From the NCBI RefSeq assembly GCF_041261445.1, contig NZ_JBGCCU010000032.1, positions 62,001 to 126,000 of the forward strand: DNA of 64,000 nucleotides. Reading direction: 5' to 3'. A program made the position numbers and the translations under genes. The notes under the pieces are model-generated. The model was not told the origin of the DNA. It was given only the letters and a program-made list of their open reading frames with translations, and searched no databases. The stretch comes from Catenulispora sp. EB89. Its GTDB lineage: Bacteria > Actinomycetota > Actinomycetes > Streptomycetales > Catenulisporaceae. Of this stretch, positions 1-64,000 are shown piece after piece; the first letter of the stretch is position 1, and the number at the start of each line of letters is the position of its first letter.

Positions 1-131
1 CCGCGAGCCTCGTCCTGCACGAACGCCACGGCTTCCGCGTCCTGGGACGGCAGCAACGCATCGGCAAGACCGCCGCCGGAGTCTGGCGCGACGTGGTGCT
101 CCTCGAACGCCGCAGCCCGCTCGTCGAGTAG
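1..131 (+). CDS. GNAT N-acetyltransferase, C-terminal fragment
   Basis: The window opens inside a gene whose last 42 codons are visible and end in TAG at 129-131. The residues include HERHGFRVLG followed by GVWRDVVLLERR. This is the usual C-terminal end of phosphinothricin-acetyltransferase-like GNAT enzymes, where the 'HxxxGF..VG' turn is followed by a 'W.D...ER' strand. Those enzymes transfer an acetyl group from acetyl-CoA to an amino group. The acetyl-CoA binding motif lies upstream of the window, so the substrate cannot be judged. Confidence 0.7.
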   Translation, partial: ASLVLHERHGFRVLGRQQRIGKTAAGVWRDVVLLERRSPLVE

Positions 132-222
132 CTGCACGCTTGTTACCCCGACCCTTACCGCGTTGATATCTTCCGCCCGCATGCTGGTCTCACCACCACG
201 CAGGAACGGGGAGAGCAGCGCA

Positions 223-690
223 GTGAGATTCGTCGACATCGAGGTGACCGGGACCGGCAACTCGATCAACCCCCTGGCCTACCTGGACCAGCTCGCCGAC
301 CTCGCCCCGCAGCTCCCGCCCGGCGCCCGGGCCTTCGCCACGGACCCGGACCACTACGACTTCCACGGCGAGCGCTGCGTCAAGGACCTGAAGATCGAGC
401 AGCTGCGCTTCGGCGCGGACGACGACGGCGCCACCTTCGAGATCCACTTCCGCCACAACTGCTGGAAGCACGAGGAGGACCTGCGGATCACCTACCGCCG
501 CCTGTCCGCCCTCACCCTGGGCAACGACCCCGACGACAAGTGGGGCGACCAGATCGTCATCCTCGACGAGGTCCTCCCGCACGAGCGCGGATGCAGCCAC
601 GAGATCGCCTGCCACACCGGCACGCTGACGATCGTGTGCGGGGACCTGGACGCGGTGTGGGTCCCGGCCGACTGCCCCGAGCAGGAGTAG
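223..690 (+). CDS. Hypothetical protein, about 155 aa
   Basis: I do not recognise this family. The GTG at 223 is chosen over the ATGs at 163 and 181 because GGGGAG lies about 9 nt upstream (208-213) and the residues before it are not folded-looking. The protein starts VRFVDIEVTG and is acidic, with no signal peptide or membrane segment. A histidine/cysteine-bearing middle (FRHNCWKHEEDL) and a late CSHEIACHTG stretch could bind metal, but that is only suggested by composition. It stands alone between a GNAT gene and a convergent amidohydrolase. Confidence 0.7.
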   Translation: MRFVDIEVTGTGNSINPLAYLDQLADLAPQLPPGARAFATDPDHYDFHGERCVKDLKIEQLRFGADDDGATFEIHFRHNCWKHEEDLRITYRRLSALTLGNDPDDKWGDQIVILDEVLPHERGCSHEIACHTGTLTIVCGDLDAVWVPADCPEQE

Positions 691-764
691 CAGGCGCGCC
701 GGCAGTAGGAGGCTGTCCAGTAGGACGCCGTTCAAGCAGTAGCACGGGGAGCAAGACACCGACT

Positions 765-2441
765 CTAGGCGTCGGCCGCGTACACCTCCACCCCTTCGAC
801 GAACGTCCGGAGTACCCGCGCCTCACCGATCTCCCACGCCGGTCCCTCGAACGGATCCCGATCCAGCACCACCAGGTCGGCGAGCTTCCCGACCTCGACC
901 GAACCGGTCACATCATCCAACCGGTTCACGTATGCCGACCCCGCCGTATAAGCAGCGATCGCCTGCCCCAACTCCAGCCGCTCCGCCGGGTAGAACACCT
1001 TGCGCGCCGCGAACTCCTCCGCCGACAGCCCCGGCTCCACCCGGTTCACCGCCGTGTGAATCCCCCACAACGGGTTCGGCGACGTCACCGACCAGTCCGA
1101 CCCCGCCGCGATCGTCGCCCCCGCACGGCTCAGCGACCCGAACGGGTACTGCCACCCGGCCCGCTCCTCACCCAGGAACGGAATGGTCAGCTCGTCCATC
1201 GACGGCTCGTGCGCTGCCCACAACGCCTGGATGTTCGCTGTGGCACCGAGCCGGCGGAAGCGTTCGATGTCCTTCGGGTGCACGACTTGCAGGTGCGCCA
1301 AGTGATGACGTCCACCGGGGCCGTTCGCGGCGCGCGCCGCCTCCAGCGCGTCCAGGGCGTTGCGTACAGCGCGGTCGCCAAGGGCGTGGAAGTGGACCTG
1401 GAAGCCCGCGGCATCGAGCTCGGTGACGTACGTCTTCAGTTTGTCGGGGTCGATGAAGTCCAGGCCCGCGTTGTCGGTGCTACAGCCGCAGCCGTCCAGG
1501 TACGGGCTCAGGAGAGCGGCGGTGTGGTTCTCGGCGACGCCGTCGAGCATGATCTTCACGGTCCGAGCGCGGAAACGTCCCGCCCCGGCTGCCTCGGCCG
1601 CCTCCCGCCGCTCCCGGAACAGCTCCAGCTGCTCCAAGCCGCTCTTGCGCTCCCACCACAGCGCGCCGGCGACCCGCGCGGTCAGAGCATCGGAAGTCGC
1701 CGCGTCCAGGTACGTCTCGAACACATCACCGACGCCCAGCCCGTCGCCGATCCATGCGTCCTGCCACGCCGTGATCCCGAATGAGTGCAGGTACGCCTGC
1801 CCGGCCAGCAGCCCTTCGGCCATCTCGTCCTTAGCAGGAACCGGCAGATGAGCGTTGACCAGCGCCATCGCGCCTTCCTGCAGGCAGCCGTTGGGTTCGC
1901 CGTCGGCATCGCGTTCGATCCGGCCGTCGAACGGGTCCGGCGTGTCCCGCGTGATGCCGCAGACCTCCAGCGCCTTGCTGTTGACCCACATCCCATGGAC
2001 GTCCCGGTTCGGCAGGGCCACGGGCCGGTCCGGGACCACTGCGTCCAGCATTTCCTTGGTCGGCATCCCGCCGGGGAAGGTGTCCATGCTCCAGCCGCCG
2101 CCGCGGATCCACGTGGCCTGCGGATTGCGCGCCGCGTAGTCCGCGACGGCGGCCACGAACTCCTCCGCGGTGTGCAGCTCGTGCAGGTCGCACTGGCGAA
2201 GGGTGGTGCCGCCGAGGACGGGGTGGACGTGCGCGTCCTGGAAGCCCGGGAGCAGGAGCTTGCCGGCCAAGTCCACGACCTCGGTGCCCGGGCCGATCAG
2301 GTTCTTCACGTCCGCGTGCCGACCGACCGCGGTGATCCGGCCGCCGGCGACGGCCACCGCGCCGGCCCAGGAGCGTGCGGCGTCGACGGTGTAGCACGGG
2401 CCGCCGGTGAAGACGAGGTCTGCGAACGGCGATCGGGACAC
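765..2441 (-). CDS. YtcJ-type amidohydrolase (metal-dependent, Amidohydro_3)
   Basis: This is a 558-aa cytoplasmic hydrolase of the YtcJ/N-substituted formamide deformylase branch of the amidohydrolase superfamily, which cleaves amide or ester-like bonds with one or two metal ions. Visible landmarks are the N-terminal beta-sandwich, the HxH metal motif in GFQDAHVHP near residue 70, VHFHALGDRAVRNAL near residue 350, a further His in LAHLQVVHP, the metal Asp in AGSDWSV, and the closing sandwich strand KLADLVVLDRDPF. The length is normal for the family. The GTG start is preceded by GGAGGA at 2448-2453. No operon partner is evident and the physiological substrate cannot be read from sequence. Confidence 0.88.
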   Translation of the reverse strand: MSRSPFADLVFTGGPCYTVDAARSWAGAVAVAGGRITAVGRHADVKNLIGPGTEVVDLAGKLLLPGFQDAHVHPVLGGTTLRQCDLHELHTAEEFVAAVADYAARNPQATWIRGGGWSMDTFPGGMPTKEMLDAVVPDRPVALPNRDVHGMWVNSKALEVCGITRDTPDPFDGRIERDADGEPNGCLQEGAMALVNAHLPVPAKDEMAEGLLAGQAYLHSFGITAWQDAWIGDGLGVGDVFETYLDAATSDALTARVAGALWWERKSGLEQLELFRERREAAEAAGAGRFRARTVKIMLDGVAENHTAALLSPYLDGCGCSTDNAGLDFIDPDKLKTYVTELDAAGFQVHFHALGDRAVRNALDALEAARAANGPGGRHHLAHLQVVHPKDIERFRRLGATANIQALWAAHEPSMDELTIPFLGEERAGWQYPFGSLSRAGATIAAGSDWSVTSPNPLWGIHTAVNRVEPGLSAEEFAARKVFYPAERLELGQAIAAYTAGSAYVNRLDDVTGSVEVGKLADLVVLDRDPFEGPAWEIGEARVLRTFVEGVEVYAADA

Positions 2442-2715
2442 CGGGTCCTCCAGGGCGGATGAACAGAGGGGTCAACCAGAAGTCTGGGCCGTGCCGGCCC
2501 GCAGCGACATTGGCAACGTGGCTGGCGCTGCCTCCGAATCACGCCACAGTGCTGGGGGTGCGGCCGCCGAATTCGAACACACACTCGGGGTGCGGCCCGG
2601 CTCCCGCCACCTGACCGGAGTACCACGCCCAGCCTTCTGAAGTGCGGCGTCCAAATACGGGTGTTACGAACTATGTGGGGATCTGCCCCGTCACCGCATC
2701 GATGGAGGAACCTAC

Positions 2716-3525
2716 ATGGGACCGAGACTCGCACTATCGGTCGACTGGGGCTCGGGCATCACGAACGCCTGGACCTCGGTCACAAGAATCATCCCGAAGC
2801 TGATCGCGTTCGCCGTGATCATGTTCGTCGGCTGGCTGATCTGCAAGGCGATCGCCAAGGTGCTGGACGCGGTACTCCGTCGGATCGGTGTCGAGCGCAT
2901 GGCCGAGCGGGCCGGCGCCGGCCGGTTCCTGTCCAACTCCAAGTGGGACACCACCGCGATCCTGGTGAAGGTCGTGTACTACGGCCTGCTGCTGGTGTTC
3001 CTGCAGCTGGCATTGGGAGTCTTCGGGCCGAACCCGATCAGTACCATGATCCACAGCGTGGTGGCCTGGATCCCCAAGGCGATCGTCGCACTGGTGATCG
3101 TCGTCGTCGCGATGTGGCTGGCCAACGTGGCGAAGGAGTTCATCTCCAACATCCTGTCCGCGGCCTCCTACGGCAAGGTGCTGGGCTGGGTGGCGTGGGC
3201 GTTCATCGCGTTCTTCGGCGCCATCGCGGCGTTGGCCCAGATCGGGGTGGCCACGTTCGTGCTGGGGCCGATCCTCAACGCGGTGCTGTTCACCTTGGCG
3301 GGCGTCGCGATCGTCGGCGTCGGCGGCGGCCTGATCCAACCGATGCGCTCCCGCTGGGAGCGCATGCTGACCAAGGCCGAGTCCGAGACCACGCGAGTCC
3401 AGGCCTCGGTGCAGCAGAATGCGCTGGCCTACCAGAAGGGTCGCGCCGACGCCCGCGCCGGGCAGCCCGCGACCGAGACGCAGTCGCAGATGCCGTACGG
3501 CCGGGAGCCCGGCACGACCGCGTGA
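2716..3525 (+). CDS. Conserved TM-helix membrane protein (mechanosensitive-channel-related)
   Basis: A 269-aa integral membrane protein with four to five hydrophobic helices, at about residues 25-45, 85-105, 120-140, 155-180 and 190-210. The pattern of glycine-rich helices (KLIAFAVIMFVGWLICK early on) followed by amphipathic segments (RRIGVERMAERAG and NILSAASYGKVLG) matches the 'conserved TM helix' repeat found in small MscS-like proteins. It lacks a recognisable MscS beta domain, so channel function is an inference. The C-terminal 50 residues are hydrophilic and carry Gln/Ala-rich segments. GGAGGA at 2702-2707 supports the ATG. It converges on the MFS gene, with palindromic DNA between them. 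Confidence 0.8.
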   Translation: MGPRLALSVDWGSGITNAWTSVTRIIPKLIAFAVIMFVGWLICKAIAKVLDAVLRRIGVERMAERAGAGRFLSNSKWDTTAILVKVVYYGLLLVFLQLALGVFGPNPISTMIHSVVAWIPKAIVALVIVVVAMWLANVAKEFISNILSAASYGKVLGWVAWAFIAFFGAIAALAQIGVATFVLGPILNAVLFTLAGVAIVGVGGGLIQPMRSRWERMLTKAESETTRVQASVQQNALAYQKGRADARAGQPATETQSQMPYGREPGTTA

Positions 3526-3533
3526 GGTTCCGG

Positions 3534-3577
3534 CGTCAGCGCGCGGCTGACCTGGTGACGTCAGCGGACCGCTGACG
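3534..3577. terminator. Two adjacent dyads between convergent genes
   Basis: Two palindromes of the same core occur back to back. GTCAGC-N5-GCTGAC lies at about 3535-3551 and CGTCAGCGG-A-CCGCTGACG at 3559-3577. The second is perfect and overlaps the last codons of the minus-strand MFS gene. Between two convergent genes this most simply acts as a bidirectional terminator; there is no T-tract. The repeated GTCAGC half-site could alternatively be a protein-binding site. Confidence 0.5.
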
Positions 3578-5045
3578 CGGCGACGCCAGGGTGTGGGTCC
3601 GGCGAGTCCGGCCCCGCGCCCTGGCGCTTCTGGCTGCGCAGCGGCACTTCCTTCAGCGCTAGCGCGGCCACGAACGCGACCGCGCAGACCACGCCGGCGA
3701 TCAGGAAGATCAGGTGCGAGCCGTTCGCGGCGCCCTGCACGGCCGAGCCCTGATGGCTGATCTGGTGGCTGATCTGCCGGTTGTAGAGCGAGCCGAAGAC
3801 CGCCACGCCGATCGACCCGCCGACCGTGCGGAACAGGTTCAGGCTCGCCGAGGCGGCGCCCATGTCGCGCATCTCGACGCTGTTCTGCGCGATCGTCGTG
3901 ACCATCTGCATCTGCCCGCCGAGCCCGATGCCGACGACGGCCACGTAAAGGCTTGTGGTCGTACGGGACGTGGAGACGTCCATGGTCGACAGCAGGATCA
4001 GCCCGACCGCCATCAGCGCCGCGCCGACGACCGGGAAGATCTTGTACTTGCCGGTCGTGGACATGTAGCGCCCGCCGATCTGGGACACGATCACGATCGG
4101 GATCATCAGCGGGAGCAGGAGCAGCCCGGAGCTGGTGGCCGTGGCGTGCTGCACGCTCTGCTGGAACAGCGGGAGGTAGAGCGTGGCGCCGAACATCACC
4201 ACGCCGGAGGCCGTGATCAGGGCTATGGCGAGCGGGAAGTTGCGCTGGCCGGTGAACACACGCGGCGGCAGCACCGGTTCGGGGGAGCGGCGCTCGACCG
4301 CGATGAAGGCGGCGACGCCGGCCACGGCGAGGGCGAAGAGCCCGAGGACCTGCCAGGACGCCCACGCGTAGGTGGTGCCGGCCCAGTTCGCGGCCAGTGT
4401 GACGGACGTGATCACCAGGGTGAGCAGGCCGATGCCGGGCCAGTCGATCCGGGCCTGGCGGCGCAGGCGCGGCAGGTCGAGCATGACCTGGCACCAGACC
4501 AGGGCGAGCAGGCCGAGCGGCAGGTTGATGTAGAACGCCCAGCGCCAGCCGAAGTGCCCGGTGACGAAGCCGCCGAGCAGGGGCCCACCGATGGTGCCGA
4601 TCGCCATGACCGAGGCGGTCATGCCCTGGTAGCGGCCGCGCTCCCGGGGCGGCACGAGCGCGGCGATGAGGGCGAACGCGCCCGCACCGATGCCGCCGGC
4701 GCCGATGCCCTGGAACGCGCGGGCCGCGATGAGCCAGCTCATCGACTGTGCGGCCCCGGACAGCGCGGAGCCGGCCAGGAACAGGACGATCGAGATCAGG
4801 TAGACGTGCTTGCGGCCATAGAGGTCGCCGAGTTTGCCCCAGACCGGAGTCGAGGCCGCGGTGGCCAGGGTGTAGGCGACGACGACCCAGGACAGGTGGT
4901 CGAAGCCGCCGAGGTCGCGGACGATCGTCGGCATCGAGGTGCCCACGACCGTGTTGTCGAGCATCGAGAGCAGCATCGCGAGCATGACGCCCAGCAGGGC
5001 CCAGCGGACGTGGCGCGGGGCTGCGGGTTCGGGGTTCGTGGTCAT
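3561..5045 (-). CDS. DHA2-family MFS multidrug exporter (EmrB/QacA type)
   Basis: A 494-aa protein with about 14 hydrophobic helices, which defines the DHA2 group of proton-driven drug exporters. The loop 2-3 motif A is present as GKLGDLYGRK near residue 80. The helix-5 antiporter motif C is visible as AIGTIGGPLLGG near residue 155. The first helix carries the LDNTVVGTSMPTI stretch (about residues 29-41) typical of EmrB/QacA proteins. It is divergent from a TetR gene 82 bp away, the classical arrangement for an efflux pump controlled by its own repressor. The C-terminal 40 residues are hydrophilic and variable. Confidence 0.93.
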   Translation of the reverse strand: MTTNPEPAAPRHVRWALLGVMLAMLLSMLDNTVVGTSMPTIVRDLGGFDHLSWVVVAYTLATAASTPVWGKLGDLYGRKHVYLISIVLFLAGSALSGAAQSMSWLIAARAFQGIGAGGIGAGAFALIAALVPPRERGRYQGMTASVMAIGTIGGPLLGGFVTGHFGWRWAFYINLPLGLLALVWCQVMLDLPRLRRQARIDWPGIGLLTLVITSVTLAANWAGTTYAWASWQVLGLFALAVAGVAAFIAVERRSPEPVLPPRVFTGQRNFPLAIALITASGVVMFGATLYLPLFQQSVQHATATSSGLLLLPLMIPIVIVSQIGGRYMSTTGKYKIFPVVGAALMAVGLILLSTMDVSTSRTTTSLYVAVVGIGLGGQMQMVTTIAQNSVEMRDMGAASASLNLFRTVGGSIGVAVFGSLYNRQISHQISHQGSAVQGAANGSHLIFLIAGVVCAVAFVAALALKEVPLRSQKRQGAGPDSPDPHPGVAASAVR

Positions 5046-5061
5046 GGGGCCCAGAAAAGCA

Positions 5062-5121
5062 CACTCATTTCAAAAGTGCAACGAGTAAACTTTGCCATCG
5101 AGTCCACCGTGGTCGTAGGAT
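5062..5121 (+). promoter_or_regulatory. Divergent MFS/tetR control region
   Basis: For the tetR gene, TTGCCA (5092-5097) and TAGGAT (5116-5121) are separated by 18 bp, and TAGGAT ends 6 nt before the ATG, with GGGAG in between. The AT-rich stretch upstream contains the imperfect inverted repeat AAAGT-N11-ACTTT at about 5074-5094, which overlaps this -35 and is a plausible TetR operator. The rest of the window has little AT-rich DNA, so this segment stands out. Confidence 0.5.
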
Positions 5122-5127
5122 GGGAGC

Positions 5128-5904
5128 ATGAGCGGTGGTGGCGCGGGATCCCGGCAGATCGAACGGCCTGAGTGGCCTGACCAGGAGGAACGGTCGGAGC
5201 AGGCGGGGCGGTCTGAACGTCCCGGGCAGCCTGGGCAGCCTGGGCAGCCTGGGCGTCCTGAGCAGCCTGGGCAGCCCGAGCCGCCGGGCCGGCGCGAGCG
5301 GAAGAAGGCGGCCACGCGGCAGGCCATCGCCGACGCCGCGCTGGCCCTGTTCCTCGAGCGCGGCTACGACCAGGTGTCGATCCGCGAGATCGCCGACGCC
5401 GCCGACGTCTCGACGACGACGCTGTTCAAGCACTTCAGCGGCAAGGAAGCCCTGGTCTTCGACGAGGACGCGCAGATCGAGGCGCGGCTGGTGGCCGCCG
5501 TGCGCGACCGGGCTCCGGGGGCGTCGATCCCGCAGGCGTTGCGCGACCTCACGCTGGAGCGCCTGAAGTTCCCGACCGAGGACGAGGCCTTCGCCGCGTA
5601 CACGCGCTTGGTGGAGAGCACGCCGGTGCTGCGCGAGTACTGGCACCGGATGTGGATGCGGCACGAGGGAGCGTTGGCGGCCGCGATCGCCGCCGAGGTC
5701 GGGGCGGCGCCGGAGGACACGGCGTGCGCGGTGCTGGCGCACTTCGCGCTGGAGACGGCGTCACTGGCTCGTGCGAGCAAGGACCCGAAGGGGACGGTCG
5801 ACGTGGCGTTCGCCGTCCTGGAGGACGGCTGGGCCGGAACTGGTGCTGGTGCTCGTACTAGCGCTAGTACCAGTGCGGGGCTCGGCGTCAGCGCGGACGG
5901 ATAG
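5128..5904 (+). CDS. TetR-family transcriptional regulator
   Basis: A 258-aa regulator. The N-terminal 50 residues are a low-complexity Pro/Gly/Gln/Glu stretch (repeated GQPGQPGQPG). A standard TetR helix-turn-helix follows at about residues 65-105 (REIADAADVSTTTLFKHFSG). The ligand domain ends in a Ser/Thr/Ala-rich tail. The family binds palindromic operators as dimers and releases them on ligand binding. Its position head to head with the DHA2 exporter suggests it represses that pump. The repetitive N-terminus is unusual; an internal start after it would give a normal 200-aa TetR, but no better ribosome-binding site was seen. Confidence 0.9.
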   Translation: MSGGGAGSRQIERPEWPDQEERSEQAGRSERPGQPGQPGQPGRPEQPGQPEPPGRRERKKAATRQAIADAALALFLERGYDQVSIREIADAADVSTTTLFKHFSGKEALVFDEDAQIEARLVAAVRDRAPGASIPQALRDLTLERLKFPTEDEAFAAYTRLVESTPVLREYWHRMWMRHEGALAAAIAAEVGAAPEDTACAVLAHFALETASLARASKDPKGTVDVAFAVLEDGWAGTGAGARTSASTSAGLGVSADG

Positions 5905-5921
5905 TCCCGGCGGACGTGCGA

Positions 5922-6314
5922 CTAGCTGTCGCCGTCGCCGTCGTAGCACAGGCAGAACGGATGCCCGGCCGGGTCGATGAGTACGCGCACGTTCTCCTGC
6001 GGCTGGTGGGAGGCGAGCGTCGCGCCCAGCTCGATGGCCTCGGCGACGGCCTCGTCCAGGTCGCCGACCTGGAAGTCGAAGTGCGTCATCGGCCGCTGCT
6101 CGCCCTCGATCGGCGGCCACACCGGCGCGCGGAAGCCCTCGGCCTGCTGGAACACGAAGTACGGGCCCTCGGGGGCGGGGGCGACGATGGCCGTCCCGGG
6201 CTCCTCGTGCCCGATCGGCCAGCCGAGCAGCTGGGAGTAGAAGCGGGCGAGGGCGGCGGGGTCGGGCGCCTCGATCGCGGTGCCCCACCACATGCCGGAA
6301 CGTCGGGATCGCAT
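5922..6314 (-). CDS. VOC-family (glyoxalase/bleomycin-resistance fold) protein
   Basis: A 130-aa single VOC module: WWGTAIEAPDPAALARFY opens the first beta-alpha-beta half, and HFDFQVGDLDEAVAEAIELG the second. The usual metal ligand positions carry Thr/Glu-type residues in the first half, His in MTHFDFQV and Asp in LIDPAGHPFCLC. The family includes dioxygenases, glyoxalases and antibiotic-binding proteins, and the substrate cannot be told. An ATG at 6293 (MWWGTAIEAPD) is an alternative start. The 6314 start lies 2 nt from a perfect inverted repeat. Confidence 0.85.
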   Translation of the reverse strand: MRSRRSGMWWGTAIEAPDPAALARFYSQLLGWPIGHEEPGTAIVAPAPEGPYFVFQQAEGFRAPVWPPIEGEQRPMTHFDFQVGDLDEAVAEAIELGATLASHQPQENVRVLIDPAGHPFCLCYDGDGDS

Positions 6315-6315
6315 G

Positions 6316-6335
6316 CTTGATCGTGACTGATCAAG
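6316..6335 (-). promoter_or_regulatory. Inverted repeat at the VOC gene start
   Basis: CTTGATC-GTGACT-GATCAAG is a perfect 7-bp inverted repeat with a 6-bp spacer, ending 1 nt from the start codon of the minus-strand VOC gene. Its position would let a bound repressor, or an RNA hairpin, block initiation. No regulator gene is adjacent, so the ligand is unknown. Confidence 0.5.
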
Positions 6336-6385
6336 TCCCGACCCGCCACAGGAGAATCCCCTCAGGGATCGTCTTGCCGGGACCG

Positions 6386-6739
6386 TCAGAACGCCAGCAG
6401 GTCTTGCTCGCGCACCAGCCAGCAGATGGCGGTCAGGCGCAGCGTGGCGAAGTCGTAGCCGACCGGCTCCTGCCAGCCGCGCTCGGTCAGCACGTCGTTG
6501 AAGCCGAGCACGTAGTCGCTCAGTTCCTCGCGTCCGACCGTGCGCTGGGCCGGGATCGGGACCGGGGTGCCGGGCGGGTCGAGGCTCAGGGTGTCGCAGA
6601 CCGCCGCCGCGTGCTGGTCGATCGCCGCGAGCAGGCCCGGGTCGAAGGCGAACTCGGCCAGGCGCGGCATGAACGCGGCCACGACGCCGGCCAGCGGGGA
6701 GGCCATCGGGGGCGCGTCGTCGTACGGCGGGAAGTCCAT
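6386..6739 (-). CDS. Small conserved protein, DUF6401-like
   Basis: A 117-aa protein. The segment [15 protein letters not shown] followed by a hydrophobic [14 protein letters not shown] stretch and [10 protein letters not shown] resembles the small actinobacterial DUF6401 group, though I place it there by pattern only. No membrane segment or signal peptide is seen. The ATG at 6739 is preferred over the upstream ATG at 6850 because a promoter -10 lies 6 nt before it, implying a leaderless mRNA. Function is unknown. Confidence 0.65.
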
Positions 6740-6745
6740 GCGTTG

Positions 6746-6775
6746 ACGGTAAAGTGCCAGGTCATCGCACGTCAA
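6746..6775 (-). promoter_or_regulatory. Sigma-70-type promoter, apparently leaderless
   Basis: On the minus strand, TTGACG (6775-6770) and TACCGT (6751-6746) are separated by 18 bp. The -10 ends 6 nt before the ATG at 6739 and no Shine-Dalgarno sequence fits between them. The expected transcript would start at or next to the AUG. The same region carries an 8-bp inverted repeat, AGTAAAGT/ACTTTACC. Confidence 0.6.
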
Positions 6776-6852
6776 AGGAAACTTTACTGGGTAACGGGAC
6801 GGGTGCCGACGGTAGCTGGGAACAGCAGTTTCGGCCGGCACCCGGCGCACGC

Positions 6853-8055
6853 TCAGTCCTCGGAGGCGGCGTCCTTGGCGGCGGTCGCTGCCGCGGTCGC
6901 CGTGGCTGCTGCCTTGTCCGGCTCCGGCTCGGTCTTCGTCGCTTCGGTCTTCGTCGCCTCGGGCTCGGATTCCGGCTGGGGCTCGGCCTTCAGTTCGGTC
7001 CCTGCCGACGCCTCAGGCTTGGGCTCTGCCGTTGCCTCAGGCTCTACCACCGGCTCGGGCTCAGCCTTCGCTTCGGGTGCTACCTCAGGCTCTACCTTCG
7101 GCTCGGGTTCGGTCGTCGTCGTAGGCTCTACCACCGGCTCGGGCTCAGCCTTTGCTTCGGACTTTGCCTTCGCTTCGGGCTCTGTCTTCGCTTCGGGCTC
7201 TGCCTTCGGTTCCGGCTCAGCCTTCGCCTCCGGCTTCGTGCCCGGCGTCGGCTCCGCCTTCAGCTCAGGCTTTGCCTCGACGGACGTTGTCGTCTCCGCC
7301 TCTGCCTTCTTCTCGTCGCGGCCGCGAGCGTCCATCTCGGCCGCCTGCTCCAGGGTCGGCGCCGTGCCGCCGAGGTGCGCCGGCAGCCACCACGAGTCCG
7401 CGGGGCCTGACGGCTTGTCCGGGTAGTTCGCCTGCGCCTCGTCGAGCAGGGCGCTCAGGCGGGCGTGCAGCTCGGCCGACAGCTCGGCGGAGTTCTGGCC
7501 CTTCTTCGGGTACATCGGCTCGCCGACCAGGACGGTGATCGGCACGTGCCGCTGCCACAGTCGGCGCGGCCGGCCCTTCGTCCACAGCCGCTGCGTGCCC
7601 CAGAGCACCACCGGGATCAGCGGCACGTCCGCGGCCTGCGCCATCCGCACGGCGCCGTTCTTCAGGTCCTTGATCATGAAGGAGCGGCTGATCGTGGCCT
7701 CGCCGAACACGCCCACGATCTCGCCGGACTTCAGGTACTCCAGCGCCTGGCGGTAAGACGACAGGCCGGCCTCGCGGTCCACCGGGATGTGGCGCATGCC
7801 CCGCATCAGGGGTCCGGAGATCCGGTTGTCGAAGACCTCCTTCTTGGCCATGAACCGCACTCGGCGGCGTGCCGGCAGTGCTGCCGCCCCGGCGAAGATG
7901 AAGTCCAGGTAGCTGATGTGGTTGCTGGCCAGCACCGCCCCGCCACTGCGCGGGATCCGGTCGGCCCCGTGCACGTCGACCTTGAGGTCGAGCGCTCGGA
8001 AAGCACCCTTCATGGCCCGGATCACCGGGGGATAAACGTATTCGCGTTCGGCCAC
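6853..8055 (-). CDS. 1-acyl-glycerol-3-phosphate acyltransferase (PlsC-like) with long charged tail
   Basis: Residues 1 to about 240 form a PlsC/LPLAT domain that acylates lysophospholipids at the membrane. The catalytic HX4D motif is NHISYLDF near residue 41, and the glycerol-phosphate site and the PLIPVVLWG strand follow. The usual FPEGTRS block reads [10 protein letters not shown], a notable deviation. From about residue 245 to 400 the protein is a low-complexity tail of Ala, Glu, Pro, Lys and Thr (units such as EAKAEPEPK and EPVVEPT). PlsC enzymes are usually 220-280 aa, so this tail is an addition, perhaps a wall- or protein-binding extension. Confidence 0.9.
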
Positions 8056-8154
8056 AGGAGGACCCTAACCTACTTCACCGTAAGTTATCGCCACTCGCTG
8101 AGGGCCGAGACTTACCTCGACCCGCGGGAAAACGATAAGGAATATGAGGAAGAC

Positions 8155-8679
8155 GTGAGTGACGGAAAAACCCAGCTGAAGCCCGGTACTGCCATCACCG
8201 TCCGGCTGCTGAAGGCGCCGCGGCCGGACGTCGAATACCCGGCCGAGGTCCGGTCCGACGACGGCGAGCACCTGGTGGTCGTCGCCCCCTGGTTCGGGGA
8301 CGGCCCGCGCGACATGGGCTTCGCAGTGTTCGAGCCCGGCGACGTCTGGACCGAGCACTACTGGCGCTCCCGGTGGTACTCGATCAAGGAGGTCCGTACC
8401 GCCGCCGGCAAACTCAAGGGCTGGTACTGCGACGTCACCCGGCCCAGCACCGTCCTGTTCGAAGTCCCGGACGGTCCGCGGCTGGAGGTCGCCGACCTGG
8501 ACCTGGACCTGTGGTTGTCCGCCGACCAGACGCAGATCCTGCGGCTGGACGAGGACGAGTTCGAGGACAGCGGCCTGCGCGAGCGCGAGCCGGAGACCGC
8601 GGGGCAGGCCGTGGCGTCGCTGGACGAGTTGGAAGCTATGGCTCGCTGTGGCGGGTTCCCTTCGCTTCTGGCCTGGTGA
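8155..8679 (+). CDS. DUF402 family protein
   Basis: A 174-aa protein of the DUF402 family, whose characterised members (FomD and relatives) are metal-dependent phosphohydrolases acting on nucleotide conjugates. The core runs from FAVFEPGDVWTEHYWRSRWY to WYCDVTRPSTVL, DLDLDLWL and LRLDEDEFED, containing the Tyr/Asp/Glu residues that bind metal in the family. The GTG at 8155 is supported by AGGA 5 nt upstream. The last 44 bp overlap the convergent DUF6191 gene. It is divergent from the PlsC gene. Confidence 0.85.
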   Translation: MSDGKTQLKPGTAITVRLLKAPRPDVEYPAEVRSDDGEHLVVVAPWFGDGPRDMGFAVFEPGDVWTEHYWRSRWYSIKEVRTAAGKLKGWYCDVTRPSTVLFEVPDGPRLEVADLDLDLWLSADQTQILRLDEDEFEDSGLREREPETAGQAVASLDELEAMARCGGFPSLLAW

Positions 8680-8848
8680 CCTGCGGTTGGCTGGCCGGCG
8701 CCTTGATGCTCACCACACCGCCGTCCAGGTCGATCGGACCGCGGTGCGGATCGCCCTCGCCCTCCTCGTCGCGGGTCCACTCGAGCCGGTTCCGCTCGTC
8801 CTCGACGTGGCGCCGGCTCGGGACGAACATGTCGAAGAAGACGCTCAT
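8636..8848 (-). CDS. DUF6191 small protein
   Basis: A 70-aa protein reading MSVFFDMFVPSRRHVEDERNRLEWTR near its start, then a DPHRGPIDLDGGVVSI core. The combination of the 'F.P.R+H..+E..R+E..R' start with 'GPIDLD.G.V.I' is the signature of the small Streptomyces DUF6191 proteins, which have no known function. Its 3' end overlaps the DUF402 gene by 44 bp in antisense. Good GC3 in this frame over the non-overlapping part supports it as real. Confidence 0.75.
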   Translation of the reverse strand: MSVFFDMFVPSRRHVEDERNRLEWTRDEEGEGDPHRGPIDLDGGVVSIKAPASQPQVTRPEAKGTRHSEP

Positions 8849-9013
8849 GATCGGTTAACGCACGGCGCCGTCGAGTCGTTCCAGGCCGCGACACGCCGAA
8901 AACGTGGGGCCGACCGGGTGAATTATCCGTACTCTGAGTTGCCCGCACTATTCGCCCCGATTCATCCTGGTGCCTTCGCATTCCTGAGGGGACAGGAGAA
9001 AGGGGGCGCCATC

Positions 9014-9625
9014 ATGGCACCACGCACCATCAGTCCCACGAGCACCACCACCGGTTATTTCAACGCCACCCAGCTCGCAGCCCGCGGCTGGACACCGGCG
9101 ATGATCCGAGACTTCCTGGGCCGTCCCGACCACACCGAGTTCATCCCGCGCTTCCGGAACGCGGCCCCGATACTGCAGTTCGCGGTGGCGCGCGTCCAGG
9201 CCGCCGAGCGCACGACGAAGTTCGTGCAGCGCCTCGAGCTGGCGGCCCGAAGGTCGGCGGCGGCCCGGGAGGCGGCCAACCGGCGCCGCGAGGAGATGCT
9301 GCGCCTGGTGGCCGCCGACGAGGTCCCGATCCCGGAGCTGGCCCCGGACGTCCTGACCGACCGCGCGATCCGGCACAGCGATCCCCGCGACGCGGTGGAC
9401 GCGGCGAAGGCCGACCGCAGTACCCTGAATCGCTGGAAGGTCAACTACCTCCGGCACCAGCTGACGCACTACGACCCGATGATCGAGGGGATGTTCGGCC
9501 CGGTCGGCCGCGCCGCAGCGGAGAAGCTGCTACGCCGACGCGTGCTGGAGGCGATCGGGAAGACGTACCCTGATCTGCTCGACGAGTGCCAGCGGCAGCT
9601 CAGGGTCAGTGAACGAAGACGCTGA
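9014..9625 (+). CDS. Conserved protein with N-terminal HTH-like segment
   Basis: A 203-aa basic, mostly helical protein. Residues 15-45 (YFNATQLAARGWTPAMIRDF) look like a short helix-turn-helix of the kind that reads 'LAARGWT..MI..FLG.PD', seen in actinobacterial DNA-binding hypothetical proteins. A long Arg/Ala-rich helix follows (AARRSAAAREAANRRREEML). The C-terminal region LRHQLTHYDPMIEGMFG is well structured. The ATG is preceded by GGACAGGAGAAAGG. The exact role is unknown; a nucleic-acid-binding role is suggested by composition only. Confidence 0.72.
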   Translation: MAPRTISPTSTTTGYFNATQLAARGWTPAMIRDFLGRPDHTEFIPRFRNAAPILQFAVARVQAAERTTKFVQRLELAARRSAAAREAANRRREEMLRLVAADEVPIPELAPDVLTDRAIRHSDPRDAVDAAKADRSTLNRWKVNYLRHQLTHYDPMIEGMFGPVGRAAAEKLLRRRVLEAIGKTYPDLLDECQRQLRVSERRR

Positions 9626-9651
9626 CGAAAACTGACGACGGGGGATTCACC

Positions 9652-10224
9652 ATGTCGAGCTACACCATCCGCAACTACACGCCGGCCGACGAGAAATCCT
9701 GGCTGCGCTGCCGGGTTCTGGGCTTCCTGGACACCGCGTACTACGACTCCGTCGAGCGCGTGAAGCCGCCTGTTTCCGCCCCAGGCTTCGAACTCGTCGC
9801 CACCGACGAGGACGGGACGGTTGTCGGCGTCCTCGACGTCTCGGTCGACGGCGAACTGGCGACCATCGAGACCGTCGCGGTCCACCCCGACCGCCGCCGC
9901 CGCGGCCTGGGACGTGCCCTGCTCGCCGAGGCGACCGCCCGGGCCGCCGCCACCCCGGCGACCACGCTCGACGCCTGGACCCGCGACGACCCGGACACGC
10001 TGACCTGGTACCGCGCCATGGGCTTCGCCGAGAGCGACCACTATCTGCACGTCTACGCCAACTTCTATACCGACAACACCGAGCCGAAGCGAGCGATCGC
10101 CGAGCGCAGGCCCGACCTGAGCCCGATGGTCCTTTTCCTGCACGCGAAGCTCGCCGAGGAGGAACAGCTGCGGAAAGAGTTCGCGCGGGTGCACGTCTGC
10201 CGGCGGTTTGCCATGCCGCTGTGA
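9652..10224 (+). CDS. GNAT-family N-acetyltransferase
   Basis: A 190-aa single-domain acetyltransferase. The acetyl-CoA pyrophosphate-binding motif A is visible as VAVHPDRRRRGLGRALL at about residues 80-96. The C-terminal 'RDDPDTLTWYRAMGF' is the motif-B region where the acceptor and CoA tail sit. After residue 150 a region of about 40 residues follows that is not typical of the smallest GNATs. The acceptor is unknown. It is followed by a strong convergent terminator. Confidence 0.88.
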   Translation: MSSYTIRNYTPADEKSWLRCRVLGFLDTAYYDSVERVKPPVSAPGFELVATDEDGTVVGVLDVSVDGELATIETVAVHPDRRRRGLGRALLAEATARAAATPATTLDAWTRDDPDTLTWYRAMGFAESDHYLHVYANFYTDNTEPKRAIAERRPDLSPMVLFLHAKLAEEEQLRKEFARVHVCRRFAMPL

Positions 10225-10317
10225 CGACCTCGCGCAGCGCACAGCGCCAGATTGAAGATCCACCATTGTGAAAATGGCTGATCGGCCGTGGCGGCACGGC
10301 AGGGTTCGTCGGTGCTC

Positions 10318-10368
10318 GCCAATGCCGACCTCCCGAGGGCGTCAACCGGGGGAGGCCGGCATTGGCGT
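10318..10368. terminator. Bidirectional hairpin terminator
   Basis: CGCCAATGCCGACCTCCC (10318-10335) pairs with GGGAGGCCGGCATTGGCG (10351-10368). This is an 18-bp stem with a single A-C mismatch and a 15-nt loop. It lies between the GNAT gene and the ABC permease gene, which converge, so it should stop transcription from both sides. Confidence 0.8.
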
Positions 10369-10452
10369 TCTTGCCGCGCCGTGCAGTGCCCAGCACCGCT
10401 TTTGCTACGGCGACCAGCGGCTCTGCACGGTTCTGCTCGGCTCTACCCGCTC

Positions 10453-12870
10453 CTACTCGGTCCGCAGCGCGGTGGCGGTCCGCGACCGGGCCGCCCAGCT
10501 GGCCGGCAGCAGTGCCCCGAACAGGGCGATCACGATCCCGCCGGCCAGCAGGGGGATGAGCAGCCCGGCGGTGTAGGTGTGGGTCACGCTCGGCGGCAGG
10601 TGCCGGCCGATCGCGTTGCCCATCGGGGTCAGCGTCGCCTTCTCCACCGCGACGCCGAGCGGGACGCCGATCAGGCCGGCGATCAGGCCGGTGAGGGTCA
10701 CCGAGGTCAGGACCATCGCGACGGTCTGCTTGGGGGTCATCCCGAGGGCCTTGAAGATCCCCAGATCGTGAGCCCGCTCGCGGGTGTCCTGCGCCACCAT
10801 GCTCAGCACCCCGAGTGCGGCGACCGCCATCAGCATCAGCGTGAGGATGGCCACCAGGGTGCCCATGGTGATCACCACGATGTTCTTGCCGCTGTCCGAG
10901 TTCGACTGGACCGAGGCGTTCAGCGGGGTCAGTGCGGCGGCGGCCGAGGCGGACCAGTCCTTTCCGCTGACGTTCGAGGCCAGCTCGACGTTGTACTGGT
11001 CGATGTGCGGGGTCAGGCCGGCGGCGGTGAAGGTGGCCGCGTCCGTCATGACCGTGTAGTCGCCCACGTTGGTGTCGTAGTTGATACCGACGACCTTCAG
11101 CGTCAGCTGCTTGTTCTGCTTCGCCACGGTGACGTTGTCACCGACGTGGATCCCCACCGCCGAGGCCAGCTTGTCGCCGACCACGGCCTCGTCGGGCGCC
11201 GAGTACCAGCGGCCGGACACCAGCTGCATGTTCGTCCAGGAGAAGTCGCCGGTGACCGTGAACACCCTCGGCGTTTCGCCGCCGGGCGGGGCACCGACGA
11301 TGGTCGCGCCGCTGTCGCCCCAGCCGAACGCGGCCTTCGTGCCCGGGGTCCTGGCGAGCACGGCGGCCACGTTGGCGGCGTCCAGGTGTGGGTTGCGCGG
11401 GTCGTTGGGGCCGTAGAGACCCCAGGGCACGCCTACGTCGGCTGTGGGTTCCACGATCTCCGACCCGACGCTGAAGCCTGAAGTGCTGGCGTCCAGGTAC
11501 TTGTTGAACCCGGTCTCCAGTCCCACTGCGAACGTGGCACTCACCACGCCGAACAGCACCGCCGCACCGACCACCACAGTCCGGGCCGGCCGGGCGAACG
11601 GCTGGGCCAGTCCCAACGACACGGCCCGGGGCAGCGGCAGCCGCGAGGCCAGACGCTGTGCCGCGTGACCGCCCCCGGCCCTGGGGGAGCGGCCGACCAC
11701 CAGAGCCCGCACCGTCGGCATCCGGCCGGCCCGCACTGCCGGGATCAAAGCCGTTCCGCCGACGATCAGCAGGGCGCCCAGCGACACCACGGCGCTGACC
11801 CACAACGGAATCGAGGAACTGGCCGCGTTGGCCGCGCCGAGCTGCTTGGTGGCCCCGCCCAGGATCGGCACGGCCAGGAGGTTGCCGAACACCGTGCCGA
11901 GCACCACACCGAGGGTCGCCGGGATCATGGCCTGCGCGACGTAGGCACGGGCCACCTGCGAAGGGGTGAAGCCCAACGACTTCAGAATCCCGATGCGTCG
12001 GATCCCCGCGGCCACAGCCCCGCTGACCACGATCGAGATGATCAGCACCGCCATGAACAGCCCGAGGATCCCGAAGCCGACCAGGAACGGCACGTAGGCC
12101 TTGGCGTTGCCGGTCGCCTGCTGCTCCGCGGTCAGGTACGACTGTCCGCTCTCGACCGCGCCGGCCGGCACGGCGGCGGCCACCGCCTGCTTGTCGGTCG
12201 CGATGTCGGCGGCGGTCCCGGCTTTGGCGAATCGGTAGAGCATCTGCTCGTCGGACTTGGCGCCGGCAGCGGTGAGCCGCGCGAAACCGTCTGCGGTGGC
12301 GAAAGCGGTCGCGCTGCTGGTCACCGAGTTGGCGAAGCCGACGACCTTGAACGACGGCTTGCCCGGCAGGGATGAGAACACCACCGAATCACCGAAGCAG
12401 TCGGTCGCATATTGCTGCCACGGCAGGGCGATCTCGCCCGGGCCCGCCGGCCAGCGCCCCCGGGTCAGCGCCAGCTGGTCCATCCCGGAGGTGCCACCCA
12501 GGTCGGGCCGGGTGGTGACGGTGATCGGACCGTTGTCGTGGCCGGCCCAATCCTTCGTGGTGCAGTCCGTGCCGATCGTCGTGTCCAGGGCGGCGGCGAC
12601 CGGGTACGGCCCGGCCGCCTCGGTGACGCCGGCGACGTGCGCGGTGGCGGCGGCCTGCGCGGCCGTGACCTGCGAGCTGTCGAACTGGACCGCCAGATGC
12701 GCCCCGTGCCGGGCCTTGAAGGCGTGCTCGAACGGAGCCTGCACGACAGCCAGCAGACCGAGCGACAGTACCGAGGAGGTGACGGCGGCAAAGGTCGTCA
12801 GGGCCATGACGAAAGACTGCACGCGGCGCCGGCCCACGCCGGAGCGTACGACCTTGCCCAGGGCGCTCAC
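10453..12870 (-). CDS. ABC transporter permease, FtsX/MacB-like, duplicated
   Basis: An 805-aa permease with two FtsX-type halves. TM1 at about residues 20-42 is followed by an extracytoplasmic domain, TMs near 255-285, 305-335 and 350-375, then a second signal-like TM near 425-445, a second large outside domain, and a closing TM triplet (about 680-790). The architecture matches 'FtsX-like permease' exporters of lipids, peptides or antibiotics in actinobacteria. The GTG start overlaps the stop of a 29-codon ORF (GTGA). With the ATPase upstream and the two-component pair divergent to it, this looks like an envelope-stress or antimicrobial-export module. Confidence 0.9.
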   Translation of the reverse strand: MSALGKVVRSGVGRRRVQSFVMALTTFAAVTSSVLSLGLLAVVQAPFEHAFKARHGAHLAVQFDSSQVTAAQAAATAHVAGVTEAAGPYPVAAALDTTIGTDCTTKDWAGHDNGPITVTTRPDLGGTSGMDQLALTRGRWPAGPGEIALPWQQYATDCFGDSVVFSSLPGKPSFKVVGFANSVTSSATAFATADGFARLTAAGAKSDEQMLYRFAKAGTAADIATDKQAVAAAVPAGAVESGQSYLTAEQQATGNAKAYVPFLVGFGILGLFMAVLIISIVVSGAVAAGIRRIGILKSLGFTPSQVARAYVAQAMIPATLGVVLGTVFGNLLAVPILGGATKQLGAANAASSSIPLWVSAVVSLGALLIVGGTALIPAVRAGRMPTVRALVVGRSPRAGGGHAAQRLASRLPLPRAVSLGLAQPFARPARTVVVGAAVLFGVVSATFAVGLETGFNKYLDASTSGFSVGSEIVEPTADVGVPWGLYGPNDPRNPHLDAANVAAVLARTPGTKAAFGWGDSGATIVGAPPGGETPRVFTVTGDFSWTNMQLVSGRWYSAPDEAVVGDKLASAVGIHVGDNVTVAKQNKQLTLKVVGINYDTNVGDYTVMTDAATFTAAGLTPHIDQYNVELASNVSGKDWSASAAAALTPLNASVQSNSDSGKNIVVITMGTLVAILTLMLMAVAALGVLSMVAQDTRERAHDLGIFKALGMTPKQTVAMVLTSVTLTGLIAGLIGVPLGVAVEKATLTPMGNAIGRHLPPSVTHTYTAGLLIPLLAGGIVIALFGALLPASWAARSRTATALRTE

Positions 12871-12956
12871 CGGCTCACCGCCAGCAGCAGGCGGGCCACG
12901 GCCCGGAAGGAGGCCTCGAACAGGCGCCGGGGCATCGGCGGCTTACGCAGTGTCAT
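12867..12956 (-). CDS. 29-aa coupled small ORF between ABC ATPase and permease
   Basis: The ATG overlaps the ATPase stop (ATGA, 12953-12956) and its TGA overlaps the permease GTG (GTGA, 12867-12870). The 29 codons encode a basic, amphipathic peptide that begins MTLRKPPMPRRLFEASF and ends RAVARLLLAVSR. The helix has Arg on one face and Leu/Val/Phe on the other. Either it is simply a translational bridge that couples the two subunits, or a small membrane-associated subunit. No homologous family is known to me. Confidence 0.55.
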   Translation of the reverse strand: MTLRKPPMPRRLFEASFRAVARLLLAVSR

Positions 12957-13699
12957 CGGACCTCTCCCGCCGAACGGGTCAGCAGCGTGCGGGCGGCCAG
13001 GCCGGCCCCGCTGCCGTCGTTGACGACGTCCCGCTCGACCGCGCCGTCCACCAACTCGATCGTGCGGCGCGCGGTGCTCGCGGCCAGCTGCACGTCGTGG
13101 GTGACCAGCAGGATCGTCTGGCCCGCGCTGTTCAGGTCCAACAACAGCCGGCGCACGTCCTCAGCCGAGTGCGAGTCCAGAGCGCCGGTCGGCTCGTCGG
13201 CCAGCAGCAGTGCCGGGGAGTTCATCAGAGCCCTGGCCACCGCCACCCGCTGCCGCTGCCCGCCGGACAGCCGCTGCGGATAGGCCCCGGCATGCCGGTC
13301 GATGTCCAGCGAGCCGAGAAGCTCGGCGGCCCGGCGCTTCGCGTCGCCCTTGCCCATCCCGGCCAGCTGCGCCGGAACCAGGACGTTGTCCAACACGGTC
13401 AGGTCGTCGAGCAGGTTGAAGAACTGGAAGATCATGCCGACGGAGGCCCGGCGGTACTTCGCCGAACCGGCCTCGCTGAGCTGGTCGACGCGGGTGCCGT
13501 CGACGGTCACGGTGCCGCTGGAAGGCTTGTCCAGCCCCGCGATCAGGTTCAGCAGCGTGGACTTGCCACTGCCGGAATGGCCGAGGATCGCCACGCACTC
13601 ACCAGCCGCCACGGACAAGGTCACGCCGGCCAGTGCGGGCGGGCCGTCGTCGTACTTTTTCGTCGTGTCGCGAAGATCGATCATCGGTGCATTCGTCAT
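12953..13699 (-). CDS. ABC transporter ATP-binding protein (LolD/MacB-like)
   Basis: A 248-aa nucleotide-binding subunit with Walker A GHSGSGKST near residue 42, Q-loop region MIFQFFNLLDDLTV, signature LSGGQRQRVAVARAL, Walker B ALLLADEPTGALD and the H-loop LVTHDVQLA. It powers the FtsX-like permease encoded downstream through a coupled 29-codon ORF. The ATG at 13699 (MTNAPMIDLR) is chosen because the family starts just before the 'I.L+..+K.Y' strand. Sequence upstream of it in frame does not resemble the family. Confidence 0.92.
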   Translation of the reverse strand: MTNAPMIDLRDTTKKYDDGPPALAGVTLSVAAGECVAILGHSGSGKSTLLNLIAGLDKPSSGTVTVDGTRVDQLSEAGSAKYRRASVGMIFQFFNLLDDLTVLDNVLVPAQLAGMGKGDAKRRAAELLGSLDIDRHAGAYPQRLSGGQRQRVAVARALMNSPALLLADEPTGALDSHSAEDVRRLLLDLNSAGQTILLVTHDVQLAASTARRTIELVDGAVERDVVNDGSGAGLAARTLLTRSAGEVR

Positions 13700-13841
13700 G
13701 ACCATGAACCTAGGAACGGGCCACGATCCGCCGCGTCGGCCGACGGATGTCACCTCTTCCCAGGCCATCGCCCCGGGGACGTATCCGCCGTACATCCCCG
13801 GGGCGACGCGCAGAGCCGACACCACTGAATACGATCTCCCT

Positions 13842-15059
13842 ATGGAAGAGCTTCTTCAGCGTCGTCTGTCGACATCGGAGCGCATGAGCTGGCTGCAGGT
13901 CCAGGCCGTGGTGCTGACCGCCGCCTGCTTCTCCGCGCTGATGCTCAGCGTCACGATGCCGGTCCCCGAGGTTAGGCACTTCGACGGCCTGGCCCGGTTC
14001 GCCGGCCTCGGACCCTTCCAGATGACGAGTCTCTACCTCGTGCTCGCCCTTCCGGTCCTGCTGGTACGCCGTCTGCCGGCGGCGGTCTACGCGGCGTTCC
14101 TGGGCGAAGCGGTTCTCAGCGACATCGTGGGCACCCAGCCGTTGCCCGTGTTCATCCTGCTCATGGCTCTGACCGGGTACCTCGCCACCCGGCGGCCGAT
14201 AGCTGCCGCCGTCGGCTCCGTCACGGCCGTCGCGGTCGTGTTCGTCAACTTCACCCACGTCGGTCCCGAGGGCTCCATCGGCGACGCGATCGGGTGGGCC
14301 GCACACTACGCGTCGTGGATCGCGGTCGCGTGGGTGGCCGGGGGCGCGTATCGCAAACGCCGTGAATACCTCGAAGCCCTGCGCGAGCAGACCGCGGCGC
14401 GCGTCGTCATGGCCGAGCGGCTGCGGATCGCCCGCGAGCTGCACGACAGCGTCGCGCACAGCATCGGGATCATCACGGTGCTGTCCGGAGCGGCGGCGCG
14501 GGTCGTGGAGACCAAGCCCGAGCAGACGCGGCAGGCGCTGACCGGCATCGAGACCACCAGCCGGGAGACGCTGCTGGAGCTGCAGCGCATGCTCGGGGCG
14601 CTCCGCCGCGCCGAGCCGGACGACGCCACGCCGCAGGCCGCTCCGCTGGCGCCGGCCAGCAGCCTGGCCGACCTCCCGCAGCTCGCCGAACGCACGGCCG
14701 GCGCCGGGGTGCGGGTGCTTGTGACCTGGCGGGGCGAGCAGCGTCCGCTGCCGCCGGAGATCGAACTGTCGGCGTACCGGATCATCCAGGAGTCGGTGAC
14801 GAACGTGGTGCGGCACTCTGGGGCGCGGACCTGCCGGGTCGTGGTCGGTTACGAGCCGACAGGCGTGAGGATCGAGGTCGTGGACGACGGGGACGACGGT
14901 TCGGCCGGGCCGGGCCGTCCGAGGTTCGCGGCGGGGGCCGGCGGCAGCGGCTTCGGCCTGCTCGGCATGCGCGAGCGGGTGACGCTGCTGTCCGGCCAGT
15001 TCAGCGCGGGCCGGCGTCCGGAGGGCGGATTCATGGTGACGGCGAGCCTCCCGGCATGA
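13842..15059 (+). CDS. Sensor histidine kinase (NarL/HisKA_3 type)
   Basis: A 405-aa membrane kinase. Residues 20-165 hold about four to five hydrophobic helices. The HisKA_3 dimerisation box with the phosphorylated His is RIARELHDSVAHSIG near residue 205. The HATPase domain shows the N-box ESVTNVVRHSGA and the G-box GFGLLGMRERV. It should autophosphorylate and pass phosphate to the response regulator whose start overlaps its stop (ATGA). A TACGAT -10-like hexamer ends 6 nt before the ATG with no Shine-Dalgarno sequence, so the mRNA may be leaderless. It is divergent from the ABC exporter it may control. Confidence 0.92.
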   Translation: MEELLQRRLSTSERMSWLQVQAVVLTAACFSALMLSVTMPVPEVRHFDGLARFAGLGPFQMTSLYLVLALPVLLVRRLPAAVYAAFLGEAVLSDIVGTQPLPVFILLMALTGYLATRRPIAAAVGSVTAVAVVFVNFTHVGPEGSIGDAIGWAAHYASWIAVAWVAGGAYRKRREYLEALREQTAARVVMAERLRIARELHDSVAHSIGIITVLSGAAARVVETKPEQTRQALTGIETTSRETLLELQRMLGALRRAEPDDATPQAAPLAPASSLADLPQLAERTAGAGVRVLVTWRGEQRPLPPEIELSAYRIIQESVTNVVRHSGARTCRVVVGYEPTGVRIEVVDDGDDGSAGPGRPRFAAGAGGSGFGLLGMRERVTLLSGQFSAGRRPEGGFMVTASLPA

Positions 15060-15739
15060 GCGTGCGCGTGCTGCTGACCGACGACCAGCCCTTGATGCTG
15101 GTCGGGCTCGCGATCCTGATCGGCGACACCGACGACCTGGAGGTGGTCGGCCAGGCCGGCGACGGCCGCGAGGCCGTGCGCCTGGCCCGCGAGCTGCGGC
15201 CGGACGTCGTGGTGATGGACATCCGGATGCCGGGCATGGACGGGATCGAGGCGACCCGGCAGACGACCGCCGAGCCGGACCCGCCCAAGGTGCTGGTGCT
15301 GACGACCTTCGACGACGACGAGTACGTCTACGGCGCACTGCGCGCCGGGGCCAGCGGCTTCCTGCTCAAGAGCATGGCCCTGGACGCGATCCTGGAAGCG
15401 ATCCGCGTGGTCGCCGCGGGCGACGCGCTGATCGCGCCGAGCGTGACCCGGCGGCTGATCGCGGACTTCGCCGGCACCTCCGGCCCCGCCGCCCCCGAAC
15501 CGGACCCCGGGCCCGCCGTGGACTCGAGTCCCATCGCGGGGATCACCGACCGGGAGCGCGAGGTGCTGGCGCTGGTCGGACAGGGACTGTCGAACGCTGA
15601 GATCGCCGAGCGGCTGGTGATCAGCGCGGCGACCGCGAAGACCCATGTCGCGCGCCTGTTCGCCAAGCTCGAGGCTCGGGACCGCGTGCACCTGGCGATC
15701 ATCGCCTTTGAAACCGGACTCGTGCCGCGTAAGCGGTAG
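15056..15739 (+). CDS. LuxR/NarL-family response regulator
   Basis: A 227-aa two-domain regulator. The receiver domain holds the acidic pocket LLTDDQP, the phospho-acceptor Asp in VVVMDIRMPGMDG near residue 53, and the conserved Lys in FLLKSMA. A linker rich in Pro/Glu (about residues 140-158) leads to the LuxR HTH, visible as LTDREREVLALVGQGLSNAEI-type sequence ending KTHVARLFAKL. It overlaps the kinase stop by 4 nt. The divergent ABC exporter operon is the natural target, by analogy with BceRS/LiaRS-like modules. Confidence 0.93.
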   Translation: MSVRVLLTDDQPLMLVGLAILIGDTDDLEVVGQAGDGREAVRLARELRPDVVVMDIRMPGMDGIEATRQTTAEPDPPKVLVLTTFDDDEYVYGALRAGASGFLLKSMALDAILEAIRVVAAGDALIAPSVTRRLIADFAGTSGPAAPEPDPGPAVDSSPIAGITDREREVLALVGQGLSNAEIAERLVISAATAKTHVARLFAKLEARDRVHLAIIAFETGLVPRKR

Positions 15740-15775
15740 CTGCTGCCGGCAAGGCTGCCTTCGGTCCGACGCTCC

Positions 15776-15960
15776 TCAGGCCGCCGAAGCTGAGCGCGCG
15801 AACGCCAGACTCACCTCGATGATCGAGAGCACGATCGCCGCCCCACCCCCGCCTCGGTCAGCGGCCCGTAGACCGTGTACTCGGTGCCGTCGTCAGCGAA
15901 CTGGTGGGGTTCGGCGCACCCCAGCTCCACCAGCCGTGCGCCTCGTCCGGCGCTGGTCAT
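15776..15960 (-). pseudogene. Frameshifted small gene, about 60 codons
   Basis: From the ATG at 15960 the minus strand reads MTSAGRGARLVELGCAEP, then HQFADDGTEYTVYGPLTEAG with excellent GC3. The frame then runs out in a G-rich run (GGGGGTGGGG, about 15838-15848). In the frame one base over it continues as AIVLSIIEVSLAFARSASAA to a TGA at 15776. One missing base in the G run explains the break. This could be a true frameshift, phase variation, or a sequencing error. The product is not recognised. Confidence 0.55.
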
Positions 15961-16044
15961 ACATGCGCCGGACGTTAGCCGACGCAGCATGGCCCAAGCA
16001 CCGGGGTTTCGACGTGCTGGTTCGCTGATCGACCCGGACAGGTG

Positions 16045-17214
16045 TTAGCTCCGATACAACTCCCGCCCGATGATCGTCCGCTGTACCTCCGAAGCCCCCT
16101 CGTAGATCCGTGGCGCGCGCACCTCGCGATACAGGTGCTCCAGCAGGTGGCCGTGCTGAAGAGCTGCGGCGCCGTGGATCTGTACGGCTGCGTCGACGAC
16201 GTACTGCGCGGTCTCGGTGGCGAACAGCTTCGCCATGGCCGAGCGGCCGGCGATGCGCTTCTCGCCGCTGTCGTAGGCTTCGGCGGCGCTGTAGACGAGC
16301 AGGCGCGCGGCTTCGATGCGGGTCGCCATCTCGGCCAGGCTGTGCGAGACGGCCTGCAGGTCCTTCAGGACGCCGCCGAAGGCTTCGCGCTGTCCGGCGT
16401 GCGTGACCGAGGCGTCGAGCGCGGCCTGGGCCATGCCCACGGCGAAGGCGCCGACGCTGGGGCGGAACAGGTCCAGGGTGCGCATCGCGACGCGGAAGCC
16501 CTGGTCCACCTCGCCGAGGAGGTCTGCGCGGGTCACCGGGACGTTGTCGAAGGTGACGCGGCCGATCGGGTGCGGGGAGATCATGTCCAGGTGCTCGCCG
16601 CCGAGGCCGGGGCGGTCGGCCGGGACCAGGAACGCCGTGACGCCGCGTGATCCCGCCTCGGGCGTCGTGCGTGCGAAGACGCTGTAGAAGTCGGCTTCGG
16701 GGGCGTTGGAGATCCAGATCTTCTCGCCGCTCAGCGTCCAGCCGTCGGCCCCGTCGGCCCCGCCTGACCCCGCGGTCGGCGTCGCCGCCAGGGACAGTGA
16801 CGCCGCGTCCGAGCCGCTGCCCGGCTCCGACAGCGCGAACGCCGCGACCGCCTCGCCGGCCACCACCTTCGGCAGCCAGTGGGCGATCTGCTCTTCGGTC
16901 CCGTTCTGTACGACGGGATAGGTGCCGAGGCCTTGCAGCGCGAGCGCCGTCTCGGCCTCGGTCGAGACCTGCGCGAGCGATTCCCGCAGCAGGCACAGGT
17001 CCAGGGCCGCGGCCTCGGCGCGGCCGTCCGCGCCGCCGGGGAACAGCCGGGCCAGCAGGCCGTGCCGGCCCATGGCGGCGAGCAGGGGGCGGTTGACGTG
17101 CCCGGGGGCGCCGGCCGTGGCCAGCGGCGCGAGGTCGGTCTCGGCGAGCGTGCGGACCTGGGCGCAGAAGGCTGACTGGGCCGGGGTCAGGCGGAACTGG
17201 GAGCCGGATTCCAT
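16045..17214 (-). CDS. Acyl-CoA dehydrogenase
   Basis: A 389-aa flavoenzyme. The N-terminal helical domain (residues 1-115), the FAD/substrate motif FALSEPGSGSDAASL, the WTLSGEKIWISNA strand and the C-terminal catalytic Glu in IYEGASEVQRTIIG (Glu372) are all present. The family oxidises acyl-CoA thioesters at C2-C3 with FAD. Here it sits back to back with an aryl-CoA ligase, as in aerobic 2-aminobenzoate clusters, where dehydrogenation of an alicyclic CoA-ester would follow ring reduction. The ATG at 17214 is chosen over the TTG at 17223. Confidence 0.92.
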   Translation of the reverse strand: MESGSQFRLTPAQSAFCAQVRTLAETDLAPLATAGAPGHVNRPLLAAMGRHGLLARLFPGGADGRAEAAALDLCLLRESLAQVSTEAETALALQGLGTYPVVQNGTEEQIAHWLPKVVAGEAVAAFALSEPGSGSDAASLSLAATPTAGSGGADGADGWTLSGEKIWISNAPEADFYSVFARTTPEAGSRGVTAFLVPADRPGLGGEHLDMISPHPIGRVTFDNVPVTRADLLGEVDQGFRVAMRTLDLFRPSVGAFAVGMAQAALDASVTHAGQREAFGGVLKDLQAVSHSLAEMATRIEAARLLVYSAAEAYDSGEKRIAGRSAMAKLFATETAQYVVDAAVQIHGAAALQHGHLLEHLYREVRAPRIYEGASEVQRTIIGRELYRS

Positions 17215-17235
17215 ACCTGTCAATGTAACAAAATC

Positions 17236-17263
17236 TTGACTGCCGTCACAGAAGTCGTACGCT
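17236..17263 (+). promoter_or_regulatory. Ligase promoter with TGAC-N4-GTCA dyad
   Basis: TTGACT (17236-17241) and TACGCT (17258-17263) with a 16-bp spacer face the ligase gene. The 12-bp dyad TGACTGCCGTCA (17237-17248) overlaps the -35. A copy with one change (TGACTGTCGTCA, 25692-25703) lies upstream of the crotonase operon of the same pathway. This is a good candidate operator, probably for the PaaX-family protein encoded here. Confidence 0.6.
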
Positions 17264-17322
17264 GGAGCCGTCGAGCTCCAGCCAGCACCCAGTCACAGCA
17301 CCACGGAGTCCCGGAGGACCCG

Positions 17323-19026
17323 ATGGACCTGCTCCCGTCAGCGCACGTCGACAGCTTCGCCCGGGACCGCCTGCCGGCCGCGGACCGGTGGCCCGAGCTG
17401 CGCTTCGACCTCGGCGAGCTGCGCTACCCCGAGCGCCTGAACTGCGCCGCGCACCTGCTGGACAGCGCGATCGCCCGCTTCGGGACGGACCGCAGATGCC
17501 TGATCGGCGTCTCGGACAAGTACGGCGAGCCCGGCATCTGGACCTACGGCGACCTGGATCGGCGCAGCGACGAGATCGCGCACGTCCTGACCGCCGACCT
17601 CGGCGTCGTGCCCGGCAATCGCGTGCTGATCTGCGGCCCGAACAGTCCGTGGACCGTGGCGTGCTGGTTCGGGGTGCTCAAGGCCGGCGGCGTGGTGGTG
17701 ACGGTCGTGCCCCTGCTGCGCAGCGAGGAGATCGCCACGGTCGCCGAGATCGCGCAGGTGAGCGTGGCGCTGTGCACGCCGGGCTGCGACGAGCAGGCCG
17801 CGAAGGCCGGCGTGCCTGGCATGCGGGTTGTCACCTTCGGCGGGACGGGGCCCGAGGATCTGGTCGCGCGCTGCGAGCAGGCCCCGGAGCAGAAGTTCGA
17901 CGCGGTCCAGACGTCGCAGGACGACGTCGCGATGATCGCCTTCACCTCCGGCACGACCGGCCGTCCCAAAGGCTGCCTGCACTTCCACCGCGACGTGTTG
18001 GCGATCGCCGACACCTTCGCCAAGCACGTCCTCAAGGCCGGCCCCGACGACGTCTTCGCCGGCAGCCCGCCGCTCGGCTTCACCTTCGGCCTCGGCGGCC
18101 TGGTCATCTTCCCGCTGCACGTCGGAGCATCGACGGTGCTGCTGGAGCGCGGCAGCCCCGAGGCGCTGCTGGGTGCCATCGCCGAGCACGGTGTCAGCGT
18201 GCTGTTCACGGCGCCGACCGCCTACCGCGCCATGCTCACGATGCTGGACTCGGACAAGTCCGACGGCGGCAGTGAGCGCGACGGTGCGGGCGATGGTGAG
18301 AGCCAGAGCGAGCGCCACGGCGACGCGCGCCTGAGCACCCTCCGCCGCTGCGTCTCAGCTGGCGAAGCCTTGCCGGCCGAGACCTGGCGCGCCTGGCACG
18401 CGGCGACCGGCGTCAAGATCATCGACGGCATCGGCGCCACCGAGCTGCTGCACATCTTTATCTCGGCCGCCGACGACGACATCCGTCCCGGCTCCACCGG
18501 CCGCCCGGTGCCCGGCTGGCAGGCCGCGATCCTGGACGCCGACGGCAACCCGGTCGCGGACGGCGAACCGGGCCTGCTGGCCGTGCGCGGCCCGGTCGGC
18601 TGCCGGTACCTGGCCGACGAGCGCCAGGGCACGTACGTGCGCCACGGCTGGAACTACACCGGCGACACCTACATCCGCGACGAGGACGGCTACTTCTGGT
18701 ACCAGGCGCGCTCCGACGACATGATCATCTCCTCCGGCTACAACATCGCCGGGCCGGAGGTGGAGAACGCGCTGCTGCGCCATCCGTCGGTCCTGGAAGC
18801 CGGTGTCATCGGCATGCCGGACCCGGACCGCGGCCAGCTGGTGACGGCGTTCGTGGTGCTGGCGGCCGAGGTGCCGGCGGGAGAGGCGACCGTCAAGGAG
18901 TTGCAGGAGTTCGTAAAGGCGCGCATCGCTCCGTACAAGTACCCGCGGTCGGTGCACTTCGTCCCGGCCCTGCCACGGACCAACACCGGCAAGCTTCAGC
19001 GGTTCAAGCTCCGAGATCTGGCCTGA
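17323..19026 (+). CDS. Aryl-CoA ligase (2-aminobenzoate/benzoate-CoA ligase family)
   Basis: A 567-aa AMP-forming acyl-CoA synthetase. P-loop motif FTSGTTGRPKG, the A5 motif IDGIGATELLHIFISA, the A7 region YTGDTYIRDEDGYFWY, the hinge RSDDMIISSGYNIAGPEVE and the catalytic Lys in PRTNTGKLQRFKLRDL are all present. The 'GATE.LHIF.S' signature is shared with benzoate and 2-aminobenzoate-CoA ligases. It activates an aromatic acid to its CoA ester, the first step of the pathway encoded here. GGAGGA at 17313-17318 supports the ATG. The PaaX gene follows on the same strand. Confidence 0.92.
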   Translation: MDLLPSAHVDSFARDRLPAADRWPELRFDLGELRYPERLNCAAHLLDSAIARFGTDRRCLIGVSDKYGEPGIWTYGDLDRRSDEIAHVLTADLGVVPGNRVLICGPNSPWTVACWFGVLKAGGVVVTVVPLLRSEEIATVAEIAQVSVALCTPGCDEQAAKAGVPGMRVVTFGGTGPEDLVARCEQAPEQKFDAVQTSQDDVAMIAFTSGTTGRPKGCLHFHRDVLAIADTFAKHVLKAGPDDVFAGSPPLGFTFGLGGLVIFPLHVGASTVLLERGSPEALLGAIAEHGVSVLFTAPTAYRAMLTMLDSDKSDGGSERDGAGDGESQSERHGDARLSTLRRCVSAGEALPAETWRAWHAATGVKIIDGIGATELLHIFISAADDDIRPGSTGRPVPGWQAAILDADGNPVADGEPGLLAVRGPVGCRYLADERQGTYVRHGWNYTGDTYIRDEDGYFWYQARSDDMIISSGYNIAGPEVENALLRHPSVLEAGVIGMPDPDRGQLVTAFVVLAAEVPAGEATVKELQEFVKARIAPYKYPRSVHFVPALPRTNTGKLQRFKLRDLA

Positions 19027-19111
19027 GCCGGGGCGGACGGCGCGGTATCTTGCCGCTGTGCCGCCCGAGTCCGCCCAGCCTGTCGATCGAGCCCAGAGGA
19101 AAGTCCAGCCT

Positions 19112-19963
19112 GTGAGCACACCGTCGAAGACCGAGGGGACGGCGTCCGAGGCCCCCGCCATGAAGGCGCCGACGCCGCGCTCGCTGATCGTGTCGTTCTT
19201 CGGCGCCTACGGCCGCGAACTCGGCGGCTGGATCGCGGTCGCCGACCTCGTCACCCTGCTGGGCCGGCTCGGCGTGGACGCCCCCGCGGTCCGCTCGGCC
19301 GTCTCCCGCCAGAAGCAGCGCGGGTTCCTGCAGGCCCGCCAGGTCGGCGGCGTCGCGGGCTACTCCCTGTCGGAGCAGGCCCAGGAGATCCTGGCCGACG
19401 GCGACCGCCGGATCTACGTACGGCAGGACGTGAAGCTGTCCGACGGCTGGGTGCTGGCCGTGTTCTCGGTACCGGAGACCGAACGGCACCGGCGCCACCT
19501 GCTGCGCTCGCGGCTGTCGCGGCTCGGCTTCGGGGCCACGGCGCCCGGGGTGTGGATCGCGCCGTCGCACCTGGCGGAGGAGGCACGGCACACGTTGGAG
19601 CGGCTGGAGCTCGCCGAGTACGTCGACCTCTTCCGCGCCGACTACCTCGCCTACGGCGACCTGCGTGAATCGGCGGCGCGGTGGTGGGACCTCGGCGCGG
19701 TGCAGGCCGGATACGCAGAGTTCTCCGAACAGTTCCTCGCCACCGAGAAGAACGCCGACACCGCCGACGACGCCGACGCGTTCGCGACCTACCTGCTCGC
19801 CCTGGACGCCTGGCGCCGCATGCCGTACCGCGATCCCGGACTCCCGCCCGAACTACTGCCTGAGGACTGGCGGGGGACGCAGGCCGCGGACATCTTCTTC
19901 GGGCTGCACGACCGCCTGCGCGGACGCGGGTTGAGCTACGTGAAGAGCGTGGTGTCCAGGTAG
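19112..19963 (+). CDS. PaaX-family transcriptional regulator
   Basis: A 283-aa protein of the PaaX family, whose members repress aromatic-acid catabolism and are released by the aryl-CoA ester. The winged helix is at about residues 15-80 (SLIVSFFGAYGRELGGW, then VRSAVSRQKQRGFL). The PaaX effector domain follows (WVLAVFSVPETERHRRHLLR, GVWIAPSHL) and the C-terminal YRDPGLPPELLPEDW motif closes it. GTG at 19112 is preferred over the GTG at 19058 because AGAGGAAAG lies about 8 nt upstream. It follows the ligase by 85 nt. The 3' end overlaps the convergent TetR gene by 28 nt. Confidence 0.9.
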   Translation: MSTPSKTEGTASEAPAMKAPTPRSLIVSFFGAYGRELGGWIAVADLVTLLGRLGVDAPAVRSAVSRQKQRGFLQARQVGGVAGYSLSEQAQEILADGDRRIYVRQDVKLSDGWVLAVFSVPETERHRRHLLRSRLSRLGFGATAPGVWIAPSHLAEEARHTLERLELAEYVDLFRADYLAYGDLRESAARWWDLGAVQAGYAEFSEQFLATEKNADTADDADAFATYLLALDAWRRMPYRDPGLPPELLPEDWRGTQAADIFFGLHDRLRGRGLSYVKSVVSR

Positions 19964-20538
19964 TAGGTCAGGATCGCCAGCGCTTCCTCGCCACTTCGCT
20001 GGCCGCCCAGGACGCTGGAGCCCAGGCCGTTGACCATCGCCAGCAGTCCGGCTGCGGCCATCTCCGGGTCCTGGTCCGCCGTGACGTCGCCGGCCTGCTG
20101 CGCGGCCCGGATCTGCTTGGCGAGGAAGCCTTCGAACACGGCCGGCTGGGCCGCTCCGTGCTTCTCCAGGACGTCGGGGTCGCTGAGCACCAGGGTGTAG
20201 TAGCCGTTGTAGGTCCGGGCGATGCGGCTGCTCTCGGCGTCGGTGGGCACGATGCAGGACAGGATCGCGGTGATCACCGTGCGTGGGGTCGGTGGTGCGC
20301 CCGCGGCGGCGATCCAGGTGTTCATCCGGGCCTGGAGCTGGCCCTGCAGGCGTCCCAGGGCGTCCAGGAGCAGGGCTTCCTTCGTCGTGAAGTAGTACTG
20401 CACCAGGCGCAGGGACACGCCGGCCTCGGCAGCGACCGCCCGCATGCTCGCCGACTGCAGTCCCTGTGTGTCCGCGATGCGCAGCAGCGCCTCGGCGATC
20501 TGGGTTCTGCGTTCCTCGTGGTCGACGCGCGCGGCCAT
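19936..20538 (-). CDS. TetR-family regulator
   Basis: A 200-aa regulator. The HTH (MRAVAAEAGVSLRLVQYYFT) is at about residues 32-52 and the C-terminal ligand/dimer domain follows. GGGAGG precedes the ATG. It is divergent from an alpha/beta hydrolase 54 bp away. The spacer contains three matching 6-bp half-sites, consistent with control of both genes. Target ligand unknown. Confidence 0.92.
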   Translation of the reverse strand: MAARVDHEERRTQIAEALLRIADTQGLQSASMRAVAAEAGVSLRLVQYYFTTKEALLLDALGRLQGQLQARMNTWIAAAGAPPTPRTVITAILSCIVPTDAESSRIARTYNGYYTLVLSDPDVLEKHGAAQPAVFEGFLAKQIRAAQQAGDVTADQDPEMAAAGLLAMVNGLGSSVLGGQRSGEEALAILTYYLDTTLFT

Positions 20539-20566
20539 GGTGTGACCTCCCTCTCGTGGTACACCC

Positions 20567-20593
20567 GTATCATGTCGTGATACACATGTATCA
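20567..20593. promoter_or_regulatory. TetR operator with three half-sites
   Basis: GTATCA (20567-20572), TGATAC (20578-20583) and GTATCA (20588-20593) form two overlapping dyads, GTATCA-N5-TGATAC and TGATAC-N4-GTATCA, that share the central half-site. The last half-site overlaps the ATG of the alpha/beta hydrolase. It is the natural operator for the divergent TetR. Confidence 0.75.
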
Positions 20594-21459
20594 TGACAGT
20601 AGGCGAGTTCAAGAACGCGAAGGCCGCTGAGCGCTTCCAGGGTGTGTACGAGCAGCTTCTGGACAAGCTGTGGCCGGCTTCGCGCAGCGTGCTGGACGTG
20701 CCGACACGCTTCGGGACCACCCGGGTCGTGCGCACCGGCCCCGACGACGGCGAACCGATCGTGTTGCTGCCGGCATCTGGCGGGAACGCCCTGATGTGGC
20801 ACCGGTATGTCGAGGCTCTGAGTCACGACCACCCCGTTTACGCCGTGGACACCGTCGGCGAGCCTGGCGGCAGCGTGCAGACCGCACCGATCACCGACGG
20901 CGGCGACGTCGCGGCGTGGCTGGAGGAGGTGCTGGCGGGGCTCGACGTGGCAGGCGTGCACCTCGTCGGGTGCTCGTACGGCGGCTGGATCGCGCTGAAG
21001 CACCAGATCCACCACCCGGGACGCACCGCGCGGCTCACGCTGGTCGATCCCGCGGGCTTCGCCGAGGTCGGGTGGCGGTTCTACCGGTGGGTGATCGTCG
21101 GGGGACTGGCCGGCCTCGCCCCGCGTGCGCTGCGGCCACGGCTGGCACGTGCGGTGCACAACAGTGCGATCCTCGACGACGACCTCATGGCGCTGATGCG
21201 GGCCTCGATGGGCTTCCGGCGACGGCTGCCGAAGACCGACGTGTTCACCGACGAGGAACTACGACAAGTGCTAGTTCCGGTGCAGTTCCTGCTCGGCGCA
21301 CGCAGCGCGATCCACCACTCGGATCAGGTCGCTGATCGCATCAGCCGACTGATGCCGACGGCGCGCGTCGAGGTGGTTCCGGGAACCGGGCACGCGCTGT
21401 CGACCGACGCCCCTGAGCTGGTGACCGACCGCGTTCTCAACGCCGTGGCGTCCAGGTAG
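20593..21459 (+). CDS. Alpha/beta hydrolase
   Basis: A 288-aa hydrolase of the alpha/beta fold. The oxyanion-hole strand is PIVLLPASGGNALMW, the nucleophile elbow is GCSYGGW (Ser near residue 130), and the catalytic His sits in PGTGHALSTDAP near the C-terminus. The acidic residue is likely the Asp in DQVADRI or nearby. The substrate is unknown. No Shine-Dalgarno sequence precedes the ATG, which overlaps an operator half-site. It is controlled, by position, by the divergent TetR protein and may not belong to the neighbouring aryl-CoA pathway. Confidence 0.88.
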   Translation: MTVGEFKNAKAAERFQGVYEQLLDKLWPASRSVLDVPTRFGTTRVVRTGPDDGEPIVLLPASGGNALMWHRYVEALSHDHPVYAVDTVGEPGGSVQTAPITDGGDVAAWLEEVLAGLDVAGVHLVGCSYGGWIALKHQIHHPGRTARLTLVDPAGFAEVGWRFYRWVIVGGLAGLAPRALRPRLARAVHNSAILDDDLMALMRASMGFRRRLPKTDVFTDEELRQVLVPVQFLLGARSAIHHSDQVADRISRLMPTARVEVVPGTGHALSTDAPELVTDRVLNAVASR

Positions 21460-21468
21460 TACGCCGGT

Positions 21469-21852
21469 CTAACCGCCGAGCATCGCACGGAGCAGAAGCA
21501 CTGCCAGGACGACCGTCAAGACGACAATGGCGAGCCACTCGCCGTTGTCGGTCAGCCCGCGTCTCCGGCCCTGCTGCGGAGTGAAGTCGCTGAACTCCTG
21601 CGACAGAATCTGGGCTCGGAGCCAGTCGGCGCATTCCGGACGGCCTTCGAACTGGCACGCCAGGACGCTCATACCGTGCGGGCAGGTCTCCACGCTTTCG
21701 CAGTGTTCCACTCGGCGCCGGAACTGCTTTGCCCAGTGGTCTGTAAGCCGCTGCTGCGGTCCCTTGACCAGTGCGTTGATCACACGGACCAGCGTCCAGG
21801 ACACCGCGAAGGGCGGCAGGAGGTACATCGTGCCGAACAGCAGCAGCGGCAT
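21469..21852 (-). CDS. Small membrane protein with two TM segments
   Basis: A 127-aa protein. One hydrophobic helix is at the N-terminus (MPLLLFGTMYLLPPFAVSW) and another at the C-terminus (WLAIVVLTVVLAVLLL). The middle 70 residues carry four Cys (HCESVETCPHG, LACQ, PECADW). The Cys spacing suggests metal binding or disulphides, unproven. ATG at 21852 is chosen because GGGGGAGG lies upstream. Function unknown. Confidence 0.7.
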   Translation of the reverse strand: MPLLLFGTMYLLPPFAVSWTLVRVINALVKGPQQRLTDHWAKQFRRRVEHCESVETCPHGMSVLACQFEGRPECADWLRAQILSQEFSDFTPQQGRRRGLTDNGEWLAIVVLTVVLAVLLLRAMLGG

Positions 21853-21983
21853 GGCGCGCCTCCCCCGGACCTGGCCGCAGACCTGCGCTGTCGGCATTTC
21901 ACATCATCGTGGCATCGGCTGTGGCACGGTTGATCAGCGGGGCGGGCAGGTGGGGGAACGGCGGGGCCTCAAGCACAGAATCC

Positions 21984-24329
21984 TTACGAGCCGGGGCGCC
22001 ACCGAGCGTGTGCTGTCTCCTCCGCTCCTTCCCGAATCAGCTCCAGCCGCGGCCGGGGTCCGTCCGTACGTCCCGAAGCCGGCTGCCGGGCGCCTGCGCG
22101 GAACGGGTCTGGCCACTCGCTGCCAGGGCCCCTGTACTCCTGTTCGACGGCCGCGTGGAGCGTCCACTGCGGGTCGTACAAGTGCGTACGGCCCAGGGCG
22201 CACAGGTCTGCGCGGCCGGCGAGCAGGATCGAGTTCACGTCGTCGTAGGAGGAGATGGCTCCGACGGCGATCGTGGCCAGGCCGGTCTCGTGACGGATGC
22301 GGTCCGCGTACGGGGTCTGGTACGAGCGTCCGTACTCCGGCTGTTCGTCGGAGGTGACTTGGCCGGTGGAGACGTCGATGGCGTCGACACCGAGGTATGC
22401 GAAGGATTGGGCGATCTTCACCGATTCGGCGGCGTCCACGCCTCCGGGGGCCCAGTCGGTCGCCGACACGCGCACGCTCATCGGGCGCTCGGCCGGCCAT
22501 ACCGTGCGTACGGCGTCGAAGACCTCCAGCGGGAAGCGCAGCCGGTTCTCCAGCGGGCCGCCGTACTCGTCCGTGCGCTGGTTGGCCAGCGGGGACAGGA
22601 AGCTGGACAGCAGGTAGCCGTGCGCGCAGTGCAGCTCCAGCAGGTCGAAGCCGGCTCGGGTGCCACGTTCGGCGGCGGCGACGAACTCGGCCTTGATCGC
22701 CTGCATCTCCGGGACGGTCAGCTCGTGCGGGACCTGGTTCACGCCGGGCTTGTACGGCAGCGGCGAGGGGCCGACCACCGGCCAGTTGCCCTCCGGCAGC
22801 GGCTCGTCGATGCCCTCCCACATCAGCCTCGTCGAGCCCTTGCGGCCCGAGTGGCCGAGCTGGAGCCCGATCGCCGCGGTCGACTGCGCGTGGACGAAGT
22901 CCACGATCCGCCGCCACGCCGCCTCCTGCTCGTCGGTGTACAGACCGGTGCAGCCCGGGGTGATCCGGCCGTCCGCCGAGACGCACACCATCTCGGTCAT
23001 CACCAGCCCGGCGCCGCCGAGCGCCTTGGAGCCCAGGTGGACGAGGTGGAAGTCGGTCGGCAGGCCGTCGCCCCGGGCCGAGTACATGTCCATCGGCGAG
23101 ACGATCACACGGTTCTTCAACGTCAGCTCGCGCAGGCGGAACGGCCGGAACATCGGGGGAGTGGCGTCGCCGTTCACCTCCGCCACGAACTCCGGGTCGC
23201 GCAGCTTGAGGTTGTCGTACGTGACCCGGCGCGAGCGGGTGAGCAGGTTGAACGCGAACTGCAGCGGCTGCTGGCCGGTGTAGCGGCCCAGGTCCTCGAA
23301 CCAGCGCAGGGAGGCCGCCGCGGCGCGCTGCGTGGAGGCGACCACTGGTCGTCGTTCGGCCTCGTACGCCGCCAGGGCCGAGGCGATGTCCGGGTTCTCG
23401 TGCAGGCACGCGGCCAGCGCCAGCGCGTCCTCCATGGCCAGCTTCGTGCCCGAGCCGATGGAGAAGTGCGCGGTGTGCGCGGCGTCGCCGAGCAGCACGA
23501 CGTTGCCGTGCGACCAGTGCGCCGTGGTCACGGTCGCGAAGCTGAGCCAGCGGGAGTTGTTGGCGATCAGCCGGTGGCCGCCGAGCATGTCGGCGAAGAG
23601 CTCGCCGATCCGCGTGATGCTCTCGTGGTCGCTCTCGCCGGGGGCGAAGTCGCGCGCCGCGAACCGGTCGAAGCCGGCCTCGCGCCAGACCCGTTCGTGC
23701 ATCTCGACGATGAACGTCGAGCCGTGCGCGTCGTAGGGGTAGCCGTGGACCTGCATGACGCCGTACTTGCTCAGCAGGACCTGGAAGCGGAAGGCGTCGA
23801 AGACCAGGTCCGTGCCGAGCCACATGTAGCGGCAGTCGTGGGTGCGGATCGAGGGCTTGAAGGCGTCGGCGTACTTGGTGCGGATCGCCGAGTTCACGCC
23901 GTCGGCGGCGACCACGAGGTCGTACTCGGCGGACAGCTGCTCGGTCGGCGGCGCGGTGGTCAGGTAGCGCACGTCGATGCCCAGGCCGGCGCAGCGCCGT
24001 TGGAGCATCTGGAGCAGCCGGACCCGGCTCAGGGCCGCGAAGCCGTGCCCGCCGGAGGTCACGACCCGGCCGCGGTAGTGCACGTCGATGTCGTCCCAGC
24101 GGGCGAACTCGGCGGCCATCGCCTCGTGGATCTCGGGGTCGGCGTGCTCGATGCCGCCGAGCGTCTCGTCGGAGAAGACCACGCCGAAGCCGAAGGTGTC
24201 GTCGGCGGCGTTGCGCTCCCAGACGTCGACGACCGCCGCCGGGTCCAGCTGCTTGGCCAGCGCCGCGAAGTACAGGCCGCCGGGGCCGCCGCCGACGACC
24301 GCGATCCGCGGGGCCCGGCCGACCCTCAC
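21984..24329 (-). CDS. FAD monooxygenase/Old Yellow Enzyme fusion (2-aminobenzoyl-CoA monooxygenase/reductase or salicylyl-CoA 5-hydroxylase type)
   Basis: A 781-aa fusion. Residues 1 to about 380 are a class A flavin hydroxylase: dinucleotide motif VVGGGPGGLYFAAL, then the flavin GD motif LLGDAAHTAHFSIG. Residues from about 395 on are an Old Yellow Enzyme barrel (FRLRELTLKNRVIVSPM, QLGHSGRKG, HCAHGYLLSSFLSPLAN then EYGGPLENR). Known fusions with this order hydroxylate and reduce 2-aminobenzoyl-CoA, or hydroxylate salicylyl-CoA. The GTG start overlaps the RidA stop (GTGA). The coupled RidA gene argues for an amino-substituted ring. The C-terminus has a short Pro/Arg-rich tail. Confidence 0.9.
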   Translation of the reverse strand: MRVGRAPRIAVVGGGPGGLYFAALAKQLDPAAVVDVWERNAADDTFGFGVVFSDETLGGIEHADPEIHEAMAAEFARWDDIDVHYRGRVVTSGGHGFAALSRVRLLQMLQRRCAGLGIDVRYLTTAPPTEQLSAEYDLVVAADGVNSAIRTKYADAFKPSIRTHDCRYMWLGTDLVFDAFRFQVLLSKYGVMQVHGYPYDAHGSTFIVEMHERVWREAGFDRFAARDFAPGESDHESITRIGELFADMLGGHRLIANNSRWLSFATVTTAHWSHGNVVLLGDAAHTAHFSIGSGTKLAMEDALALAACLHENPDIASALAAYEAERRPVVASTQRAAAASLRWFEDLGRYTGQQPLQFAFNLLTRSRRVTYDNLKLRDPEFVAEVNGDATPPMFRPFRLRELTLKNRVIVSPMDMYSARGDGLPTDFHLVHLGSKALGGAGLVMTEMVCVSADGRITPGCTGLYTDEQEAAWRRIVDFVHAQSTAAIGLQLGHSGRKGSTRLMWEGIDEPLPEGNWPVVGPSPLPYKPGVNQVPHELTVPEMQAIKAEFVAAAERGTRAGFDLLELHCAHGYLLSSFLSPLANQRTDEYGGPLENRLRFPLEVFDAVRTVWPAERPMSVRVSATDWAPGGVDAAESVKIAQSFAYLGVDAIDVSTGQVTSDEQPEYGRSYQTPYADRIRHETGLATIAVGAISSYDDVNSILLAGRADLCALGRTHLYDPQWTLHAAVEQEYRGPGSEWPDPFRAGARQPASGRTDGPRPRLELIREGAEETAHARWRPGS

Positions 24330-24808
24330 GGCACCACCGCGACGCCGGTGAGCTCCACCTGCGCCGCCGGGTCGAACAGGCCCTTGACTTCGAAGAACGC
24401 CATCGCCGGGTAGTGCCTGCCCAGGTGCCGGCGCCAGATCGCGCCGAGCTCCTTGAGGTCCGCGCGGTACTGCTCGGCGTCGGTGGCGAAGACCGTGACG
24501 GTGACCAGGTGCTCCGGCGAGGCGCCGGCCGCGGTCAGAGTCGTGACCATGTTGGCCAGCGCCAGATCGAACTGCTCGATCAGGGTGGACTTCGGATCGA
24601 CCGTGCCGTCCGGGTGGAGCGCGGCCTGGCCGCCGAGGTAGACCGTGCGGCCGGGGCCAGCGGCGACGGCGTGCGAGAAGCCGATCGCCGGTGCGAGCTC
24701 CGGCGGGTTCACCAGCTCGTGCGGGGTCGTCGCCGAGTGCGAGGTCGCTGGTGCTGGTACCGGTGTTAATACGGGAGCCGGGGTCGGCGTCGTCGGCTGC
24801 GTGGTCAT
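24326..24808 (-). CDS. RidA-family (YjgF/UK114) protein
   Basis: A 160-aa protein whose residues from about 30 to 160 form a RidA trimer subunit. The family hydrolyses reactive enamines/imines to ketones and ammonia. The motif YLGGQAALHPDG and the MAFFEVKGLFDPAAQVEL end are typical, although the usual catalytic Arg region is replaced by KGLFDP. The first 28 residues are a Thr/Pro/Ala-rich extension not normal for RidA. Both ends overlap neighbours by 4 nt (ATGA with the crotonase, GTGA with the fusion flavoenzyme). In this pathway it could deaminate a ring-imine product. Confidence 0.85.
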   Translation of the reverse strand: MTTQPTTPTPAPVLTPVPAPATSHSATTPHELVNPPELAPAIGFSHAVAAGPGRTVYLGGQAALHPDGTVDPKSTLIEQFDLALANMVTTLTAAGASPEHLVTVTVFATDAEQYRADLKELGAIWRRHLGRHYPAMAFFEVKGLFDPAAQVELTGVAVVP

Positions 24809-25632
24809 TGGCCCTCCCACTTCGGCGTCTCCTTGGCGTTGAACGCGCGGTGGAACTCGGCGTGGTCGCGGGTGTTCATCAGCAGCGCCTGGACCGCCGC
24901 GTCCATCTCCAGGGACGGCGACAGGCCCATGTCCAGCTCGCGCGTCAGCAGCATCTTGGTCTGTGCGTAGGCCAGCGCCGGGCCATCGGCCAGCCGCCGG
25001 GCCAAGGCGTCGGTGGCGATCTGCAGGTCGTCGTCCTCGACCAGCTCGCTGACCAGGCCGTACCGGTCGGCCTCGGGGGCCTTGACGGTGTCGCCGAGCA
25101 TCAGCAGCTTGGTGGCGTTGCCCAGGCCGACGATCCGCGGCAGCAGGTACGCCGCTCCCATGTCCGAACCGGACAGGCCGACCTTGGTGAACAGGAAGGC
25201 GAAGCGTGCCGAGCGGGCCACGATCCGGAAGTCGGCGGCCAGCGCCAGCACCGAGCCGGCGCCGGCGGCGATGCCGTGGATCGAGGCGATCACCGGGATC
25301 GGAACCTCGCGCAGCGCGCGCACCACGTCGCCGGTCATGCGTGTGAAGGACAGGTGCTCGTCCGGGCGCATCTTCAGCAGTTCGCCGATGATCTCGTTGA
25401 CGTCCCCGCCGGAGCAGAAGCCGGGGCCCTCGCCGCGCAGCACCAGGACCCGGGTGTCGCCGCGGTGCGGCAGCTCGGCGAGCAGGTCGCGCAGGTCGGC
25501 GTAGGCCTCGAAGGTCAAGGCGTTGATCTTGTCGGGACGGTTGAGGGTGACGGTCGCGACCCCGTCGGCGTGTTCCACGCGGAAGTGCTCCCACGTGTCG
25601 GTGAACGGGACCGAACCCCGGAACGGGCTCAT
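24805..25632 (-). CDS. Enoyl-CoA hydratase/isomerase (crotonase) family
   Basis: A 275-aa crotonase. The CoA oxyanion-hole segments are GFCSGGDVNEI near residue 70 and HGIAAGAGSVLALAADFRI near residue 120. The second catalytic loop reads VGLSGSDMGAAYLLPRIVG, where the classical catalytic Glu of hydratases is absent, so it may be an isomerase, hydrolase or ring-cleaving type. It is the first gene of a three-gene coupled operon with RidA and the flavin fusion. GGGAGGAC precedes the ATG. Confidence 0.88.
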   Translation of the reverse strand: MSPFRGSVPFTDTWEHFRVEHADGVATVTLNRPDKINALTFEAYADLRDLLAELPHRGDTRVLVLRGEGPGFCSGGDVNEIIGELLKMRPDEHLSFTRMTGDVVRALREVPIPVIASIHGIAAGAGSVLALAADFRIVARSARFAFLFTKVGLSGSDMGAAYLLPRIVGLGNATKLLMLGDTVKAPEADRYGLVSELVEDDDLQIATDALARRLADGPALAYAQTKMLLTRELDMGLSPSLEMDAAVQALLMNTRDHAEFHRAFNAKETPKWEGQ

Positions 25633-25691
25633 CGGTGTCCTCCCGGTGCTGTGCCTCGGCCGGCGCGGTCCGTCCGGTCATCACCAACATA

Positions 25692-25703
25692 TGACTGTCG
25701 TCA
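25692..25703 (-). promoter_or_regulatory. Second copy of the TGAC-N4-GTCA dyad, at the crotonase operon promoter
   Basis: TGACTGTCGTCA matches the ligase-promoter dyad at 17237-17248 in 11 of 12 bases. On the minus strand it forms part of TTGACG, a -35-like element facing the crotonase operon 60 bp away. The -10 is less clear. Confidence 0.55.
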
Positions 25704-25883
25704 AGGAAACGCCATACCCGGCGGGGCGTGTCGGAGGTCGCGGTCTTGTCGGGGCATGTCGGTGCATCACGTCCTCGGATCAGGTCGGGGGTCGGGCAGG
25801 AAGGCGCGATCCGTGTATCGTTCGGGCGGCGACAAGCTGTAGCAGTGGCGATGGTGCACGCACGGTTCGAGGAGGGGTACGGC

Positions 25884-26549
25884 TTGGCCTGGGGCGATCT
25901 GGATTCCGCCCTGGCCGCGGCCCGCCGCGGCGAGGAGACGGGATTCGCAGAGCTTTGGCACGCCCTGCATCCGCCGCTGCTGCGCTACCTGCGTGCCGTG
26001 GTCGGCGACGCCGCCGAGGACGTGGCCAGCGAGACCTGGCTCCAGGCCGCCAAGGACGTGCGCGGGTACCGGGGCGACGCGGCCGGCTTCCGGGTCTGGC
26101 TGTTCCGGGTGGCGCGCCACCGCGCCCTGGACGAGCTGCGCAAGGCCTCCCGCCGCAAGGAGGACAACGGCGACGTCGCCGAGTACGTCACCGACTGGCC
26201 GGCCCCCGACGACACCGAACGCGCCGCCGCCGAGCGCGAGGACACCGAGCGGGCCCTGCGGCTGATAGCCCGGCTGCCCAAGGACCAGGCCGAGGCGGTG
26301 CTGCTGCGGGTGGTCGCCGGGCTGGACGTGGCGCAGACGGCGAAGGTGCTGGACAAGCGCGACGGGGCGGTGCGCATAGCGGCGATGCGCGGACTCAAAC
26401 GGCTGGCGGCGATCCTGGCCGAGCAACAGGCCGACGGGGAGGCCGGCCGTGATGTCGACGATGCGGGGGGAATGGAGGAGACCGGCGAGACGGGATCCGG
26501 CCGGAACGGCCGGGGCTCGCGCACGGTGAAGGGTGCGGAGTATGGCTGA
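25884..26549 (+). CDS. ECF-type RNA polymerase sigma factor
   Basis: A 221-aa sigma factor. Region 2 spans about residues 12-80 (FAELWHALHPPLLRYLR, ETWLQAAKDVRGYRG, FRVWLFRVARHRALDELRK) and region 4 about residues 125-180 (LPKDQAEAVLLRVVAGLDVAQTAKVLDK). The C-terminus continues with an acidic Gly/Glu-rich tail. The TTG at 25884 is chosen because GAGGAGGGG (25869-25877) sits 6 nt upstream; the ATG at 25851 lacks a good site and would add 11 residues. The stop overlaps the next gene, likely its regulator. Confidence 0.88.
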   Translation: MAWGDLDSALAAARRGEETGFAELWHALHPPLLRYLRAVVGDAAEDVASETWLQAAKDVRGYRGDAAGFRVWLFRVARHRALDELRKASRRKEDNGDVAEYVTDWPAPDDTERAAAEREDTERALRLIARLPKDQAEAVLLRVVAGLDVAQTAKVLDKRDGAVRIAAMRGLKRLAAILAEQQADGEAGRDVDDAGGMEETGETGSGRNGRGSRTVKGAEYG

Positions 26550-27990
26550 GCTCAGCGACGATGAGGCCGAGCGGCTTTTGGCCGCTTTCCATGCGTCCGG
26601 CCTGGTTCCGGCCCCCGTTCCCACTCCGGATCGACAGTCCGGGGTCGGAGCCGGGGACCGGCTTCCCGCGCCCGGACCTGCGGCGCTTCCGGGTACGGGA
26701 ATTTCTGCCGTCGCCGGATCACCCTCGCGGATGCCATACTCGGCCGGCTGGGACGGCGCTGGAGATGCCACCGACGGCGCACACCGCCCGGCACGGTTCG
26801 ACGGACGAGACGCAAGCGACGCACGAGTACGAGACCTACCAGAGGCAGGACGCGGCGGTTCGGCGGCCCCGGAAGGGGCCCGGACGCCGGACTCGGACGC
26901 AGGCTCGGGGGACAGTGGAGGTGGCACGACCGTGAGCAGCGTGGACTTCCTCGCCGACCTCGGGCAGTCGGCGGAGGCGCGGGCGGTGGCCCGGGTGCTT
27001 TCGGCGGCGGCCGCGCCCCCGTGGCCGCACGAGCTGCGCGGGTACGAATCGGCGCGGCGGGCGTTCGAGAACGCCGGCGCGGCGTCGGCGCGCGGCGGTA
27101 CGCACAGCGCCGGCACCAGGGCCGGAGCGGCCCGGGCCGGCGCGGTCGCGGTGCCGCTGCGGCGGCTGATCGGCGTGAAGCTGGCCGCGGTGGCCGGGGC
27201 GCTGACCGTCACCGGCGTGGCGGTCGCGGCGGAGGCCGACGTGCTCCCGTCGCCGATCCAGCGGGCCGCGCACCAGGTGCTCGGCGGGGTCGGCGTGCCG
27301 GACCCGGATCCGGGTCCGCGCGGGGAGCAGACGATGGCGTCCTCGCCGGGGTCGTCGGGCGTTCCCGGGTCGCCGGGAGGCCCGGAGTCGCAGGGTTCGC
27401 CGGGTTCGCAGGGAGTGCAAGGTTCGCAGGGCTCTCAGGGCTCGCATCCGGGGCAGCTGCTGACGCCGAACTCGCCGGGAACGGACCAGACGTCCGACGG
27501 CGACTCCAGCAGCGCCGGTTCGCTGCCGGGGACGCCGGTCGGGACCGCCGACACGCCGGGACAGAGCCCTACTTCCACGGCGGCCTCGGACGCGCTGGCG
27601 CTGTGCCGTGCCTACGTCGCGCACCAGGGCAACGGCGACGCGAACGGGAACGGCAACGGCAAGGGCAACGGCGGCCTCAACGACCACGACCGGCGCCGGC
27701 TCGCCGCGATGGCCGGGGGCGAGGACAAGATCGGCGCCTTCTGCGCGCAGGTGCTCGCGGCGGCCTCGAGTGCTCCGGTCCCGAAGCCGACCGGCGCGTC
27801 GACGTCGACGACGTCGCCCACGTCCACGCCGACCTCGCCGTCGACGAGCCCGGATCCCTCGCACGATCACAAGCCGGCCGCCAAGCCGTCCAGCAGCGCC
27901 CCGGGTTTCGGCCCGGTCAGCACGTCCTCGCAGGGCGGTGGCGGGGGTAAACACCGTCGGGCCCCGAAGCAGCCCCAGGCGGGCACCTGA
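26542..27990 (+). CDS. Single-TM protein with collagen-like repeats, likely anti-sigma partner
   Basis: A 482-aa protein translated from an ATG inside the sigma gene's last codons (8-nt overlap ATGGCTGA). The N-terminal 200 residues are cytoplasmic and variable. A single TM helix (LIGVKLAAVAGALTVTGVAV) is at about residues 209-230. Outside it a collagen-like Gly-X-Y run (GSSGVPGSPGG, GSPGSQGVQGSQGSQG) spans about residues 268-305. A conserved-looking block with Cys (CRAYVAHQGNG and IGAFCAQVLA) follows, then a Ser/Thr/Pro tail. No zinc-binding anti-sigma HxxxCxxC motif is seen, so the anti-sigma role rests on position and topology. Confidence 0.75.
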   Translation: MAELSDDEAERLLAAFHASGLVPAPVPTPDRQSGVGAGDRLPAPGPAALPGTGISAVAGSPSRMPYSAGWDGAGDATDGAHRPARFDGRDASDARVRDLPEAGRGGSAAPEGARTPDSDAGSGDSGGGTTVSSVDFLADLGQSAEARAVARVLSAAAAPPWPHELRGYESARRAFENAGAASARGGTHSAGTRAGAARAGAVAVPLRRLIGVKLAAVAGALTVTGVAVAAEADVLPSPIQRAAHQVLGGVGVPDPDPGPRGEQTMASSPGSSGVPGSPGGPESQGSPGSQGVQGSQGSQGSHPGQLLTPNSPGTDQTSDGDSSSAGSLPGTPVGTADTPGQSPTSTAASDALALCRAYVAHQGNGDANGNGNGKGNGGLNDHDRRRLAAMAGGEDKIGAFCAQVLAAASSAPVPKPTGASTSTTSPTSTPTSPSTSPDPSHDHKPAAKPSSSAPGFGPVSTSSQGGGGGKHRRAPKQPQAGT

Positions 27991-28105
27991 GCACGTGTGC
28001 TGACCTGCTGCGGTAACGGCACGCGGGTTTCGTACGCCTCTTCCGACAAGAGGGATTCGCGGCATGCGAGCCCGGCCGTACCCATCCCTGCTGGCCGGTC
28101 CTCCA

Positions 28106-28140
28106 GGTTGTGCCCCGCTGCGACGCGGCGGGGCACAACC
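28106..28140. terminator. Strong hairpin terminator
   Basis: GGTTGTGCCCCGC (28106-28118) pairs perfectly with GCGGGGCACAACC (28128-28140), a 13-bp stem with a 9-nt loop, 116 bp after the sigma-factor operon. No T-tract follows, as is common in actinomycetes. Confidence 0.85.
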
Positions 28141-28277
28141 ATCATCGGATGGCGAAGGACGACGAACGGTGCAGACCCCGACTGGACGGCACGCGGTCCG
28201 CGGTACGGGCCGGCTCGCCGGGCGGGTCTCCGGGGCAGAGCGCGCTGTCGGAGCCTCGTCTGACGAGTTCGGGGCCA

Positions 28278-28415
28278 GGTCGGAGTACGGGTCCAGGTAC
28301 GAGTACGGGAACGAGTACCGGCACCTGTTCAGGTACGAGTACGGGGTCGAGTACCGGTACGAGTACTGGAACGAGTACTGGCGCGTGTTCCGGTACGAGT
28401 ACGGGAACGAGCTCC
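28278..28415. repeat. GTACGAGTACGGG tandem minisatellite
   Basis: About 135 bp consist of degenerate 12-18-bp units built on GGTACGAGTACGGG and GAACGAGTACC. Period 6 keeps all frames open: plus-strand frames read Ser-Thr-Gly or Tyr-Glu-Tyr repeats and the minus strand Val-Pro-Leu repeats. The DNA after it (to 28645) reads as a Pro/Gly/Tyr-rich stretch in one plus frame (PPGVYPPSPDGYPGHG), which could be a remnant of a proline-rich gene. I do not call a gene here. The 27991-28856 interval otherwise holds the terminator at 28106 and the hairpin at 28701. Confidence 0.7.
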
Positions 28416-28700
28416 ACCACGAGCCCCGCGATGCCTCCGGCCCCTCGCCCCGCCCGCATCCCGGCGACGGCCCGCCGCGAGGTCCCTTCCCGCCCGGTGT
28501 CTATCCGCCGAGCCCCGACGGCTATCCCGGGCACGGAGTCCGTCCGGCCGGTGCGCCGCCGCCTCCGCCGGGACCCGGCCGGCCGCCGCGGCGTCCCGGG
28601 GCCAGCCGCGGTGCGGTGATTTGTTGCAGGTCAGACTGGGTGTAACGCCAGAGAAGGCTGTGACGCCTGTATTAACGGCGAGAAGGTGGCATCTCGTACA

Positions 28701-28754
28701 GCGTTCGGCTCCGGAACCCGTCGCCCATTCCCGGCGGGGCCCGGAGCCGAATGC
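28701..28754 (+). promoter_or_regulatory. Long-arm inverted repeat in the kptA leader
   Basis: TTCGGCTCCGG (28704-28714) pairs with CCGGAGCCGAA (28741-28751), and the helix extends outward through a G-T wobble and two more G-C pairs. The loop is 26 nt and can form a small inner pairing (CCG/CGG). It lies about 100 bp before the kptA start, with no gene on the other side to terminate nearby. It may be a terminator for the repeat region or a leader RNA structure. Confidence 0.5.
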
Positions 28755-28856
28755 ATTTGGCGGCCGGTGTTGGGCGGGCCGCTCGGCAGCCGGGTCGGCG
28801 GGTTCCCCAAACCCTGTTGCGATCTGCGGCGCCGCTGCGGGACCTTGGTCGCCGAC

Positions 28857-29414
28857 ATGAATGAGAAGAACATGATCCGCTTGTCGAAGCGGATGTCGAG
28901 CTGGCTGCGCCACCATCCCGAGGCGATCGGCCTGACGATGGACGGCGCCGGCTGGGTGCGCGTCGACGAACTGCTCGCCAAGGCCGCCGCGCACGGGCAG
29001 GCGTTCAGCCGGGCCCAGCTGGACGAGGTCGTGGCCGAGAACAACAAGCAGCGGTTCGAGATCGACGACACCGGCGAGCTGATCCGGGCGCGGCAGGGGC
29101 ATTCGGTGCCGGTCGAGCTCGGCTATGCGACGGCCGAGCCGCCGGAGGTGCTGTTCCACGGCACCGCGCAGAACACGCTCCCGCTGATCTGGCGCGACGG
29201 GCTGCTGCCGATGAAGCGCCATGCCGTGCACTTGTCGTCGGAGAAGGACACGGCGGTGAAGGTCGGATCCAGGCACGGCAAGCCGGCGGTGCTGGCCGTC
29301 GCCGCCGCACGCATGCAGACCGACGGCTACACGTTCTACGTGACGGGGAACGGGGTGTGGCTGACCGATGCCGTGCCCGCGGAGTACCTGCGCGAAGTTT
29401 CCACCTTCGAGTGA
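28857..29414 (+). CDS. kptA: RNA 2'-phosphotransferase (Tpt1/KptA)
   Basis: A 185-aa enzyme that transfers an internal RNA 2'-phosphate to NAD+, giving ADP-ribose 1''-2'' cyclic phosphate. Landmarks are the N-terminal winged domain with SWLRHHPEAIGL and GWVRVDELL, then RARQGHSVPV, the ADP-ribose fold start EVLFHGTAQNTLPLIWRDGL, and MKRHAVHLS. The Arg-His-Arg-Arg catalytic pattern of the family is discernible. The ATG at 28857 gives the family length. It is followed after 57 nt by hen1. In eukaryotes the enzyme finishes tRNA splicing after a healing-sealing ligase; here it stands beside end-healing and ligase genes. Confidence 0.93.
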   Translation: MNEKNMIRLSKRMSSWLRHHPEAIGLTMDGAGWVRVDELLAKAAAHGQAFSRAQLDEVVAENNKQRFEIDDTGELIRARQGHSVPVELGYATAEPPEVLFHGTAQNTLPLIWRDGLLPMKRHAVHLSSEKDTAVKVGSRHGKPAVLAVAAARMQTDGYTFYVTGNGVWLTDAVPAEYLREVSTFE

Positions 29415-29435
29415 TACATCTTACGAAATACCAAG

Positions 29436-29465
29436 TTGCCCTGGCCGCGGCCGGTCCGTCACGAT
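29436..29465 (+). promoter_or_regulatory. Possible leaderless promoter for hen1-pnkp
   Basis: TTGCCC (29436-29441) and CACGAT (29460-29465) are 18 bp apart, and the -10 ends 6 nt before the hen1 ATG, with no Shine-Dalgarno sequence. The match is moderate. Confidence 0.4.
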
Positions 29466-29471
29466 CGTGCA

Positions 29472-31385
29472 ATGCTCCTGACTATTACCGCGACGCCGCC
29501 GCCCGGCGCCGACTGGCCGGCCACTGACCTGGGCTTCCTGCTCCACAAGAACCCCGAGCGGGTTCAGGCCTTCGATGTGACCTACGGCAAGGCCCATGTG
29601 TTCTATCCGGCCGCCGGCCCCCAGGAGTGCACCGCCGCGTTGCTGCTCGAGGTCGATCCGATCGCCCTGGTCCGCGGCCGCGGCCGCAACAGCCCGGACT
29701 TCGCGCTGTCGCAGTACGTGAACGACCGGCCGTACGCGGCCTCCTCGCTACTGGCGTCGGCCCTCGGCCACGTCTTCCGCTCGGCCCTGCGCGGCCGCTG
29801 CGACCAGCGCCCGGAACTCGCCGCCACCGCCCTGCCGCTGCGCATCGAGGTGCCGGCGCTCATCTGCGCCGACCCGGAGCTCGCCGCCGCGCTGTTCGAG
29901 CCGCTGGGCTGGACGGTCGAGGCCGAGCCGGTGGCGCTGGACCCGGCCTTCCCGGCCTGGGGCGCCTCGCGCTACACGAAGCTGACGCTGACCGGCACCC
30001 ACCGCCTGTCCGACGCGCTGTCGCACCTGTTCGTGCTGCTGGCCGCGCTCGACGGCGCCAAGCACTACTGGGTCGCCAGCGACGAGGTCGACAAGCTGGT
30101 CCGCGTCGGCGAGGGCTGGCTCGGCACCCATCCCCTGCGCGCCATGATCGCCCGCCGCTACCTGGCCCGCCGCCAGCCGCTGGTGCGCGAGGCGCTGGCG
30201 CGGCTGGCGGAGGTGGACGACGTGGAGCCGGAGGCGCTGGACAACGCGGTCGGGTTCGAGGAGGACGGAACCGAGCTGATTGGTGGCGCGAATGCCGATC
30301 CGGCTGCTGCGAAGGCGACCGGCGCTGCGCTGACCATCACCGATGCTGCCGCTCCGACGACCGAGACCGCATCCGTCCGGGCCACCGACGCCGGTGCCGC
30401 GACCGCCGATCTGGCTACTGCGAACGCGACCGGCGCTGCGCCGACCACCGAGACCGCATCCGCTGCTCCGACCGCCGATCCGGCTGCTGCGAAGGCCACC
30501 GCCGCTGCGCCGACCATCACCGACGCTGCCGCCCCGACCACCGACACCCCTGCCGCTCCGACCACCGAGACCGCATCCGCGTCGACCACCGAGACCGTAT
30601 CCGTGTCGCAGAACGCACCCCACCCACCCAGGGGGCTCACCCACCGACAAGAGGAAGGCGCGCCAGGCGATTACGCTCAAGAATCCGCCGCCGCCCCGGC
30701 CGCGGTCAACGAATCCGAGTCGAAGTTGGGCCACCCGAGCGAACGCAAGCTCTCCCTGGCCACCGCACGCCGCGAGGCCGTCGTCGAGGCGCTGCACGAG
30801 GTTGACGCCGCGCGCGTCCTCGACCTCGGTTGCGGCGAGGGCGCGCTGCTGCGCGACCTGCTCAAGGACAAGGCGTTCAGCGAGGTGGTCGGTGTCGACG
30901 TGTCGGCGCGTGCGCTCCAGATGGCCGCGCGCAAGCTTCGCGTCGATCGGCTGCCGGACCGCGTCAGGGCGCGCCTGACCCTGCGTCAGGGTGCGCTGAC
31001 GTACACCGACGCGCGGCTCGCCGGCTACGACGCGGCCGTTCTGATGGAGGTCATCGAGCACGTGGACCCGCACCGCCTTCCTGCGCTGGAGCACGCCGTG
31101 TTCCGTGCCGCGCACCCTCGCGCGGTCGTGGTGACGACGCCGAACGTCGAGTACAACGTGCGCTACGAGACGCTCGAGGCCGGGCGCTTCCGGCACTCCG
31201 ACCACCGGTTCGAGTGGACGCGTGCGGAGTTCCGGGACTGGGCCGAACGGGTTGCGGCAGTGCACGGCTACGACGTGCGGTTCAAGCCGGTCGGCGAGAT
31301 CGACCCCGAGCTCGGGCCGTCCACCCAGCTCGCGCTGTTCACCGTTGCCAAGAACGAGAAGAAGGAGGAATCGGCCGATGTCTGA
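29472..31385 (+). CDS. hen1: 3'-terminal RNA ribose 2'-O-methyltransferase Hen1
   Basis: A 637-aa bacterial Hen1. The N-terminal domain (residues 1 to about 260: LLTITATPPPGADWPATDLG, then VQAFDVTYGKAHVFYPAA) is the conserved partner region that binds and activates Pnkp ligase. Residues 270-420 are a repetitive Ala/Thr/Asp linker (ITDAAAPTTETAS-type units), much longer than usual. The C-terminal methyltransferase holds the SAM motif VLDLGCGEGALL and the metal site EVIEHVD with His in FRHSDHRFEWT. It methylates the 2'-OH at a repair junction so that the RNA cannot be cut there again. It overlaps pnkp by 8 nt. Confidence 0.95.
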   Translation: MLLTITATPPPGADWPATDLGFLLHKNPERVQAFDVTYGKAHVFYPAAGPQECTAALLLEVDPIALVRGRGRNSPDFALSQYVNDRPYAASSLLASALGHVFRSALRGRCDQRPELAATALPLRIEVPALICADPELAAALFEPLGWTVEAEPVALDPAFPAWGASRYTKLTLTGTHRLSDALSHLFVLLAALDGAKHYWVASDEVDKLVRVGEGWLGTHPLRAMIARRYLARRQPLVREALARLAEVDDVEPEALDNAVGFEEDGTELIGGANADPAAAKATGAALTITDAAAPTTETASVRATDAGAATADLATANATGAAPTTETASAAPTADPAAAKATAAAPTITDAAAPTTDTPAAPTTETASASTTETVSVSQNAPHPPRGLTHRQEEGAPGDYAQESAAAPAAVNESESKLGHPSERKLSLATARREAVVEALHEVDAARVLDLGCGEGALLRDLLKDKAFSEVVGVDVSARALQMAARKLRVDRLPDRVRARLTLRQGALTYTDARLAGYDAAVLMEVIEHVDPHRLPALEHAVFRAAHPRAVVVTTPNVEYNVRYETLEAGRFRHSDHRFEWTRAEFRDWAERVAAVHGYDVRFKPVGEIDPELGPSTQLALFTVAKNEKKEESADV

Positions 31386-33948
31386 GCTGGCCGTTCCGGA
31401 ACTGTCCCTGGTCGTCCTCATCGGCACCAGCGGCTCCGGCAAGTCCACCTTCGCCCGTGAGCACTTCCGCCCCACCGCGATCGTCTCCTCCGACGCCTGC
31501 CGCGGCATCGTCGCCGACGACGAGAACGACCAGTCGGCGACCCCCGAGGCCTTCGCCCTCCTGCACCACATCGCCGGCGTCCGCCTGCGCCGCGGTCTGC
31601 TCACCGTCGTCGACGCCACCAACGTCCAGACCAAGGCGCGCGAGGCGCTGGTCAAGCTCGCGCGCGAGTACGACGTCCTGCCGGTTGCGATCGTCCTGGA
31701 CATCCCCGAGCGCGTCTGTGTCGACCGCAACGCCCAGCGCGCCGACCGGGCCGACCTGCCGGCGCGCGTCATCGCGCGGCAGCGCCGGGAGCTGCGCAAC
31801 GGGCTGCGGAACCTGTCGCGCGAGGGCTTCCGCAAGGTGCACGTCCTGAAGAGCGTCGAAGAGGTCGACCAGGCCGTCATCACCTACGAGAAGGCCTACA
31901 ACGACAAGCGCGACCTCACCGGCCCGTTCGACGTCATCGGCGACGTCCACGGCTGCCGCGCCGAGCTCGAGACGCTGCTCGGCACCCTCGGCTACGTACT
32001 CACACGAGACGACCGCGGCCGCCCGGTGGACGCCGTGCACCCCGAGGGCCGCACCGCGGTCTTCGTCGGCGACCTCGTCGACCGCGGCCCGGACACCCCC
32101 GGCGTGCTGCGTCTGGCCATGGGCATGATCGAGGCGGGGCACGCGCTGTGCGTCAGCGGCAACCACGAGAACAAGCTGGTCCGCGCGCTCGACGGCCGCA
32201 ACGTCAAGGTCGCGCACGGCCTGGCCGAGTCGCTGGCGCAGCTCGAAGGCGAGGACGAGGACTTCCGCAAGCGTGTCCGCACCTTCTGCGACGGCCTGAT
32301 CAGCCACTACGTCCTCGACGGCGGCAACCTGGTCGTCGCGCACGCCGGCCTGAAGGAGGAGTTCCACGGCCGCGCCTCGGGCCGTGTCCGCTCCTTCGCG
32401 ATGTACGGCGAGACCACTGGCGAGACCGACGAGTTCGGCCTGCCGGTGCGCTACCCGTGGGCCAACGACTACCGCGGCAAGGCGATGGTCCTGTACGGCC
32501 ACACCCCGGTGCTGAACCTGGAGTGGGTCAACAACACGCTGTGCCTGGACACCGGCGCGGTGTTCGGCGGCCGGCTCAGCGCCCTGCGGTACCCGGAGCG
32601 CGAACCGGTGTCGGTCCCGGCCGAGAAGGTCTGGTACGAGCCGGTGCGGCCGCTGGAGGCCACGACCTTCGCCTCCGCCGACGGCGTGGTGCGCCGCGAC
32701 CCCGGTGTGCTGGACCTGGACGACGTCCTGGGCCGTCGCACCGTCGAGGCGCGCCACCTGGGCCGCGTCACGGTGCAGGAGGAGAACGCCGCCGCGGCGC
32801 TGGAGGTGATGAGCCGGTTCGCGGTGGACCCGCGCTGGCTGGTGTACCTGCCGCCGACGATGGCGCCGTGCGCGACGTCGACGCTGCCGGGGTTCCTGGA
32901 GCACCCGGCGCAGGCGTTCGCGGCGTACCGGGACGAGGGCGTCAGGGAGCTGCTGTGCGAGGAGAAGCACATGGGCTCCCGCGCGGTGGTGGTGATCGCC
33001 CGCGACGCGGACGCTGCGCGCAACCGGTTCGGCATCGAGGACGGCAGCACCGGCGCCGTCTACACCCGGACCGGTCGGCCGTTCTTCGACGAGCCGGCGA
33101 AGGTCGAGGCGGTGCTGGCGCGGGTGCGCGCCGCGATCGACACCGCCGGCGTGTGGTCGGAGCTGGAGACGGACTGGCTGCTGCTGGACTGCGAGCTGCT
33201 GCCGTGGTCGGCGAAGGCGATGGGCCTGCTGCGGGACCAGTACGCCGCGGTCGGCGCGGCGGCGCGGGCCTCGCTGACCGCCGCCACCTCGGCGCTCGGT
33301 GCCGCGGCGGCCCGTGGTTTGGACGTCGCCGACCTGGCCGCGCGCCAGGACCGGCGCCTCACCGACGCGCTCGCCTTCACCACCGCCTACGGTCGCTACT
33401 GCTGGCCGGTCGAGGGCCTGGCGGGGCTGCGGCTGGCACCGTTCCAGATCCTGGCCTCGCAGGGCGCGAACCACGCCGTGACCAAGGGCAACGACTGGCA
33501 CATCGCGCTGGCCGACAAGCTGGTCGCCGCCGACCCGGAGTTCTTCACGCGCACCGAGCGCCGCGTCGTCGACCTGGAGGACGAGGCCTCGGTCGCCGAG
33601 GCGACGGCCTGGTGGCAGGCGATGACCGCGGCCGGCGGCGAGGGCATGGTGGTCAAGCCGCGGCACGGCTTCACAGCGGGGCCGCGCGGCCCGGTGCAGC
33701 CGGGCGTGAAGTGCCGCGGCCCGGAGTACCTGCGCATCATCTACGGCCCCGAGTACCTGGAGCCGGCGAACCTGGACCGGCTGCGCAACCGCGGCCTGGG
33801 CCGCAAGCGCTCGCTCGCGAGCCGCGAGTACGCGCTCGGGCTGGAGTCGGTGGAGCGGTTCGTGGGCGGGGAGCCGCTGTGGCGGGTGCACGAGGCGGTG
33901 TTCGCGGTGCTGGCGCTGGAGTCGGAGCCGGTGGACCCGCGGTTGTAG
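31378..33948 (+). CDS. pnkp: Polynucleotide kinase-phosphatase/ligase Pnkp
   Basis: An 856-aa RNA end-healing enzyme with three modules. The 5'-kinase has Walker A GTSGSGKST (Lys22). The central metallophosphatase (2',3'-phosphatase) shows GDVHGC, GDLVDRGPD, GNHENK and the late YGHTPV. The C-terminal adenylyltransferase carries the nucleotidyl-Lys motif EEKHMGSRAV (Lys530) and the late motif EGMVVKPR. Alone it heals ends and needs Hen1 to ligate; the hen1 gene overlaps it (ATGTCTGA). AAGAAGGAGGAAT gives a strong ribosome-binding site. The length equals that of the well-studied clostridial protein. Confidence 0.96.
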   Translation: MSELAVPELSLVVLIGTSGSGKSTFAREHFRPTAIVSSDACRGIVADDENDQSATPEAFALLHHIAGVRLRRGLLTVVDATNVQTKAREALVKLAREYDVLPVAIVLDIPERVCVDRNAQRADRADLPARVIARQRRELRNGLRNLSREGFRKVHVLKSVEEVDQAVITYEKAYNDKRDLTGPFDVIGDVHGCRAELETLLGTLGYVLTRDDRGRPVDAVHPEGRTAVFVGDLVDRGPDTPGVLRLAMGMIEAGHALCVSGNHENKLVRALDGRNVKVAHGLAESLAQLEGEDEDFRKRVRTFCDGLISHYVLDGGNLVVAHAGLKEEFHGRASGRVRSFAMYGETTGETDEFGLPVRYPWANDYRGKAMVLYGHTPVLNLEWVNNTLCLDTGAVFGGRLSALRYPEREPVSVPAEKVWYEPVRPLEATTFASADGVVRRDPGVLDLDDVLGRRTVEARHLGRVTVQEENAAAALEVMSRFAVDPRWLVYLPPTMAPCATSTLPGFLEHPAQAFAAYRDEGVRELLCEEKHMGSRAVVVIARDADAARNRFGIEDGSTGAVYTRTGRPFFDEPAKVEAVLARVRAAIDTAGVWSELETDWLLLDCELLPWSAKAMGLLRDQYAAVGAAARASLTAATSALGAAAARGLDVADLAARQDRRLTDALAFTTAYGRYCWPVEGLAGLRLAPFQILASQGANHAVTKGNDWHIALADKLVAADPEFFTRTERRVVDLEDEASVAEATAWWQAMTAAGGEGMVVKPRHGFTAGPRGPVQPGVKCRGPEYLRIIYGPEYLEPANLDRLRNRGLGRKRSLASREYALGLESVERFVGGEPLWRVHEAVFAVLALESEPVDPRL

Positions 33949-34060
33949 GTCGGTGAGTCGGGCTGGTACGAGCTCGGCTGGTAGGTCGGTGAGTCGAGCT
34001 GGTACGAGTTCGGCTGGTAGCTCGGTGAGTCGGGCTGGTACCAGCCCGACTGGTAGCTCG
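33945..34060. repeat. 36-bp tandem repeat, 3.2 copies, at the pnkp stop
   Basis: Units start at 33945, 33981 and 34017, with a partial fourth at 34053. Each unit runs GTAGGTCGGTGAGTCGGGCT followed by GGTACGAGCTCGGCTG, with a few changes. The pnkp TAG is inside the first unit. The period is a multiple of three and the minus strand stays open (YQPDSPTYQPSS-type 12-residue units), but nothing supports that strand as coding. The rest of the 34061-34160 gap holds nothing I recognise. Confidence 0.85.
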
Positions 34061-34160
34061 GGCTCCGGTCTCGGCGGCGGTTGGACCTGCCGCCGGGACC
34101 CGAGCCCAGCTCGGGTGAAACGTGGGTGCGAGCGCGCGCCGGCGTGTGCAACGGTAAGAC

Positions 34161-34985
34161 ATGACCTGGCATGTGACAGCTGACATCGACGAGTTCGAGA
34201 GCGCGGCCGGCGACTTCCTGCGCGCCGATCCTGTACGGAACACCGTGCTGCTGACGGTGGTCGCATCGCTGAAGACCTCCGGAGCTACTACTTACAGCGA
34301 CACCCCGCCCTACTTCGGTTGGTACGCCGACTCCGAGGTCCGTGCCGCGTTCTTGCGGACGCCGCCGATGCCGGCCATCGTGACCGACGCCCCGGCCGAC
34401 GCCGCGCGGGAGTTGGTCGAGGTGCTGGACGGTGTGCCCGGGCTCCACGGCCCCGCCGAGACTACGGCGGCTTTCGCGCAGGCCTGGCACGCCGCGAACG
34501 GCCACGAGCCGAAGGTGGCGTCGAACCGAAGGCTCTTCCGCCTGGCAGAGCTGATCCTGCCGCAGCCCGCGCCGAAGGGCTGCGCCCGGCTGGTGACGGA
34601 CGCCGACCGGGACCTGCTGGTCGAATGGTTCGCGGCCTTCGGCATCGATGTCGGCGATCCGAAGGCGGACCCGGTTCGTGCCGTGGATCGGCGCCTGGAG
34701 AACGGCGAACTCCTGCTGTGGGAGCTGGACGGCGTCCCCGTCTCGCTGGCCGGCGCCACGACGCCGATCGCGGGCGTGATGCGCGTGGCTCCCGTCTACA
34801 CGCCGGCCGCGCTACGCGGACACGGCTACGCGGCCGCCGTCACCGCTGCCCTGAGCCGGCGCGGTCTGGACGCCGGCTACGAGGTGGTCTTGTTCACCGA
34901 CCTGGCCAATCCCACCAGCAACGCGCTCTACCAGCGCCTCGGCTATCGTCCCGTCGGGCAGTGGTCGGCTTTGGATCTCGCTTAG
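34161..34985 (+). CDS. GNAT-family acetyltransferase, double-length
   Basis: A 274-aa protein whose C-terminal half is a GNAT domain with motif A VYTPAALRGHGYAAAVTAAL and the C-terminal DLANPTSNALYQRLGYRP strand that closes the acetyl-CoA site. The N-terminal half (residues 1-130) has the same rough fold length but no obvious CoA motif, as in FR47/YobR-like double GNATs. It sits between pnkp and the RNA ligase gene on the same strand, separated from both by about 90-210 bp, so its link to RNA repair is positional only. Confidence 0.85.
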   Translation: MTWHVTADIDEFESAAGDFLRADPVRNTVLLTVVASLKTSGATTYSDTPPYFGWYADSEVRAAFLRTPPMPAIVTDAPADAARELVEVLDGVPGLHGPAETTAAFAQAWHAANGHEPKVASNRRLFRLAELILPQPAPKGCARLVTDADRDLLVEWFAAFGIDVGDPKADPVRAVDRRLENGELLLWELDGVPVSLAGATTPIAGVMRVAPVYTPAALRGHGYAAAVTAALSRRGLDAGYEVVLFTDLANPTSNALYQRLGYRPVGQWSALDLA

Positions 34986-34999
34986 CCGAGAATAATCAC

Positions 35000-35028
35000 T
35001 TTAACCACGGGTTTCTCGCCCCTACCGT
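35000..35028 (+). promoter_or_regulatory. Promoter of the DraRnl-type RNA ligase
   Basis: TTTAAC (35000-35005) and TACCGT (35023-35028) are 17 bp apart, 50 bp before the ATG, which has a GAGACGAGAAG ribosome-binding site. The ligase is thus probably transcribed separately from pnkp. Confidence 0.5.
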
Positions 35029-35077
35029 CGTCGTCGAGTCCATATCCGGACCCTGACCACCACGAGACGAGAAGCCC

Positions 35078-36223
35078 ATGTCCACCCTGCGCGTCACCGC
35101 CGAACCCCTGACGATCCACGTCCATCCCAACGCCGACGCGTTGGAGCTGGCGCAAGTCGGCCTCTACCGGGCCGTCGTCGCCAAGGGCGCGTTCCGGTCC
35201 GGTGATCACGCCATATACGTCCCCGAGCAGTCGGTCCTCCCGGGCGGACTGATCGAGGAGCTGGGGTTGACCGGGCGGCTGGCCGGGTCCGGCAAGGACC
35301 GGGTCAAGGCCGTGCGGCTGCGCGGCGAGCTGTCGCAGGGCATCGTGTGCCGTCCCAAGGTGCTGGACGGCGTCGACCTCGCCGCGGCCCACGCCGCCGG
35401 GGAGGACTTCGCCGAGCTGCTGGGCGTCGTGAAGTGGGTGCCGCCGGTGCCGGTCAGCATGTCCGGGGACGTCGTCTCGGCCGCCGACCTGCTGCCGTGG
35501 ACCGAGATCGAGAACATCGCGCGCTACCCCGGGATCTTCGAGCCCGGCGAGCCGGTGTCCGCCACCGAGAAGGTGCACGGGACCTGCTGCATGCTCACGT
35601 ACCTGGCCGAGACCGGTGAGACCCGCGAGATCGGCGATCCCGGCGGGGTTGGCGGGACCGGCGCGGCCGGCGAGCACGGCAAGTACCTGGTGTCGTCCAA
35701 GGGCTTCGGATCCAAGTACTTGGCCCTGGTCGAGAGCGACAAGAACCTGTACTGGCGCACCGTGCGCGCCCACCGCGTCCCCGAGGCCGCCGCGAAGATC
35801 GCCGAGGCCTACGACGCGCGCCGCGTCGGCATCTACGGCGAGGTCTACGGCAAGGGCGTCCAGGACCTGGCCTACGGAGCCAACGCGCAGGACACGCCGG
35901 GCTTCGCCGCGTTCGACGTCTGCGTCGACGTCGACGGCGTCGTCCGCTGGCTCGGCGCTCCGGAGTGGTCGCGGGCGCTGAAGGACACCGGCCTGGAGAT
36001 CCCCCAGGTGCCGACGCTTTATGAGGGCCCCTACGATGAGGCCCTGTTGCTGGCCCTGGCCTCCGGGGAGGAGACCGTCAGCGGCACGGGCGCGCACATC
36101 CGGGAGGGCATCGTCGTGCGTTCGCAGCGGGAGCACGCGAACGCTGTGGTGGGGAGTCGCACGATCGGCAAGATCGTGTCGGCGGAGTACGTGACGAGGA
36201 GCGGGGGAACCGAATATGAGTGA
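35078..36223 (+). CDS. ATP-dependent RNA ligase, DRB0094/DraRnl (Rnl5) type
   Basis: A 381-aa RNA ligase. Residues 1 to about 120 are an N-terminal OB-like module (STLRVTAEPLTIHVHPNADA, then AIYVPEQSVLPGGLI). The nucleotidyltransferase domain holds the adenylylated Lys in TEKVHGTCC (Lys165), then VSSKGFGSKY, GIYGEVYGKGVQDL, AFDVCVD and the late motif EGIVVRSQREH (motif IV/V with Lys in IGKIVSAEY). Known members seal 3'-OH/5'-phosphate RNA nicks, preferably with RNA on the 3'-OH side. It ends with an 8-nt overlap into the next, broken gene. Confidence 0.93.
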   Translation: MSTLRVTAEPLTIHVHPNADALELAQVGLYRAVVAKGAFRSGDHAIYVPEQSVLPGGLIEELGLTGRLAGSGKDRVKAVRLRGELSQGIVCRPKVLDGVDLAAAHAAGEDFAELLGVVKWVPPVPVSMSGDVVSAADLLPWTEIENIARYPGIFEPGEPVSATEKVHGTCCMLTYLAETGETREIGDPGGVGGTGAAGEHGKYLVSSKGFGSKYLALVESDKNLYWRTVRAHRVPEAAAKIAEAYDARRVGIYGEVYGKGVQDLAYGANAQDTPGFAAFDVCVDVDGVVRWLGAPEWSRALKDTGLEIPQVPTLYEGPYDEALLLALASGEETVSGTGAHIREGIVVRSQREHANAVVGSRTIGKIVSAEYVTRSGGTEYE

Positions 36224-36391
36224 GCAGGTAACCGTGGGGAGCGCCCGGAGCGTCCCCTGCTGTCCGAGGTCCTGGACCCGGAGGAGCTGGCGCGCGAGAT
36301 CGCCGCCGACAAGGTCACCCGCCGCACGCACCCGACGCTGCCGCTGTCGATCTACTCCTACAGCCGCGCCTGCCAGTACGAGCAGGACTAG
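36216..36391 (+). pseudogene. Remnant of a second RNA ligase (T4 Rnl1-like N-terminus)
   Basis: The ATG at 36216 overlaps the upstream ligase stop (ATGAGTGA) in the style of this operon and encodes MSEQVTVG. The frame then shifts near the GTGGGGAG run, and one frame over reads LLSEVLDPEELAREI, then HPTLPLSIYSYSRACQYEQD to a TAG at 36389. The 'HP.LPL.IY.Y...C.Y' block resembles the start of bacterial T4 Rnl1-like ligases, where it is normally followed by W..VT..CRGL. The homology stops dead at the stop codon, where integrase-like DNA begins. Two lesions (frameshift and truncation) make it a pseudogene. Confidence 0.65.
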
Positions 36392-36630
36392 CTATCGAAC
36401 TTTGTCCGTTCGAAGGCACGCCCGAGTCTTCCTGCCACCGCGCTCACATATCTGCCTGCTGTGATGCGGAGATTGGAGTGCCCGGTGAGTTCGGAGACGT
36501 CGGTGAGATCGAGGTACCACTGGATAAATGCGGTGGCGCAGAGCACGTGTCGCAGCGTGTGACAGGTCCAACCACTTCCGGATCGCGGCGTTGCGCCGCC
36601 CGGTTGCCACGAACATCGGCTGTGCGATGG
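36388..36630 (-). pseudogene. Tyrosine recombinase 3'-end remnant
   Basis: The last about 63 codons on the minus strand read CHTLRHVLCATAFIQWYLDL, then ELTGHSNLRITAGRYVSAVAG and AFERTKFDS. They contain the HxxR, H and nucleophile Tyr of tyrosine recombinases and are closely similar to the intact integrase end at 40206-40450. Upstream, similarity continues only in another frame (AQPMFVATGRRNA), so there is a frameshift, and then it is lost. It is a relic of an earlier integration, or one end of a duplicated element. It abuts the broken ligase gene. Confidence 0.8.
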
Positions 36631-36720
36631 TGTGCGCGGTATCTGAACGCTGCGAACCAAGGGATGCCATCTAGATTTGCCGAATAATTTGAGGTGGCTA
36701 TCTGAGGTGAGTCTCTGGGG

Positions 36721-36748
36721 TATGATTGGCGTCAGCAGGATCCTGACG
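36721..36748 (+). promoter_or_regulatory. Promoter and dyad of the XRE-ImmA gene
   Basis: A good -10, TATGAT (36721-36726), is followed by the inverted repeat CGTCAG-N7-CTGACG (36730-36748) at the likely transcription start. Two TGAGGTG direct repeats lie about 12 bp apart just upstream (about 36690 and 36703). The arrangement suggests autoregulation by the XRE domain, with inactivation through the ImmA peptidase. Confidence 0.55.
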
Positions 36749-36766
36749 ATCGAGAGCGGGTGAGCT

Positions 36767-37855
36767 ATGAGCACGTCGTTGCCGGTGGCGAACCCGGCGA
36801 TGCTTGTACTTGCCCGCGAGTCGCGTGGCAAGCGACAGGGGCAGGTAGCCCAGGAGATGTCCGAAGTCTTGGGCGTCGCGGTGTCGCAAGGGTACGTCAG
36901 CCGCGCTGAGGCCGGGCGGTTGAACGTGGCCGAAGACCGCCTCGATGCGATGGCCAAGGTGCTTGGCTACCCGGTCGCGCTGCTGTGTTCCGACCCGGCT
37001 GCGGACGGCGTGGGCGTCGGGCTGGTCCACCATCGAAAGAAGGTGTCGCTGGGCGCCCCCGCTCTTCGGCAGATTCACTCCGAACTTGCCCTGGCACGCC
37101 GTCAGACCGCAGCCCTCGTCGCGGCGGTCGGGGGTCGGCACCACAGTTTCTTCCGCGCGGAACTCACCGAGATTGACTCGCCGGAGGAGAAAGCGATCGA
37201 ACTCCGTGACAGGTGGGGGGTGCCGCCCGGGCCGATTGCCAGCCTGGTCCGTGTCATTGAGGATGCTGGCGGGATTGTTCTCGTTCGCGATCTCGGCACC
37301 TCTGAGATCGATGCGGTCAGCCAATGGCCAGATGACGGGTTGCCGTTGTTCCTGCTGAGCTCGCGGGCGCCCGGCGACCGATTTCGGTTCAGCCTGGCGC
37401 ATGAACTAGGCCACTTGCTGCTTCACCGCGAGCCCGGGGGTACGCAGGACCAGGAAGGTCAGGCCGATCGTTTCGCCAGCGAGTTGCTGATGCCTGCCGG
37501 GGTCATCCGCGGGCAGCTATCGGGTGCGGACATCGCGCGTGTGACCGAACTGAAGCCTCGCTGGGGCGTGTCAATGGCAGCGCTCATCCGGCGGGGTCTT
37601 GACCTTGGCGCGCTCAGCGACTGGCAGTACCGCAACCTCATGATCGAGATGTCGGTCATGGGATACCGGGCTCAAGAGCCGGCCGCGATCGCCCCTGAAT
37701 CCCCGGCAGCGATCGCAGACATCGTGACCGGGCTCCTTGGGCGTGGACACACCAGGGCGCAGCTCGCCGCAATGGCTGGGCTGCTGCCTGCCGAGTTCGA
37801 GCAGCAATACCTCAAGCAATTGACGTCGATCCAAGAGCTTTCAATGCAATCCTGA
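36767..37855 (+). CDS. XRE-ImmA/IrrE fusion: HTH regulator with zinc metallopeptidase
   Basis: A 362-aa protein. Residues 10-75 are an XRE-type HTH (LARESRGKRQGQVAQEM, VSQGYVSRAEAGRLNV). Residues 150 to about 270 form an ImmA/IrrE-type peptidase with HELGH at residues 212-216 and the third ligand region ADRFASELLMP. Such fusions sense a signal and cleave a repressor or are themselves relieved from DNA. A helical C-terminus follows. GAGCGGGTGAG precedes the ATG. It is 9 nt upstream of a TGT-like gene, whose ribosome-binding site overlaps its stop, so the two are one operon. Confidence 0.9.
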   Translation: MSTSLPVANPAMLVLARESRGKRQGQVAQEMSEVLGVAVSQGYVSRAEAGRLNVAEDRLDAMAKVLGYPVALLCSDPAADGVGVGLVHHRKKVSLGAPALRQIHSELALARRQTAALVAAVGGRHHSFFRAELTEIDSPEEKAIELRDRWGVPPGPIASLVRVIEDAGGIVLVRDLGTSEIDAVSQWPDDGLPLFLLSSRAPGDRFRFSLAHELGHLLLHREPGGTQDQEGQADRFASELLMPAGVIRGQLSGADIARVTELKPRWGVSMAALIRRGLDLGALSDWQYRNLMIEMSVMGYRAQEPAAIAPESPAAIADIVTGLLGRGHTRAQLAAMAGLLPAEFEQQYLKQLTSIQELSMQS

Positions 37856-37864
37856 GGTGATGCA

Positions 37865-39046
37865 GTGACGCAGCCATCCGAACAGCCGCTCCGCAGGCGG
37901 CAGGTGACTGCCGCAGTGGGTGCGACGGGTAGGCCCACCGCTCTTGAGGTGCTTCGCGACCGCGGAATGCACCTTGCTAGACCGACCGGCACCCACAGCA
38001 AGGTCGATCCGGAATTCGATCCTCCGGCGAGCGGCGGGATTGCCCTGTGCGGGGAGAAGGCGAGGGCTGGCCTGCTAACTCTCAAGGCCTCGGCCGCCGT
38101 CCTCGTCCTGGCGGACACCGCGGTGTATGAGAGCTACATCGCTACGGCTCAGTCGCCATTGCGCGTCCCCGACATCAGCGACACGTTGTTCGCTGATGAC
38201 GATCCCCTCGACAGCCTGCTCAACGATCTAGTCGCCAGTCAGGCGCCGTTCGCCTTCACCCCGTCGGGGTATATAGCCCCTGGCGACTTCGCCGCCTTCA
38301 AAGCTCTGGTGAACGCCCTAGCGGGCATCGTTCGAGCCGATGTCGTCGCCGTGATCCCCATGGCGGTGACCTGGCTGCGTAAGGAGACTCTCGGCCAAGT
38401 CATTGCCTGCCTGAAGCAGATCCCGCACCCGATCGCGCTGGTGTTGGGCGGCCAGTACAACCCGACTGATCACTACGCCGACGTCGCGGGGAACCTTCGA
38501 CGCCTCTACCGGGAGATCCCCAACCTCGGCCTGTGGCGCACCGACGTGGTCTCGGGCCTGGACTGCATGGCGCACGGCGGTCTGTTTGCCGGGATCGGCA
38601 GCAGCAGCGCGCTGCGCCACTGCGTACCGCCAGGTGAGATCACCCAGCCGAGCGGCGTCCGCCTCAAGCCGTCGGTGTTCATGGCGGATCTTCTGAGCTA
38701 CGCCCGTGCCGACAAGCTCGCCCGGCTATACGCCAACGACGACCCCCCGCAGTGCTGGTGTACTGAGTGCCGCGGCCGCGGGCTTGACCGCTTCGACAGC
38801 TTCGACACCGAGGTGGCGCAAAGCGCTGCGGCTCACAACACCGCCGCTTGGATCGAGCTGTGGTCGGACATGTACGCGACGCCGTTACCGGAACGATCGA
38901 GAACGTGGACTTCAAGGGTCCAGAAGGCGGTTTCCGAGCACAGGCTCGAGAGCGAGAGGATCGAACAGCCGCAAGCGTTCGTGCCGTCGAAAACGCTCAC
39001 GCGGTTGGCCAAGCTCGCGGCGGCCGACTCGGCGGCCCAAGGCTAG
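37865..39046 (+). CDS. tRNA-guanine transglycosylase (TGT)-like protein
   Basis: A 393-aa protein that reads like a divergent TGT-superfamily barrel. A zinc-site-like CWCTEC (Cys297, 299, 302) with His324 matches the Cx Cx2C...H pattern at the C-terminus of TGT enzymes. Upstream the sequence LGLWRTDVVSGLDCMAHGGL followed by FAGIGSSSALRHCVPPGE resembles the late barrel strands. TGT enzymes exchange guanine for a 7-deazaguanine in tRNA, and the DpdA branch does so in DNA. The substrate here is unknown and no queuosine-precursor genes are near. The GTG start is supported by GAGGTGA at 37854. Confidence 0.65.
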   Translation: MTQPSEQPLRRRQVTAAVGATGRPTALEVLRDRGMHLARPTGTHSKVDPEFDPPASGGIALCGEKARAGLLTLKASAAVLVLADTAVYESYIATAQSPLRVPDISDTLFADDDPLDSLLNDLVASQAPFAFTPSGYIAPGDFAAFKALVNALAGIVRADVVAVIPMAVTWLRKETLGQVIACLKQIPHPIALVLGGQYNPTDHYADVAGNLRRLYREIPNLGLWRTDVVSGLDCMAHGGLFAGIGSSSALRHCVPPGEITQPSGVRLKPSVFMADLLSYARADKLARLYANDDPPQCWCTECRGRGLDRFDSFDTEVAQSAAAHNTAAWIELWSDMYATPLPERSRTWTSRVQKAVSEHRLESERIEQPQAFVPSKTLTRLAKLAAADSAAQG

Positions 39047-39756
39047 AGGTGCTGGGGCTGCACCTGCTGGTACACCTGCTCCACGAACTGCCAGCCTGCC
39101 GCGGTGTGGCGGCGGCGGATAAAAGGCCGCGGAGGGACGAGCACTTCTTGGTCATCGCCATCTGCTACCAGCACACCGATACCGTAGTAGCTGGCTTCCA
39201 GCACTAGGCTCTGCACGTCAGAAGGTGCCGATGTCAAGGACATCATGCGCATTGCGAAGGGCGCGAAGCGCCCCGCGTCCTGCAGACCCGATCGCCAGCC
39301 GCGTACGGGGACCAGCACCATATCGACCATCAGCGGCTGCACGGCGTGGCGTTGAACCAGGTGGCCGCTTCGCTCAAGCGCACCGGATGGGATCCTGCGC
39401 AGGGTTCTGCGCTCACGCGCAGTCAGCGACTCCACCGGTACCGGGAGACCTGACGGCAGTCCCAGCAGCATATCGAGTTGGTCTGAGGCGCACAGGCTGC
39501 CAAGGCCGGCATCAAGACGACGTGAATGCTCCTGCTGGTTCAGCCGATAAGCCACCTCCACACTTCGGCCCACCAGTTCTGCGGTTCGCCAACACGTCTC
39601 GGCGGGGACGAAATCGCGGATCGCAGAACGCGAGAGCGCCCCAAAGGTATGAAGGGACGAACCCGCCGCCGATCCAGTCATCGCGCACCTTGCCTCGTCT
39701 GCCCGCCATCTCCAACACCGATTAACCGCATCAGTGTCAATAGCTTCGAACTGCAT
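39043..39756 (-). CDS. Uncharacterised protein convergent with the TGT-like gene
   Basis: A 237-aa protein with no family I can name. It opens MQFEAIDTDAVNRCWRWR, has an Arg/Leu-rich centre (LTARERRTLRRIPSG) and ends with a beta-like LEASYYGIGVLVADGDDQEV and WQFVEQVYQQVQP. No membrane segment. It overlaps the TGT-like gene by 4 nt tail to tail. Its GC3 is lower than in the chromosome left of 36.4 kb, as for its neighbours. It may be part of the same mobile module. Confidence 0.6.
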   Translation of the reverse strand: MQFEAIDTDAVNRCWRWRADEARCAMTGSAAGSSLHTFGALSRSAIRDFVPAETCWRTAELVGRSVEVAYRLNQQEHSRRLDAGLGSLCASDQLDMLLGLPSGLPVPVESLTARERRTLRRIPSGALERSGHLVQRHAVQPLMVDMVLVPVRGWRSGLQDAGRFAPFAMRMMSLTSAPSDVQSLVLEASYYGIGVLVADGDDQEVLVPPRPFIRRRHTAAGWQFVEQVYQQVQPQHL

Positions 39757-40205
39757 GTTACAGGTAAACCAATTGATGGTTCTGAGTTGAGTGGCCCGCT
39801 CCAGGCTGCGAGGCGGGCAGGCTGAAGGCTATCGGCTGGCCCAGCCCTGAGACCAGAGGGGATGATCAGGTTGTAACCGAAAGAGTCGCTGGCGCGACCC
39901 GAGCGGCACAGCAGCAACCGGGCTACGCGGTGGCTTCGTTGACACAGATGAGGAGCGATCGGGAGGCAGGTACCACGCGTCCCGTTCGGCACCTGTGCAC
40001 CCGGTGTTGTCTTCAATCCTTCTGACGGATCTCAGTGCTGACGCCGAACGGGCCTCAGCAACAGCCATTGGTTCCACCGCGCGGCTCCGGTTGAGGGCTT
40101 CTGCCCCCGTCTGGCAGTCGGCAAGCCTGCGAGTAACAACTCCCTGCAAACCGTATACCCCAGCCCAAGTACTAACTATTGGACTGAGCTGATGTCGGTA
40201 CTTTG
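39757..40205. other. Intergenic, no supported gene
   Basis: Between the 237-aa gene start and the integrase stop I see no gene with good codon bias, no tRNA and no clear terminator. One open frame on the minus strand (39829-40209) lacks a ribosome-binding site and any recognisable feature. Confidence 0.5.
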
Positions 40206-41450
40206 TCATTCCATCGCCTGCTTGACTCGAGTTCGTTCGAAGGCTCTTTCAAGTGTCCCAGCCACAGCACCGACGTACCTGTCCGCTGTGATGCGGATGG
40301 TGGAGTGACCGGCGAGCTTGGAGACGTCGGTGAGGTCGAGCTTCCATTCGACGAGCGCAGTGGTGCAGAAGACGTGCCGGAGCGTGTGCCAAGTCCAACG
40401 ACTGCCTGACTCGGGAGTGCGCCATCCAGCCGCCGCAAAGGCTGGCTCTGCGATGGACGAGTAGAAGCTGCAGGCGTACATGTACTTGCCGCCTCTGGCG
40501 GGGAAGAGTCGCGCGTTGGGGTTGGAACCGGCGTCCCGTTCAGTCCTCGCTTCGTTGATACGACGGGCGAGCATGTCGGCGAGACGGTAGCCGTCCGGCG
40601 CAATCTCAGGGAACAGGGTCGTGCGGATGATGCCGTTCTTGGGTAGTTCGATGGTCTGCTTGCCATTGACTTCGATGACCTTCCGCAGGACCGTGATCGT
40701 GCGTCTTGTCGAATCCACATCGTCGGCCGAAAGCGCGAGCATTTCTCCGCGCCGGATACCTGAGTAGGCCGCGACGTACGGCATCAACTCACGCCACCAG
40801 CGGCATAGCCTCTTCTGCTGTGTGGCCAAGGCGAGCGCTGACACATCCCGATGGCGCGGTAGCGAGGCCATGTCGATGAAGTCGGTGCTCTCTCCGCAAA
40901 TCCGCGCTTTCAGGGTCGGGCGAGGGCGATCGCCGGCCTGCCAGTGGACGACGGCCGGCAATGGCTCAGTGAGAAACCCCATGCTGCCGCCGATCTTGAT
41001 CAATCCTGAGATGAACGTCCGCAGCCGGGCGCCTGATGTGGCAGTATTTGCGCGGTTGACGATCTGCTGCATATGCCACGTTTCGATGGCTCCGCACGGT
41101 ACATCTCCGATGACCTCGAGTGTCTTCCTGCCGAATCGTTCCTGATCTGCTCGATAGGAGCTTGACCACTGCCTGTCAGCCGGTAGCCGGTCTGGAGAAA
41201 GGTAGTAAGCGATGAGGTCGGCGCCTGATGCTGTCTCGAAGCGGTTGAGGTCGGGGAGGCCTGCGAGCCGGCGCTTGACTGGATCGAGCTTGCGTGCCAG
41301 GCCGTCCTCGTCCGCGGCCTGACGGTACTTACGCTTACCGTCGCGATCGTAGAAAGCGGCGCGCCACGGGTCGCCAGGCTGTGCTGGGGGATAGACAGTG
41401 ATGCCATCGAGGGTCTTAATGATCCCACTGACGCTTCGGATGCCGCTCAC
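40206..41450 (-). CDS. Tyrosine recombinase (phage-type integrase)
   Basis: A 414-aa site-specific recombinase. The N-terminal arm reads ITVYPPAQPGDPWRAAFYDRDGKRKYRQ-type sequence, the core-binding domain is in the middle, and the catalytic set is Arg in YSGIRRGEMLAL, HxxR in WHTLRHVF, His in LAGHSTIRI and the nucleophile Tyr in ADRYVGAV (about Tyr392). The GTG at 41450 is chosen because GGGAGG (41462-41457) sits 6 nt upstream and the length then matches the family; upstream in-frame starts exist at 41669 and 41744. The start overlaps the stop of a small Cys-rich ORF (GTGA). It mobilises the island and is intact in all key residues. Confidence 0.9.
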   Translation of the reverse strand: MSGIRSVSGIIKTLDGITVYPPAQPGDPWRAAFYDRDGKRKYRQAADEDGLARKLDPVKRRLAGLPDLNRFETASGADLIAYYLSPDRLPADRQWSSSYRADQERFGRKTLEVIGDVPCGAIETWHMQQIVNRANTATSGARLRTFISGLIKIGGSMGFLTEPLPAVVHWQAGDRPRPTLKARICGESTDFIDMASLPRHRDVSALALATQQKRLCRWWRELMPYVAAYSGIRRGEMLALSADDVDSTRRTITVLRKVIEVNGKQTIELPKNGIIRTTLFPEIAPDGYRLADMLARRINEARTERDAGSNPNARLFPARGGKYMYACSFYSSIAEPAFAAAGWRTPESGSRWTWHTLRHVFCTTALVEWKLDLTDVSKLAGHSTIRITADRYVGAVAGTLERAFERTRVKQAME

Positions 41451-41701
41451 TGTGCGCCTCCCGCCGACGATGTCGAGCACTTCTGGACGTGTGGGAGCGC
41501 GCCGACGAACCGGGGCAACCGCTTGAGCTTCGTCAGGACCTGCTGCGGAGTATTCACGTAGGGGACGGTCCACAGACACCTGCAGTCCCGCAAGGGGCAC
41601 ATGGTCTGACGAACGGCGGTCGCGCTGAGACTGTCGCGGCAGCCAAAGCGGTTGCAGCGTGGTGTCCATGTCCCGGATGCCCTTCGGTCGTGCATTCGCA
41701 T
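41447..41701 (-). CDS. Small Cys-rich ORF coupled to the integrase (excisionase position)
   Basis: 84 codons on the minus strand end in TGA overlapping the integrase GTG (GTGA), the usual place for an excisionase. The peptide carries two CX4C pairs (CNRFGC and CPLRDC) that could bind zinc, then LWTVPYVNTPQQVLTKL and a C-terminal LPRFVGALPHVQKC. It does not match the HTH_17 excisionase pattern well. The second half has good GC3, and a start at Met34 (41602) is also possible. It could be a novel directionality factor or a relic. Confidence 0.4.
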   Translation of the reverse strand: MRMHDRRASGTWTPRCNRFGCRDSLSATAVRQTMCPLRDCRCLWTVPYVNTPQQVLTKLKRLPRFVGALPHVQKCSTSSAGGAQ

Positions 41702-41786
41702 CTAAACGGCGACGTGGGAGCCGCGTCGGATCGATTATGCACAACTGCTCATGGTTCGCTGATCTTCGCGCCGATTCAGTCGAGTC

Positions 41787-42053
41787 GTGTCATCTGCCGG
41801 CGAACCACCCGACCCGCGACTGCTGGCGCTCGGCCTGCGCATCCGGAAGCTTCGCGAGGCACGGCAGTTGAGTTTGGAGGAGCTCGCCCACCTCAGCGAC
41901 CTGAGTTTTCGTGGACTGATCTATATCGAGCACGGACGTCGTAATCCGGGCGTGCTGACGCTCCTAAAGATCGCCGACGGGTTAGGTGTGTTACCCCAGG
42001 ACCTGTTCGACGATGAAGCTCGCGAATGCCAGAACGAGGGCGGGTCCTCCTAG
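41787..42053 (+). CDS. XRE-family transcriptional regulator, small
   Basis: An 88-aa HTH protein, almost all domain: LGLRIRKLREARQLSLEELA, then SDLSFRGLIYIEHGRRNPG and LLKIADGLGVLPQDLF. It is typical of phage/plasmid repressors of about 80 aa. The GTG start is divergent from the integrase and its coupled ORF. It probably controls integrase or excision promoters. Confidence 0.85.
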   Translation: MSSAGEPPDPRLLALGLRIRKLREARQLSLEELAHLSDLSFRGLIYIEHGRRNPGVLTLLKIADGLGVLPQDLFDDEARECQNEGGSS

Positions 42054-42215
42054 CGGATCGTCGGTCTCCCCAATGAGGGCGTTTCGCAGTCCCGTGCTTC
42101 CTGGCAGTCCGTATCCGCGCACGGGAGGGGTATCTGACATGACCGCCATCACCACCGCTATGAATACCGCCGTGCTGGACGGCGCGCCCGTGGCTGTTCA
42201 GGTGCCCGCTGGGTC

Positions 42216-42530
42216 GTGATTGACGCGGTCCGGGCCCGCCAGGCACGCCCGGCCGAGGTGATCGTCGAGGATGTCTCCCCCTGGCCGACGCGGTCGGCGA
42301 CGTCAAGGAGGTCGCGAAGGCGCACGACGTGCGGGTGGCGCTGCGGCGGCTCAGCCCGGACCACCGGGCCACGCTGTTCGAGATGCACTACCGCGACTTT
42401 ACGGCGCGGCAGGGCCGCCGGCGTGCTCGGGGTGCCCGAGGGGACGGTCAAGTCCCGCGTGCATTACGCGTTGCACGCCTTTCGGGAGGCGGAGCCGTTG
42501 CTGAGGGCGGAGGCCTTGGCGGCGGCCTGA
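42216..42530 (+). pseudogene. Decayed ECF sigma factor (region 4 and linker)
   Basis: Three consecutive frames carry pieces of one sigma factor. AVRARQARPAEVIVEDVSP is in the first, VRVALRRLSPDHRATLFEMH is in the next, and GVLGVPEGTVKSRVHYALHA then FREAEPLLRAEALAAA is back in the first. The last is the region-4 HTH that binds the -35. At least two frameshifts break it and regions 2 and 3 are missing. It is a clear pseudogene between the integrase block and the HEPN-motif gene. Confidence 0.75.
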
Positions 42531-42572
42531 TAAAAGGCATCGCCAGCGCCGGGCGGCAAGCTAAGATTGGCT

Positions 42573-44630
42573 ATGGACGAAAGCTCCGATGAATTCAATC
42601 CCGCTGAACCTACCGGCGTGACAGGCCGGCCCTTTGAGTCGTATGTCCACGATCAACAGAATGCCGAAATACTGGCTTTGGTGCTCGACGGTGCGCATGC
42701 GACGAGCACCCTGCGATGGAATGTCGTCGACGACATTCGGCGAGAGGGGTCAGACGCCGGTCTGGATCCGGAAGGTCCGGAGATCAGAGAGCTGGTACTC
42801 GCGACGGCTTACGGTCTTCGGTTGTCGGCCAGGGGCGAGCCGTCGGGCTGCGCTTTGGGCCCGCTGTCGGGATCGGGGGCGAACGCCTACCCACCGGCCG
42901 TGCCGGACGTGGACGATGAGGTCGTCTCGCTCTGGCGTGACCTTGCCGAGAAGGTGCAGCATCCGGGCGCCAAGGCCCGTCTCAACGACCTGCTGTTCCT
43001 GCGGCGCGACGGCAACCCGTATGTCCGGGCCACGGCAGCGATCGACGCGTACTTGGCCGATGTCGATGTCACCGCCGAAACAGATCTGACCCAAGCCCAG
43101 GGGCTTGTGCGTGCATGGGACCTTACTCGTAGCGTCGGTGACCTGGCTCGCGAGGTCACGGTGCGGGGCGCGATGCTGAGCGCGGCTGAGAACACCATGA
43201 AGGGTGAGTCGAAGTGGCCTGGTGTCGTGCTGCCGCTTATCGGAGCGCTGTCCACCAAGCCGAAGGAATCCAAGAAGGCCTCGCGCGGTGGCCCGGCCGG
43301 TGCAGGAGATGACGCACGTGTCGACGCCTTGTTGGAGGCGGCGTGGCGGGCTTATGACGAGGGCTGGCTTCGGTCTGAACTTGCCGACTATTTGCGTAGG
43401 CGTGTCCAGACGCCGGATGAGACGCAAGCCGTCAATCGGCGTGAGGCTCAGGCGTATATTGATGAAGCATTGTCCCGTCCAGGCCTTGTCCGGCTTTCTA
43501 TCCTTGAGTCTGCGGTGCGGGTCGCGCGTGACTACGGGCTGACAGATTTGGTCGAACGGGCGACCGCTCTCATGCAGGCGATCCCTAAGGCTGACCTGGG
43601 TCTCGTGGCCATGTCCACGTCCGTATCGATCCCTCCTGACTACATCGAGCGGTGGCTTGCGCCCTTCACCACCTGCTCGGATTGGCGTTTCGGGCTCGAA
43701 TACTTTCTGAAGACGGACTGTCCTTCCGGTGATCTCGTGACATTGAAGAGCCAAACCGAGCAAACCGCCAAGACCACTGGCTTTCTCTTGGCGATTTCCA
43801 GCATGAAGTTGAACGCCGATGGCCTTCCCCGATGGACCTCGACGCCGGATGACGGGGGATATTCGGATCGGCTTGCCGAGACGGCGAACCACTATGCGAT
43901 GAATCGCGGCCGGCTTCTCGCGACGGGCCTTGTTCGCATGGCGGATCGATACGGGGTGCCGGGTGAGTCTGAACTCATGGTGACGCTTTCGCGTCGCGGC
44001 GCGGCTGATCCGACGATCGCGGCAAGCGTGGCGAGGGCATTTATCCATTTCTGGAACGAAGATTACGAAGCCTGCGTTCATATCGCGGCGGCAAGATTCG
44101 AATCCGCGGCACGGCTTCTACTCCGAGAGCTCGACGAAGGCATCTATCGAACGCAGGCTGCGGACACGCCGGGCGGATACCCGGGACTGTACGTTCTCCT
44201 GAAGAAGCTGGACGAGCTGGCCCTCGACGAGTCGTGGGCCTACTTCCTCCGCTGGTTGTTGGCCGCGCCCGAAGGCCCGAACCTTCGGAACGAGATCGCT
44301 CACGGGTTCGTGACCAGGATCGGTCCCGGGTACGCGGCGCTGATCCTTCGTGCATTGACTCTATTGTCCACGGTTGTCGCGCCACAGCCGCAGGAATGGG
44401 CGGAGGAAAAGGACGGTATTCATCCGCTGGTGACGAGCATCGCCGACCCGGTGGCACCGCGAAGCCGCGAGGACTTGCTCAAACTGCTCGGTAGGCCGGT
44501 GCCGGACCCGGCGGCCTGGTCGGCGCGACCAGGCGTTGTAGGGCGCCTCGCCCGAGGAGGCGCGACGGCGACTCGCGTGGCAGCCGTGGCTCTGGCGGCG
44601 CTCTCCCGTCGGCTGGAGGGTGGAGGCTGA
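42573..44630 (+). CDS. Large protein with C-terminal HEPN-type RX4H motif (DUF4209-like)
   Basis: A 685-aa helical protein of unknown function. The C-terminal domain reads YPGLYVLLKKLDELALDESW, then LRNEIAHGF (Arg572 and His577), the RX4H hallmark of HEPN ribonucleases, in a context ('LR+.IAHG' after an 'L..L......LD..W...L+.LL') like DUF4209 proteins. The rest is alpha-helical, resembling TPR-like repeats, with a basic patch (STKPKESKKASRGG). HEPN proteins often act in abortive-infection defence. A TAAGAT hexamer lies 5 nt before the ATG with no Shine-Dalgarno sequence, so it may be leaderless. A hairpin terminator follows. Confidence 0.7.
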   Translation: MDESSDEFNPAEPTGVTGRPFESYVHDQQNAEILALVLDGAHATSTLRWNVVDDIRREGSDAGLDPEGPEIRELVLATAYGLRLSARGEPSGCALGPLSGSGANAYPPAVPDVDDEVVSLWRDLAEKVQHPGAKARLNDLLFLRRDGNPYVRATAAIDAYLADVDVTAETDLTQAQGLVRAWDLTRSVGDLAREVTVRGAMLSAAENTMKGESKWPGVVLPLIGALSTKPKESKKASRGGPAGAGDDARVDALLEAAWRAYDEGWLRSELADYLRRRVQTPDETQAVNRREAQAYIDEALSRPGLVRLSILESAVRVARDYGLTDLVERATALMQAIPKADLGLVAMSTSVSIPPDYIERWLAPFTTCSDWRFGLEYFLKTDCPSGDLVTLKSQTEQTAKTTGFLLAISSMKLNADGLPRWTSTPDDGGYSDRLAETANHYAMNRGRLLATGLVRMADRYGVPGESELMVTLSRRGAADPTIAASVARAFIHFWNEDYEACVHIAAARFESAARLLLRELDEGIYRTQAADTPGGYPGLYVLLKKLDELALDESWAYFLRWLLAAPEGPNLRNEIAHGFVTRIGPGYAALILRALTLLSTVVAPQPQEWAEEKDGIHPLVTSIADPVAPRSREDLLKLLGRPVPDPAAWSARPGVVGRLARGGATATRVAAVALAALSRRLEGGG

Positions 44631-44666
44631 GCGCTTCTGGGACATTGATCCCTGATCCGTGCAGGT

Positions 44667-44700
44667 GCGGTACCGGGCGACCGAAGCGGTCCGGTACCGC
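44667..44700 (+). terminator. Hairpin terminator after the HEPN-motif gene
   Basis: GCGGTACCGG (44667-44676) pairs perfectly with CCGGTACCGC (44691-44700), with a 14-nt loop, 36 bp after the stop codon. Confidence 0.75.
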
Positions 44701-45319
44701 GCGTAGGTCAGGCCTCGCCCACCGAGACCCTGTAGACGTAGTCTCACGTAAGCTCCAGCGCCTGGCTCGCGGCCGACAGAGAGTTCTCGGCATGGAATGT
44801 CTGCCGGCGCCGCCTGGGTCTCTGCCTGGCCCACCAGCGCGGGCGTTCTCGATCGGTCCCTGGACGTAGGGGAGAAGGGGTGCAGGAGGGATCCTGAATC
44901 TCGGTCTGGGCGGTGGCCAACTCGTCAGTCCAGGGTCGGCCCTTGTCAGGAGGTAGCTTGCCGGGCTGAGGTCGCCCTAGGCTCGTTCAACACGCCAAGG
45001 AACATGGGCTCGCCGTTCGGTCCGCTGTACGTAAGGCATTGCGGAACAGCGGGAATGCTCGACGGGGTTCGACTGCCTCAAGGGGCACGCTCCAGAGAAG
45101 TGGTGGCAGGATTGGTCTCCGCGGGAGAAGCCAGATAAGCGCGAGCGCGAACACGCCGCCGAAGTCAAAATGCTCTCCCAAAGAGGTGCGACGCTTAGAA
45201 CGGCTGCTCGCCGAGTGTGATGAAGCTCCCCTCGCGAAGTGAAAACTGCTTATCCAGCTACGGATTAGGGCACGCTCTGCCCCCTGTTCAGGGTGTGTGA
45301 GAAATTCTGAGCTTCGCTC
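44701..45319. other. Intergenic, no supported gene
   Basis: About 600 bp between the terminator and the convergent ATPase gene. Short open frames on both strands have poor GC3 bias and no ribosome-binding sites. I found no tRNA, repeat or motif. Confidence 0.55.
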
Positions 45320-48300
45320 TCAGCGTTCGGAAGCCGGGACGAGGTCGTGGACATGAATCCGCCCTGCTGCCAGCGCGTCCTGTGCGATCCGGCCGATGTG
45401 TTCATGATGGGTGAACACGATCACCTGGAACCGGTCCGCCATCTCATCGAGCAGGCTCAGACCGGCGCCAGTGCGTCCATCGTCGAATGTCATCAACACG
45501 TCGTCCAGCAGTAGCGGCATGGCGCGGCCTTCGTCGGCGTAGCGGTCGAGTGACGCTAGGCGCAGCGCCAAGTAGAGCTGGTCGCGCGTGCCCTCGCTCA
45601 TGTCCTCCACGTCTACGAGCGGTCCGGACCCGCGACGGGCTCGTAGCACGGCTTTGCCGTCGGCGTCAGTGTCGTCGACGAGTTCGGGATACTCGCCGTG
45701 GGTGATCCGGGTGAAGATGTGCTGGGCTTTGCGCAGGACGGGGGCCTGATTCTCTTGGCGGTAGGTCTCGATGCTTTTTAGGAGGATCTGCTCGGCGAGG
45801 CGCAGTCGCAGGTAGTCGTGGGCGTGGTGCACGATGCCAGCGCGCTGCTCTTCCACGGCGTCTGCTGCGATCGCCGCGGCGTCGGAGCCGTTCATCTGCT
45901 CCAACGTGTTCTTACAACGCGCGAGTTCGGCGGCCCTGGTGCCGAGATCGCCCTCCAGCTGAAGGATCCGCGCATCGAGATCGGCGATGAGAGCCGTGAG
46001 CTCGTCGGGATCGTGGTCTGCTACTTCCTGCTCGAGTTGAGCGATGCCGACGCCAGCCCCAGCGAGGGAGTTCTCAACGGCTTTAAGCTGCTTATCAAGC
46101 CCCCGTATCGCGTCAGTGCGTTCGATCGCTTCCACCAGCTCATGCTCATCGTGCATCAAGCCCTCAGCGAGCATCACGGCGACGCTCTTGTCCGCCTCGG
46201 CGCGGTTGTTCCGGGCGCTTTCCAGTTTGCCGCGCAGCGTGGCGAGCCGATCCGTCAGCCGGGTGATCTCATCCTGCGACGCGCTCTGGCGGTCGAGGTA
46301 TTCCTTGAGGCTGCGCACCACGGCGTATCGGCGGTCTGGTGTGGTGAGGGGCGGCCGCCCGGCGTCTGCGAGGGCTTGGTCAAGTCTTGAGGTGAATGTA
46401 GAGACCTGGTTGTCGGCTTCGTCGGCCTGCTCCTGGAAGCGGAGTGCGTCTGCGTGGAGGCGAGCTATCTCGTCGAGCTCGCTCAGAGACTCGGCCACCT
46501 GGGCGGGGGTGCCGGTGAGCTGGTTGTCGGCGAGCTGCCGCTTCCACTTCTCGTCCCAGTCCGCGAGTTCGGTTTCCAGCCTCGTGACCTCTGATTGCGC
46601 GTCGGTGAGTTCGTTGCGGAGGTTCTCTGCAGCTGCGGTGATCCTGGCCCGCTTCTTTGCCGTCTCGGCGAGTGTTGTGTGAAAGGCGCTGGTTGCTTCG
46701 ATCAGTTCGTTGAGGGACGCTGGCTCCGGAGGGGCAGAGTAGCCAGCATCTGCAAGCGCCTCACGCAAGCGCGTCGCATGGGCGTTGGCGGCGGCACGAT
46801 CAGAGTCGAGGGTTAGAAGCAGGGCGTCGCGTTCATCGGTCTGCTCGCGTAGTGTCTGTAAGGCTGTGAGCAGGTCGGTAGCTGCTTCGACTGCGGGAAC
46901 GGGTAGACCGCTGGGGGTCCAGAGTTCGGTCCATCGCGTTTCAAGGGCTTGTCTGTCCTCGACCGCGACCTTGTGTTCTTCCTGCGCCTCGGAGAGCAGG
47001 CGTTCGGTCTTTTCGACCGCCTCTTCGAGCTGCGAGCGCTCGGCCATCCGCTGAGCGTCGCGGCGCATCCGGTCGACGGTCTCATCACTGGCGGCCACAG
47101 CCGTCTCGTATTCGCTGACTGGCAGCGGAGCAGTACTCGCCGAGTGAGGATCGACGAGCCCGGAGTGTAGTTGTCCCCAAAGCTCCTGCCTGTGTGCACG
47201 ACTGACTGCGAGATCTGTCTCGCTTGGAGGCGGATCCTGGCGTAGGAAGTTTTCTAGATCGCGGCGGTGCCCGGCGAGCTCGGTCGTGCGAAGCGCTACT
47301 CGCTCTCCACAGCGGGCCACAGCCTTGTCGGTGTCGTCGATGCGCTTCCTGTACGCTGCGATCTCCTCGGCGCCGGGTACCGTCAGATCGCCGACATCCT
47401 CGGGCAGTGCGAAGCGCGCATAGCGCTTGCGTGCCTTCGCAAGTTTCGCCTGTGCGGCCGTGTACTGCTTCTCCAGGGCCAGGATCTGACTCGACAAAGA
47501 TGAGGGTACGGCCTTGACGACGGCCGCCAGCGGCGCATGATCGACCGGTTCGGTGTGCGCCGGAAGCTTTGCCAACTCCGCGTCCAGGGCACGGTTCCTG
47601 CTCTTCACCTGCTTGCGCGCAGCACCCAGTTCGGTAGCCAGAACTGTCTGCTCGTTGATCATCTCGCCCACCCGCGCACGCAAGGTCGGCGCTACTGTCT
47701 CGACCTCTGGAGCCCTGCTGGCGTCAGGCCGCAGCCTTGCAAGCCTCGATGATGCCTGGCCGCGCAGTTCGTCGGCTGAACGCGCTGCCTTCAGCCCTGC
47801 CTTCTCCGCCTTCTCGACTCCATTGGCATCTGCATGAAGCACCGTAATCGTTTCGGCCACTGCCAGCACTGCGAAGTCCGGATTGTGTTCGCGGAGTTCG
47901 TCCTCGACCTCCCGAACATCGTCTACGAAGCCTCGGAGAATGGTCTCGGCCTCTCTCCGCTCCGAGCGCAACGTGTCGTACCGATAGCCGACGTCTCCTG
48001 CGACCAGGGGTCCCGCAGCCAGCAGCTGAGCGCGCTCCTCCAGCAACTGCCTACGCTGCTCCATCCCCGCGTAAGCCTGTTTGATGCGGGTCAGCCGCGA
48101 CTGTTCGGTACGGGCCCGCTTCAGATCCTCGCTGATCCCCTCGTACTGCTTCGTCGCATCATCGACGGCGCGTTCTGACTCCCGGTAGGTTTCAGGCCGC
48201 AGGATCTGTTCGTCCAGCTCCCGGCGCGCTTGCGACAGGGACCCCTCCGGGCCGATGGCGGCGTTGAGGACGGGAATCCTGCCACGCGGTACGTATAGCT

Positions 48301-48802
48301 GGCTGTGCTCCTCCCTCAGACGAGCCAGCAACGTCGTTAGCTGAGCGCTCGACCGGCTCTCGAACAACGCCTTGGCCAGATCGCCCTTGCCCGCCAGCAA
48401 CGCGGCTCCGCCGGCGCGCAGCTCCTCGTGGTCGATCGCGAACACATCGGTGAAGTCGTCCTTCGTCACACCGGCCAGGATCGACTGAAGTTCCCGGGGA
48501 TCGAGGACCTTGTCGCCGACAGTACGCAGAGGATCCTTGATCTTCTTCAGGCGCACGATCTCGAGCTCGCTGCCGTCACTTGCGCGGAGCAAGGCGCCGA
48601 TGCGCAGATCCTGCATTCCGTGCAGATAGCCGTAGGTCGTGCGAGCCGGTATGCCGTACAGGAGATCGGTGACGGCGTTGCGCATCGTCGACTTGCCGGC
48701 CTCGTTCGGGCCGACGACCAGGTGTACTCCGGGAGCGGAGAAATCGAGAACGTGGTCGGTGAACCGTCCGTACTTCACCAGATCCAAGCGGTCCAGCCTC
48801 AT
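45320..48802 (-). CDS. YhaN/SbcC-like AAA ATPase with coiled coils
   Basis: A 1160-aa SMC-like protein. The N-terminal head begins MRLDRLDLVKYGRFTDHVLD with Walker A GPNEAGKST near residue 33. Long heptad-rich coiled coils cover about residues 200-930. The C-terminal head holds the signature-like EDMSEGTRDQLYLALRLA and Walker B PLLLDDVLMTFDD. This pattern (YGRF, DQLYLALR) is that of YhaN, the partner of the YhaO nuclease, and resembles Rad50/SbcC. The pair probably processes DNA ends. The ATG overlaps the nuclease stop (ATGA). A C-terminal VIVFTHHEH switch completes the head. Confidence 0.88.
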   Translation of the reverse strand: MRLDRLDLVKYGRFTDHVLDFSAPGVHLVVGPNEAGKSTMRNAVTDLLYGIPARTTYGYLHGMQDLRIGALLRASDGSELEIVRLKKIKDPLRTVGDKVLDPRELQSILAGVTKDDFTDVFAIDHEELRAGGAALLAGKGDLAKALFESRSSAQLTTLLARLREEHSQLYVPRGRIPVLNAAIGPEGSLSQARRELDEQILRPETYRESERAVDDATKQYEGISEDLKRARTEQSRLTRIKQAYAGMEQRRQLLEERAQLLAAGPLVAGDVGYRYDTLRSERREAETILRGFVDDVREVEDELREHNPDFAVLAVAETITVLHADANGVEKAEKAGLKAARSADELRGQASSRLARLRPDASRAPEVETVAPTLRARVGEMINEQTVLATELGAARKQVKSRNRALDAELAKLPAHTEPVDHAPLAAVVKAVPSSLSSQILALEKQYTAAQAKLAKARKRYARFALPEDVGDLTVPGAEEIAAYRKRIDDTDKAVARCGERVALRTTELAGHRRDLENFLRQDPPPSETDLAVSRAHRQELWGQLHSGLVDPHSASTAPLPVSEYETAVAASDETVDRMRRDAQRMAERSQLEEAVEKTERLLSEAQEEHKVAVEDRQALETRWTELWTPSGLPVPAVEAATDLLTALQTLREQTDERDALLLTLDSDRAAANAHATRLREALADAGYSAPPEPASLNELIEATSAFHTTLAETAKKRARITAAAENLRNELTDAQSEVTRLETELADWDEKWKRQLADNQLTGTPAQVAESLSELDEIARLHADALRFQEQADEADNQVSTFTSRLDQALADAGRPPLTTPDRRYAVVRSLKEYLDRQSASQDEITRLTDRLATLRGKLESARNNRAEADKSVAVMLAEGLMHDEHELVEAIERTDAIRGLDKQLKAVENSLAGAGVGIAQLEQEVADHDPDELTALIADLDARILQLEGDLGTRAAELARCKNTLEQMNGSDAAAIAADAVEEQRAGIVHHAHDYLRLRLAEQILLKSIETYRQENQAPVLRKAQHIFTRITHGEYPELVDDTDADGKAVLRARRGSGPLVDVEDMSEGTRDQLYLALRLASLDRYADEGRAMPLLLDDVLMTFDDGRTGAGLSLLDEMADRFQVIVFTHHEHIGRIAQDALAAGRIHVHDLVPASER

Positions 48803-50064
48803 CGGGCGCCCTCCTGCAGCATCGAGACCAGCAGATCCGATGCTTCGCTGAGCAGCTGTGCGCACCACTCGGCGCTACTGCTGTTCAGCCTGTCCTCGCC
48901 GCGCACATCACCGCTGAGCTTGCTCCACAGAGGGTCCTTCTCGACGAACCTGCGTACCGCGTCCTCGTCGGTGCCGAGCTCCTTCGCGGTGCGCAGCAGC
49001 CCTGCGATCATGTCGGTGATGTCATTTGCACCGTCACCGGTCCCCACATCCAGCGGGCTCGTTCCAGGGCCGACCTTCTCGACCCACACCTCGCCGAGGT
49101 CCACCGCGATGGAGCGGACTTCGACCGTCAGACGCTCGCGCTCTCGCCACAGCTCGGCGTGCGCAGCCGAACGACCGGTCACAGTTACCCGTGCCGCCAC
49201 CAGCCGACCGTCACTCTGATCGCGCTCCGCGGCGAGTTGCGTGCGGACGAGCTCACACACGTCGTCGAGGTCATCGGCGGACGCGGCGTCGACGCGGAGA
49301 TGAGCCCACCGCACCACGTCGAGGTCACGGTGCTCCACGGCCACCGAGCCCTTGTCGGTCACGGTGACCAGGGTGCAGCCCTTCGGGCCGGTCTCGCGGA
49401 TGCTGCGTCCCTGGATGTTGCCGGGGAACACGATATGCGGCTCCTCGGAGACCACCTCGCGAGTGTGGACGTGCCCGAGGGCCCAGTATCCATAGCCGCG
49501 AGACACGAGCTCTTCGACACTGCACGGCGCGTATTTGGTGTGGCCGGCCCGGCCAGTGAGAGCTGTGTGCAGTAGACCTACGTTGAACATGCCGGGCGCT
49601 GCCTGGGGATAGTCGGCGGCGAGGTTCTCCATCACGTCACGGCGCGCGTAGCCCTGCCCGTGCACGATAAGCCCCACATGGGGATCTTCAATGCTCTGAC
49701 TCTGATGGGTATCGAACTTGCGTACGTTATTCGGGAGGCGAAGGTTCTTGGTGATCTGGCTTTGGGCGTCGTGGTTACCGGAGACCAAATAGACCCGGAT
49801 CCCTGCATCCCCAAGTATTCCTAGCTGGCGTTGAAAGAACAATCCCGTGTCATAGCCGCGCCAGTCGCCGTCGTACACGTCGCCCGCGAGCAGCACCGCG
49901 TCCACTTGCTCGTCCAGGGCGAGTGCGACCAGGTTCTCTGTCGCCCGGCGCGTGGCCGCGCGGATCATGTCAACTGGCGCGTCCGGATACTTCTCCAGGC
50001 CATGCAACGGGCTGTCTATATGCAGGTCTGCGGCGTGGAGAAGCTTCAACGGTGGGACCCCCAA
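48799..50064 (-). CDS. YhaO/SbcD/Mre11-like metallophosphoesterase
   Basis: A 421-aa (or 416) nuclease. The phosphodiesterase motifs are complete: HAADLHID, GDVYDGD, SGNHDAQ and GHVHTRE, which bind two Mn ions. The C-terminal part, rich in charged helices, should bind the coiled coil of the YhaN-like protein encoded downstream (4-nt overlap). The start is unusual: no ATG/GTG precedes KLLHAADLH, and TTG is used at 50064 or 50049; GGGGGT upstream favours 50049. The pair may act in repair or in defence, given the setting. Confidence 0.88.
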   Translation of the reverse strand: MGVPPLKLLHAADLHIDSPLHGLEKYPDAPVDMIRAATRRATENLVALALDEQVDAVLLAGDVYDGDWRGYDTGLFFQRQLGILGDAGIRVYLVSGNHDAQSQITKNLRLPNNVRKFDTHQSQSIEDPHVGLIVHGQGYARRDVMENLAADYPQAAPGMFNVGLLHTALTGRAGHTKYAPCSVEELVSRGYGYWALGHVHTREVVSEEPHIVFPGNIQGRSIRETGPKGCTLVTVTDKGSVAVEHRDLDVVRWAHLRVDAASADDLDDVCELVRTQLAAERDQSDGRLVAARVTVTGRSAAHAELWRERERLTVEVRSIAVDLGEVWVEKVGPGTSPLDVGTGDGANDITDMIAGLLRTAKELGTDEDAVRRFVEKDPLWSKLSGDVRGEDRLNSSSAEWCAQLLSEASDLLVSMLQEGAR

Positions 50065-50453
50065 GCGGTTCAGTGCGCTGCTTCAGTGGGAAAGAGGTCT
50101 CACCATAGCTGAACGCTGAAACGCACCGCAGGGAAACGAGCGATTGAACCTGCGATCGCGAATCGCGTTCTATATCCATCAATTGAACACATATCCCCGA
50201 TCGAGGTCTACCGCTCGTTGGAAACCGGCTCGAGGTCAGGCCAGGAACTCGATCTTGGGGAAAGCGGGGGACGGCTGTTCGAGCAGGTGGTTGTCACACT
50301 CGCGGATGCGGTCGAAGGGCGCTCTACGCAGGTCCGCACGGGGAGCATCGACCGGATTGGGTCAATCGTGCCGATCGGCTGCTCCACCGTACTCGGCGGG
50401 AAGCCGATCACGCTGCCGGCCTCGTCGGATCCGGGCCCTGAGACGAAACCTTT
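50065..50453. other. Intergenic, no supported gene
   Basis: This stretch precedes the YhaO gene and holds its promoter, which I cannot define. An open frame at 50218-50457 (plus) has no recognisable content. The segment GATCGCGAATCGCG near 50154 is a partial palindrome. Confidence 0.45.
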
Positions 50454-50543
50454 TTAGGCGAACACATCGAACTCGCCGTTCTCCACGCCGATGAGGAACG
50501 CGGAACGTTCGGCGCGAGCGTGACGGCGTGGCAGTGGGATCAC
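50454..50543 (-). CDS. 29-aa DUF397-like micro-ORF, possibly a remnant
   Basis: The GTG overlaps the upstream gene's TGA (GTGA, 50540-50543). The 29 codons read RSAFLIGVENGEFDVFA at the end, which is the C-terminal motif of DUF397 proteins ('AFL.GV+.GEFD'). DUF397 proteins are normally 60-75 aa and associate with XRE regulators in actinomycetes. So this is either a truncated relic or a very short coupled peptide. Confidence 0.45.
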   Translation of the reverse strand: MIPLPRRHARAERSAFLIGVENGEFDVFA

Positions 50544-51997
50544 GGACTATACGGTGTCCAGCCCTTCAGATGGGGTTCAAGATCCTTCGGACTGGGCTCG
50601 GGGATGTCCGGCATGCGCAATAGCCCGGCCAGCGGGTCCAGCTCGCCGGCGTAGACTGCGACCCACGCCAACCACTCCTCGGCCGTGACGCGATCGGACC
50701 CGGACGACATGTTCGTCACGACGTCCTGTGCGTGGCTGAGGAATTCTCGAATCTCCTGCGCCTTCCGCCAGTCGGCGATCTGCTGGTGGAGAGCCTTGAC
50801 CTTGTAGGACTCCTGGTAAGCAACTCGTGCCTGGGACATCGCGGCTTCCCACTGCCGACGTTTGAGAGCGGCGGCCTCCTCATCGGCTTTCCGCTTCGCC
50901 TCAGCTGCCGTCGATCGGAGCCTCATCTCCTGCAGGATCTGCGGCAGAGCGTCTTCGAGCACCGCCGCCTTGTTGTCCGACCACTCCGTTGCCCAGTGCG
51001 ACTGCCCGCCGATCAGGCGGATCGACAGACGCGTAGACGGCACGTGGTCGTAGCGGGGAATTCTCCTTCCCCAGCCCTTTGCGGCGTCCGCGAGTTCGCG
51101 AGCGGTGGGATCATGCTCGACCCGATCATTCTGCTGGGAGATGGCGACGCCGATGGCGACTTCAGGCGTCTGAACCGTGAACTGGTCGATGAGCTGGAGG
51201 CGACCCTGTTTGTAACGCGGTTTGTCGTCGGGGGTGAGTCTCGCCTTGTAGCCGTGACGTTCAGACTCCGCAACGAGAGCCTGCAGCAAGCGCAGTGCCC
51301 GGGAGAGGACTGGCTTGGTTAGCGGCAACGTCCGCTTCCCGTCGCGGAAGGCCGCCACGACGGGATGGGGATTCGTTAGACGCTCCGGAACCACGATCGG
51401 CGCGAGGACTTCGGTGCGCCACGCGGGGATGTCTTTCAGGGTGATCTCGGTGTCGCGTCCGACCATGATCCAGTCGTGGGAAATGTATTTGCCGTCGGGA
51501 AGTAGTTTGGACCGGGCTGCAGACGCGATGCGGGCAGACCAGCTGGGGGCACCCGGTCCGTATTCCTGGCGGACCACAATGCGACCGCCGGCCGCGAGGA
51601 GTTCGGTGATCAGGAGGTCTCCCTGGTTCGGCGGCGGAGCCGGCCGGACCTTCGGTTTGGCGGGCGACGAGTGGACCAGAGCCGTGGTCTCAACCGGAGC
51701 GTCCAGGCGCTGATTCGGTGCCGGCTTCTCCACGGGCTGCGCTGCGGTAGTGGTCTTGCGAACTCCCGTTGCTGCCGGAGCTGGTGGATAGTCTCCGTGT
51801 TCCAGGTAGTGTCGGCCGTCGTCGGTCAGTTCTGCGGTCCAGATGCCCTGCCGTCGGGACACCTTCGCCAGGCTGCGACTCTGCAGCGCCTGCGCACTCA
51901 GTTTATAGCCGGCGCCGGGCTGCTCCCCGTCGGGGCAGCCCTGGCCGATCCATCGCAGGATCTTCGATTGCTGGTCGTTGAGCCGCTTGCGGGTCAC
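50540..51997 (-). CDS. Uncharacterised winged-helix/coiled-coil protein
   Basis: A 485-aa protein whose family I cannot name. The first 70 residues (RKRLNDQQSKILRWIGQGCP, then AELTDDGRHYLEHG) look like a winged helix. A Pro/Thr/Lys-rich linker spans about residues 70-125. The middle (about 125-335) is beta-rich with WSARIASAAR and IPAWRTEVLAP. Residues 350-425 are a charged coiled coil (AEAKRKADEEAAALKRRQWE). It has a GTG start with GAGGAAAGGG upstream. It lies between the YhaO/YhaN genes and the Wadjet operon and may belong to either or neither. Confidence 0.7.
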   Translation of the reverse strand: MTRKRLNDQQSKILRWIGQGCPDGEQPGAGYKLSAQALQSRSLAKVSRRQGIWTAELTDDGRHYLEHGDYPPAPAATGVRKTTTAAQPVEKPAPNQRLDAPVETTALVHSSPAKPKVRPAPPPNQGDLLITELLAAGGRIVVRQEYGPGAPSWSARIASAARSKLLPDGKYISHDWIMVGRDTEITLKDIPAWRTEVLAPIVVPERLTNPHPVVAAFRDGKRTLPLTKPVLSRALRLLQALVAESERHGYKARLTPDDKPRYKQGRLQLIDQFTVQTPEVAIGVAISQQNDRVEHDPTARELADAAKGWGRRIPRYDHVPSTRLSIRLIGGQSHWATEWSDNKAAVLEDALPQILQEMRLRSTAAEAKRKADEEAAALKRRQWEAAMSQARVAYQESYKVKALHQQIADWRKAQEIREFLSHAQDVVTNMSSGSDRVTAEEWLAWVAVYAGELDPLAGLLRMPDIPEPSPKDLEPHLKGWTPYSP

Positions 51998-53059
51998 CGG
52001 GCATCCCTTTCCTCAGCTGACGTGCCGGAGCACGAACTGCGCAGTCACTTCAGGGCCAGAGTTCCCGGCAGCTGGCATATACCGCTTAACCTGGGCACCA
52101 GGGGGTTGTGCTTCTGGATTCGCACGAGTTGTGCGAGGACTTCGGCCATCGGCAGGCCGGACGCGATCACCGCGGGCGACTGGGGCTTGGACCTTGTGGG
52201 TGGCGATGGTGCGGAGGGTGTGAAACTGGACCGCTTCCACAGCTACCCGTCCAATTCGAAGACCGACCGGTCGCTGCCGGTCGCGGAGTGTGACAACCCT
52301 TGACCTGTGTCCCAGCCTGGTTGAGAGATCAGGGCCGCATCCGGCGTCCAGGCCACCGATCACTCGAAAGAGCGAACCGGCAGGACTCGAACGATCCCAT
52401 GACGAGTGCCTATTGATTGTGCGATGACGTCTCATGCCTTTCCCTAACGTCAGCTTGATCGTTCTGAGTCGAGGATTTTCGCGTCGTCCCACCGCCGTCG
52501 GTAGACCTTCATCTCGCTGCTGTTGGCGGGTACAAAGATGTGTGAAGCGTCGTCTGGGCGAGCCTGTGGCTGGCGGGCAAACTGGGCAGGCCGTCGCGGG
52601 GTCCACGTGTCCTGCGGCGGCGCCAATCCGGTGCTGATGCTGGAGTTCGGCCCCGAGCTGCTGCCCTCCTACGGCTGCGTGCTCCTGGCGGATGGAAACT
52701 GGATGCCACATACGTCGCGGTCTTGGCCGGCCATGCCTACACCCGGATCACGATGGGGCACTGCGGTCCTTCCCCAGGCGGCACATACTGCTATTGCGGG
52801 ATGCTCTTCGGCTGCCTCAGAGGAAAACGATGGCCCTGACCGCGTGGCGAGGCCGCGTGAGCTGTGGCGGTGGATGAACACACCAAAGCCTGATGCTCCT
52901 ATACACTGTGTAGTCGTTTCCGGCCGCTCCGTGCCAGGTGAAGTTTATGATCGTGACTTCGTGCCGGTATGGTCGCCACCACGGAAATGGCCGGTATCGT
53001 TCCCCGACGGGCGTGATATGAGGTTGATGCCGTTGGAGGGTCGCGGGAGGTGAGCGGAA
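51998..53059. other. About 1 kb without a confident gene
   Basis: Several short open frames exist on both strands without consistent codon bias. One stretch (about 52701-52849, plus) reads GHAYTRITMGHCGPSPGG and then CYCGMLFGCLRGKRWP to a stop, coding-like but with no start, so probably a relic. Near 52902 the 11-bp palindrome TACACTGTGTA occurs upstream of jetA, and TATGAT at about 52947 could be a -10. Confidence 0.5.
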
Positions 53060-54646
53060 ATGGCTGAGAACGGGCTCGCCGACGGTGCGGAGGCCGGTGC
53101 CGACCTTGATCTGGACGGCCTGGAGACCGCGACCCGGTTGCGGCTGTTCGGCTTCGTGCGGCGTGACGACCAGCTGTTGTATCTGTGGGTGCTCCGGGCG
53201 ATGGACCGGTTGCGGTTCGCGCACGTCTCGCAGGCGCACACCGATGACGTCGCGACGGCGCTCGCCGAGTTGGCTTCCCAGCACCAGGACGCGCCCGCCG
53301 AGGCCGAGAACCTGCGTCAGCGCCTGGACAATCTGGCCGAGGACGGTGTGTTGCACCGGCTGGAGGATCCGGCGCGGGCCGGGAAGCTGTCGGCCTACCG
53401 GAATCGCCAGTCGGTGTACCAGTTCAGCGAGCTGGGGTATTTGGCGTTTCGCGCGGTCAGCGGTGTGTTGGCTGCACGTATCGAGGACGCGAATCTGTCC
53501 CGGCTGGTGTTCTCCGACATTCTGCGTGATTTCGAGGGGCTGGCTCGAGCCAACCGGGATGCCGATGCCGATGAGATCGTGCGGCGTCTGACGAGCCTGG
53601 ACCGGGTCGTGGAGGACATGGCGCAGCGCACTGCGCGTTTCCATCTGACCTTGGGCGATATCACTCGCACCACCGACACCTCTCCTGAGGTGTTCCTGCG
53701 GCACAAGGACGCGTTGCTGAGCCACTTGCACAACTTTGTCGTCGAGCTGGAGCGGTACCTGCCCCGCCTCACATCGGCGGTCGCGGCGGTGGAGCAGACC
53801 GGCGTGGCAACGCTGCTCGACCGTGCGGCCATGGCCGATGAGCGTCCGTTGCTGGGGCATGACCGAATCCGTGAGGACTGGGCGCGGCGCTGGGCCGCGC
53901 TTCGAGCCTGGTTCGCGATTCCGGACGCGGGACAGTCTGCGGCCGATGCTGTGGTGGCGGCACCGCCTCGGGCCGTCGAGGTCCGCGACACCGCTCACAT
54001 GGCGGTCTCTGCGGTGATCGCCTTGCTGCGGCAGATAACCGATGCTCAGCGCAGCGGTGTAAACCGCAGCACACAGCTCAAGCACCTGGCCGCATGGGTG
54101 GTGGACACGCCAGATGAGGAAGCAGCGCACGCTCTGATGTCGGCGGCGTTCAACCTCCGCTCGGCGCGGCATTTCGGCACGGTGCATGAGGACGAGGAGC
54201 TGATCTCTTCTCGCAGCACGTGGTGGGACGCTCCAGGGGTCGAGATCTCGATGACCTTGTTCGCCAAGGGCAAGGCTCCCACACCGGGCGTTCCCAAACC
54301 GGTCGTCGACAAGCGCGGCAGCCGGCAGCACCTGCGCTCCCAGCAGGCCGCCGCGCGCGCCGCCGAGCGTGATTCGGCGGCGCGGTTGCTGGATGCTGGG
54401 GTTCATGGCCGCGTTCTGGACGCGGCCGAGCTGCGAGTGCTCCTCAAGCTGCTGACCCGGGCCTTGGAATCCCGTTCGGTGGTGGCCGGCCGCGTCACAG
54501 CGTCGGGAAGTAACGATGTGTTGACCATGCGGCTCGTGCCATCACCCGGCGGCAGTGCGGTTCAGACCGAACACGGTGTGCTTCACCTGCCGGGCTACGC
54601 ACTCGAACTCGCCCCACTGCGCCGACGCGCTAAAGCAGGGCTCTGA
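53060..54646 (+). CDS. jetA: Wadjet subunit JetA (DUF2397/TIGR02677)
   Basis: A 528-aa protein of the TIGR02677/DUF2397 family, the kleisin-like subunit of this Wadjet branch. It opens with RLRLFGFVRRDDQLLYLWVL, then the winged region YRNRQSVYQFSELGYLAFRAV, the helical arm and LGDITRTTDTSPEVFLRHKD, all typical. It is predicted to bridge the SMC heads of JetC in a complex with JetB. GGGAGGTGA supports the ATG. Its stop overlaps jetB by 1 nt (TGATG). It is the first of four coupled genes. Confidence 0.93.
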   Translation: MAENGLADGAEAGADLDLDGLETATRLRLFGFVRRDDQLLYLWVLRAMDRLRFAHVSQAHTDDVATALAELASQHQDAPAEAENLRQRLDNLAEDGVLHRLEDPARAGKLSAYRNRQSVYQFSELGYLAFRAVSGVLAARIEDANLSRLVFSDILRDFEGLARANRDADADEIVRRLTSLDRVVEDMAQRTARFHLTLGDITRTTDTSPEVFLRHKDALLSHLHNFVVELERYLPRLTSAVAAVEQTGVATLLDRAAMADERPLLGHDRIREDWARRWAALRAWFAIPDAGQSAADAVVAAPPRAVEVRDTAHMAVSAVIALLRQITDAQRSGVNRSTQLKHLAAWVVDTPDEEAAHALMSAAFNLRSARHFGTVHEDEELISSRSTWWDAPGVEISMTLFAKGKAPTPGVPKPVVDKRGSRQHLRSQQAAARAAERDSAARLLDAGVHGRVLDAAELRVLLKLLTRALESRSVVAGRVTASGSNDVLTMRLVPSPGGSAVQTEHGVLHLPGYALELAPLRRRAKAGL

Positions 54647-56046
54647 TGGCCGAGCCCATGGCCGCCGAGACGGTGGCCCCCAGCGATCTGGAATCCTACC
54701 AGCACGCCGTACGCCTGGTCCTCACCAACGATGTGATCACCGCGTCGCGGCCGACGGCCGCCGCGTTGAAGTCGGTGCTGGCCTGGGCTGACCGCATGGC
54801 CAAGGACTTCCAGGAGCTGCTGGGCTACCGGCTGGAGGCGACCGCGCACCATGTCCGCCTGATCCGGCGACTGGACCTGCTGGACGGCACACAGCACAGT
54901 CTGTTCGCGGCCAAGAGCGGGCGGTCATTCGATCGCCGCCGCCTGGCCTATCTGTGCCTGGTGCTCGCTGCCTTCAACCGTTCCCGCACTGAGATCGACC
55001 TGGTGGATCTCGTGACCGTACTGGGGCCGAGCGCGAATGCCATTGACGGGCTCGGGTTCGAGGCCACCGTCACCGAACACAAGCGCGCGGTGGTGGATGT
55101 CGTGGACTGGCTGGTGGAGCGCGGCGCGCTGCGCCTGTCGGACGGGGACGCGGAAAGCTGGGCCAAGGACTCCGAGCACGGCGATGCGCTGTATGACATC
55201 GATCACGACATCTGCACCACGCTGTTCCGCCCGCTGCGCCCGCTGCAGTTCGTCGACAGCGCCCGCGGCCTGCTGGACGTGGAGCAGACCGAAGCCGCCC
55301 GCAGGTCCGTGCAGCGGGAAGCCGCAGCCCGTCGCGCCCGGCGGCTTCTGGTGGAGCACCCCGTCGTCTATTTCGGGCAGGTCGACGAAGCGACGGGTGC
55401 TGCTCTGCGCTCGGCCGAACTGGCCGAGAACCTGGCACGGATGACCGGGCTGAGTGTGGAGCGCAGGGCTGAGGGCGTCGCGTTGGTGGACGGCTCCGGC
55501 CGGTTCACCGACCGCAGGTTCCCGGGCCGCGGCGGTGCGGTCGCCAGAGCGGCGGGGCTGATCCTGGCCAAGATCGCAGACCTGCTGGAGGATCCGGACA
55601 GCGGGCCAGGAGTGCGCCGGATGACCGTCCCGACCGCCGCCGAGGTCCTCGACGATCTGATCGCCCGGATCGACGCGGGTCGGCACACAACGGATTCGCT
55701 GCCGGTGTCGGCTTCGGCCGCGGTATCCGGTGGCGAGCGCACACCGGCCTGGGAGGCGCCGTTCATCGAGACCGCGGTGCTGGAGTCCATGATGCGCGAG
55801 CTGTACGAGGAGTTCGGCGCCGGATCCTTCACCGAGCAGTGGAAGTACGACACGTCCGGTTTGTTGACCGAAGCCGTTGTCCTGCTGACCGATCTGGGGC
55901 TGGTACACCGGGTGCCCGGAGGCGTCCTGGTGTTGCCGGCCGCCGCGCGCTACCGGAACATCAAAGCCGCGGTGCCGCGGCGCGACTGGCGTGACGACCA
56001 GCTCGCGCTGGACCTGTCGGACCTGTTGACGGAAGGACAGATGTGA
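54646..56046 (+). CDS. jetB: Wadjet subunit JetB (DUF2398/TIGR02678)
   Basis: A 466-aa protein of the TIGR02678/DUF2398 family, the KITE-like winged-helix subunit. Landmarks are FQELLGYRLEATAHHVRLIR near residue 50, RRLAYLCLVLAAFNRSRTEI near residue 100, and the C-terminal VLESMMRELYEEFGAGSF block and LVHRVPGGVLVLPAAARYRN. It should dimerise on JetA and contact JetC. The start overlaps jetA by 1 nt and the stop overlaps jetC by 4 nt (GTGA). Confidence 0.92.
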   Translation: MAEPMAAETVAPSDLESYQHAVRLVLTNDVITASRPTAAALKSVLAWADRMAKDFQELLGYRLEATAHHVRLIRRLDLLDGTQHSLFAAKSGRSFDRRRLAYLCLVLAAFNRSRTEIDLVDLVTVLGPSANAIDGLGFEATVTEHKRAVVDVVDWLVERGALRLSDGDAESWAKDSEHGDALYDIDHDICTTLFRPLRPLQFVDSARGLLDVEQTEAARRSVQREAAARRARRLLVEHPVVYFGQVDEATGAALRSAELAENLARMTGLSVERRAEGVALVDGSGRFTDRRFPGRGGAVARAAGLILAKIADLLEDPDSGPGVRRMTVPTAAEVLDDLIARIDAGRHTTDSLPVSASAAVSGGERTPAWEAPFIETAVLESMMRELYEEFGAGSFTEQWKYDTSGLLTEAVVLLTDLGLVHRVPGGVLVLPAAARYRNIKAAVPRRDWRDDQLALDLSDLLTEGQM

Positions 56047-59000
56047 GCAGGTTCAAGCCGACCAGGGCCGGGATCGTCAACCTGTGGGACTACATCGACG
56101 AGGAGTTCGTCTTCGCCGACGGCCGCCTGGCGCTGCGCGGGCACAACGGCTCGGGCAAGACCAAGGCTCTGGAGGTACTGTTCCCGTTCGTCTTGGACGG
56201 CTCACTGAGCGCGCGCCGTCTGGACCCGTTCAGCGGCGAGAACCGCACCATGAAATCCAACCTCCTGTATCGCGGCCAGGACGCCGCCTACGGCTACGTG
56301 TGGATGGAGTTCGCGCACGACGGCGAACCGGCCGAGGTCGTCACGCTGATCATCGGGTTGAGTGGGCACAAACACCGGGAACAGGTCACGCCCGCGTACT
56401 ACGTGACCGGTAAGCGGATCGGGGTCGACATCGGGCTGCTGTCGGCCGATTCGCGTCCGCTGACCGCCAACCAGCTGTCCGCCAAGCTGGATGTGTCGGA
56501 GTGCTTCAAGGACCGGCGCGGCGACTACCGGGACGCGGTGGACGCCAGGCTTTTCGGGCTCGGGACCGACCGCTACATCCAACTGCTGGATCTGCTGCTA
56601 TCTCTGCGCCGTCCGCTGCTGGCCAAAGACCTGGACCCGGTGAAGGTCTCCAACACCTTGTCCGCCGGGCTCAGCCCCGTGGACGAGGAACTGGTCGAGC
56701 AGGCTGCCCGGGACTTCGACAACCTGGCGGCGGTCAAGCGCCGTTTCGACGACCTGAGCACCGCTTCCGGAGCCGTCGAGGCGTTTCTGGCCCAGTACAC
56801 CGCCTATGTCAGGGCCCATACCAAGTCACAGCTCGACCGCTTCGACCATTTGATCGGTGACGCGGCCGGGCACGCCGGCGCCGTGCGGGATGCCGCCGCC
56901 GAAGTCGACCGCGCTACCAGGTCCGAGGCGCGGGCGGAGCAGACCCGCGCTCGTTGCGACCGACGCCGCCGCGAACTGGATGCTGAGCGTGGTGCGCTGG
57001 TCAACAGCCAGGCATACAAGGACCACGAACGGCTCGAGCAGGAACGTGAGAAGGTCGAGAAGGCCAGCAGACAGCTCGACAAGGACCGCGCACAGCTGGC
57101 CAAGGATCGGCGGAATATCAATGATCTGATCGGCGAGGCCGACGGGTTGCAGGACCGGGCTGGACAGCTGGACCGGGCCGGCGAGCAGCACCGCCGTGCC
57201 ATCCTCGCAGCGGCCGACGCCGCGGCCCTGGAATGGGATCCGGCTGTCCTGGAGGCTCAGGACCACGATCGGGATACGGTGGTCACCGCTCTGGTCGCGT
57301 CCCGGCGCGACGACATCGAGCACGTGCGGACCGAACTAGGACGAGTTGATGAGGCCGAGAAGGAACGGTCCCGTGCTGACAAAGACCTGGGCAAGGCGCG
57401 CGAAAAAGCAGAGCGTCTGGGCGCGGTGGTCACCGAGACGGCTGGTCGGCTGACCACCGCCCGCACCGCACTGTCGGAGGCGTTGAACGCCTGGACACTG
57501 CGCTGGGCCGACGCCGACGTCCTTACTGACGGGCTGCCGGAAGCACTGCATACGGCGGCGGCCCGGATCGGCGAACCTGACGCGGCATCACTGGAGCAGA
57601 CCTACACCGAGGCCACCGCCGGGCGTCGCGACGAGCTGATCACACGGCGCGAAACCTGCAAACGGAACGTGTCCGATCTCGAAACCGTGATCCAGGGACT
57701 CAAGTCCGAGCGCACGGCTGTCGCCGAGCAGCGCGATGAGGCACCGCCTGGCAACGACCTGCGTCCCGCCGACCGCGCCGATCGGCCCGGCGCACCGCTG
57801 TGGCAACTGGTCCGCTTCGCCGACCACGTGCACCCCGAGCAGGCCGCCGCTATCGAAGGCGCACTGTACGGCTCCGGAGCCCTGACCGCCTGGCTGCACC
57901 CGGACGCGGACCTGACCCGGTCGGCCGTGGCAGCCGCCGAAGCCGATGGCTATCTGATCCCGCTGCCCCAAGATCATCGGCCGGCCGACGCGACCCTCGC
58001 CGACTTCCTCGAACCCGAGCACGAGCAGAACCTCGTCGCGCCGGAAACGATTCGGGCCATCCTGGCGTCCATCCAGGTCACCGATACTCCGCCGAAAGCA
58101 GGATTGGCAGCGGTCTGGATCACCACCTCGGCGCAATACGGCCATGGCGTCCAGACCGGTGCTCGGCCCAAGACCGAGCCGGAATTCATCGGAGCCACTG
58201 CCCGCGCAGCGCGCCGCCGCGCCCGCCTGGCCGAAATCGACGCGCGGATGGCCGAACTCGGTGCCACGCATGAAGGGCTGCAAGCTGTACTCGACAAGGT
58301 GCTGGAGGCGATCGAGAACATCGAGAACGCCGCCAAGCTGCCTCCCACCGGCGCGGTGCTGACCGCGGTCGGGGATCTAGCCACCGCCGCGGCGCTGCAC
58401 CGTGATGCCGAGGGCGTATTACGCGACGCCAGCGCGGCACTGGACGTGGCCACCGCCGAGCTGTCCGCACGCCAACGCACCCTCCGCCAGGTAGCTGGAA
58501 CGCGGAACATGCCCCACACCACCGACGAGGTGGACGCAGTCGATCAGGCTGTCACCGACGTCCAGCTGACCATCGAAATGCTCGCGCGCGATCAGAGCGA
58601 GGCGCGACAGGTGAACACTGACCTGACGACTCGGCGGGCCCGCATCGTAGAACTCGAAGGAGACTACCTGGAAGCAGCCACAGAGCTGGCTGAGCAGGAA
58701 ACCGAGTTCGAAGCGGCCAAGGCGGCATGGCAGACGGCCAAGGGCAGCATCGACAAGGAATACGAGGAGATCCTCGCGACCATCACCGGCCTCGATGCTG
58801 AACTCGGTACGGTCCGTACCGAGCTGGCCAGGGCCGAGAACCTGAAGAACACCGAACACGACAACCGTATCGGCGCCACCCGCGACCTGGACAACCGCCG
58901 CACGACCTTGCTGGCCGCGATGGAGGCGCTCAGTGAGGGAGCTGACGCCTTCGCACCCTTCGCCCACCCAGACCTGCGCGACCTGCTCGGCGTTACCGAA

Positions 59001-60296
59001 AGCGCGCACTGGCCCTCGTCGGGCCGATGGATTCCCGCCTCCGAGGCGGCCGAACGGGTCGAAACATTGCTGGCCGACCCCGAGCCGGAGACGGACCCCG
59101 ACACCGCGGTCCGCCGGATCATGCCGGCCGAATCCCAAACCCTGCTACACGCCTACCGCCAAGCCACCTCGGGCGGCCGCGCAGTCGTCCAAGCCACCCT
59201 GGACACCGCCGGCGACCGACTCACCAGCGCCTACCAGGAATTCGACAGGGTGCTGCGTGGCCTGGAGGACGGATACGAGGTGACCCTCGGCCTCGGCGTG
59301 CCGGCCATGGTCGACGTCACCGCCGATGACGGCCGCCAACCAGTCGCCCGCTTCGCCCAGCGCATCGCCGAGGAAGCCCAGACCCAGGGAGTGCTGCTGG
59401 AGGAGCGCGAGCACGAGGTACTGGAGGACACCCTGCTCACCGCGCTGGCCCAGCAGATCCACCACCGTGTGCTGGCCGCCAGGGACCTGGTCAAAGAGAT
59501 GGACGCCGACACCCGCGCCAAGCCGATGTCCTCTGGGATGGCGATCGGCATCAGCTGGGTGCGCTCCGACAAGATCAGCGAACTGCAGAACGCTGTAGCC
59601 ACCCAGCTCCAGCACAACACTGCCGCCCTCGGTGCCGACGGCCTGGCCCAGCTCCGCCAGCGGCTGCGTGAGATGATCCGTGACCACAAAGCTCGCAATC
59701 CGCGCGACACCTACCGCGAAACCCTCGCCACGGTCCTGGACTACCGCGACTGGTTCATGTTCGCCATCCAGCTCATCCACCCCGGCGGCCGCACCGAACA
59801 GCTCACCCGCAAACGCCACAGTTCCATGTCCGGTGGCGAGAAATCCGCCGCCATCCACCTACCGCTATTCGCCGCCGCCAACGCCATTTACTCTTCAGCT
59901 AAACCCACCTGCCCACGCATGGTCGCCCTCGATGAGGCGTTCGCCGGCATCGACGGCAACTTCATGCCCGACCTGCTGGGCCTGACTACCAAGTTCGACC
60001 TCGACTTGTTCATGACCGGCCACGAGCTGTGGATCACCACCCCGGCCGTGCCGATGATCGCCCACTACGACATGATGCACGACGAGCACAGCCAGACCGT
60101 GTCCTCGCTGTTGATTCTGTGGGACGGCGAGCAACTCATCGACGCCGGCGCCGGCTTCGGCGGCAACGACGATATCGCCGCCGAACTGCTCGGCTTCACC
60201 CCCTCCCGCCGCGAACCGATCACTGGGACCGACGACGGGCTGCTACCGCCGGCCTCCGAGGGCGACGGCGAGCCCGAAACCGGTGATGACCTGTGA
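56043..60296 (+). CDS. jetC: Wadjet SMC-like ATPase JetC (TIGR02680)
   Basis: A 1417-aa MukB-like SMC protein. The N-terminal head has FKPTRAGIVNLWDYIDEEF and Walker A GHNGSGKTKAL near residue 40. Coiled coils cover about residues 290-470 and 720-1000, and a hinge region lies in between (PLWQLVRFADHV, AIEGALYGSGAL). The C-terminal head holds the signature SMSGGEKSAAIHLPL, Walker B MVALDEAFAGID and the D-loop. It extrudes DNA loops and directs JetD to small circular plasmids. The GTG start overlaps jetB by 4 nt and the stop overlaps jetD by 4 nt. Confidence 0.95.
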   Translation: MSRFKPTRAGIVNLWDYIDEEFVFADGRLALRGHNGSGKTKALEVLFPFVLDGSLSARRLDPFSGENRTMKSNLLYRGQDAAYGYVWMEFAHDGEPAEVVTLIIGLSGHKHREQVTPAYYVTGKRIGVDIGLLSADSRPLTANQLSAKLDVSECFKDRRGDYRDAVDARLFGLGTDRYIQLLDLLLSLRRPLLAKDLDPVKVSNTLSAGLSPVDEELVEQAARDFDNLAAVKRRFDDLSTASGAVEAFLAQYTAYVRAHTKSQLDRFDHLIGDAAGHAGAVRDAAAEVDRATRSEARAEQTRARCDRRRRELDAERGALVNSQAYKDHERLEQEREKVEKASRQLDKDRAQLAKDRRNINDLIGEADGLQDRAGQLDRAGEQHRRAILAAADAAALEWDPAVLEAQDHDRDTVVTALVASRRDDIEHVRTELGRVDEAEKERSRADKDLGKAREKAERLGAVVTETAGRLTTARTALSEALNAWTLRWADADVLTDGLPEALHTAAARIGEPDAASLEQTYTEATAGRRDELITRRETCKRNVSDLETVIQGLKSERTAVAEQRDEAPPGNDLRPADRADRPGAPLWQLVRFADHVHPEQAAAIEGALYGSGALTAWLHPDADLTRSAVAAAEADGYLIPLPQDHRPADATLADFLEPEHEQNLVAPETIRAILASIQVTDTPPKAGLAAVWITTSAQYGHGVQTGARPKTEPEFIGATARAARRRARLAEIDARMAELGATHEGLQAVLDKVLEAIENIENAAKLPPTGAVLTAVGDLATAAALHRDAEGVLRDASAALDVATAELSARQRTLRQVAGTRNMPHTTDEVDAVDQAVTDVQLTIEMLARDQSEARQVNTDLTTRRARIVELEGDYLEAATELAEQETEFEAAKAAWQTAKGSIDKEYEEILATITGLDAELGTVRTELARAENLKNTEHDNRIGATRDLDNRRTTLLAAMEALSEGADAFAPFAHPDLRDLLGVTESAHWPSSGRWIPASEAAERVETLLADPEPETDPDTAVRRIMPAESQTLLHAYRQATSGGRAVVQATLDTAGDRLTSAYQEFDRVLRGLEDGYEVTLGLGVPAMVDVTADDGRQPVARFAQRIAEEAQTQGVLLEEREHEVLEDTLLTALAQQIHHRVLAARDLVKEMDADTRAKPMSSGMAIGISWVRSDKISELQNAVATQLQHNTAALGADGLAQLRQRLREMIRDHKARNPRDTYRETLATVLDYRDWFMFAIQLIHPGGRTEQLTRKRHSSMSGGEKSAAIHLPLFAAANAIYSSAKPTCPRMVALDEAFAGIDGNFMPDLLGLTTKFDLDLFMTGHELWITTPAVPMIAHYDMMHDEHSQTVSSLLILWDGEQLIDAGAGFGGNDDIAAELLGFTPSRREPITGTDDGLLPPASEGDGEPETGDDL

Positions 60297-61537
60297 GCGG
60301 ACTGGAGGCGTTCCGCGGCCCGGAGTACCAGCGGCTGTTTGCCGCGGTACGCCGCTCGCTGGAGCGCACCGGGTCGGATCTGACCGGACAGGTCAGCGTC
60401 GGCTCACTCGACGAGGCCGAACGCAAAGCCCTGATCGGCTTGACCGGGCAATACCGCCCAGCGGGCGTCGCACGTATCACGGTGAGCCTGTCCCGTCTGG
60501 ACGAGGTCGTCCATGCTGCGACCGGTCTGCCCCTGCCCGAGGCAGTGGCGGCCATCGTCGGCAAGCCCCTGCGTCACAAGCCAGACGAACGCGCACGCGA
60601 CGAAACCGCCCGTGCCGCCGCACGCTCCCTGGCCGAGGCCAGCCCTCTCTACCCGGCCTGCTCGTGGTTTCAGCAGTGGCTCGACGCGCTCGCACCGGCG
60701 ATCACCAAGATGGTGAACCAGGGCACCACCGCCCGCCTGGCAGCAGCGGTCCGAGTCCTCGAGGCCATCGAACAACGCCGCGAACAAAACCTCCCGCTCC
60801 TGCTGCCGGCACTCGCAGAACAAGCCACCGGCGACACCAAAGCGCTCGGGCGCGGCAAACCGACCGCGACCCTGGTGCTTCGCGCCTTGGCTCTGCGAAC
60901 CGGAACGCCGATGCCCACCAGGGCGGAAGGTACTAGAGAGCTGTGGGACCGCTGCGGGGTGGTCGTCGACGATCTGGCCAGCCGCGTCCTCGTCCTCAAC
61001 CTGCCCGCCACCGGCGACGGACTCGGTGAATGGCTCAGTGGTGCGGCTCGCTACGGCACCCCGTTCCAGATCACTCTTCATCAGCTCACGGTCCACCCGA
61101 TGCGCGTGGCAGGCGCTGACGTGTTCGTCTGCGAGAACCCTGCGGTGCTACGCCAGGCCGCCGCCGAACTCGGACCGGACGCCCCACCAATGCTGTGCAC
61201 CGAAGGCAGGCCCTCGGCGGCATTCCACCGCATGGCCCACCAGCTGACGGACGCCGGCGCCCGACTGCGCTATCACGGCGACTACGACTGGGACGGCATC
61301 GACATCGCCAACCAGATCATCACCCGACACCACGCCGAACCCTGGCACATGACCGAAGACCAGTACCGGAAACACGCTGACGTCACCGACGACGCCATCC
61401 GACTCCGGGGCAACCCGAAGCGGACACCGTGGGCGCCGGGTTTGGCCGATGCGATGGCGGAGCTCGGCGTGGCCGTCTATGAGGAGGCGGTGGCCGCGAG
61501 GCTGATCGAGGCCCTGAAACGGGCTGATCGCAAGTAG
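60293..61537 (+). CDS. jetD: Wadjet nuclease JetD (DUF3323/DUF2399, TIGR02679)
   Basis: A 414-aa protein of the TIGR02679 family. The N-terminal DUF3323 part (residues 1 to about 200) contains ITVSLSRLDEVVHAATGLPL and the SPLYPACSWFQQWL block. The C-terminal TOPRIM-like part (DUF2399) shows CENPAVLRQAAAELG (acidic Glu), then RYHGDYDWDGIDIANQII, whose Asp-x-Asp is the metal site. JetD cleaves the plasmid once JetABC has extruded it. The GTG overlaps jetC by 4 nt. All four genes are intact. Confidence 0.94.
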   Translation: MSGLEAFRGPEYQRLFAAVRRSLERTGSDLTGQVSVGSLDEAERKALIGLTGQYRPAGVARITVSLSRLDEVVHAATGLPLPEAVAAIVGKPLRHKPDERARDETARAAARSLAEASPLYPACSWFQQWLDALAPAITKMVNQGTTARLAAAVRVLEAIEQRREQNLPLLLPALAEQATGDTKALGRGKPTATLVLRALALRTGTPMPTRAEGTRELWDRCGVVVDDLASRVLVLNLPATGDGLGEWLSGAARYGTPFQITLHQLTVHPMRVAGADVFVCENPAVLRQAAAELGPDAPPMLCTEGRPSAAFHRMAHQLTDAGARLRYHGDYDWDGIDIANQIITRHHAEPWHMTEDQYRKHADVTDDAIRLRGNPKRTPWAPGLADAMAELGVAVYEEAVAARLIEALKRADRK

Positions 61538-61808
61538 CGGCGGCCATCGCTCGCCAGCCGTGGGGCCGCTGTTCGGCGACGAGACTGCTTGGCCGGTCCT
61601 CTGAACGTCGGGTCTTATCGGGGACTGCGGCACAGTGAGAGCCGATGCCGAAGAAGGCTTGCAGCAGCGATCAACCTGATCGCCTTCAGGTAATGTGCCG
61701 CAGCGGGTTCAGCCGCGACCTTCACCGCCGGCTCGGCCGCCACGAGGAACGTGATTCCATCCCGCCGCCGAGCGCCCCATCAAGCCGGTGCTGTGCAGGC
61801 TTCTGCCT
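61538..61808. other. Intergenic, no supported gene
   Basis: 270 bp after jetD. No gene, no clear hairpin terminator and no repeat was found here. Confidence 0.5.
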
Positions 61809-62230
61809 CTACAGAAGTTGAACACTCCCGGTCGCCTCGTCATAGACGTGGTAGGAATTGCGGCCGGATTCAAGGTGATCGGCGAAGCGCTCCAGGACCG
61901 CGAGCCAACTCGGGCGCGCACGGTTCCGGGTCCGGGATCGCAGCCCTGGTCGGAATACAGCAGTTGGCCCGGGACGCGTCCGGGATGGAGGTCGAGCACG
62001 ACGTAGGTGCATGCAGTCGTCCCAGTCCGTGCCCGAGATGGTGACGCTGCGATGGATGAGACAGGACGCGGCGAAGTCCTCCGGCAGCCGGTAACCAAGT
62101 TTCGCCTCGGCGACCTGGATTTCCGACGGGGTGCTCGGCGTGCCGAGTCCGCCGAGCAGGGCGGGCGCGCAGGCGGCGAGTCCGGCCTCGATACGCCGCT
62201 AGGCTTCAGTGACCGCCGCGCACCGGCGAG
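61809..62230 (-). pseudogene. Decayed SMI1/KNR4 (SUKH) domain gene
   Basis: On the minus strand LLGGLGTPSTPSEIQVAEAK then LGYRLPEDFAASCLIH and ISGTDWDDC run in one frame; TYVVLDLHPGRVPGQLLYSD and CDPGPGTVRARVGS lie one frame over, and WLAVLERFADHLESGRNSYH then VYDEATGSVQLL is back in the first. Together they make a SUKH domain ('I...E..LG.RLPEDF..S..IH', 'VVLDL.PG..GQ', 'WL...FAD.LE.G+Y'), a family used as immunity and regulatory proteins. At least two frameshifts are present. It was probably a cargo gene of this island. Confidence 0.75.
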
Positions 62231-62633
62231 GCGAGCGCCTCGTCCTCAGACTGTGGCGTGCCGAGTAACAAGGCCTCGGCCTCGGCGCGGGCCAGCGGCG
62301 GTAGCTTTGCTGCGGCATCCAGGCGCATTTTCAGTATGCGAACCGTCGCGCGCGAGAGCCTACAGCTCCGCATCCATCGGCAAGGCGTACTGCTCCCCGG
62401 CCGCGCGTACTGCGTCGACCAGGCCCGGGCTCTCGGTCTGGGACAGCTACGACACGGGATCCAGTCGCAGTGAGGCGATCGCGATGCGCGCCGCGACCGG
62501 CACGGCCTCAGCAGCCAGCGCCGTCAACAGCCGCGCCACAACCCGACTGGCATCCGTCGGTCACCACGGACTCCAACGCCTGACATCCTGCGAGATAGTA
62601 CCTGGCGTCCATGCCCTAATCGGCGTGCTCTTC
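62231..62633. other. Degenerate coding-like DNA, no intact gene
   Basis: The minus strand shows short coding-like pieces with good GC3, such as LVDAVRAAGEQYALPMDAEL and KLPPLARAEAEALLLGTPQS, in different frames broken by stops. This suggests a decayed gene between the helicase and the SUKH relic. I cannot name the family. Confidence 0.4.
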
Positions 62634-64000
62634 TTACTTGTCAGCCCATTGCCTTACGCGATGACGCTCGTCGCTGATGAGCAGTGCTCGAAGCTGTGCC
62701 TCGCTGGTGTCCTTCGCTGCGGCGTACCTGTCGGCGGTGTCGCTGTGCCGGGCGTACAAGTCGAATTCATTCTGCTTCTCCCGGAGGATTTCAACCAGAC
62801 GTTCGTCAACGCTCTCAGTGGTCAGGAGTCGATGTACGGTGACGCGCCGCACCTGGCCCATTCGGCGGGCCCGGGCGATCGCCTGTTCCTCGGCCGAGGG
62901 CTTGAGCTGCGGTTCGCAGAGCACGACCACCGAGGCGGCCTGGAGGTTCAACCCGGTGCCTCCGGCCTCGATCTGAGCGACCAAGGCTGCGGGTCCCCGC
63001 GTCCGAGTGAACTCGTCGGCGAGCCGCTGTCTGGCTCCGGCCGGCACCGAGCCGTTCAGCGGTCCGAGGACGCGGGCGTTGATCGGGGCTTTTCCGAAAG
63101 CGAGTTCAAGGTCTTGCCGGACGATGTCCAGGACATCGCGGTAGTACGAATAGACCAGAACTTTGCGGCCGTCCTCAAAGGATTCTTGCACGATTTCCCG
63201 AAGCCGTCTCAGCTTATTGGAATCCTTCGGTGCGCCAGCCATATACGCCACTTGACGCATCTCGGCGAATTTGCCATCAAGTACTGCTCTTCGGTAAGCG
63301 GCGGTTTGTGTATTGCCGAGAGGCTCCCACGCGTCGGTCCGGATCTCGTCAGGTAGTTCGGGAAGTACGTCTTCCTGGTTCCGACGGAGGTAGACGGGTG
63401 CCACCGCGCGTCGGAAGGATCGTGCGCCGCCGGCCCCGTCCAGGCCGGTGACGCGTTGGGCGATCGCCGGTTGCAGATATTCAACGAGATTACGGAACTC
63501 TTCGACCCGGTTCTCCATCGGCGTGCCAGTCAGGAACAGCACGCGATCGACGCGGTTCGTCCACTCTCTGACGTTCTGCGAGCGCTTCGCGTGGGGATTC
63601 TTGACGTAGTGTGCTTCATCGACCACGAGCATCGCGACCCGGACCTCGCGCGGTACGGTGAGGCTGCGCGCGGTGGTGAACGTGGTGATCGCGACGCCAC
63701 CCTGGTCGATCCAGACCCGCTCAGCCGATTTCCTCAACTCGCCGTGCACCAGGTGCGAACGCAGAAGACTGTGCGCCTCTATCTCGCGCTGCCAGTTGAT
63801 CAGTACTGTCGTGGGGCAGATGACCAGAAAGTGCGACTTGCCCGTAGCTTGCAGATGTGCCATGGCGGCTATTGCCTGCAGGGTCTTGCCGGTGCCCATC
63901 TCGTCGCCGAGTATCACTCGCTTGAACTGGAGCGCGAACCTGGCGCCGAAGACCTGGTACACCCGAAGGTGCGTGCGCAACTCGTCGATGACGAGCTTCT
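62634..64000 (-). CDS. SNF2-family DNA helicase/translocase, 3' part
   Basis: The last about 455 residues of a SNF2 ATPase run off the right edge of the window. All motifs from I on are seen: I GDEMGTGKT, Ia CPTTVLINWQRE, II VVDEAHYVKN, III FLTGTPMEN, IV KVLVYSYYRD, V QIEAGGTGLNLQAA and VI QAIARARRMGQVR. Such proteins translocate on duplex DNA and occur in many defence islands. The gene begins outside the window. The C-terminus after motif VI (about 75 residues) is charged and has the usual LLTTESVDERLVEIL. Confidence 0.9.
   Translation of the reverse strand, partial: KLVIDELRTHLRVYQVFGARFALQFKRVILGDEMGTGKTLQAIAAMAHLQATGKSHFLVICPTTVLINWQREIEAHSLLRSHLVHGELRKSAERVWIDQGGVAITTFTTARSLTVPREVRVAMLVVDEAHYVKNPHAKRSQNVREWTNRVDRVLFLTGTPMENRVEEFRNLVEYLQPAIAQRVTGLDGAGGARSFRRAVAPVYLRRNQEDVLPELPDEIRTDAWEPLGNTQTAAYRRAVLDGKFAEMRQVAYMAGAPKDSNKLRRLREIVQESFEDGRKVLVYSYYRDVLDIVRQDLELAFGKAPINARVLGPLNGSVPAGARQRLADEFTRTRGPAALVAQIEAGGTGLNLQAASVVVLCEPQLKPSAEEQAIARARRMGQVRRVTVHRLLTTESVDERLVEILREKQNEFDLYARHSDTADRYAAAKDTSEAQLRALLISDERHRVRQWADK

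What the first reader, a model, noticed from the sequence alone, without database searches (positions are those of the whole stretch)
36767..39756. Candidate new system: XRE-ImmA regulator in operon with a TGT-like enzyme, plus a convergent unknown
Seen: HELGH peptidase fused to an HTH, 9 nt before a gene with a CXCX2C...H zinc-site pattern and late TGT-like strands, and a convergent 237-aa gene overlapping by 4 nt. Known: ImmA-type peptidases switch phage and ICE regulators; TGT-superfamily DpdA inserts 7-deazaguanines in DNA as protection. Inference: an inducible base-exchange or nucleobase-sensing module on a mobile element, with no local precursor genes.
Basis: partly seen in the sequence, partly recalled or inferred. 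Interest (0 to 1): 0.75.

Follow-up and report, generated by a model that had tools for sequence, protein, structure and literature searches.

The report
Mobile gene trio around altered TGT-fold protein
A conserved, mobile set of three bacterial genes, carried among anti-virus defence genes, centres on a protein shaped like a tRNA-base-swapping enzyme that seems to have lost the residue that does the swapping, so it probably does something else with nucleic acid.

Summary
In detail: P1 (XRE+ImmA, HELGH), P2 (393 aa) and convergent P3 (237 aa) lie where stated. P2 matches no family library, but its model (pLDDT 86) is a TGT barrel with the zinc motif (archaeosine TGT, Z 17.7 over 300 residues). 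The nucleophile Asp position appears to be Gly245, invariant in both P2 alignments; the second catalytic Asp (Asp84) is kept. The genome has no PF01702 TGT and no convincing QueC. The fold guess holds; base exchange is unlikely.

The trio is real: of 53 distinct P2 loci, P3 is convergent in 51 and P1 present in 42, with mostly unrelated flanks. P3 resembles a PD-(D/E)XK nuclease without the ExK residues, with an inserted winged helix. A GGAATAWT site lies before P1 in 22 of 25 P1 loci examined and in 0 of 10 without P1. The window copy is cargo of an integrative element whose contig also carries Wadjet; a sister element has PIN-like ORFs in that slot.

Best reading (inferred, 0.45): an ImmA/XRE-controlled defence or toxin-antitoxin-like module of RosmerTA type, whose effector is a re-tooled TGT-fold protein working with P3. 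Its chemistry is untested.

The parts
36767..37855 (+). P1: XRE HTH (16-72) + ImmA/IrrE M78 peptidase; likely autoregulator/antitoxin
   Evidence: Pfam HTH_3 3.1e-7, Peptidase_M78 1.3e-15; PADLOC RmrA 1.3e-56; HExxH and E239 invariant in the 12 rows aligned
37865..39046 (+). P2: TGT-fold (beta/alpha)8 barrel with Cys3His zinc motif; nucleophile Asp position apparently replaced by Gly245, Asp84 kept
   Evidence: model pLDDT 86.4, pTM 0.87; VIA Z 17.7 to 1iq8 over 300 residues, 3.6 A; Foldseek 7ovo_C E 1.5e-4; alignments
39043..39756 (-). P3: PD-(D/E)XK-nuclease-like fold with inserted winged helix (about residues 86-143), no recognisable ExK catalytic residues
   Evidence: model pLDDT 85.7, pTM 0.78; VIA Z 8.3 to 3dnx, 7.8 to PaqCI, 6.4 to a Pyrococcus repair nuclease, modest scores; present in 51 of 53 distinct P2 loci
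36681..36694 (+). degenerate form (CGAATAAT) of the GGAATAWT element found upstream of P1 in relatives
   Evidence: exact element in 22 of 25 P1 loci examined, 0 of 10 P1-less loci; window has one mismatch
36730..36748 (.). inverted repeat CGTCAG-N7-CTGACG upstream of P1, candidate operator of this copy
   Evidence: not found in the other 24 upstream regions scanned there
36373..36388 (.). left attachment core (CCAGTACGAGCAGnAC) inside a split RNA-ligase-like gene
   Evidence: siblings without the element and contig C48 carrying the other half
36404..36630 (-). remnant of a tyrosine recombinase 3' end (73% identical to the intact one nearby)
40206..41744 (-). tyrosine recombinase of the element
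   Evidence: PF00589 3.9e-11; backbone shared with G005 at 91.9%
53060..61537 (+). Wadjet (JetABCD, type-2 models of PADLOC) downstream on the same contig, context only
   Evidence: JetA 5e-150, JetB 1.4e-157, JetC 0, JetD 1.6e-120; Pfam

Best explanation
A mobile, ImmA/XRE-controlled defence or toxin-antitoxin-like module of RosmerTA type. P1 binds an upstream operator and keeps the P1-P2 operon low; its peptidase is the likely release switch. P2 is the effector: a TGT-fold, zinc-binding protein that binds nucleic acid (probably tRNA) but has lost the nucleophile that makes base exchange possible, so it acts by another reaction or by binding alone. P3, a nuclease-like DNA-binding protein without recognisable catalytic residues, works with P2 as target finder, sensor or restraint. 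Shown by sequence or computation: genes, arrangement, conservation, predicted folds, mobility, defence context, conserved upstream element. Inferred: toxicity, nucleic-acid target, operator function, roles of P1 and P3.
For: P1 matches 14 RmrA profiles, best 1.3e-56; RmrA is an HTH+ImmA antitoxin paired with varied toxins (PMC10440598, passages read). P1-P2 looks like an operon: 33 of the 36 P1-bearing loci have -4 to +11 nt between them, taking the ATG/GTG nearest to the P1 stop. P3 is convergent in 51 of 53 distinct P2 loci while neighbours mostly differ. Patchy: 15 of 293 order genomes, own included, and 0 of 13 other genomes of its family. In one draw P2 and P3 each occur in 14 genomes, 13 shared. 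The window copy lies in an element on a contig with Wadjet, in a slot where a sister element has PIN-like ORFs (my reading). Neighbours elsewhere include BrxC, PglZ, Type I RM, GajB (240 PADLOC families from 126 neighbours against 69 from 132 control proteins). Upstream element in 22 of 25 P1 loci examined, 0 of 10 P1-less.
Against: No toxicity or phage protection has been tested. P1 is absent from 11 of 53 loci (one of them, L037, has a distant HTH+M78 gene instead), several with intact P2 and P3, so P1 is not an obligatory antitoxin; L032 has P2 with neither partner. P2 matches no PADLOC profile; its relatives only DpdA, weakly, in 1 of 33 (that the library holds RmrT models is assumed). P3 also lives without P2 on 16 Streptomyces plasmid records. 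P3's fold match is modest (Z 8.3; no Foldseek hit at E <= 0.001). The PADLOC tally counts families, not proteins; the control also hits some (HamB, GajB, mad3) and comes from only six genomes. No relative of P2 was found in viral contigs nor of P2 or P3 in phage records.
Confidence: 0.45

Rival explanations
1. One reading: P2 is an active base-exchange enzyme that puts a modified base into tRNA or DNA as protection, switched on by P1.
For: TGT fold, zinc motif and the Asp102-equivalent kept; one of 33 family members hits the PADLOC DpdA profile at 0.004; DpdA-type TGTs are parts of Dpd defence, and TGT homologues are reported in BREX-related systems (PMC12839542, passages).
Against: Nucleophile position apparently Gly in every aligned member; no strong QueC in 11 of 14 module genomes (of the 3 with one, two have a separate dpdA beside it); no gene other than P1, P3 and a winged-helix gene is widely shared beside the module; no PF01702 match in 33 members.
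Confidence: 0.12
2. P2 is catalytically dead, like the QTRT2 subunit of eukaryotic TGT, and the trio is a nucleobase- or tRNA-sensing regulatory module rather than a killing or defence module.
For: QTRT2 is a TGT-fold subunit whose catalytic residues are replaced (PMC6165067, passages); P1 and P3 both look like DNA-binding proteins; a conserved upstream element.
Against: QTRT2 has Glu and Cys at the two positions, whereas P2 keeps Asp84, Asp227, Arg225, Arg251 and His252 with few exceptions, which suggests retained chemistry; defence context and mobility fit defence better.
Confidence: 0.22
3. The true toxin-antitoxin pair is P2 with P3, with P1 an optional transcriptional controller.
For: P3 is the steadier partner (51 of 53 against 42 of 53); in 13 loci P3 has its own likely operon behind a winged-helix-like gene.
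Against: Tail-to-tail convergent genes are unusual for a pair (recalled); the Arthrobacter plasmid has P1-P2 without P3 and L032 has P2 alone.
Confidence: 0.13
4. An element-maintenance or transfer-control module of integrative elements, not defence.
For: In the window it lies beside the element's integrase; ImmA is an antirepressor that allows integrase expression in a Bacillus conjugative transposon (PMC10440598, passages).
Against: The window's integrase gene has no relative among the genes called in the other 48 loci, and the sister element lacks the module but keeps the integrase region.
Confidence: 0.08

Closest known systems
RosmerTA (RmrA antitoxin with varied RmrT toxins)
   Same: HTH+ImmA protein of the RmrA type in operon with a partner gene; found among defence genes
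   Different: partner is a TGT-fold protein matching no PADLOC toxin profile; a third convergent gene; P1 missing in some loci; toxicity untested
DpdA of the 7-deazaguanine DNA-modification (Dpd) system
   Same: TGT-superfamily protein with zinc motif in a defence setting; Arg six residues after the catalytic position
   Different: DpdA has Asp (D254 in alignment A8) where P2 has Gly245; no dpd or preQ0 genes were seen at the locus
TGT homologues of BREX-related (BRC) systems
   Same: TGT-superfamily protein in an actual or proposed defence locus (PMC12839542, passages)
   Different: there with HerA/FtsK, PglZ and GNAT genes and proposed to modify DNA; no such set is fixed beside P2. Sequences not compared
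QTRT2, non-catalytic subunit of eukaryotic TGT
   Same: TGT fold and zinc site with altered catalytic positions
   Different: QTRT2 has Glu and Cys at the two positions (PMC6165067), P2 has Gly and Asp; no relation beyond the fold shown
Bacterial and archaeal TGT (Tgt, archaeosine TGT)
   Same: fold over about 300 residues, zinc motif, Asp102 equivalent
   Different: 8-12% identity in the structural alignments; nucleophile apparently missing; no Pfam match
PD-(D/E)XK proteins (SPO1766/3dnx, PaqCI, EndoMS, XisH) for P3
   Same: predicted core fold
   Different: no acidic/lysine pair on the ExK strand; winged helix inserted; score modest

Membership tests
TGT superfamily (fold level) | (beta/alpha)8 barrel of TGT type | tested here: met
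   Z 17.7 to 1iq8, 300 residues at 3.6 A; Foldseek E 1.5e-4 to 7ovo_C; on a predicted model
TGT superfamily (fold level) | Cys3-His zinc motif (CxCx2C...H) | tested here: met
   C297, C299, C302, H324 invariant in A1 (17 rows); in A6 (33 rows) three invariant, C299 nearly; zinc itself not tested
TGT superfamily (fold level) | match to PF01702 | tested here: not met
   0 of 33 A6 members at E <= 1
Base-exchanging TGT/DpdA enzyme | nucleophile Asp (Z. mobilis Asp280) | tested here: not met
   position maps to invariant Gly245, with Arg251 at +6 as the Asp+6 Arg in A8 and A9; mapping by weak alignments to DpdA and by spacing, not superposition; alignments to TGT did not place it
Base-exchanging TGT/DpdA enzyme | second catalytic Asp (Asp102) | tested here: met
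   Asp84 aligned to the LTDSGG Asp; invariant in A6, nearly so in A1
Base-exchanging TGT/DpdA enzyme | 7-deazaguanine supply in the genome (QueC) | tested here: not met
   own genome only a weak hit, 3.6e-4; strong hit in 3 of 14 module genomes and 22 of 273 others; uptake from outside not excluded
RosmerTA | RmrA: HTH + ImmA protein | tested here: met
   14 RmrA profiles, best 1.3e-56
RosmerTA | partner matching a known RmrT | tested here: inconclusive
   no PADLOC match for P2 but DpdA in 1 of 33 relatives; I did not verify which RmrT models the library holds, and RmrTs are diverse
RosmerTA | toxicity neutralised by RmrA; phage protection | not testable with these tools
   needs experiment
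PD-(D/E)XK nuclease (P3) | core fold | tested here: inconclusive
   Z 8.3 best, nuclease-type rows dominate the top; no Foldseek hit at E <= 0.001
PD-(D/E)XK nuclease (P3) | catalytic D...(D/E)xK | tested here: not met
   no conserved acidic-Lys pair on strand 142-151 in A7 (27 rows); the assignment of that strand is inferred

The most novel reading that the evidence does not exclude
P2 is the first TGT-fold toxin or defence effector that does not exchange bases: with Gly in the nucleophile place and the acid/base Asp kept, it could use water in place of a new base and so excise bases (an N-glycosidase) from tRNA or phage nucleic acid, aimed or restrained by the dead-nuclease protein P3 and unleashed through ImmA.
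Probability: 0.15. Interest if true: 0.88.

Novelty: new variant of a known kind. Interest (0 to 1): 0.6.

Why it matters
It would add the TGT fold, known to me only for base exchange or proposed base modification and as the inactive QTRT2 subunit, to the effectors carried on mobile defence islands under ImmA control. It is directly testable: three short genes, with clear residue predictions (Asp84, Asp227, Arg251, His252, Gly245), in common Streptomyces. Searches of the open-access library for TGT or DpdA with Streptomyces, ImmA, toxin-antitoxin or defence-island terms showed no title or abstract start that describes this trio; I read passages of three papers only, and most subscription papers and all preprints are outside that library.

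Tried and rejected
Pfam, NCBIfam and PADLOC with the window P2 and P3 gave nothing at E <= 1, PHROGs only E 0.3 and 0.26. Sequence search of solved structures gave nothing for P2 (single and two profiles) or for P3 (one profile). The first genome-contig scan with P2 alone found no relative. Viral contigs were scanned with P2 only: none. Phage records: none for P2 or P3. Foldseek of P2 against viral models: no hit at E <= 0.001. Rfam: nothing over threshold in 34000-44000; tRNA genes: none in the window.

Considered and rejected. Asp233 of the window P2 as nucleophile: it resembles the TGT GxDMFDC string and is near what the alignments to TGT pick, but it lies in a predicted helix (228-236) and is Gly in many relatives. 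QueC tally at face value (275 of 287): almost all are weak hits near the cut-off; I counted only the 25 genomes at E <= 3.1e-19. P2 hits G523 and G606 (2.8e-4, 3.4e-4) were dropped because tblastn found no P2 there (L038, L039). P3 as a partner that always needs P2: rejected, since 16 plasmid records hold P3 without P2. The genes upstream of P3 in four plasmid regions compared are not the winged-helix family seen before P3 in 13 loci.

Rows left out: alignment A6 holds the window and 32 of the 42 loci, A7 the window and 26 of 42 (near-duplicates and broken copies left out by hand); A3 holds 12 P1 proteins; 25 P1 loci were examined for the upstream element, and L037 was in neither the P1 nor the P1-less set.
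Full report
What is there. Between 36767 and 39756 lie three genes: P1 (XRE HTH + M78/ImmA peptidase, 362 aa), P2 (393 aa, 9 nt behind P1) and P3 (237 aa, convergent, 4-nt overlap). P1 is closest to RmrA profiles of PADLOC (1.3e-56). It also scores 84.8 bits to NCBIfam's spr1629 antitoxin against a cut-off of 335, so it is related but not an equivalog. P2 and P3 match nothing at E <= 1 in Pfam, NCBIfam or PADLOC, and only at E 0.3 and 0.26 in PHROGs.

How widespread. P2 has one match in its own family of 14 genomes, the window itself. It occurs in 15 of 293 genomes of the order, own included, and in 5 of 396 of the phylum, own included; two of these are weak and were dropped. A scan of species-representative genomes gave 42 loci from 110 candidate stretches, in Streptomyces, Streptacidiphilus, Nocardia, Crossiella, Nocardiopsis, Saccharothrix, Allosalinactinospora and Kibdelosporangium. 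An Arthrobacter plasmid has P1-P2.

Arrangement. In one search, 62 sequences were searched; 60 hold P2. P3 is found in 51 (not L002, L032), always on the strand opposite to P2 and beyond its end. P1 is found in 42; L037 has in its place a more distant HTH+M78 gene. In 33 of the 36 P1-bearing loci, P2 begins -4 to +11 nt from the stop of P1, taking the ATG/GTG nearest that stop. Three copies are visibly broken: L080 and L035 have frame breaks, L081 a short P2. Neighbouring genes are mostly unshared; the only other family found in more than five of the 49 loci compared is a ~109-aa winged-helix-like gene upstream of P3 in 13 (a MarR_2 match at E 0.0098 in one of two scanned). In a draw of 287 genomes P3 occurs in 14. 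The P2 list has 14 genomes in the same handle range, 13 shared; P2 alone is in G042, P3 alone in G080, where it starts 131 bases from a contig end. The coupling is one-sided: 16 Streptomyces plasmid records hold P3 while no plasmid but the Arthrobacter one matches P2. Of five such regions looked at, three have a DUF6247 gene and an 86-aa gene behind P3 (RelE-like is my reading of the one in L177).

P2. AlphaFold2 with 33 window and the search for related loci sequences gave pLDDT 86.4, pTM 0.87. Foldseek's three best solved structures are TGTs (7ovo_C 1.5e-4; 1iq8 9.6e-4; 6rkq 1.5e-3). VIA-align gives Z 17.7 to archaeosine TGT over 300 residues at 3.6 A, and TGTs fill the 50 rows shown. The zinc motif is conserved. 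In TGT, Asp280 attacks the ribose and Asp102 deprotonates the incoming base (PMC6165067, passages read). Profile alignment puts P2 Asp84 on the LTDSGG aspartate. Against DpdA, P2 G245-SSSAL-R251 lies on DpdA D254-STSAF-R260 (E 0.017, E 0.12; also the local DpdA alignment; these share sequences and are not independent). TGT has the same Asp-to-Arg spacing (D251-R257). Gly245 and Arg251 are invariant in both P2 alignments and Gly245 ends the last predicted barrel strand, 241-245. Against this, the alignments to TGT do not reproduce it in the middle region, so I treat the loss of the nucleophile as well supported but not proven. Arg225, Asp227 and His252 are invariant in A6; in A1 Arg225 is invariant and the other two nearly so.

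P3. The model (pLDDT 85.7) has no Foldseek hit at E <= 0.001. VIA-align's top rows are mostly PD-(D/E)XK proteins: 3dnx Z 8.3 (125 residues, 4.2 A), PaqCI 7.8, AF2093 6.6, a Pyrococcus repair nuclease 6.4, EndoMS 6.2, XisH 5.7, BsaWI 5.3; winged-helix proteins match residues about 86-143. That 3dnx, AF2093, YaeQ and XisH belong to this superfamily is recalled. The strand where ExK would sit reads VDMVLVPVR and no acidic-lysine pair is conserved in 27 sequences.

No deazaguanine support. The own genome has no PF01702 TGT (14 of 14 controls ring). Strong QueC hits occur in 25 of 287 genomes: 3 of the 14 module genomes (G042, G138, G261) and 22 of 273 others; G138 and G261 have a separate dpdA within 3 kb of QueC.

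Regulation. GGAATA[AT]T lies 50-116 nt upstream of the P1 start in 22 of the 25 P1 loci examined, as the only such site in each 11-17 kb locus; the window (one mismatch), L053 and L056 lack it, and 0 of 10 P1-less loci have it anywhere. Several of the 25 are close relatives (L047/L048/L050, L072/L076, L062/L079). In those 22 loci it is therefore not in front of P3.

Mobility and context. All 10 genus genomes, own included, have the upstream gene 35078-36223, which I read as an RNA ligase. Of five siblings compared, four (G006, G008, G012, G013) continue across the site collinearly with each other, and a second ligase-like frame is open over it for 403 residues in G008 and G012. In the window and in G005 the sequence diverges at the same CAGTACGAGCAG point. 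The other half of the window's second ligase-like gene is on contig C48, beginning at a copy of this core. G005 shares the element backbone with the window (40193-44811 at 91.9%, 45288-46772 at 94.5%, the end of the stretch fetched) but has about 1.6 kb with two PIN-like ORFs (my reading) where the window has the trio. The same contig carries JetABCD of Wadjet at 53060-61537, an LmuB-matching AAA_27/SMC-type protein with a metallophosphatase gene, and a PDC-S39 protein. How far the element reaches to the right is not proven, since the contig ends, so that Wadjet lies inside the element is likely but inferred. Among 126 neighbour proteins of 33 non-redundant loci, 240 PADLOC families are hit at E <= 1e-8 (BrxC, PglZ, Type I RM, GajB, mad2 among the 25 shown), against 69 for 132 proteins from 33 random stretches of six genomes of the order (mostly HamB and GajB helicases among the 25 shown). 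This counts families, not genes, and is indicative only.

Interpretation. RosmerTA systems pair an HTH+ImmA antitoxin with differing toxins and several protect against phage; PIN-like partners are predicted in that network (PMC10440598, passages). The trio shares the regulator type, operon layout and context, so I read it as an ImmA-controlled defence or TA-like module with a TGT-fold effector. The absence of P1 from 11 of 53 loci means P1 is more a controller than an essential antitoxin; P3 may restrain or aim P2. Base exchange is disfavoured. Whether P2 excises bases, does other chemistry, or only binds is open.

Noticed in passing
53060-61537: Complete Wadjet (JetABCD) gene set on the same contig and probably the same element as the trio.
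   Followed up: partly
42567-50064: DUF7380/DUF4209 protein (PDC-S39 hit) and an AAA_27 protein (LmuB hit) next to a metallophosphatase gene: possible Lamassu- or SbcCD-like defence genes.
   Followed up: partly
35078-36388: Two RNA-ligase-like genes in a row (my reading); the second is split by the element in the window and in G005, and uninterrupted at the site in G006, G008, G012 and G013.
   Followed up: yes
L135 (G005), slot matching window 36400-40192: Different cargo in the same element slot: two divergent PIN-like ORFs (my reading).
   Followed up: partly
L175-L179 (Streptomyces linear plasmids): P3 homologues without P2; in three of five regions followed by a DUF6247 gene and a short, RelE-like gene.
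   Followed up: partly
L036:7010-8872: Deaminase-domain protein (dCMP_cyt_deam_1 1.1e-13) beside the module, reminiscent of AvcD (recalled), with what I read as Type I restriction genes nearby.
   Followed up: no
L068:2927-6730 and L034:5175-8819: Large related proteins beside the module in two loci; a NACHT NTPase match (PF05729 2.4e-9) in the L068 one.
   Followed up: no
L022:8714-9403: About 690 bp between the otherwise abutting ends of P3 and P2, content not examined.
   Followed up: no
L049:5240-6488: A second XRE-ImmA gene (Peptidase_M78 5.8e-15) on the other strand just upstream of the module.
   Followed up: no
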